Origin: Oscillospiraceae bacterium
GTDB taxonomy: Bacteria; Bacillota_A; Clostridia; Oscillospirales; Ruminococcaceae
DNA length: 28,170 bases
Assembly: GCA_900766795.1 (NCBI GenBank)
Contig: CAAFWX010000266.1
Span: 1 to 28,170, forward strand
Direction of reading: 5' to 3'
Part shown: positions 1 to 28,170 of the stretch, piece by piece
Numbering within the stretch: position 1 is the stretch's first letter
Layout: every line of letters begins with the position of its first letter
The notes under the pieces: model-generated
Seen by the model: the letters and a program-made list of their open reading frames with translations, nothing else
What the model was told of the DNA's origin: nothing
Database searches by the model: none
Program-made: the position numbers and the translations under genes

Positions 1-1083
1 AACGAGCTTCTTGACAAGGAAGCAGAGGAGCTGACAGGAGCAGCGCGCTATGAACGCAACGAAGCCCGTCAGGGCTACCGCAGCGGACATTACAGCCGCA
101 AGCTCAGCACTACCTCCGGTGAGGTAGTGCTGAATATGCCAAAACTGAAAGGCGTAACCTTTGAAACGGCAATAATCGAACGTTACCGCAGGCGCGAAAG
201 CTCCGTTGAGGAAGCGCTCATCGAAATGTACCTTGCCGGAGTTTCGGTGCGCAGGGTCGAGGATATAAGCGAAGCACTTTGGGGAAGCAAGGTGTCGGCG
301 TCAACTATCAGCGAGCTGAATAAAAAGGCTTATGTTCACATTGAAGAATGGCGTAACAGAGAGCTTAAAGGAGAGTATCCGTATGTCTATGTTGACGGAA
401 TATACCTTAAGCGTAACTGGGGCGGCGAGTTTGAGAATGTCAGCATTCTGGTAGCAATCGGGGTAAACAGCGACGGTTATCGCGAAGTCATAGGTGCTGC
501 CGAGGGTCTGAAAGAGGACAAGGAAAGATGGACAAACTTCCTTGTCTGGCTGAAAGAACGTGGTCTGAAAGGCGTCAAAATGGTTGTGGGAGATAAGTGC
601 TTGGGGATGTGCGAGTCAGTAAACGAGGTGTTCCCTGAAGCCAAATACCAGCGCTGCACAGTACATTTTTACCGCAACGTTTTCTCGGCAACTCCCCGAA
701 ATAGAATGCGTGAAGTGACCCGAATGCTGAAAGCAATACACGCTCAGGAAAGCAAGGAAGCTGCGCGTAAAAAGGCAAAGGGCGTTGTGGAGCAGCTGCG
801 AGCAATGAAGCTGAAAGAAGCCGCCAAGAAAGTCGAGGACGGCATTGAAGAAACGCTGACATACATGGATTTCCCGTCGCAGCACTGGCTGAAGATACGC
901 ACTAACAATGTCATAGAACGAATGAATCGGGAAATCCGACGGCGAACAAGAGTAGTCGGAGCCTTTCCGGACGGCAATTCCGCCTTAATGCTCGTATGCG
1001 CAAGGCTGCGTTATGTCGCGGGAAAAGACTGGGGTTCTAAGCGTTATCTTTGCATGAAATGTATGGATTACGCTTCTGAATAA
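1..1083 (+). CDS. IS256/Mutator-family transposase, 5'-truncated by window edge
   Basis: The reading frame is open from base 1, so the start lies outside the window; 360 residues are present and IS256-family transposases are usually about 390-400, so roughly 30-40 are missing. It encodes a DDE transposase that excises and reinserts its own element. Visible family signatures are the first catalytic Asp in YVYVDGIYLK, the second in MVVGDKCLG followed by the diagnostic CxxH-type stretch YQRCTVHFYRN, and the catalytic Glu in NNVIERMNREIRRRTRVVG. No frameshift or internal stop is seen, so it may be active. It faces the glycan operon tail to tail, about 250 bases away, which makes it a candidate boundary of that AT-rich island. 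The left terminal repeat is outside the window and the right one could not be fixed. Confidence 0.93.
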   Translation, partial: NELLDKEAEELTGAARYERNEARQGYRSGHYSRKLSTTSGEVVLNMPKLKGVTFETAIIERYRRRESSVEEALIEMYLAGVSVRRVEDISEALWGSKVSASTISELNKKAYVHIEEWRNRELKGEYPYVYVDGIYLKRNWGGEFENVSILVAIGVNSDGYREVIGAAEGLKEDKERWTNFLVWLKERGLKGVKMVVGDKCLGMCESVNEVFPEAKYQRCTVHFYRNVFSATPRNRMREVTRMLKAIHAQESKEAARKKAKGVVEQLRAMKLKEAAKKVEDGIEETLTYMDFPSQHWLKIRTNNVIERMNREIRRRTRVVGAFPDGNSALMLVCARLRYVAGKDWGSKRYLCMKCMDYASE

Positions 1084-1173
1084 TGACATTCTATGCTTGT
1101 CACTTAAATTCTATAGGGAATTTTGCGAAAAATACTTGACATTACCTGACAAACGCAATTTTTGTATAACGAA

Positions 1174-1193
1174 CCCCCTGGCTGTGCCGGGGG
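1174..1193 (+). terminator. Hairpin downstream of the transposase
   Basis: CCCCC and GGC pair with GCC and GGGGG around a TGT loop, with one bulged T, 90 bases after the transposase stop. It is followed by ATATATAAAAATT rather than a clean T run. It may end transposase transcription or be part of the right end of the insertion sequence. Confidence 0.35.
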
Positions 1194-1202
1194 ATATATA
1201 AA

Positions 1203-1243
1203 AATTCACCCTCTGCTTTTTGAATGTTAGCAGAGGGTGAATT
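1203..1243 (-). terminator. Terminator of the glycan operon; member of a repeated hairpin family
   Basis: A perfect 14-bp stem (1203-1216 with 1230-1243, core CACCCTCTGC/GCAGAGGGTG) closes a 13-base loop. On the minus strand it is followed by TTTTTATATA, which makes a good intrinsic terminator about 90 bases beyond the stop of the last glycan gene. On the plus strand it is followed by ATTATTTG and could also work weakly. Stem, loop and right flank resemble the hairpin after the flagellin gene (27691-27721) in inverted orientation. Confidence 0.7.
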
Positions 1244-1333
1244 ATTTGCACGCAGGATTTTTGGGCGAGAAAGCCTTTTGAAAAAAACTTCTCGGTTACA
1301 TTCCGTTGTATATATGGTAGGATATAAACATAT

Positions 1334-2731
1334 TTATGAATTGCTTAAACGACTGTATAGCGTTTTACCCGACTCGTTTTTTGGAAGAGAGTCTATTTTA
1401 CGCACCTCAAAAGCGTGACCGTTTATTCCCGTCTTATTTTGGAGGAACAAAATAACTGATTCACAATCACAATCAGCAGTGATATATATAATCATTTTTT
1501 TGTCTGTTCCCACACACGCAGCATCGAATCCAAAGTTTTGTTTAAGCAGACGTTCTGTTTCGTCGAGTCCAATCCTGTAACCGAAAAGCTTCAAAAATCG
1601 TTTTTTCCTGCCGACGATGAAAAAACATCCATCTTCATCGGCATAAGCAAGGTCGCCTGTCATATACTTTCCATGGCGCTCATCACCTTTAAGCAAATCT
1701 TCTGTGCATTCACCGTAGCCTAAAGTTACATTTGCACCGGAATAAACAAGTTCACCAATCTTTCCTGTTTCTGTGATAACAGAACCGTCATCGTCACATA
1801 TATCTATATGACCATTGCATATTGCTTTACCAATACTGCCTGTTTTGTATTCCGCAAGTTCCGGAGGCAAAATAGCCATACGAGAAGTAGTTTCTGTTGA
1901 GCCGTATGATGCTATAAACTTTTTACCTGTTTGCTTTGCGTAATTTGAAAGCTTTTGGAACATTGCGTCTGTCAGTCTTCCACCACCCTGGTTAATAATC
2001 CTGAGATCAGGCAATTCCATCTGGGTAAACTTGAGTTTATCAAGAATCTCATAGCTGTAAGGAACACCGGTAAAACTGGTAGCGTGTTGTTCTTTCATCA
2101 TTCTCCAGAACGGACGTTGAACAAGTGTTGCCCGTGTCAGGAGAGCAGTTCCACCAACCAACAAACAGCTAGTCACCGTAGAAAGACCTTGAGTGAAGTT
2201 CACCGGCAGCGAAATCATGGCACGTTCGTCGTCTTTCAGTCCGAAAGCTTGAGAAACATTAAGCGCGGTAGCTTCAACATTGGCATAAGAATGGCGAACC
2301 AACTTAGGGCTTCCGGTTGAGCCAGATGTAGTGAGGAGAAGGGAAAGCTCGTCATACATTGGAGTAGGCTCGTCATACAGCTTAACAAGCGCAGAGTCAC
2401 GGTATTCAGCAATCGGTTCATAACCATATTTGCTGAGTAATCGAGACGGCAGCCATATATATGAGGGTTTGTATGTTGAAATGTAGTTTCTGACGATCTG
2501 ATCGTCAGTATCATGTCCAAGCATCAGCGGAACCACTCGATTCTCGATTGACGCAACAAATTCTGCAACAGTTGCGGCGGAGTGTTCACATAGAATGATA
2601 ATAAGGCATCTTTTTGATATTAGTGAGTGATAATTACTGATAAAATCAACCAGATCACCATATGTTACGCTTCCAATGTCATCCACCATTGCTTCTTTCT
2701 GCGTAGGTTTCTTATCAATTTCTAAAAACAT
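1334..2731 (-). CDS. AMP-dependent acyl-CoA/acyl-ACP synthetase (ANL superfamily)
   Basis: This 465-residue protein is a complete adenylate-forming enzyme that activates a carboxylic acid with ATP and loads it onto a thiol. Motifs appear in order: P-loop TTSGSTGSPK (about residues 134-143), SYGSTETT (275-282), TGD (358-360), the hinge region GRKKRFLKLFGYRIG (from about 374), and PKNESGKTLY with the catalytic Lys (450-459). It is somewhat shorter than typical acyl-CoA synthetases (500-550), as is common for ligases dedicated to a partner carrier protein. The start is supported by AAGGAAG upstream. It is the last gene of the operon, 16 bases after the SDR gene, and a freestanding ACP lies one gene further up, so loading of that ACP is the likely job. 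The acid it uses cannot be read from the sequence. Confidence 0.88.
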   Translation of the reverse strand: MFLEIDKKPTQKEAMVDDIGSVTYGDLVDFISNYHSLISKRCLIIILCEHSAATVAEFVASIENRVVPLMLGHDTDDQIVRNYISTYKPSYIWLPSRLLSKYGYEPIAEYRDSALVKLYDEPTPMYDELSLLLTTSGSTGSPKLVRHSYANVEATALNVSQAFGLKDDERAMISLPVNFTQGLSTVTSCLLVGGTALLTRATLVQRPFWRMMKEQHATSFTGVPYSYEILDKLKFTQMELPDLRIINQGGGRLTDAMFQKLSNYAKQTGKKFIASYGSTETTSRMAILPPELAEYKTGSIGKAICNGHIDICDDDGSVITETGKIGELVYSGANVTLGYGECTEDLLKGDERHGKYMTGDLAYADEDGCFFIVGRKKRFLKLFGYRIGLDETERLLKQNFGFDAACVGTDKKMIIYITADCDCESVILFLQNKTGINGHAFEVRKIDSLPKNESGKTLYSRLSNS

Positions 2732-2747
2732 AGTCTTACTTCCTTAC

Positions 2748-3497
2748 TTACATTATAGAACAACCGTTTACACCAAGCACCTGACCGGAGATATATGACG
2801 ACATATCTGAAGCCATGAATACACATGCGTTTGCGACATCCAAGGCGGTGCCAAGTCTTCCGAGAGCGATATTATCTATACGTTTCTCAAGGTTTTTCTC
2901 ATCTACAAGCCGAATGGCGTCTGTATCCGTTAACCCGGGCGAAACGGCATTGACCCTAATCCCAAACTGGGCAAGCTCTTTTGCCGCTGTAAGAGTTGTG
3001 GATATTACCGCACCTTTTGTAGCAGAATACACTAACTGACCTGGATTTCCTCTCTCACCTACAATAGAAGCAATGTTAATAATGCTCCCACTTTTTTCTT
3101 TCCGCATGAGTTTTGATGCCAACTGAATCAGATTGATAACCGCAAAGACATTAGTATCAAACATTTTTCTCATAACATCATCAGTTATCGTACCAATGAG
3201 TCGATTATCAGTGATGCCGGCGTTGTTTACCAATATATCAAGCTTACCGGATTCGCTTTTTATTCTCATAATCATTTCTTTCAGCTTTGACGAATCGGTT
3301 ATATCAAGATACACCGGTTTAAGTGCATGGTTATACAGTTCTTCTTTCTCGTCAAGACAGCCAACCTGTCGTGCGACAGCATACACCACTGCACCCTCTT
3401 CAATAAAACGCCGGGCTATTACTTCTCCGATACCTCTGTTTGCACCTGTTACAAGGGCAATCTTTCCGTTAAGCAGCCCCGTCTTTTTCTCATTCAT
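2748..3497 (-). CDS. SDR-family reductase, FabG-like 3-oxoacyl-ACP reductase
   Basis: A classical short-chain dehydrogenase/reductase of 249 residues, the usual FabG size. It shows the NAD(P) site TGANRGIG (17-24), NNAG (91-94), and the catalytic set Asn116, Ser144, Tyr157 and Lys161 in YSATK. FabG-type enzymes reduce a 3-oxoacyl group on ACP to the 3-hydroxyacyl form. The start codon overlaps the ACP stop (TAATG), so the two are translationally coupled. With an ACP before it and an acyl-activating ligase after it, I infer it reduces an acyl group held on that ACP. A sugar ketoreductase role is the alternative, since SDR enzymes also act on nucleotide sugars; this sequence looks more FabG-like than RmlD/RmlB-like. 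Confidence 0.85.
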   Translation of the reverse strand: MNEKKTGLLNGKIALVTGANRGIGEVIARRFIEEGAVVYAVARQVGCLDEKEELYNHALKPVYLDITDSSKLKEMIMRIKSESGKLDILVNNAGITDNRLIGTITDDVMRKMFDTNVFAVINLIQLASKLMRKEKSGSIINIASIVGERGNPGQLVYSATKGAVISTTLTAAKELAQFGIRVNAVSPGLTDTDAIRLVDEKNLEKRIDNIALGRLGTALDVANACVFMASDMSSYISGQVLGVNGCSIM

Positions 3498-3736
3498 TAC
3501 AGTTCAACACCCATTCTTGAGAGTATTTCCTTGGCAGCAGTATAAGACGTCAGTTCAACAACATCATCTGAATCAAACATAACATCAAAAGTATCCTCTA
3601 ATTCGCTTACGAGAGTAAGCTGCATTACCGAATCCCAGTTATCAGCTGTCAATACGTTAAGATCATCATTTAGTTCATCAGCAGTAACGCCAAGGTTAGT
3701 GATAAAGATCTGATCAAGTTTCTGTTTGTTATCCAT
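3497..3736 (-). CDS. Acyl carrier protein
   Basis: A small acidic 79-residue protein with the phosphopantetheine attachment motif NWDSVMQL (Ser36), the normal position and size for a freestanding ACP. A pantetheinyl transferase from elsewhere would add the arm. Its 5' end overlaps the GNAT gene by 8 bases and its stop overlaps the SDR start, so it is made in step with both. Its place inside a nucleotide-sugar operon, away from fatty-acid synthesis genes, points to a dedicated carrier that feeds an acyl group to the neighbouring acyltransferase. Similar freestanding ACPs occur in bacterial flagellin-glycan islands and some O-antigen clusters. Confidence 0.9.
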   Translation of the reverse strand: MDNKQKLDQIFITNLGVTADELNDDLNVLTADNWDSVMQLTLVSELEDTFDVMFDSDDVVELTSYTAAKEILSRMGVEL

Positions 3737-4292
3737 TTTTTCTATCCTCCAGATATTTGTTATAGATTGGAATAAAATCCTCTCTTAGTACAGAATTAGC
3801 AACAACGTTGCAATATTTACCGTTCTTGAATAATCGCTGCCGAAGTACGCCTTCCTCTTTCAACCCGCATTTCAGAGCCATTTTTCTGGAAAGGAGATTG
3901 TTTTCAATGACCGTACCATACAGGCAGTTTAGTCTTAGCTCTGTGAATGCGTAGTTGATAAAGCCCATCATTGCGTCATATACGTCGTTCGGTCTGCGGT
4001 CTTCAGCGGCTGCCATGGTTTTCTCGTGAAGCTGCGCCGTCCCGTTTTTGTAGTCGATATCAGTCAGCATTATCATACCAATCGTGGCGCCGCCATTGAT
4101 TTCTATCATGCAGCGAAGGTCTTTTTGCTGATCGTAATTCTCAAACCAACGCATCTGTCTGTCCTTAGAAACGGGAAAAGGTGTTGCACCTGTCATTCGT
4201 TCAATTGAAGGATCGTTTATCATTTTCCACAACAATTCCATATCTTCGCGTTCTATCGCACGAAGCGTAACAGATCCAGCCTTAATGATCAT
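3729..4292 (-). CDS. GNAT-family N-acyltransferase (RimJ/RimL-like)
   Basis: A 187-residue GNAT protein with the RimJ/RimL layout: N-terminal VTLRAIEREDMELLWKMIND, a central beta strand GGATIGMIMLTDID, and the C-terminal NNLLSRKMALKCGLKEEG segment typical of the family. The acyl-CoA pyrophosphate loop is atypical (RRPNDVYDA in place of R/QxxGxG/A), which could fit an unusual donor such as acyl-ACP. Its start overlaps the DegT-like stop (TAATG, preceded by GGAGG) and its end overlaps the ACP start. I infer N-acylation of the 4-amino sugar made by the upstream enzyme. Ribosomal-protein or other small-molecule acetylation cannot be excluded from sequence alone. Confidence 0.8.
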   Translation of the reverse strand: MIIKAGSVTLRAIEREDMELLWKMINDPSIERMTGATPFPVSKDRQMRWFENYDQQKDLRCMIEINGGATIGMIMLTDIDYKNGTAQLHEKTMAAAEDRRPNDVYDAMMGFINYAFTELRLNCLYGTVIENNLLSRKMALKCGLKEEGVLRQRLFKNGKYCNVVANSVLREDFIPIYNKYLEDRKNG

Positions 4293-5263
4293 TATTTATC
4301 CTCCTGACTTATTTCGCGTATTTGTGAACAGATATATTCCATCTCTCTGCTGCCATAACGCTGATCTATGGGTAACATGACGCAATTTGCTGCCATATTC
4401 CATTCAAAGGAAGTTTCCGGGCAGTGCTCTAACACATTTCTCCACAAACATGGTATGAATATCTTGCGTTTAATTAGCTCAGCTCTTAGCCGTGCACCGT
4501 TTTCTACTAACAGCGGATACATAAAATAGCCATTGTATCCAACGGTCTCCAGCATATTTATTGCTGAAAGGCAGGCGTCAAGCTGTGAAAAGTTCTCTTT
4601 GCGTTTTTTTATTGCGCTGTTATAGTCCATTACGCGTAAAAGAGTATCAGTTGAAGCAGACATTCTTCTGCATTCCGGATTATCTAATCGTTCTTCATTT
4701 TTTCGGAATGCAGTGTAATATTCTTCAGCCCCTTTTTCTATCCTGCCAAACAAATATTCTGTATATTCTGCGCTTTTATCTTCCGGCAGGCTATCATAAA
4801 AGGAACCGGACACATCTGAGAAAAGATATGCTCCATCAGAAGTTCCGAAAAATTTTCTTGCAGTGTATATGGTGTCTATATTAGGGACAGGCTTTACAAA
4901 GAATGCCTGAGTATTATCCAGAATAATATTACCGTATTTTCTTTTCAAGCCGCAAATATCTTCATATGACAGCGACCCAAAATAATTCACAATGAACACC
5001 GCTTCATCGCTCTTTGTTTGCAGTTCCAGATTTGGCAACAGATCGCTTCCCACCGGAAAGAAAGAGTAACTTGTACCAATACTTTTCAAAAGCAGTTCAA
5101 CGCAGTCACACATATAAAGCGGCAAATATATGTGACGGTATCCTCTTTCATTGATTAGAAACCGCAATGCGCTTCGACCCGAATTAAACCGAAAAGGTGT
5201 GTCGTGGTAATGATTTCCGGGCATATTATCAAAAGACATATATCCGCCGATAGCGTCCATCAT
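4292..5263 (-). CDS. DegT/DnrJ/EryC1-like PLP-dependent protein, short divergent clade
   Basis: At 323 residues this is shorter than typical sugar aminotransferases of the family (about 360-400). It retains NSGRSAL (27-33), an Asp-containing cofactor site ILDNTQAFF (Asp116), and IYTARKFFGTSDGAYLF, in which Lys137 is the likely PLP-binding lysine. The N-terminal GGYMSF plus the RKFFG and DGAYLF pattern belong to a DegT-like subgroup often seen in polysaccharide loci whose exact substrates are, to my knowledge, poorly defined. With rfbA/rfbB upstream, the simplest role is transamination of a dTDP-4-keto-6-deoxy sugar to a 4-amino-4,6-dideoxy sugar. It starts 8 bases after the WecF-like gene, behind a GAGG site. 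Confidence 0.75.
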   Translation of the reverse strand: MMDAIGGYMSFDNMPGNHYHDTPFRFNSGRSALRFLINERGYRHIYLPLYMCDCVELLLKSIGTSYSFFPVGSDLLPNLELQTKSDEAVFIVNYFGSLSYEDICGLKRKYGNIILDNTQAFFVKPVPNIDTIYTARKFFGTSDGAYLFSDVSGSFYDSLPEDKSAEYTEYLFGRIEKGAEEYYTAFRKNEERLDNPECRRMSASTDTLLRVMDYNSAIKKRKENFSQLDACLSAINMLETVGYNGYFMYPLLVENGARLRAELIKRKIFIPCLWRNVLEHCPETSFEWNMAANCVMLPIDQRYGSREMEYICSQIREISQEDK

Positions 5264-5271
5264 CGATTACC

Positions 5272-6405
5272 TCACTTTTTACCGATGTCTTTTTCAATCT
5301 GGTCGAACAACTTCTTCCAGTACATAATCTCTTTGCCCACAGTGAATTTATCTGATAATGCTTTGGGTATTTTTCGCTTGATGGGAGCGGAGAACTCCTC
5401 CCAGCTCAAATCATCAATAGTGTCGGAATCAAACACCTTATATCCTCCTTTTGAGAAATACTTATATTGTATTGAGTTCTTTGGAAGGTACACTTTCTTA
5501 CCCATATATAACAGATAATAGATATTTGCAAGGGCAATAGGTCTTTCACAACTCATTATTGCAATATCTATCCCGGCAAGGTATTCTATATATTCCTCGA
5601 TAGGCATCATCTGGAGCAATATTTCTGCCTTTTCTCCAAAGGTGGTTTTAGCATATTCAGCAACACTGAACTTATACCCGTTTCCTCCATATTGTCCATT
5701 TAAACCGAACTCTCCATACGACAATGGTACCAAAACCTTTATATTCTTATACTTAAAGCGAGAAAGAGCCATCAGTACACTATAATGATTATTGATTTGG
5801 AGAGAATTGTGCGCAACCTGCACCCGCACTTCACTATGTGTCTTTTCTGACTGCTTCTTGAGCGCGGCGTTCATGATATCGATACGGTTTTTTCCAAACG
5901 GCAGAGGTGTAAAGAAGCATTGTGCCTTGGACTCTGGAAATTCCTCGCGGTATTTATATTCATCTCCCGGGAATGTCAAACCGACATATTTCACATTATT
6001 TCTGATAAAATAATTAATGTGATTAATAATTTTACTTTTTAACCCCTTTTTCTCCTGTCTATAATTATATAGGTCTGCACCCCATTCTATCCATGTTGCC
6101 TTGCGGAGGAAACTTCTGAAGAAGTAGAAGAAGAATAAATACTTGGATGTTTTATATAGAAGCGAATTGAGGATAATGTGGTCAGCCTTTTTGCAATATT
6201 TATACAGCTTAATTATTCGCATGAGTCTGTTTGGCGCATCCATAAACACAAAGTTTTTAAACTCACGCAGTTTGGGAAAATTTGGAAGATTGCATTTAAA
6301 ATCAGCCACGAGGAATACATGATCAGATAAATCAAGGTACTCATGCATTTGATGAAATAGATTATAAGTGTTTTTCTCATTCAGCATAATGAGATGTAAT
6401 ATCAT
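5272..6405 (-). CDS. WecF/GT56-like glycosyltransferase (TDP-Fuc4NAc transferase family)
   Basis: A 377-residue protein with the GT56 signatures TWIEWGADLYNY (about 104-115), AHNSLQINNH (198-207) and VPLSYG (226-231), plus a late MGKKVYLP segment. The founding member, WecF, transfers 4-acetamido-4,6-dideoxygalactose from its dTDP form to a lipid-linked acceptor. That donor type matches what the upstream rfbA/rfbB and the downstream DegT-like and GNAT genes would make. The start follows AGGAGG and overlaps the previous stop (ATGA). The acceptor is unknown. The next gene upstream is a more divergent relative with the same overall plan. Confidence 0.8.
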   Translation of the reverse strand: MILHLIMLNEKNTYNLFHQMHEYLDLSDHVFLVADFKCNLPNFPKLREFKNFVFMDAPNRLMRIIKLYKYCKKADHIILNSLLYKTSKYLFFFYFFRSFLRKATWIEWGADLYNYRQEKKGLKSKIINHINYFIRNNVKYVGLTFPGDEYKYREEFPESKAQCFFTPLPFGKNRIDIMNAALKKQSEKTHSEVRVQVAHNSLQINNHYSVLMALSRFKYKNIKVLVPLSYGEFGLNGQYGGNGYKFSVAEYAKTTFGEKAEILLQMMPIEEYIEYLAGIDIAIMSCERPIALANIYYLLYMGKKVYLPKNSIQYKYFSKGGYKVFDSDTIDDLSWEEFSAPIKRKIPKALSDKFTVGKEIMYWKKLFDQIEKDIGKK

Positions 6406-7511
6406 TTCTTCTTCCTCCTGCTGAAATTATTCAAAACAGATTTCCATTGATCTGATGAATACTTAAACTCGAGCCTGTTGTTCAGCCACTTGTTTTCACA
6501 ATTTTCTTTTATTGGAGTTCGTACCTGTTCTGCTTTAATCTGTGGAATCTGGTTAAACATAAATACAGTGACTCCTTTATCTTTGAAATAATCGAAGTAG
6601 CTTTTGTGCTCAAAGAATACATGTTTGCCCATAAGCAGTGCAAGGCAAAGGTAATCAATTCCGTATGGTGGATTCACCGAAATACAAATATAGTCCATTT
6701 GCTGTATCGTTTCAAACACAGTTATTATGTCTGGCTCACTATCAAACCGAAATACAGATACCTCATGTCCCTTTGCGCTAATTTCATCGACCGTTTTTTT
6801 AATGTATTCCTCATCTTTTGAAGTCAATACCCTAAAACCGGTTAGGTTATACGGAATTATGCACAGATTGTATCCTTTCTTGAAGTATCTGATAGTCATC
6901 AGATAGGTGTGAACATAATTTTGGAACAAGGGAATAAAACCTAACTGAACATTTAAACCGGAGTGTGCGAACTGGTAGACTTTCTTAAGCTCAAGCCATT
7001 CTTTGCACAAATATGTAGTATTTGGAAGGTCTATTGCATATGAAGTAAATTTGTGGTTAGGAAGAATTGCTTGATAACGACTTTGGCTAAACGGAGATGT
7101 GAAAACAATATACTTGAATTTCATAACTGCATTTATCAAACTCTCATTATTAATTTTCTCAAATTCTCTTTCAGTCTGAACCCAAACAGATTTATTTGCA
7201 ATATTCTCATCTTCCATAAATTCCAACAGATACCTATTATTGGAGGAAAAGGCGGTATGCCAAAACACTTTATCCGCTTGCAATAAATGTTTTTTCATTT
7301 CTTTCTGCATCTGTTTTTTCTTCTTATCGCCTCTCTTGGGCTCTGGCAGAAACAACAGATTGCGAACTGCCATCATTACCGGATGGAACTTGATTACAGC
7401 GGATCTTGTTGATGAAACGATGAATACCTGTTGTTCATCTTCACCCAATCTCCGAATCGAATTAATATAGATTTCACTCAACCCCTCAAGAGGAAGAACA
7501 TGTAAAATCAT
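6402..7511 (-). CDS. Divergent paralogue of the WecF-like glycosyltransferase
   Basis: I place the start at 7511 (369 residues), not at the ATG 18 bases upstream: 7511 gives a TAATG overlap with the GT2 stop and sits behind GGAGG, which would otherwise lie inside the coding sequence. It also makes the protein begin MILHVLPLEG, parallel to MILHLIMLNE in its neighbour. The two share segment order: an early TAFSSNNRYLL-type helix, AHSGLNVQLG where the neighbour has AHNSLQINNH, LCIIPYNLTG where it has VPLSYG, and LLMGKHVFFEHKSYFDYF near the end. The WGADLY motif is lost. It is probably a second glycosyltransferase with a different donor or acceptor; activity is not certain. Confidence 0.6.
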   Translation of the reverse strand: MILHVLPLEGLSEIYINSIRRLGEDEQQVFIVSSTRSAVIKFHPVMMAVRNLLFLPEPKRGDKKKKQMQKEMKKHLLQADKVFWHTAFSSNNRYLLEFMEDENIANKSVWVQTEREFEKINNESLINAVMKFKYIVFTSPFSQSRYQAILPNHKFTSYAIDLPNTTYLCKEWLELKKVYQFAHSGLNVQLGFIPLFQNYVHTYLMTIRYFKKGYNLCIIPYNLTGFRVLTSKDEEYIKKTVDEISAKGHEVSVFRFDSEPDIITVFETIQQMDYICISVNPPYGIDYLCLALLMGKHVFFEHKSYFDYFKDKGVTVFMFNQIPQIKAEQVRTPIKENCENKWLNNRLEFKYSSDQWKSVLNNFSRRKKK

Positions 7512-8473
7512 TATATAACCTCCAAGCAATGTATATTGTTTATCATTTCCTTAATTCTTGAAACCACGATTTCAACAAAGAAAACAGGAAGCATAATAGG
7601 TCGTTTGATTTGATGCAGAACTAACAAAGCGTCTGATTTCTTCCCTGTTTTTAATGCTGACAAAAGCATCTCTGCTCGATGGTAATCAAAGTAAACCTTT
7701 TTGCCGGTCTGTGACATGGCATATTTTTCAAGCACTGAAGTATAGTTTAATTCTCTTTCATAATCAATGTTTCCGCCGAACAGAAAGGATGTCAAATTAT
7801 CATGTCCATTCGTGCGAACACAGCGATAGCAGGATAATTTCTCGTCTATACGGTATATTCGCCCCCGACATACCCACTGTAACGCGGTTGTACGATCACC
7901 GATATACGGATCCGCACGCCAAATTAATTCACTCTCAAAAGACTTGTCGAGATAAAAGTTTCTTCTCATAAGTGAGTTGGGGTGACCGGGAAGGAAGATC
8001 CCTCGAAAATCACGAAGGCGATAATCTCGTCGCTTTGAAATCCATCTGAGTTTCTTCATATCTGACCAAGGGATTCCGTTCTCATCAACGATATATATGT
8101 CAGAAGCCACAGCGGAGTACTCATCGTGACAATCCAAAAAATCAGCCTGTTTGCGAAGTTTATCGGTATCACACCAAAAATCATCTCCCTCACAGGCAGC
8201 GATATATTTTCCTTGGGCATATTTTAAGCACTCATAAGCATTTCGCGTCGGACCAAGATTTTTTTCTCGAAGAAATGCACGAATCAGATTTGGGTATTTC
8301 CGGGCATAAGCCTTCACTATTTCCGGAGTATGATCTGTTGAAGCGTCATCTCCTATTATAATCTCAAATGACACATTCCTCTGCAACAAAACACTTTCTA
8401 TTGCTTGAGCAATATATTTTTCGTGATTATAAGTAATGATAATAACACTCACTTTTACATTTCCAGAATTCAT
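7511..8473 (-). CDS. Family 2 glycosyltransferase (GT-A fold)
   Basis: A 320-residue protein with the classic GT2 opening VSVIIITYNHEKYIAQAIES, the nucleotide-binding IIGDDASTDHT, and the metal-binding motif CEGDDFW. It would transfer a sugar from a nucleotide donor to a growing glycan on the cytoplasmic face. No membrane span is evident, though the C-terminus (LPVFFVEIVVSRIKEM) is hydrophobic and may associate peripherally. AAGGAA precedes the start. It follows the WbqC gene by 42 bases and is coupled to the next gene by TAATG. Donor and acceptor cannot be told from sequence. Confidence 0.88.
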   Translation of the reverse strand: MNSGNVKVSVIIITYNHEKYIAQAIESVLLQRNVSFEIIIGDDASTDHTPEIVKAYARKYPNLIRAFLREKNLGPTRNAYECLKYAQGKYIAACEGDDFWCDTDKLRKQADFLDCHDEYSAVASDIYIVDENGIPWSDMKKLRWISKRRDYRLRDFRGIFLPGHPNSLMRRNFYLDKSFESELIWRADPYIGDRTTALQWVCRGRIYRIDEKLSCYRCVRTNGHDNLTSFLFGGNIDYERELNYTSVLEKYAMSQTGKKVYFDYHRAEMLLSALKTGKKSDALLVLHQIKRPIMLPVFFVEIVVSRIKEMINNIHCLEVI

Positions 8474-8515
8474 ATTTCCTTCTCAAATTATACCGCCGGC
8501 GATTCCCCAAAGAGA

Positions 8516-9214
8516 TCAAATGATAACACAATCATTTAACATATTGCGAATATCATCAACGCTGTTAAACATCATAACATCAATTATTGACAGATTCGGC
8601 TGAAATTCTCCTTCTGTCTGCTTATATACTATGCTATTGGTTTTAAGAAACCCAAGCTTTATCTGAAAGTCATTGAATGCCTCGCGCGAATACAGAACCT
8701 GTCCACCTATGGCATTATAATATTCATCAGCCCCCAATAACCTGCAAATGGAAATGACCTTATCCTGCCCCTTCAATGAACAATCCTTATCCAGGCTGGA
8801 GGAAACCACAAACTCTGTATTTATTCCAAGATATTCGCTCACTATCTCAAAGGTAGCCTTTATATATGAAGCTACATCCGGCATTCCACACTCCAGGCAG
8901 CGTTTAATTAGCGGGAAAACATCATTAAAATAAGGAGCCTTATGATATGCTACATATATGGTCTGGACATTTTTGGCAACCATTTTTTCGTCATTATTAA
9001 CCTGCACTTCGTTTATAAGCTTGTTAGGACTTGCGCCTATCATCGGCAGGTTAAAATACTGAGGTTTGCCATTCATCAAAATTCGATTTCTATTGATCCA
9101 ACCGCCCTTTATAAAGTTTACGTCATCGTATATCACATACTTATCAACAGCGTTCATAAGCTGCCAGTAACCGATATAAGGGAAAAAATACGGTTGCATT
9201 ATTCCCAGCTTCAT
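8516..9214 (-). CDS. wbqC: WbqC-family protein
   Basis: A 232-residue protein matching the WbqC-like family, recognised by its N-terminus: MQPYFFPYIGYWQLM, then YVIYDDVNFIKGGWINRN. Proteins of this family are common in polysaccharide loci that make modified amino sugars, but I do not know a settled biochemical role. AGGAGG lies at a good distance from the start. It is separated from rfbB by a 400-base gap holding a degenerate MITE copy, so it either depends on read-through from rfbA/rfbB or uses a weak internal promoter I could not identify. Confidence 0.85.
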   Translation of the reverse strand: MKLGIMQPYFFPYIGYWQLMNAVDKYVIYDDVNFIKGGWINRNRILMNGKPQYFNLPMIGASPNKLINEVQVNNDEKMVAKNVQTIYVAYHKAPYFNDVFPLIKRCLECGMPDVASYIKATFEIVSEYLGINTEFVVSSSLDKDCSLKGQDKVISICRLLGADEYYNAIGGQVLYSREAFNDFQIKLGFLKTNSIVYKQTEGEFQPNLSIIDVMMFNSVDDIRNMLNDCVII

Positions 9215-9312
9215 TTTGGTGAAATCCTCCTGCTAACAAAAATGGAATATTCTCCCCTAACAATTAAAGAGGAGAACAAAGTGAAAACATTCTATATACC
9301 AAACAATAAGAA
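9215..9312. other. rfbB-wbqC intergenic segment with small hairpin
   Basis: On the minus strand TTCTCCTC pairs with GGGGAGAA (one G-T pair) around an 11-base loop near 9258-9284, followed by ATATTCCATTTTTG. It could be a weak attenuator ahead of wbqC. I see no strong promoter in this segment. Confidence 0.3.
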
Positions 9313-9512
9313 AGTAATACCGTGCAATTCCCGGTTACCTACCCCTGTCATCCGCTTGCTTCGTTTTCATTCTTCATTGCTTCGCATAAATATTACTTAT
9401 TGTACAAACCAAAATCAGAACATCCCGCCTGCGCTCACAAGTGTTCAGCTGGAGCATGAATTGCACAACATAACGTAAAATCAAGTTGTGCAATTCAGAA
9501 AAGCGTATTACT
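9313..9512. repeat. Degenerate MITE-like copy E inside the glycan operon
   Basis: The segment is bounded by AGTAATAC (9313-9320) and GTATTACT (9505-9512) in inverted orientation. After the left end it reads CGTGCAATTCCCGGTTA, a decayed form of the CGCACAATTACCGGCTA found in better copies. It also contains CCGCTTGCTT, shared with copies A, C and D. An internal perfect 13-bp hairpin, TGAATTGCACAAC with GTTGTGCAATTCA (9457-9469 with 9485-9497), would form in the operon transcript. Confidence 0.5.
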
Positions 9513-9616
9513 GACACGCCCCGCGGCAAGCAATCGTTCGACAAAAAATATGAGGTATTATCTTAAGTGACACAAACTGAAGATTCGTTGTTTTCAAACA
9601 AATCCGTATGATTATA

Positions 9617-10636
9617 TCAACGGTTTTCGTACATGCTTGCGTAATAATTCTGATACTCACCGTTGATAATTTCTTCCCACCAAGGTTTGTTGTCAAGATA
9701 CCATTGTATAGTTTGCTGGATTCCATCGGCGAACTTTGTTTTTGGCAACCAGCCAAGCTCAGTGTGAATCTTAGTGGGATCGATGGCGTAACGCATATCG
9801 TGCCCCTTGCGGTCTGTTACATAGGTGATAAGGCTCTCCGGTTTTCCAAGTGTTTTGCAGATAAGCTTAACGATATCGATGTTCTTCATTTCATTATGAC
9901 CACCGATATTGTATACCTCTCCCTCTCTACCATTGTGGATTATCAAATCTATTGCATTGCAATGATCTTCTACATAAAGCCAGTCACGGACATTTTCGCC
10001 GCTTCCGTATACAGGCAGAGGCTTATCTGAAAGAGCGTTAATGATCATAAGAGGAATAAGCTTCTCAGGGAAATGATATGGTCCATAGTTATTTGAGCAT
10101 CGCGAAATCGTCACAGGAAGCCCATAAGTACGGTGGTATGCCAGTACCAAGAGATCAGCACTTGCCTTTGAAGCGGAGTATGGACTGGAAGTATGTAATG
10201 GAGTACTCTCAGTAAATAACAAATCAGGTCTGTCGAGAGGAAGGTCGCCATACACCTCATCGGTGGAAACCTGATGATATCGCTTTATACCGAATTTTCG
10301 GCACACGTCCATCATAGTCTGTGTACCGAGTATATTAGTTTCAAGGAAGACAAGCGGATTATCAATAGAACGGTCAACATGACTCTCTGCCGCAAAATTT
10401 ACCACTATGTCAGGCTTTTCTTCTGTAAACAGCTTTTCAATGGCTTGCCGATCTGTTATGGATGCCTTTTCAAACCTGAAATTCGGATTATCCATAATCG
10501 GCTTGAGTGTTGAAAGGTTGCCGGCGTATGTCAGGCTGTCAACGCATACAATCCTATAATCAGGGTGCTTTTTCAGCATATAAAAGATAAAGTTGCTTCC
10601 AATAAATCCGGCGCCGCCGGTTACTATTACTGTCAT
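9617..10636 (-). CDS. rfbB: dTDP-glucose 4,6-dehydratase
   Basis: A 339-residue extended SDR of normal RmlB length. It converts dTDP-glucose to dTDP-4-keto-6-deoxyglucose in the cytoplasm. Visible sites are the NAD motif TGGAGFIG (6-13), [11 protein letters not shown], the catalytic STDEVYG with Asp126 and Glu127, YSASK (Tyr153, Lys157), and [18 protein letters not shown], which is typical of RmlB. Its start overlaps the rfbA stop (ATGA). No rfbC or rfbD accompanies it, so the product probably goes to the aminotransferase-like enzyme of the same operon instead of to rhamnose, unless epimerase and reductase are encoded elsewhere. Confidence 0.96.
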
Positions 10637-11511
10637 TTTCTTCCCTCTGCAAGTGAAATAATATATTTTCCGTACTCTGTCATTTTAAGTTCTTCACCAA
10701 GAGCCCGGAACTGTTCTGTCGAAATAAGATTTCTGCGCCATGCAATTTCTTCGATACAAGAGATATAAAATCCCTGCATTTTCTGAACCGTCTTGACAAA
10801 ATCTCCTGCTTTATGCATAGCATCCGGAGAACCGGTGTCCAACCATGCCATACCTCTGCCCATAACGGTTACATTCAGAAGCCCTCTTTCAAGATAATAG
10901 TTATTGACAGAGGTGATTTCTATCTCACCGCGCGCAGACGGCTTAACGTTTTTGGCTACATCAACAACTGAATTATCATAGAAATACAAACCCGGTACAG
11001 CAAAATTGCTTTTTGGGTTTTTGGGTTTTTCTTCTATGGACACCACCTTATTGCAATTATCAAATTCTACAACGCCAAATTCGCAGGCATTTTTGACGAG
11101 ATAACCGAATACAGTCGCTCCACCATTTTCTATCTGATGCTTTGCATTTTCGAGCAGATGCGAAAGATTCTGACCATAAAAAACATTATCGCCAAGCACC
11201 AAGCAGACGCTGTCGTCTCCTATGAATTGCTCACCGACAATAAAAGCATCTGCCAACCCTCTAGGTTTATCCTGTATCGCATAGCTGATTTTTATACCAA
11301 TGCGTGAACCATCGCCCAGAAGTTTTTTGTATTGGTCATTATCCTCAGGAGTAGTAATAACAAGCACCTCGGTAATTCCCGCCAGCATCAGCACTGATAA
11401 CGGATAATATATTAGGGGTTTATCGTAAATCGGGAGAAGCTGTTTGCTTACTGATATGGTGTTTGGGTAAAGTCGAGTACCACGCCCTCCAGCAAGAATG
11501 ATTCCTTTCAT
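10633..11511 (-). CDS. rfbA: Glucose-1-phosphate thymidylyltransferase
   Basis: Joins dTTP and glucose-1-phosphate to give dTDP-glucose, the entry step of the pathway. I choose the start at 11511 so that the protein begins [16 protein letters not shown], the conserved RmlA N-terminus (292 residues, normal length); a longer reading from 11544 adds 11 residues without support. Other signatures are [38 protein letters not shown] and [21 protein letters not shown] lies upstream at a longer than usual distance from this start. It is the first gene of the operon and is preceded by an unusually long leader. Confidence 0.96.
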
Positions 11512-12120
11512 AATTTTTGACAATTCCTTTCCGCTGCGCTGCAAGGCACAAAAGTTATTGAAACAACTGTCGTTTCAAGCGCAGCAATACAAAAAATGAT
11601 AAAATAAGCTTGAGGAAACAGGCACAATACAGAGCATGTGAAGGTACTGGGAACAGCAATGAACCGGATTAAATTATATGTGCCGGACGCTCTTTCAAGC
11701 ACAAATGAATAGAGCGAGAACCCTGTAACCTTATCTTTGGAGAAACAGACTGCTGCAATCTTTCAGGGTGTAACTGCCTCTCTGAGCAGACGATTTTCAA
11801 CCTTTACCGGATAGCATTTGTTGGGTTGTTCCAATCTTTCTCTCTAACTTCCTTTTGAATTGTCCCGCGAAAGCCATACGACGAATTTCAGCATATCCAT
11901 AATGCAGAAAAACACCATTAAAACATCAAGTTAAGGCAATACCGTACAATTAACAGCTTGTCCTTTTATTGTCCGCTTGCTTACACATTTTCTGCCATAT
12001 CGCATGAATTATCCTTGTCGGACGCCAACCCTCCTGAGTTAAAATAATCCAACCGAGCGAAAAAAATCTGACTGCGCAAATGAGCGGAAATAATTATGCA
12101 GTATAACTCCAATATAACTA
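11512..12120 (-). promoter_or_regulatory. Long untranslated leader of the glycan operon
   Basis: About 600 bases separate the consensus promoter at 12127-12155 from rfbA, without a convincing gene. The leader contains degenerate MITE copy D (11935-12110) and, near rfbA, a perfect 7-bp hairpin TTGAAAC/GTTTCAA (11558-11578) read on the minus strand just before TAACTTTT. A second TATAAT on the minus strand (11673-11678) lacks a good -35 box. A 16-codon open frame beginning MLKFVVWLSRD lies near 11900-11850 but has no clear ribosome site. I match no known riboswitch. Confidence 0.4.
11935..12110. repeat. Degenerate MITE-like copy D
   Basis: The left end reads GGCAATACCGTACAATTA, preceded by TTAA, and is followed by GTCCGCTTGCTT and ATTTTCTGCC, both shared with the better copies. 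The right end AATTATGCAGTATAACTCC is a decayed inverted copy of the left. It sits immediately downstream of the operon promoter, so it is transcribed as part of the leader. Confidence 0.55.
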
Positions 12121-12126
12121 ATTGTT

Positions 12127-12155
12127 ATTATACATCAAGCCAATGAATTTGTCAA
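12127..12155 (-). promoter_or_regulatory. Consensus sigma-A promoter of the glycan operon
   Basis: On the minus strand TTGACA (12150-12155), a 17-base spacer and TATAAT (12127-12132) match the vegetative consensus at all twelve positions. It points toward rfbA, and no other gene lies between. A further TTGACA (12172-12177) lies just upstream without a matching -10. Confidence 0.8.
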
Positions 12156-12248
12156 GCTTTTTCTGCAAGTTTGTCAATGCGCATATATGGTAAAACTTGG
12201 TGACTTACCATTGATGGAATTTGGCACAAATAAAGGAGAGTGAGCGGC

Positions 12249-12311
12249 ATGTCACAAGCAAAGCGGTACGGAAAGAGTTACAAGGGACAGGCGGTAAAGT
12301 GTGCGGGATAA
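12249..12311 (+). pseudogene. Remnant of an IS3-type OrfA start
   Basis: AAAGGAG precedes an ATG that opens a 20-codon frame beginning MSQAKRYGKSYKGQAVK. The YxKxxKxQAVK pattern resembles the extreme N-terminus of IS3-family OrfA transposase subunits. The frame stops at once and the following DNA is taken over by two MITE ends (12320 and 12349). Probably a dead fragment left by successive insertions; family assignment from so short a stretch is tentative. Confidence 0.35.
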
Positions 12312-12348
12312 AGTGGGATTTAGACAACACCTCACAATTAACAGCTAA

Positions 12349-12539
12349 GGCAACACCGCATAATTACCGGCTAACGCATGTTGTCCTTGATTGGGCGGCA
12401 TCGTGCCGCCCTTTGGGACAACAGCGCAAACATCGTGTTTGCGCCTTTGCCCAACAGACCGGCTCGCCTGCGTCGAGTATATACGATATGGCAAACAATC
12501 TGGCAGCGCAGCCCATCGACTTCTTTATGCGGTTTTGCA
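12349..12539. repeat. MITE-like copy B with nested hairpins
   Basis: The left end GGCAACACCGCATAATTACC is intact; the right end (12523-12539) is a decayed inverted copy. Just before it, a second degenerate left end, GACAACACCTCACAATTA (12323-12340), suggests insertion of one copy into the end of another at a TAA. Internally TGTTGTCC pairs with GGACAACA (12379-12386 with 12416-12423), enclosing GGGCGGCA-tcg-TGCCGCCC (12393-12411), followed by GCGCAAACA-tcg-TGTTTGCGC (12424-12444). No coding capacity. Confidence 0.7.
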
Positions 12540-12547
12540 TTAATCGC

Positions 12548-12576
12548 AAAAAGCCTAGCAATGGCTAGGCTTTTTT
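12548..12576 (-). terminator. Bidirectional intrinsic terminator
   Basis: A perfect 12-bp stem, AAAAAGCCTAGC with GCTAGGCTTTTT, closes an AATG loop, with T runs on both strands. It lies 50 bases beyond the stop of the EAL protein at 12627 and should end that transcript. It also insulates the glycan leader from this gene. Confidence 0.88.
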
Positions 12577-12626
12577 AACAGATTGAGCATGTGAGGAAAG
12601 TTGTTCCACACGCGTTGTTTGTGCAA

Positions 12627-15600
12627 TCACTTATTTGTCGTTTTGTCCTTCGCAGTAGCTTCGCCGCCGATAAGCCCTTCAAAATCCGTGCCGGGCATGG
12701 GGCGGAAGAAGAAATAGCCTTGTATCAGGTCGCAGCCAAGACCGCGCAGGAAGTCAACCTGCTCCTGCCTTTCAACGCCCTCGGACACGGTTTCGAGGTT
12801 GAGGCTCTTCGCCAGCGTCACCACCGAGGAGATTACCTTTCGGTTGCGCTCGCTAAGCTCGTTTTTGAGGAAGAAGCCGCCGTCGATTTTCAGCGTGTCA
12901 AAGGGAAGCTGCGTAATCAGATTCAGCGAGGAATATCCGCTTCCGAAGTCGTCAATCGAAATGCGGAAGCCTGTGGATTTAAGCACAGTCATGGTTTCCA
13001 CCAGCTTTGACATATTCTCGGTCAGCAGGCTTTCGGTGATTTCCAGCTCGATAAGCTCATGCGGCACGTCCAGCGCGTCAACAAGATTGCTGAGCTTCTG
13101 CGGGAAGGTTTCGTCCTTCAGATGGTGACGGCTGACGTTCAGCGAAATCAGCGGAATGTCATAGCCCTTTCGCATCCAGCGCTTGATGTCCGCGATTACA
13201 TGGCGGTATATTGCAAAATCCATGTCCGCAATAAATCCGTTTGACTCAAATATCGGAACAAACTTGCCGGGGGAGATGGTTTCGCCGCCGGGTCTTATCC
13301 AGCGCACCAGCGCTTCCGCGCCCATGATTTTTCTTGTTTTTATGCTCACCTTGGGCTGGTAGAAAACCTTGAACTCATCGTTGTCGAGCGCTTCAAGCAT
13401 GTGCGACTCGATAAAGCGGCGGTTCTTCAGCTCCTCTTTAAGCGAGGTGTCGTACCGCGCGATGAGGTTTTCCTGATAGTAGGTCTTGTCCTTGACGGTC
13501 TTTTGCGCGGTGATGGCGCGGTCAAGGGCTGTCATGATTCCTACGCCGTCCTCGCCCATCTCATACACGCCCGCAATGAGGTAAATCTGCTTTCCGAATT
13601 TGCCGTAGACCTGCTTTTGAATGCTTGCCAGAAGCTGCGTCAGGCGCACCTCCAGCTCTGAATAGCTGCGGTTTTTGAAAAGCGCCACGAAGCGCGAGCC
13701 CTCGCTTCGTCCGATAAGCTCGCCCGCACCGATTGAGCGCTCGAGAATGTCCGCAACGGAGATAAGCACCGAGTTTCCGAACTCGTATCCGCTGTCCTCG
13801 TTTATGCGGCGGAAGCCCGCCACGTTAATCACAGCCGCGTGATACTCCTGACAATTTACGGACGTCAGGCGCATTGCTTCCGCGGTGAACATGTCGAAGG
13901 TCATAACGCCTGTCAGGATATCGTGATTTTTTATCTTGCCAAGGCAGTTTGTGATATCCGTCGAGCACACAAGATAGCGCCTTTCGCCAAGCTCGTTTTC
14001 CTCCACCGAGGCGGTGAGGTCGAGCCATGTGTGCTGCGTTTCATTATACATCGCGCAGGTTTCTGTCAGCTTTCCGCCCTTGTCAAGCAGTACCGCGGGA
14101 CAATCGCGGCAGGGCTTGTTTCTTCCGTGAAGCTTCTTATAGCAGACGTCGCCGCTCTTAAGCCCGTAGTGCGCAAATGCGTTGCTGCCGACATGCTCCA
14201 CCACAAAGGTGCCCGGCTCAATGACAAAGGCTTCAATGTGAAGGTTTCCGAGGGCAGATTCAACCATCTTCATGCGCTTTGCGTCGCGCTCATCCTGCTC
14301 CCTCGCGGAGTTCATCTTGTTGAGCGCTTTTGAAAGCAGCTCGATTATGCGCGCGTCGGAATCCGTCGGCTCAAGCTTCTTTTCCGAAGCAACACAGAAC
14401 CAGCCCACCGGCTGCTCCGCGCCCATGATGGAGCGCAGCAGCGCACAGGAAGCGTTCCCGCAAAGCAGGAATCCGCCGCTGCTTCCGCCGTTGCTGTCAG
14501 CGTCAAGAATAATGCTGTCGGTTTTGAGCGCCGTGCGCAGCGCTCCCCCCGCAAGCTCGGAAACCACACAGGGCTTGTCGATAAGAGTGCTGTCGGGGAT
14601 AGTGTAGGTTTCGTAGGACGGCACGCCGTTTGAGTCAAGCATGGCAATGGAAATATAGTCCGCGCCAAGCACCTTTCCCGCTTCGCACAGCGCCTGCGTC
14701 ATGATGGGGATTCGTCTTTCCTTGTCGATGAACGCGTGCGTAACAAGGTCGTATACCGCCGCCATTCCCGCGGGCATTGTGCCGCTGTCGCCGAACATCG
14801 CGCGGCGGCTGACCACATGCACCGAGCCTGTGTCGATGGAGGAAGAATAGTGCACGATATGACCCGCGCCTTTATTGAGGGCAGCCTTAAGGGCAGCGTG
14901 CGACTCGACGATAACGGACTCGTATTTCTTCGCGTTTTTGAACACGGCAATACCCGCGCTGAGAGTAACCCAAACGCCGTTCAGAAACGGATAATTCTTT
15001 ACGCTGCTGCAAATCTGCTCCGCCTTTTCGCGCAGCGCATGGAGATTTTGAAAGCAGATGAACAGCGCAAACTCGCCGTCGCCCATTCTTCCGACAGCGC
15101 TGTCGTGCTCGCTGTTGGCAATGCCTATGAGAATGCCTCCCACGGTTTTTCTTATGTATTGACCGTATTCCTCGCCGTATTGCTCGTCAATCTTTCCCAG
15201 CCCGTCAATCGCAAAGGAGATTATCGCGCTGCTTCTGAAATAGTACTGACCCGTGGTTCTGAGGCTGACCGTTTCCGCAAAGGCGCTCGCGGTGAGCGCT
15301 CCCGTCAGCAGGTCGTGGCGGCTGTCGCTGCCGTTTTCGATGCCGCCCTTTTCCTCGGTGACATCAAGTGTTCTTCCGACAACGCGCACGGGTCTGCCGT
15401 CGTCGTCGCAGATGGTCTTTCCCTCATATCTGAACCACACGATTTCCGAAGCGTCGTTTATGCAGCGCATGTCATAGCGAATCTCTTTGTCGCCGCGCTC
15501 CAGCGCGTCGCAGAATTTGTTGAACTCAGGGATATCCTCGGTGTAGACGGTGCCCCAGCTTATGATTGTGTCACGGAAGTGCACGATAGGCTCCAGATGT

Positions 15601-15812
15601 TCCTCATACCGTCCGCTGAGCTTCTTGTACTGATAGCACACGTCCTCCGCAATGTCGTATTCCCACAATGCGAAGTTGGAGTATTCCGATGAAATTCTGA
15701 CCTTAAGCTCCTCGGCGCGCACCGAAATCTTAAGGCTGTTTATCTCCTGCTGCGCGTCGGAAAGCTGTTTTTTCAGTTGTTGAAGTTCGTGCCGGGCATC
15801 TGTATCAATCAT
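12627..15812 (-). CDS. Cytosolic PAS-GGDEF-GAF-PAS-GGDEF-EAL c-di-GMP phosphodiesterase
   Basis: The start at 15812 is chosen because GGAGGG lies 7-8 bases upstream; a Met 12 codons earlier lacks a good site. The 1061-residue protein has an N-terminal coiled coil (about 5-40), PAS (45-155), GGDEF (165-325), GAF-like (355-500), a second PAS with a Cys-rich loop CYKKLHGRNKPCRDC (557-571), GGDEF (630-790) and EAL (805-1055). Both GGDEF motifs are degenerate (GDGEF at 244-248, EGSRF at 704-708), so synthesis of c-di-GMP is unlikely. The EAL domain keeps EALVRW (833-838), NVSR, ELEITES, DDFGSGYSS, KID and SEGVE, so hydrolysis to pGpG is expected. No signal peptide or membrane span is seen. The PAS, GAF and Cys motif suggest control by small ligands or redox state. 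Confidence 0.92.
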   Translation of the reverse strand: MIDTDARHELQQLKKQLSDAQQEINSLKISVRAEELKVRISSEYSNFALWEYDIAEDVCYQYKKLSGRYEEHLEPIVHFRDTIISWGTVYTEDIPEFNKFCDALERGDKEIRYDMRCINDASEIVWFRYEGKTICDDDGRPVRVVGRTLDVTEEKGGIENGSDSRHDLLTGALTASAFAETVSLRTTGQYYFRSSAIISFAIDGLGKIDEQYGEEYGQYIRKTVGGILIGIANSEHDSAVGRMGDGEFALFICFQNLHALREKAEQICSSVKNYPFLNGVWVTLSAGIAVFKNAKKYESVIVESHAALKAALNKGAGHIVHYSSSIDTGSVHVVSRRAMFGDSGTMPAGMAAVYDLVTHAFIDKERRIPIMTQALCEAGKVLGADYISIAMLDSNGVPSYETYTIPDSTLIDKPCVVSELAGGALRTALKTDSIILDADSNGGSSGGFLLCGNASCALLRSIMGAEQPVGWFCVASEKKLEPTDSDARIIELLSKALNKMNSAREQDERDAKRMKMVESALGNLHIEAFVIEPGTFVVEHVGSNAFAHYGLKSGDVCYKKLHGRNKPCRDCPAVLLDKGGKLTETCAMYNETQHTWLDLTASVEENELGERRYLVCSTDITNCLGKIKNHDILTGVMTFDMFTAEAMRLTSVNCQEYHAAVINVAGFRRINEDSGYEFGNSVLISVADILERSIGAGELIGRSEGSRFVALFKNRSYSELEVRLTQLLASIQKQVYGKFGKQIYLIAGVYEMGEDGVGIMTALDRAITAQKTVKDKTYYQENLIARYDTSLKEELKNRRFIESHMLEALDNDEFKVFYQPKVSIKTRKIMGAEALVRWIRPGGETISPGKFVPIFESNGFIADMDFAIYRHVIADIKRWMRKGYDIPLISLNVSRHHLKDETFPQKLSNLVDALDVPHELIELEITESLLTENMSKLVETMTVLKSTGFRISIDDFGSGYSSLNLITQLPFDTLKIDGGFFLKNELSERNRKVISSVVTLAKSLNLETVSEGVERQEQVDFLRGLGCDLIQGYFFFRPMPGTDFEGLIGGEATAKDKTTNK

Positions 15813-15888
15813 TCTCTGCCCCTCCGTTTCTATGATGAACTCCCCCATGCCAAGGAAGCACAGTAATACATTTTATTACACTATCTCC

Positions 15889-15917
15889 ATTATAACTTAT
15901 ACCAACATTTTTGTCAA
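15889..15917 (-). promoter_or_regulatory. Consensus promoter for the PAS/GAF-EAL gene
   Basis: Minus-strand TTGACA (15912-15917), 17-base spacer and TATAAT (15889-15894) match the vegetative consensus exactly. The predicted start of transcription is about 70 bases before the chosen start codon. This identifies the gene as a single-gene unit separate from the hydrolase upstream. Confidence 0.8.
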
Positions 15918-16003
15918 TAGCGCAAGAAAAATTGTGAAAACCGCACAACAAAATACAAAGCTATTGCACGAATTTGTCGGAGAGATACGAGCAGACCGCG
16001 CCA

Positions 16004-16786
16004 TTATTCCGAGAGGAAGTCTGCGGCGAAATCCAGCGCCTGCGCCAGAGCCTGCTCGGACTCCGCCATTCTGTGGCCGCAGCCGCGAATCATAAGGCTT
16101 TTCACCGCGGGGTTTAGCTCCAGAAAACGCTCGGTGTCGGCGCGGCGCACAAGCTCGTCGTTTTCGGCATAAACCACGGCGACAGGAACGCTTTCGAGCG
16201 CGGGAAAGGCTCTGACGGCGCTCAGCCCCGCGAACATGTCGTATGCGGCAACAGGCACGCGAAACTCCTCGCCCGTGCGCACGCGGAAAAAGCCGCTGCT
16301 TCTTGCCTCCTCGAGAATGAGCGCATTCTGCTCGTCACGCCCGCCCTGCGGGTTATCCTGCGAAGCCCTTGCACACGACAGCAGAGAATCCGCCATATTG
16401 ACAGCGGGAACGCGCAGCGCAATGCGCCTGAACGGCGTCTTCCCCGAAAGGGTATCAAGCAGGGTGACGTAACCGCCGAAGCTGGTTGCGAACACCGAAA
16501 TGTCATCGGAAACGTTCTGAGAAAGCCACCCTGACGCTGCCGCCATATCCGCGAAGCAGTTCTCTGCGGTGAGAGAAGAAAAGCTGCATTTTCGCTCGCC
16601 GTGACAGCGCCAGTCGATTGCAAGCACCGCAAAATCCCTGTCGCACAGCCGCTGCGCCAGCAGCTTTATTGCGCGGCTCTCCTTGCTTCCGCCGAAGCCG
16701 TGCAGCGCAAGCAGCGCACGCTCAGCACGTCCGCCCTCATAAAGCTTTGCGGGGATTTCCCCGATTGTGAAATAACGTTCGTTCAT
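16004..16786 (-). CDS. Alpha/beta-hydrolase (serine hydrolase)
   Basis: A 260-residue cytosolic hydrolase. I use the ATG at 16786 because GGAGG stands 6 bases before it; the longer reading from 16834 starts within a hairpin region. Features are the oxyanion-loop motif LALHGFGGSKES, DWRCHGE, the nucleophile elbow ATSFGG (Ser), the acidic residue in VVYAENDELV, and the catalytic His in IRGCGHRM. This resembles small esterase/acylpeptidase-like enzymes; the substrate is not predictable. It lies between two c-di-GMP genes but is separated from them by a terminator on one side and a promoter on the other, so a shared role is not supported. Confidence 0.82.
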   Translation of the reverse strand: MNERYFTIGEIPAKLYEGGRAERALLALHGFGGSKESRAIKLLAQRLCDRDFAVLAIDWRCHGERKCSFSSLTAENCFADMAAASGWLSQNVSDDISVFATSFGGYVTLLDTLSGKTPFRRIALRVPAVNMADSLLSCARASQDNPQGGRDEQNALILEEARSSGFFRVRTGEEFRVPVAAYDMFAGLSAVRAFPALESVPVAVVYAENDELVRRADTERFLELNPAVKSLMIRGCGHRMAESEQALAQALDFAADFLSE

Positions 16787-16804
16787 ATGCTCCTCCGATT
16801 TCAC

Positions 16805-16828
16805 GCGGCTGCGCCGCAAGTTTTTTTT
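16805..16828 (+). terminator. Small hairpin with T run on the plus strand
   Basis: GCGGC-tgc-GCCGC is followed after AAG by eight T residues. No plus-strand gene precedes it, so it would stop antisense transcripts, or it is incidental. Confidence 0.3.
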
Positions 16829-16830
16829 CC

Positions 16831-16862
16831 GCAAAAAGAAAGCGGGCGAACTGTGCCGCCCG
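16831..16862 (-). terminator. Terminator of the twin-SBP EAL gene
   Basis: On the minus strand CGGGCG pairs with CGCCCG (16843-16848 with 16857-16862) around an 8-base loop, followed by CTTTCTTTTT. It lies 50 bases after the stop of the gene ending at 16913 and before the hydrolase start. Confidence 0.65.
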
Positions 16863-16912
16863 TATTCTCGTGTTATTGCAGCGTTTGCGGGATTACCCGC
16901 GTTTGCTCACCC

Positions 16913-19879
16913 TCAGCCATTGCCTGCGGGAACAGACTTGTTGTTCTTATCCTGCTGGGCAAGCTCAAGATCCTTGAACCACATTTTCTCGAAAGCGTCC
17001 ATGGGCATGGGCTTTGCGAAATAGTAGCCCTGAACCATGTGGCAGTTGATGTCGGCGAGGAAGTCAACCTGCTCGATAGTTTCAACGCCCTCGGAGATTA
17101 CCTCCATGTTGAGGTTCTTTGCAAGCCCGACAACGGTTTCGATAACCGCTCTGCCCTTTTCGGAGTTTACCGTGCCGTTGAAGAACTCGCGGTCTATCTT
17201 GATTACGTCCGCGGGGATATCCTTTAGCATATTAAGCGACGAATACCCGCTTCCGAAGTCGTCAATCGAAAGCTTGAAGCCGATTTCGTGCAGCTTGCGC
17301 ATGATTGTCAGCAGGTGGTCCATGTTCTCGGCGAAAACGCTCTCGGTAAGCTCAAGCTCGATGTACTCATAGGGAATATCGTACTTATCCACGATTTCGC
17401 GCAGGCGCCAGATGTAGTCGTCGTTATTCAGGTGAAGCCTTGACTGGTTCACCGAGATGGTTACGGGAACCTTTCCCTCGTCAAGCCAGCGGCGCATTGC
17501 CTTGCAGACTTCCTCGAGAATGTAGAAATCAAGTTCCACAACAAAGCCGTTCTTTTCGCTTAAGGGAATGAACTGGTCGGGGTAAACAAAGCCGAAGTCC
17601 TTGCTGTTCCAGCGTATGAGCGCCTCCGCGCCCTCTATTCGGCGGGACTTCAGCCCGTATTTCGGCTGAAGATAGCAGATGAACTCGTGCTGCTTAAGCG
17701 CAAGCGGCATTACACTTTCAAAGTCCTTCTCGCGCAGCGCCTTTTCGCGAATCTTTCCGTCATAGAAAGCGATGGAACTTTGGTGGGAACCCTTTTGGGT
17801 CTTTTTGGCGATGGTTGCGCGGTCGAGAGCCGCGTTGAAGTCCACCGTGCCGTTAGCCTCAACGCACTGTTCCAGACGGCAGACGCCGGCGCTGAACAGC
17901 ACGGAGTATTTCACGAACAGCGAATTTCTTCTGGCGAACTCGTCGAAAATCATGTTCGCCCTTGCGGTAATTTCGTTGTCGGAGGCGTTGTGAATGGTGA
18001 GCGCAAAGTTGTCGTCGGAAATTCGCGCGAAAACCTCGTCGCTTTCGACGTTGTCGCTTACGGTTTTGTAAAGGCGCTCCAGCATTCGGTTGCCCTCGTC
18101 ATAGCCGAGGCGGTCGTTTACATATTTGAACTTGTTGATGTCGAACAGCAGAATAGCCCACTTTTCGGGCGAGGATTTTCTCACAGCCTTTGCGGAATCC
18201 TCTAGGAACTTCTGCTTGGTGCGCCCTCCCGTGAGAGCGTCCACCTCGGTGGTCTTTTTCTTGCTTCTCTTAAGGAAAACAATGATGATGGCAACCTCAA
18301 TCAGAACAAACACCGCCACTGCGATTATAACTGCAAGATACTTGTCAATAAAGCGGCTGAGCGTCATGGAGTCATAGCCCTGCGAGGTCATGGAGGAAAA
18401 GGCGCGAACATCAGAATCAACAGTGCTCATTCTCGCAAGAGTTTTTCCGAGAATGGAAGCAAGCTCCGAATTGTCCGCGGACAGCGCAAAGCACTCGTTA
18501 TGGTAGGCGCTGAGCGGCGTGATTATTGAGAACTCGTCGTACCCGCCGTTCATCATATAGATAACCTCGTATGCGCTCGCGCACACAACGTCAGCCTCTC
18601 CTGCGGCAACCGCGTCCATGCTTGCCTTAACGTCCGTATAGGGCAGGAGCGTTGCGGTGGGGTATAGCTCCTTAATGTATTTGGCAATGTCGCTGCCGTA
18701 GTAGGGAACGGCAATTTTGCTGTGGTCCTTGACGGAAGCGCTTCCGCTTCCCGCAATGACGGTGGGGTTCTTGGTGACGGGGATTGTCACCAGAAGGTTG
18801 TTGTATCCCGAAACGCTGCTGGTGTTTATGCCGCCGCAGACTGCGTCAACGGTGCCGTCCTCCAGAAGCTTCATACATTCGTTGAGCGTGGAGCAGGGCG
18901 TTATCGAAATAATCAGCCCCGTTTTCTCCTGAATATCATCAATCATGTCGCCCATCACGCCCGTGACGCGCTTCTTGCTCTTGTCATAGGAGCTTAGCAT
19001 GTCGCTTTCCTGATTGTAGGCAATGCGCAGTCCGACTTTCTTTTGGATATATGCCTTCTCGGCAGATGATAATGCAAACATCTGCATACCGAAGCAGGAG
19101 ATGTATTTCTCGTACAAATCAGAGGTGAAGTAGGGGTTGGTGATGGTGACGCTTCCCGTTGCCACGGACAGCTGGCTTCTGAGCTTTGTGTCGGTGTCGG
19201 TGGTCAGGAAATAGCAGTCGCTGAGTCCGAACTGATACACGATGGATTCGCCGCCCCACGGACGGAAGCATTCCTTCACAACAGCGTCCAGCTTGCCCGA
19301 GAAGAAGTCGCTTTTCATCTGCTCCTCGGTGTTGTAGCGGATGAAGTTTGCGTCCTCAAGTTCGGTGAAAACGAATAAGCCCTCGGAGAAGTATTTCATC
19401 TCGTCCTCGGCAAGATAGCCTATGCGCGAGCTTTTGAGCGCGTCGATATCGTAAAACGCGATGTCCGAGCCGCTCTCGGGAACATACACCGCAGAATACT
19501 TTTTCATGAGGGTGTAGTCGGTGAGCGAAGCGCCCATCGAGCTATCGCCGAAAGTGCTGCGGAAAAGCTCCGCGTCTGCCTCGCTTACGCAGGGGATAAT
19601 GTCAAGCTTACCCTCGGCAAGCATCGTCATCAGCTCGTCGCTGGTGCCGTCAACAAAGGTATACCTGTGACCGGTATACTTCGCAATCTGCTCAAGGTAC
19701 TCATACGCAATGCCGCTGTACTCCGTGCCGTTTTTGTTTATGCCGAAATCAGGCGAAGCGCCCACCAGCACGATTTCTCCCTTTTCCGCCGCAAAAGCGC
19801 CAAACGGCAAAGCCGCCGCAAACAACACAGCCGCAGCGAAAAGGGCAGTTATTTTTTTATATAATGATTTGCTGAACAT
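16913..19879 (-). CDS. Membrane receptor with twin solute-binding domains, degenerate GGDEF and intact EAL
   Basis: A 988-residue protein with a signal peptide (cleavage likely near AFA-AEK, residue 30), two periplasmic-type solute-binding domains of the amino-acid-binding SBP_bac_3 class (about 33-270 and 281-500), one membrane span (515-537), GGDEF (545-705) and EAL (717-970). The GGDEF motif is replaced by SDDNF (621-625). The EAL domain keeps EALIRW (752-757), NQSR, ELELTES, DDFGSGYSS, KID and SEGVE, so it should degrade c-di-GMP. The outer domains would bind an extracellular amino acid or similar solute and pass the signal through one helix. GGGAAGGG precedes the start. It is a single-gene unit with its own promoter and terminator. 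Confidence 0.92.
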   Translation of the reverse strand: MFSKSLYKKITALFAAAVLFAAALPFGAFAAEKGEIVLVGASPDFGINKNGTEYSGIAYEYLEQIAKYTGHRYTFVDGTSDELMTMLAEGKLDIIPCVSEADAELFRSTFGDSSMGASLTDYTLMKKYSAVYVPESGSDIAFYDIDALKSSRIGYLAEDEMKYFSEGLFVFTELEDANFIRYNTEEQMKSDFFSGKLDAVVKECFRPWGGESIVYQFGLSDCYFLTTDTDTKLRSQLSVATGSVTITNPYFTSDLYEKYISCFGMQMFALSSAEKAYIQKKVGLRIAYNQESDMLSSYDKSKKRVTGVMGDMIDDIQEKTGLIISITPCSTLNECMKLLEDGTVDAVCGGINTSSVSGYNNLLVTIPVTKNPTVIAGSGSASVKDHSKIAVPYYGSDIAKYIKELYPTATLLPYTDVKASMDAVAAGEADVVCASAYEVIYMMNGGYDEFSIITPLSAYHNECFALSADNSELASILGKTLARMSTVDSDVRAFSSMTSQGYDSMTLSRFIDKYLAVIIAVAVFVLIEVAIIIVFLKRSKKKTTEVDALTGGRTKQKFLEDSAKAVRKSSPEKWAILLFDINKFKYVNDRLGYDEGNRMLERLYKTVSDNVESDEVFARISDDNFALTIHNASDNEITARANMIFDEFARRNSLFVKYSVLFSAGVCRLEQCVEANGTVDFNAALDRATIAKKTQKGSHQSSIAFYDGKIREKALREKDFESVMPLALKQHEFICYLQPKYGLKSRRIEGAEALIRWNSKDFGFVYPDQFIPLSEKNGFVVELDFYILEEVCKAMRRWLDEGKVPVTISVNQSRLHLNNDDYIWRLREIVDKYDIPYEYIELELTESVFAENMDHLLTIMRKLHEIGFKLSIDDFGSGYSSLNMLKDIPADVIKIDREFFNGTVNSEKGRAVIETVVGLAKNLNMEVISEGVETIEQVDFLADINCHMVQGYYFAKPMPMDAFEKMWFKDLELAQQDKNNKSVPAGNG

Positions 19880-19982
19880 AAATCATCACCCTTCCCCCGA
19901 ATCACAACGGCTGAAAGCAGCCGCGGAATCTTTTATATGTCATATCACAATTATTCAATCCGCTATAATCGTCCACCATATT

Positions 19983-20011
19983 ATTATAGCAGATTATGTA
20001 ACGAATTTCAA
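19983..20011 (-). promoter_or_regulatory. Promoter of the twin-SBP EAL gene
   Basis: Minus-strand TTGAAA (20006-20011), 17-base spacer and TATAAT (19983-19988): 11 of 12 consensus positions. It is about 100 bases upstream of the start codon. Confidence 0.75.
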
Positions 20012-20251
20012 GTTTTTTCACACAAAAAAATACAAATCAATAAAACATTTCACACATTTTTAGCGAAAACCCACAAAAACATTTCCATATATAGGAAACT
20101 ACGAGAATGGTTGACACATTGTGCAGGAACAACGTTTGGCATTTTGCCAAAAAACAGGCGCGGCGGACGTTTTTTTTAGGCGTTTCTTACAGAGAACCGC
20201 ACAGCAGGAATTATCCCTTGGTCAGAGTATTGGCAGTTTTACACAAATTAA
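20012..20251. other. Divergent intergenic region between EAL gene and cas7
   Basis: Holds an imperfect dyad TTTCCATATATAGGAAA (20083-20099) and a short perfect hairpin TTTGGCA-ttt-TGCCAAA (20135-20151). Either could be an operator, but neither matches a site I can name. I searched by eye for type I-C CRISPR repeats here and found none. Confidence 0.3.
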
Positions 20252-20280
20252 TTGACACGGAAATGACTTTGTGGTAAAAT
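20252..20280 (+). promoter_or_regulatory. Promoter of the solitary cas7
   Basis: TTGACA (20252-20257), a 17-base spacer and TAAAAT (20275-20280): 11 of 12 consensus positions. It is 34 bases before the cas7 start codon, so cas7 has its own promoter and is not the leftover of a longer upstream operon. Confidence 0.78.
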
Positions 20281-20314
20281 ATATCCGCGCCACAATTTAG
20301 GGGGGAGGAAAACC

Positions 20315-21160
20315 ATGTCCGATTTGGAGAACAAAATAGATTTTGTGATGTTTGTGTCGGCAAGCGGCGCAAATCCTAACGGCGACCCGCTGAACGCAAA
20401 CCGTCCCAGAACAGACTGCGACGGCTTCGGAGAGATATCCGACGTGTGCATAAAAAGGAAAATCCGAAACCGAATGCAGAGCCTTGGAAATGCGATTTTC
20501 GTGCAGAGCGACGCGTTTTCCGACGACGGCGCAAAGTCGCTTAGGGAAAGAGCAGGGTGCCTGTCAAAAGTGAAAGACCCGCAGGAATTTGCGCGGCAGG
20601 CGTGCGAAAAATGGCTTGATGTAAGAAGCTTCGGTCAGGTATTCGCATTTGACAAAAAGGATTTCACCTGCCCCTCAGTCGGAGTGAGGGGACCTGTTTG
20701 CGTACACCGCGCGGTAAGCCTGCACCCCGTTGAGGTGGTTTCCATGCAGATAACCCGCTGCGCAAGCGGCGACGTAAGGTATGGTATGCGCAGCAGCGAC
20801 ACAATGGGCACAAAGCACTTTGTGAGGTTCGGGCTGTACGAGATAAAGGGTTCTGTGAACGTGCGGCTGGCGAAAAAGACAGGCTTTTCCGCCGAGGACG
20901 CGCAAATCCTCAAAGAGTGTCTGAGGACGCTTTTCGTAGACGACGCTTCCTCCGCAAGACCTGACGGCTCCATGGAGGTCGTTAAGCTGTTCTGGTTTGA
21001 GCACGGCTGCATGGACGGCAGCGTACCCTCCGCGCGGATTCACCGTGCGGTGCACGCAGCGCTCGCCGAGGGCGTTTCCCTGCCGAAATCGGCAGCGGAT
21101 TATGTATTCTCCTGCGATGAAATCGAGGGAGTTTCTCTCGAAATCATTGACGGCATTTAG
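20315..21160 (+). CDS. cas7: Type I-C CRISPR Cas7 (Csd2) backbone protein, solitary
   Basis: A 281-residue, full-length Cas7 of the I-C/Csd2 type. In type I-C Cascade several copies coat the crRNA. Family signatures are GANPNGDPLNANRPRTD near the N-terminus, SDVCIKRKIRNRM, DVRSFGQVFAF, VRGPVCVHRAVSLHPVEV, SSDTMGTKHFVRFGLY, TGFSAEDAQILKECLRTLF and the late LFWFEHG. GGGGGAGG stands at ideal distance from the start. There is no cas3, cas5, cas8, cas4, cas1 or cas2 and no repeat array in the window; the gene has its own promoter and is followed by a hairpin. The reading frame is intact, which argues for selection and not decay. It may supply subunits to a remote system or have been recruited elsewhere. 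Confidence 0.93.
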   Translation: MSDLENKIDFVMFVSASGANPNGDPLNANRPRTDCDGFGEISDVCIKRKIRNRMQSLGNAIFVQSDAFSDDGAKSLRERAGCLSKVKDPQEFARQACEKWLDVRSFGQVFAFDKKDFTCPSVGVRGPVCVHRAVSLHPVEVVSMQITRCASGDVRYGMRSSDTMGTKHFVRFGLYEIKGSVNVRLAKKTGFSAEDAQILKECLRTLFVDDASSARPDGSMEVVKLFWFEHGCMDGSVPSARIHRAVHAALAEGVSLPKSAADYVFSCDEIEGVSLEIIDGI

Positions 21161-21180
21161 ACGCCCCCTATCAAAAAAAC

Positions 21181-21213
21181 AAGCCGCTCCCCTTTTTTTG
21201 GGGGGAGCGGCTT
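21181..21213 (-). terminator. Shared terminator between cas7 and the 90-residue gene
   Basis: A perfect 12-bp stem, AAGCCGCTCCCC with GGGGAGCGGCTT, closes a 9-base loop. On the minus strand it is followed by GTTTTTTTG, a strong T run ending the convergent small gene. On the plus strand the tail is only TCTGTG, so for cas7 it is weaker. Confidence 0.82.
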
Positions 21214-21222
21214 TCTGTGCGC

Positions 21223-21495
21223 CTACATATCCTGAAGGTCGGCGGCTGTGATGTCGTTTTCGAGATTATCCCTTGCAAGGTCGGTGTCGATTTCCTTGTA
21301 CACCGAGGCAATCGGTTTTTCCCCAGAATGCGGCTTTGCGTGATAGACCTTAAGCTCAGGGGACTCCGTTCCTGCTATGATGGGATTTGCGCGCTCGTTT
21401 GAAAGCTTTGCCCTGCCCTGAAGCTCGGGCACGGGAGCGACGTTGTTTTTGCTATGCGTGCGTATTTCGGGGCGCTTCATTCCTTTTTTCGACAT
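21223..21495 (-). CDS. Small conserved-looking protein of unknown function
   Basis: A 90-residue hydrophilic protein supported by a strong GAGGTGATG site directly before the ATG and by a terminator directly after the stop. The N-terminal half is basic and Pro-rich (MSKKGMKRPEIRTHSKNN, then PVPELQG); the C-terminus is acidic and ends LENDITAADLQDM. There is no signal peptide, membrane span or recognisable catalytic motif. Low complexity suggests it is partly disordered, perhaps an adaptor. I do not recognise a function. It converges on cas7 and is divergent from the SOD gene. Confidence 0.72.
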   Translation of the reverse strand: MSKKGMKRPEIRTHSKNNVAPVPELQGRAKLSNERANPIIAGTESPELKVYHAKPHSGEKPIASVYKEIDTDLARDNLENDITAADLQDM

Positions 21496-21602
21496 ATCAT
21501 CACCTCGGTATTATTATGAGCCGTCCGTGCCGTTCTATTCCGCGAACATATTCCGCTCTTTTGTCATATCATGGAACAAAACAAACAAATGGAGGGGACG
21601 AT

Positions 21603-22055
21603 ATGCTAACACCAAATGCTTACGCCACGATAAGCGGCAGCGAGGACTATCCGAACATCAGCGGAACGGTGAAATTCTATCAGACCGACACGGGCACGCT
21701 CGTGTATGCTGCTGTGTACGGGCTTCCGGATTCCGACGCTCCGTGCAGCAAAAACGTGTACGGGTTTCATATCCACGAGGGAACAATGTGCGAGGGAGAT
21801 TCGCAAGACCCGTTCGCGAAAGCAATGTCGCACTACAACCCGCATGGCTGCCAGCACCCATATCACGCGGGCGACCTGCCGCCGCTTTTCGGAAACAAGG
21901 GAACGGCGCTTATGTCGTTTCTGACCGACAGATTCACCGTCGACGAGGTTATCGGAAAAGCCGTGATAATCCACGAGCGTCCCGACGACTTTTCAACGCA
22001 GCCCTCGGGAAACTCTGGCGCAAAAATCGCCTGCGGAATCATAAAGACAGACTAG
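21603..22055 (+). CDS. sodC: Cu/Zn superoxide dismutase-family protein, short cytosolic type
   Basis: The start at 21603 follows GGAGGGG and gives 150 residues; an upstream in-frame extension has no site. It would turn superoxide into hydrogen peroxide and oxygen. Expected metal ligands are present: His56 and His58 (GFHIHEG), His77 (SHYNPHG), His85, His88 and Asp91 (CQHPYHAGDLPP) and His124 (VIIHERPDDF). Cys63 and Cys144 can form the usual disulphide. The zinc loop is short, and the active-site Arg near the C-terminus is replaced by Lys141 (NSGAKIACG). There is no signal peptide, unlike most bacterial SodC proteins. A protective role during oxygen exposure of an anaerobe is likely; catalytic rate could be lower because of the Lys. 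Confidence 0.88.
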   Translation: MLTPNAYATISGSEDYPNISGTVKFYQTDTGTLVYAAVYGLPDSDAPCSKNVYGFHIHEGTMCEGDSQDPFAKAMSHYNPHGCQHPYHAGDLPPLFGNKGTALMSFLTDRFTVDEVIGKAVIIHERPDDFSTQPSGNSGAKIACGIIKTD

Positions 22056-22091
22056 GAAAACACTGAACCGAAAAGACAGGCGAGAATAGAC

Positions 22092-22131
22092 CCTCCTATG
22101 GTATTATAGAAACCATAGGAGGTTATTTATT
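22092..22131 (+). terminator. Terminator of the SOD gene
   Basis: CCTCCTATGG pairs perfectly with CCATAGGAGG (22092-22101 with 22113-22122) around an 11-base loop, followed by TTATTTATT. It lies 37 bases after the stop codon. Confidence 0.75.
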
Positions 22132-22208
22132 CCAAGAAAGTATACAAATTTCTGTTATTGACATTTTATAAAATGCGCAATGTATTCATAGCTTATTGGT
22201 TTAAAACC

Positions 22209-22238
22209 TTGACAAACAATCAGAAAATGTGATATACT
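22209..22238 (+). promoter_or_regulatory. Promoter of the giant flagellin
   Basis: TTGACA (22209-22214), an 18-base spacer and TATACT (22233-22238). This is a vegetative-type promoter; I see no sigma-28 signature (TAAA then GCCGATAA). Transcription would begin about 10 bases before the MITE. Confidence 0.7.
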
Positions 22239-22256
22239 ATATATTATAACAATAAA

Positions 22257-22481
22257 GGCAACACCGCATAATTTTTATCGTTCAATTGCGCCGTCAGTTT
22301 TTTCGTCAGACTGTACAAATTGAGCGCAGGCGGACCGAGCTGTCGGTCCGCCCTGTCACTTCGTGACACCTCCACCAACAGAGGGAAACCATGCCCGTTG
22401 GGCAAAATTTGAGCGATACAACGGATAATTTGCAAGCAAGCGTGCGGCAAAGGCTTTAGCCGGTAATTGTGCGGTGTTGCC
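22257..22481. repeat. MITE-like copy A filling the flagellin leader
   Basis: Terminal inverted repeats GGCAACACCGCATAATT (22257-22273) and AATTGTGCGGTGTTGCC (22465-22481) match at 16 of 17 positions. TAA stands near both ends and may be the target duplication. Internally there are perfect hairpins GGCGGACCGA/TCGGTCCGCC (22329-22352) and TGTCAC/GTGACA (22354-22368), and GCCC-gtt-GGGC. There is no open frame for a transposase. The element lies wholly between promoter and ribosome site of the flagellin gene. Confidence 0.8.
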
Positions 22482-22513
22482 CTAAGATATTTTGCTGCAA
22501 AGGAGGGATAGGC

Positions 22514-25500
22514 TTGCGTATTCGGGATAACAGCAGGGCGCAGAGAATAAACAACAACACCGCAAAATCCACAAAGGCTCTTGCCGAAGCTACCAAGCGC
22601 CTATCCTCCGGTTACAGAATCAACAGCGCTGCCGACGACGCTGCGGGGCTTGCCGTGTCAGAGAAGCTGCGCTCTATTGACCGTGGTCTGAGGCAGGGTC
22701 TTAGGAATATCAACGACGGAATAAACTATACCTGCTCGGTTGACGGCGCTTCTCAGACTATCCACGATATGCTGCACCGCCTAAAGGAAATCGCCGTCGA
22801 GGCCGCAAACGACACCTACGATTCGGTGGACCGCGACGCTCTTGACCTCGAATATCAGCAGCTTGTCAAGGAAATAGGGCAAATAACCGACACCGCCGAT
22901 TTCAACGGACTCCCGCTTTTTGAAAAGCACCTTGAAGCCTACGGCATGGTTGAGGGGAACTATCCCCACAACAAAGCTGTAAAAATAGACGACACCAACT
23001 GCACTCTCAGGATAGGTTACACCATTGACGGGGAATCAAAGGAATACACCGTGAATATTCCTCATGGAAAATACGAGCCGAACGAGCTGCTCGACCTGAT
23101 TGACGACGACCTGTATTCGGGCGAGAAAAGCCTAATCATAGGCATGGACGAGAATCAACAATTCACCATGCAGTGCGAGGGCGGAAGGCTCGACTACATA
23201 GCGGGAAGCGGAGCGTCTTTGTTCTATGAAACAAAGACAGGCTCGTCTGTGGGCTATCTTCTCGGCGTCACCTACTTCAAATCCAACACCGCTAAGCTCA
23301 CCATCATTCCGGGAAAAAACGACGTGATGAATTTCCGCATCGGCAGTGATGATACGATGTATTCCGTTCAGCTTGACGCAGGCTCTTACACCCACAACGA
23401 GCTTATTGAGCACATGAACGTAAAGTTCGCGGCGGCTTCTCTGCCGCAGGAAGTGCTTGCCGTGCCGGACGTCAACGATGAAGGCTACAACATCATTGCG
23501 CTCTCCTGCAGCGAAACCATCACGGGTCTTGCGGGAAACTTCCTGCTTATTGACACCGACGCGCCCATTCACTCCCCGATTTACGATATCTGCATGTACA
23601 GCGTGCAGGACAACACCCCCGCCGAGGTAAACGGCGTTCGCTCAATCACCAACGACACGGTAATTGAGCGCGGCAGAAACGAATACTTCGTGCTGAACGT
23701 TTCCTGCTATGGCGACGACGGAAGCAAGACGACTTCCAAGGTTAAGGTGAATCTGCTGGACGACGGCGAAAACCGACGAGTTTATGCTTCCCCCGACGAC
23801 CTGCTTGCGCGGATAAACAGCCAGCTTGAAGCCGCTGATGTTCCGGTTGAGGCAAGCTTCAGCGGAAGCTGTCTTAAGCTTGCCACAACGCAGTTTGGCG
23901 GCAATTGCAGCCTTAGCATTGACAAGAGCGACGTGCCCAGCGACTACATGCTTTTTGATTTGTTTGACCGCGGCACGCTGAATAAGGTCACGCCATACCC
24001 TTCCAACTCCACCTATTCCGCTGCGTTTTTGCAGGGAAAAAAGAAGCTTGACTCCACCACGTTTATCACCGCGGACAACAACTGCCTGTCTTTCAACCTC
24101 GAAACGGACAACGGCAGCAAACGGCTTGATTTGACTATCGCCGAGGGGGATTATTCCTCGGCGTCTGCACTGGAGGCTGCGCTCACGGCTTCACTTACAA
24201 GCGCTTATCCCGACATGGCGGATAAGCTTAAGTTCATCGTGGGAAGCTCTGTCACGCTCGCCGCGAACGGTCTGAAAGGCTCGGAAATAGTTTCAATCAG
24301 CGCCGACTCTTCCTCAAGCGCCTATACCACGCTTATCGGCGGAACATCATACAGCAGCTCGCTCGAAAAGCAAAAGGGCTATTCCAAGACCTATGTAACA
24401 TACAGCGGGGGCGGCAGCGGCTCGTCCAACATCTCCTCCACAGCGGGAAAAACAAAGCCGCTTGTGACATATGAAACAGTTGCCCCCACCAAGGAAAGCC
24501 AGCGCGAGGGAAAAATTCTCACCTACACCAACATCAGCACCGCAAGCGCCGCCAAGGACGGAACCTCAAAGCCTGTTGACGACATCTCGCAGGGCGAGGT
24601 TGACGACATTCACTATGTCCACACTCCTGCTGAATTTACGCTCAAAAACGTGCTTTCGCAGTTCACCGCTGTCGGGAAATCGCTGGAAGCCACCGACCTT
24701 AGCTTTGCCATGACCAATAAGGACGGCGTTTCCTCAAATTACAGCGTAACCATACCCAAGGGAAGCACCGTTTCGCAGGCAATCTCTGCAATCCAAAAGG
24801 CTGTGGGATCGGCGGGAACGGTCAGCGCCAGCGGAAACGACCTTAAATTCGTATCGACAGACGTCGGAGAGAATGTCAAAATCTCCAACATTACGGGCAC
24901 GCTGTGCCGCTATGCCACAAAAGACAGCAACGCCGACAACCCTGCCGCTGTGACGGACCTTGACTCCAACCACTATGAGATTCCCGCAAAAACAACGCTC
25001 AACTACGCAGGAACGCATATTCCTTACACCATTGACGACAGCTGCGACAGGCTGATTGTAAACTGCTGCGGAAAGCAGTTCGACCTTACCCTTGAGCACA
25101 CCACCTACACCTCGCTTGCACAGCTGGCTTCCGAGATTACGAGCAAGCTCACTGCGGCAAACGGCGGGGTTCAGTTCGGGACCTGCTCCGCGCAGGGAAG
25201 CAAGCTTGTGTTCACCGCGCCGTCCAATGCGGCGGGAGAAATCACCATAAGCCCCGCCAGCACCTGTCGGATTGCGGACAAGAAAACCACCACCGACCCC
25301 GGTTCTTCCCCCTACTACAACCCAGCAACCGGCAACATAGAGGAGCCTGCCACGCTGACTTCTTCCAGCGTAGGCACACATCTGCCGCTTACGGTTGACA
25401 GCACCAACAACACCATCACGATGGACTACACCTCCCCGAGCGGCACCGAAAACCTCACCGTCACTATTCCCGACGGCACCTACGCCACGGGGAATGACCT

Positions 25501-27610
25501 TGCGGGCGCGATTAACTCCGCCATTGCGGCAGACCCCGCGCTCAGCGGAAAGATAAAGGCAAGCTTTTCCGCGTCGGGCAGCTCGAAAGGACTCACCTTT
25601 ACGACCGTGAACGGCGGCGACGGTTATAAGCTCAGCAATTTCGGCGGAACCTCAAAGCTTGACCGGACAAAAACGGTTGCCTCCTCTGCGGGCGGCACTG
25701 TTGATGAAGCGAACAATGTCGTGAACTTCCCCGCCTATATCCGAAACAGCTATTTCGGCGCGCTGTTTAACGGCGATGAGGTGACGGTGAATGCTCTGAA
25801 CAACAAGGCAAGCTTCAACATAAACGGCACAAACTACTCGTTCACTATCCCCGATGGGGTTTACAAGGGCGACAGCGGCAGAACGCAGTTTCTTGACATG
25901 CTGAACAACGCTCTCGCGGGCGCGGACGTTACCGTGAACTATTCGGGCGGCACGCTTACCATCACTACCAACAACGAGGGTGACGGCGCAAGCGTTGACC
26001 TCGGCGCTTCTAACACCTCTGTGTACTTTAAAAAGGCAAGCTCGGTGGCTTCGCCCAATGCTTCGCGCCGAAGCAGCACAATATGCAAAATCGTTGGCAA
26101 AAACAATGTTTCGAGCATTGAAATCGCCGACTACAACAACACCATGGAGTTTGACTGCACCGAAAACGGCGTCAACTTCAAGTTCACTGTGTCCATTCCC
26201 ACGGGCAGCTACACCGCTGACGCCCTCGCCGCTGCGTTGCAGACAAGCTTTGACAGCACGCTGCCCGGCTCGTTCAGGGTTTCGGTGGTGAACGGCGTGA
26301 ATATTCAGATTGAGGGCGCAAACATCTCGGGCGACAGAGCGTTCAGGAATTTCAGCGGCGGTCTGTTCAACAAGGTTTTCCAGAACCCGAGTTTCACACC
26401 GATTGACCATCACACCGCGAAAAAAGGCTCCTCAAAGGGCTCTGACGTGTCATATATCGTTGGCAGAAACACCATGGAGCCGATAAGCGAGGAAGAAATC
26501 GAGTCCGGAAAAAACGTCATCATCTATTCGCAGCTCAACGACGAGCTGATTTTCGACCTCACCTACCTTGACGAGCAGTACAAGGTGAGCCTGAAAATCC
26601 CTGCGGGAGAATACACCCCCGAGGAGATTGCAAGCGCTATCCAAACCGAGGGCAGAAAGGCAATCGGCGCACTGACAGATTCCGACGGAAACCACCTCCC
26701 CGCCGAATTTTTCTCCGCAACAATAGGACTTAACGCCATCGGCGCTTCCGAAAACAAAACCGCCTTTACCAGCAGCGACAAGCTGGTGCTCTCCATGAAA
26801 ACGCCCGATGACGGCTCTGTTCGTACTGCCTCCTCCATCATTGACGGCGTAAGGGGAAGCGCTGCGTACAGAGTGTTCTATGACACCTCGAAAACGCCGC
26901 AGCCCACGCGCGTTTTGGGCAAATCCGACCTGTCAAACGGAATCACCATCACCGCAGGCAAAAACGACACTCTCACGATATACTGCGACGACGAGCCGCA
27001 GACCGTTACTCTGGACGCAGGGTATTACAAGGATTGTCAGGCGGTGTGCGACGCGCTGAACAAGAAATACGAGGAAACGGGCAGCCTTATCCGCACGCTT
27101 GACCACAACGGCAGGCTGATGTTCTACACGGCGATGAACGGCGATTTCGTGCTGGACAGATACTCGGGCAGCGCTGCCAACGACCTGTTCTACGACGGCA
27201 CAGGCAGAGATGACGACACCGAAATCGGAATACACTTCGGCAGGCGCACAGACAGCTATATCATGTACAAGAAAACTCGTGTAGACGAGCGTCTGATGAG
27301 GATAAACACCACGGGCGTAACATCAATTGAACGTGCGCTCAAAGCGATAAACAGGCTGGACGACGCAAACACCTATCTCTCCGAATGGAGAGCGCTTTCG
27401 GGCGCAAACGAAAACCGCTCGCGCCACACCGCCGACCGCACAACAGTTTACATCGAAAACCTTGAAAATGCGGAATCGGGAATCAGGGACGCAGATATTC
27501 CAACCGAGGTAAACGCTCTTGCAAAGCAGCAGATTCTTCAGCAGGTGCAAAATGCAATTGCTGAGCGCGAAAAGGAAAACCGAAGTTCAATTCTGGATGT
27601 CCTCGCGTGA
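22514..27610 (+). CDS. fliC: Giant flagellin with a central beta-repeat region of about 1460 residues
   Basis: I start at the TTG at 22514 because AAGGAGGG lies 6-7 bases upstream; a GTG 15 codons earlier falls inside the MITE. The 1698-residue protein has a normal flagellin D0/D1 N-terminus (1-140: ALAEATKRLSSGYRINSAAD, DDAAGLAVSEKLR, NINDGI) and C-terminus (about 1605-1698: IENLENAESGIRDADI, KQQILQQVQNAI). Common flagellins are 270-550 residues. Between lie roughly eleven related modules of about 80-140 residues, each with a beta-rich unit of the type NxLxFxxxxxG..YxVTIPxGxYT followed by a helix such as ALAAALQTSF, then LxFTTxNxG; this resembles the Flagellin_IN motif. It would be exported by the flagellar apparatus and polymerise into, or cap, an outer-decorated filament. 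No other flagellar genes are near. Confidence 0.92.
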   Translation: MRIRDNSRAQRINNNTAKSTKALAEATKRLSSGYRINSAADDAAGLAVSEKLRSIDRGLRQGLRNINDGINYTCSVDGASQTIHDMLHRLKEIAVEAANDTYDSVDRDALDLEYQQLVKEIGQITDTADFNGLPLFEKHLEAYGMVEGNYPHNKAVKIDDTNCTLRIGYTIDGESKEYTVNIPHGKYEPNELLDLIDDDLYSGEKSLIIGMDENQQFTMQCEGGRLDYIAGSGASLFYETKTGSSVGYLLGVTYFKSNTAKLTIIPGKNDVMNFRIGSDDTMYSVQLDAGSYTHNELIEHMNVKFAAASLPQEVLAVPDVNDEGYNIIALSCSETITGLAGNFLLIDTDAPIHSPIYDICMYSVQDNTPAEVNGVRSITNDTVIERGRNEYFVLNVSCYGDDGSKTTSKVKVNLLDDGENRRVYASPDDLLARINSQLEAADVPVEASFSGSCLKLATTQFGGNCSLSIDKSDVPSDYMLFDLFDRGTLNKVTPYPSNSTYSAAFLQGKKKLDSTTFITADNNCLSFNLETDNGSKRLDLTIAEGDYSSASALEAALTASLTSAYPDMADKLKFIVGSSVTLAANGLKGSEIVSISADSSSSAYTTLIGGTSYSSSLEKQKGYSKTYVTYSGGGSGSSNISSTAGKTKPLVTYETVAPTKESQREGKILTYTNISTASAAKDGTSKPVDDISQGEVDDIHYVHTPAEFTLKNVLSQFTAVGKSLEATDLSFAMTNKDGVSSNYSVTIPKGSTVSQAISAIQKAVGSAGTVSASGNDLKFVSTDVGENVKISNITGTLCRYATKDSNADNPAAVTDLDSNHYEIPAKTTLNYAGTHIPYTIDDSCDRLIVNCCGKQFDLTLEHTTYTSLAQLASEITSKLTAANGGVQFGTCSAQGSKLVFTAPSNAAGEITISPASTCRIADKKTTTDPGSSPYYNPATGNIEEPATLTSSSVGTHLPLTVDSTNNTITMDYTSPSGTENLTVTIPDGTYATGNDLAGAINSAIAADPALSGKIKASFSASGSSKGLTFTTVNGGDGYKLSNFGGTSKLDRTKTVASSAGGTVDEANNVVNFPAYIRNSYFGALFNGDEVTVNALNNKASFNINGTNYSFTIPDGVYKGDSGRTQFLDMLNNALAGADVTVNYSGGTLTITTNNEGDGASVDLGASNTSVYFKKASSVASPNASRRSSTICKIVGKNNVSSIEIADYNNTMEFDCTENGVNFKFTVSIPTGSYTADALAAALQTSFDSTLPGSFRVSVVNGVNIQIEGANISGDRAFRNFSGGLFNKVFQNPSFTPIDHHTAKKGSSKGSDVSYIVGRNTMEPISEEEIESGKNVIIYSQLNDELIFDLTYLDEQYKVSLKIPAGEYTPEEIASAIQTEGRKAIGALTDSDGNHLPAEFFSATIGLNAIGASENKTAFTSSDKLVLSMKTPDDGSVRTASSIIDGVRGSAAYRVFYDTSKTPQPTRVLGKSDLSNGITITAGKNDTLTIYCDDEPQTVTLDAGYYKDCQAVCDALNKKYEETGSLIRTLDHNGRLMFYTAMNGDFVLDRYSGSAANDLFYDGTGRDDDTEIGIHFGRRTDSYIMYKKTRVDERLMRINTTGVTSIERALKAINRLDDANTYLSEWRALSGANENRSRHTADRTTVYIENLENAESGIRDADIPTEVNALAKQQILQQVQNAIAEREKENRSSILDVLA

Positions 27611-27690
27611 CCGCATGGCATTTTACAAATTTCCAAAGTTCACAGCCGATATTCCGTATTCGCACAAGAATCCCGCGGCACAAATAAGCA

Positions 27691-27721
27691 ACCCTCTGCT
27701 GGCATTCAAGAAGCAGAGGGT
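27691..27721 (+). terminator. Terminator of the flagellin gene
   Basis: ACCCTCTGC pairs with GCAGAGGGT (27691-27699 with 27713-27721) around a 13-base loop, followed by ATTTTATTATTTG. It lies 80 bases after the stop. Read on the minus strand, stem, loop (TTCTTGAATGCCA) and flank match the hairpin at 1203-1243. Confidence 0.75.
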
Positions 27722-27768
27722 ATTTTATTATTTGCACAAATCATGCAGCTTTTTCCATGGCAAACCTG

Positions 27769-27888
27769 TCAAGCTGTTCGTATGATTTTCCAAACATCAC
27801 TTTTCTGCTGCTTGAAAACCTGTTTTTCGGGACATAAATCACAGTAAATTTTCTCATCAAAAGTATACTCATAGGTTCTAAAAAGTCA
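27769..27888 (-). pseudogene. Possible decayed fragment of an IS1182-type transposase
   Basis: Between two stops on the minus strand a frame reads YEYTFDEKIYCDLCPEKQVF. The YxYTFDE...CxxCPxxQ pattern recalls the internal zinc-like segment of IS1182-family transposases. Nothing before or after continues the family, so this would be a dead fragment. The match is short and by eye only. Confidence 0.25.
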
Positions 27889-28067
27889 TTATTGCTTTAC
27901 GCCGTCGAAGTCGTAGTATTCCGAGCAAACATGAAACTCTTCGGATAGTGTTTGAACTTTTGGCGTTGCTAAAATGAACTTTAAGGAAAACAGAAAGCCG
28001 AATTTTTGCAAATTGTCGTTTTCGGCTCTTTACTATAATACAAAAAGCGCAGTGTGCCCACTTCTTA
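27889..28067. other. Non-coding stretch before the last MITE
   Basis: No gene is supported here. A 7-bp inverted repeat AGCCGAA/TTCGGCT near 27994-28026 with flanking A and T runs could be a weak terminator. Reading frames across it are short and lack ribosome sites. Confidence 0.3.
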
Positions 28068-28170
28068 GGCAACACCGCACAATTACCGGCTAACACCTTT
28101 GCCGCGCGCTTGCTTGCATATTTTCCGCCAGCAGTTTCCCGCTTGAATACGCTTCGCTTCCGCGGGAAAC
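28068..28170. repeat. MITE-like copy C, truncated by window edge
   Basis: Starts GGCAACACCGCACAATTACC and continues GGCTAACACCTTTGCCGCGC then GCTTGCTTGCATATTTTCCG. The first 60 bases closely match the reverse complement of the right end of copy A, so it is inserted in the opposite orientation. A hairpin CCCGC...GCGGG near the window end continues beyond it. Confidence 0.72.

Follow-up and report, generated by a model that had tools for sequence, protein, structure and literature searches.

A solitary, intact type I-C cas7 gene, tentatively read as a still-coding relic of a foreign CRISPR-Cas locus

The stretch of DNA analyzed here (the window) is a contig of 28,170 bases carrying a single type I-C cas7 gene, referred to below as the orphan, between GGDEF-EAL protein genes on one side and the genes for a conserved 90-aa protein and a superoxide dismutase (SOD) on the other (Table 1). 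The reading frame runs uninterrupted from ATG to TAG over 281 codons. The product scores 288.3 bits against TIGR02589, with a curated cut-off of 182.25 (6e-86, residues 7–268), and matches Pfam Cas_Cas7 (6e-74), PADLOC Cas7c (1.5e-86) and, by sequence, solved type I-C Cas7 chains (E 2e-34). A predicted structure reached a pLDDT of 87.2, with residues 150–161 poorly predicted. When this model was searched against the PDB, ranks 1–14 were all type I-C Cascade chains, with TM scores of 0.72–0.80 normalized to query length; the Cas7 chains among them, 7kha_B, 8g9s_B and 9jhb_C, were also matched by sequence. By these profile matches and this predicted fold, the orphan is a member of the Cas7c/Csd2 family. 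It is like the Cas7 proteins of 7kha_B and 8g9s_B in its full-length match, its fold and the principal family motifs, which are retained as judged by eye. It differs from them in standing alone, and in the alteration of several residues that are fixed in the compared firmicute Cas7c proteins. An earlier note on this DNA had described a full-length, intact Cas7, and three profile libraries, the fold and the open frame all agree with that description; the disrupted frame of a pseudogene is not found.

Table 1. Features around the solitary cas7 gene, in window coordinates
Feature	Position	Strand	Basis
GGDEF-EAL protein of conserved block (eal1)	12627..15848	-	profiles, synteny
Hydrolase-like (esterase/lipase) gene	16004..16834	-	NCBIfam below cut-off; PHROG esterase/lipase 1.3e-12; synteny
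SBP_bac_3-GGDEF-EAL protein (eal2)	16913..19879	-	profiles, synteny
Promoter-like TTGAAA-17-TATAAT for divergent EAL gene	19983..20011	-	scan
Candidate sigma-70-like promoter TTGACA-17-TAAAAT, extended -10	20252..20280	+	consensus match only
Shine-Dalgarno GGGGGGAGG	20300..20308	+	sequence; 6 bases upstream of ATG
Solitary type I-C cas7 (Cas7c/Csd2), 281 aa, intact	20315..21160	+	libraries, sequence match, model
Strong hairpin between convergent genes, T-tract facing minus strand	21181..21213	.	folding
Conserved 90-aa protein, convergent with cas7	21223..21495	-	homology, synteny
Cu/Zn superoxide dismutase (SOD)	21603..22055	+	profile match

The same note had credited the gene with its own promoter and an ideal ribosome site, and both descriptions hold up. 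The candidate promoter is near ideal, with TTGACA (20252–20257) and TAAAAT (20275–20280) agreeing with the consensus at 11 of 12 positions across a 17-nt spacer, and a strong Shine-Dalgarno sequence precedes the start codon. A scan of 2.7 kb returned five promoter-like sites, compared with 2.8 (sd 1.8) in shuffled sequence, so the putative cas7 promoter is credible because of its position and quality rather than the number of sites. The note's third signal, a hairpin downstream of cas7, proved real but was assigned to the less suitable gene. On the plus strand, the hairpin is strong (−28 kcal/mol, z −4.2) and is followed only by UUUCUG; on the minus strand (−27 kcal/mol, z −2.6), the hairpin leads into UUGUUUUUUU. 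Because of this run of U, the hairpin is better placed to serve the convergent 90-aa gene than cas7, and it is probably mainly the terminator of that gene. A simple terminator scan called it on neither strand.

Several of the flanking genes indicate that the host, a gut bacterium, is in or adjoining the Huintestinicola-like genus of genome G873. The 90-aa neighbor is 82% identical to a protein from a Huintestinicola metagenome-assembled genome. Relatives of the SBP-GGDEF-EAL protein that cover all or most of its length, at 46–59% identity, are encoded by 22 of the 43 genus genomes, and partial relatives by 9 more. The eal1–hydrolase–eal2 block is conserved across genus kin; the 90-aa gene is present in 24/43 genus genomes, and its pairing with SOD is kept in genome G1252 (L309). 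Neither junction of the orphan recurs in kin. Beside eal2, cas7, the 90-aa gene, SOD and flagellin are all missing in the 15 kin loci (14 with sequence on that side); another gene, amylase-like by reading of its translation, takes that place in all eight loci examined. Likewise, cas7 does not adjoin the 90-aa gene in any of the 11 best loci, of which 10 have sequence where it would lie. The orphan thus sits between two independently conserved blocks. Its GC3 of 0.645 lies within the range of the neighboring genes (0.615–0.698), suggesting that it did not arrive very recently from a genome of different composition.

Two junctions that are both unsupported by kin, eal2 to cas7 and cas7 to the 90-aa gene, are also what a chimeric metagenome contig would produce, by joining cas7 to the flanks of another organism. 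Such an assembly artifact is very improbable. The gene resembles its flanks in base composition and GC3, it has a promoter of its own, and there is no cas8 or cas4 remnant of the kind expected from a break inside an operon. Moreover, the constraint signal described below is intrinsic to the gene.

The solitude of cas7 was judged within the 28,170-base contig, and a remote type I-C locus in the same genome is possible. Within these 28 kb, tblastn detected no other cas genes. HMMs for cas3, cas5, cas8, cas4, cas1 and cas2, each built from 70–80 type I-C proteins and run with filters off, gave a best match outside cas7 at E = 2, which is noise, and revealed no cas8c or cas4 remnants at the ends of the orphan. 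The search for a CRISPR array turned up a single repeat within 120 bases, of 20 nt and in two copies that are 80% alike; matches in the contig to the end of the I-C repeat numbered 6, fewer than the 11.9 expected. Intergenic stretches around cas7 showed no similarity at E 0.01 to the loci fetched to that stage. The 28 kb are therefore without cas5c/cas8c, cas3/cas4/cas1/cas2 and an array, and the earlier claim of no other cas genes or repeats is borne out over this length.

Relatives of the orphan are found in cas operons. Among the best 80 of 113 relatives in genome contigs, cas8 adjoins cas7 in all 80. In the family of G873, 97 of 297 genomes have matches to cas7, and in its genus 22 of 43 do, at 28 places. 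A further 117 cas7 loci (77 + 40) were opened, covering every one of the 28 genus places together with 92 regions of the family list. Independence of the locus sets is incomplete, since some genomes contribute to more than one, many of the contigs are short, and one locus without cas7 (L108) was left out of the counts. Another cas gene lies nearby in 117/117 of these loci, and cas5 or cas8 lies within 4 kb in 115. One of the two exceptions, L349, has cas4, cas1 and cas2 on a contig that stops 58 bases past cas7. In the other, L198 (3255–4704, genome G1248), a cut cas3 runs into the last part of cas7 (HMM positions 212–279), forming a decayed I-C locus. A lone cas7 was found in none of the genomes searched (family, n = 297; genus, n = 43), and a literature search for one returned no paper. 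A solitary cas7 is thus rare, and the window holds its sole instance among the loci examined. In four operons (L238, L249, L250 and L365), cas7 is split in two, which shows that genes within operons do get broken.

The closest relative of the orphan, P0003, is 72% identical. In a 213-sequence Cas7 tree with its root at L063, the orphan (P0001) grouped with P0003 with support of 0.97, in a clade of 117 sequences that contains none of the 16 Cas7s of the genus and none of the 41 of the family. Tree distances from the orphan were 0.49 to P0003, 1.4–2.1 to the canonical Cas7s of the genus, and 2.6–3.9 to the Cas7s of array-less modules discussed below. Given that the I-C operons of the genus belong to another lineage, transfer of the orphan is suggested, and by its sequence relationships the gene probably came from a foreign I-C system.

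Searches for a mobile source led to loci holding other cas genes. Viral contigs contained no match to the orphan Cas7 in a close search and three in a profile search, each of them next to other cas genes. Phage records yielded four distant matches, of which the three opened all had other cas genes; 70 plasmid records matched, and both of those opened carry cas5-cas8-cas7. One plasmid locus, from Lysinibacillus (L325, 3418–6831), encodes cas5c-cas8c-cas7c with no other cas gene in an incomplete gene table covering 12.8 kb. PHROGs contains no phage family for cas7 or for the 90-aa gene; the SOD and EAL genes match PHROGs families that are also found in phages, and the EAL block sits in ordinary contigs in kin. 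The location on a phage or mobile element expected for an anti-CRISPR protein that is a Cas homolog is thus not seen for the orphan.

Evidence on how the orphan has been evolving came from the changes along its branch, which were assigned by comparison with the sister sequence and by column frequencies rather than by a codon model. Forty-five changes were assigned to the orphan branch and 21 to that of P0003. On the orphan branch, 22 of the 45 fall at columns that are at least 90% conserved, close to the 24.7 expected without constraint. The sister branch has 2 of 21 at such columns, and 38 other branches of length at least 0.12, some of them mutual sisters, have 150 of 971 when pooled (Fisher P = 3.7e-7 against the orphan). 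The orphan ranks first of the 39 branches for the share of changes at conserved columns (0.49; next 0.33), and an earlier count with 41 sequences gave similar values (23/46 vs 2/21). Columns that are invariant in 42/42 compared relatives and altered in the orphan include G28, D56, S149, Q184, N209 and S238. A mixture fit put the neutral share on the orphan branch at 0.71 (95% interval 0.36–1.0; full neutrality P = 0.13); the same fit to ten other branches showed weaker excesses in L067 and L063, with L033 borderline.

Some constraint nevertheless appears to have been kept. At columns at least 98% conserved, there were 11 changes compared with 18.3 expected, fewer than by chance (one-sided P = 0.018). 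The mean BLOSUM62 score of the orphan's changes, pooling those from before and after orphaning, was 0.20, compared with −0.45 for random mutation (P = 0.004) and 0.43 for other branches (P = 0.34). Several of the changed positions vary in distant, working I-C Cas7s, so the changes need not destroy the protein. Together, the lack of a stop codon and the conservative changes suggest that selection was weakened or redirected, not gone. Constraint of the Cas7 type thus appears to have been largely lifted on the orphan branch, and partly kept.

The earlier note had argued that decay usually leaves broken genes and not a tidy unit. As a sign that the gene must be in use, this argument is weak. Constraint on the gene is loosened, and the probability that no stop codon would have arisen is 0.19–0.54 for neutral changes anywhere within their inferred interval. 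If indels arise at 10% of the rate of point mutations and every one of them disables, the probability of an intact frame is at most 0.06, which favors the note's position. Open frame and promoter are weak evidence of use, and residue-level constraint is a stronger means of telling use from survival.

A type I-C operon elsewhere in the genome, possibly one without cas7, could draw its backbone in trans from the orphan as a spare or split subunit. The main Cas7 motifs are kept, the fold is predicted well in the model, and the view covers a contig beyond which lies the rest of the genome. However, conserved residues in a functional backbone would not be expected to change at about the rate of chance, and we consider this arrangement improbable. 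An I-C operon lacking cas7 did not appear among the loci, all of which were retrieved by way of cas7.

The explanation that we favor, tentatively and with close to even confidence, is that the gene is a relic of a foreign I-C locus, orphaned but still coding, and that the constraints of Cascade on it have been lifted. A complete cas7c from a type I-C locus of foreign lineage would have been stranded at the junction of two conserved chromosomal blocks, by a rearrangement that left it next to a promoter of its own. The gene probably continues to be transcribed and to yield a folded Cas7 protein. According to PMC7684278 (in excerpt), Cas5c together with one Cas7 clamps the crRNA handle and initiates assembly. 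Since the handle clamp needs Cas5c, a lone Cas7 is not expected to act as a guided complex; without an adjacent Cas5c, Cas8c or array, the orphan would form no crRNA-guided complex by itself and would presumably have no immune function. At most, it might bind RNA loosely or self-associate. Freed from Cascade contacts, it would gather changes at residues that its relatives keep, and it is most likely on its way out, with loss as the expected end. The cut cas3-cas7 end in G1248 indicates that decay exists nearby and favors reading the orphan as a relic. Features that count against this reading are the intact frame, the mild changes, the kept motifs, the near-ideal promoter and ribosome site, and the fit of GC3. 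The three roles that the note suggested, a spare subunit, a modulator of Cascade and a repurposed RNA-binding protein, are all possible.

Many of the same features would be expected if the orphan had been repurposed for a CRISPR-independent task, either RNA binding or the tuning or poisoning of a Cascade in the same cell via its backbone, with only Cascade-specific residues released. We regard repurposing as the main alternative, unlikely though far from negligible. It would account for the open frame, the mild changes, the partial sparing of the strongest columns and the gene's own promoter. It also has a precedent in AcrIB3, a Cas5 homolog that displaces Cas5 (PMC13131331, in excerpt). AcrIB3 is viral, however, and the absence of a PHROGs family for cas7, the other cas genes in the opened virus loci, and the lack of a lone gene in any other genome searched all argue against repurposing.

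Further support for repurposing comes from array-less modules that the genus keeps. Such mini modules occur in eight genus genomes, four with cas5, a short cas8 and cas7 (L182 9463–12098, L183 7539–9967, L184 4–2268 and L185 7451–10011) and four with cas5 and cas7 (L186 9002–10516, L187 5577–6915, L188 2491–3925 and L191 10112–11522). The fetched loci, of 6.9–19.9 kb, contain no cas3, cas4, cas1 or cas2; L184 begins partway through cas5, and both L186 and L187 stop inside cas7 or just beyond it. A repeat search found no array near five of the eight. The module Cas7s are 43–75% alike, and by eye flanking genes are common to L186 and L191, and to L182 and L183. The short Cas8 spans at most positions 29–445 of 600 in the HMM. 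The small subunit Cas11c is made from residues 489–612 of D. vulgaris Cas8c (PMC7684278, in excerpt), so the short Cas8 would be without the part that gives Cas11c. In five cas7 pairs and three cas5 pairs, dN/dS is 0.13–0.23, indicating purifying selection, with dS of 1.3–2.5 and near saturation. The modules are possibly CRISPR-independent, or a trans-guided form of Cascade.

The orphan and the modules have in common a change from KS to RC at positions 148–149. An ITKS motif is present in 118 of the 120 sequences in the set of orphan relatives, the orphan having ITRC and P0015 being without the motif; C149 is found in 7/7 and R148 in 6/7 module sequences. The columns changed in the orphan also overlap with those changed in modules (13/23 vs 34/131, P = 0.006). 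While these data are consistent with repurposing, R148 is also common in distant I-C Cas7s (13/19), overlap is likewise expected from a shared loss of constraint, and the orphan's own residue is found in a module at only 8 of the 23 changed columns, so the likeness is suggestive only. The orphan itself is not one of these modules, since the tree places it in a different clade and it has no cas5. Like them, it is a Cas7c without cas3, cas4, cas1 or cas2 in its locus; the modules, by contrast, retain cas5 and have a clade of their own, and some have flanking genes in common between species.

A broader proposal is that the genus has taken I-C backbone proteins out of immunity more than once, in the conserved modules and, in this species, in a lone Cas7 with its own promoter and altered residues around positions 148–149, as RNA-binding or gene-regulating proteins needing neither array nor nuclease. 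We consider this distinctly improbable. If repurposing were true, the lone Cas7 and the array-less modules would mark a path by which a CRISPR effector becomes an ordinary RNA-binding protein. If the orphan is instead a relic, as we favor, it would be a clear example of a Cascade subunit that has outlived its system.

Systems described previously resemble the orphan in part. The isolated or orphan cas loci of PMC5294841 likewise consist of cas genes away from an array, but the survey requires at least three cas genes, whereas the orphan is one. An incomplete I-C system with a Cas8-Cas5 fusion and no Cas3, a proposed DNA binder (PMC10910872, in part), is also a partial I-C system without a nuclease; it is a fusion from a CRISPR screen, in contrast to one cas7 alone. 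AcrIB3, the anti-CRISPR that mimics Cas5, is likewise a single Cas homolog that could enter Cascade. According to the excerpted account (PMC13131331), it is viral, a Cas5, and 38% identical to its model, whereas the orphan is a chromosomal-looking Cas7 with no mobile context.

Several other features of the window deserve mention. Beyond SOD lies a very long flagellin gene (22469–27610; 1,713 aa), with full-length relatives (49–53%) in 5 of 43 genus genomes and a 60-nt inverted repeat pair (92%) at its two ends. A dispersed repeat like AAGGCAACACCGCACAATTA occurs in direct and inverted copies at 11931, 12319, 12345, 22253, 22422–22484 and 28064–28127, and a 32-nt repeat pair (91%) brackets the segment from eal1 to SOD that contains cas7. 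Positions 1334–11544 are occupied by a low-GC (0.35–0.44) surface-sugar cluster with genes for rmlA, a GDP-mannose-dehydratase-like protein, WbqC, glycosyltransferases and a PseH-like protein (below cut-off). A Mutator transposase gene (127–1083) lies beside this cluster, 19 kb from cas7.
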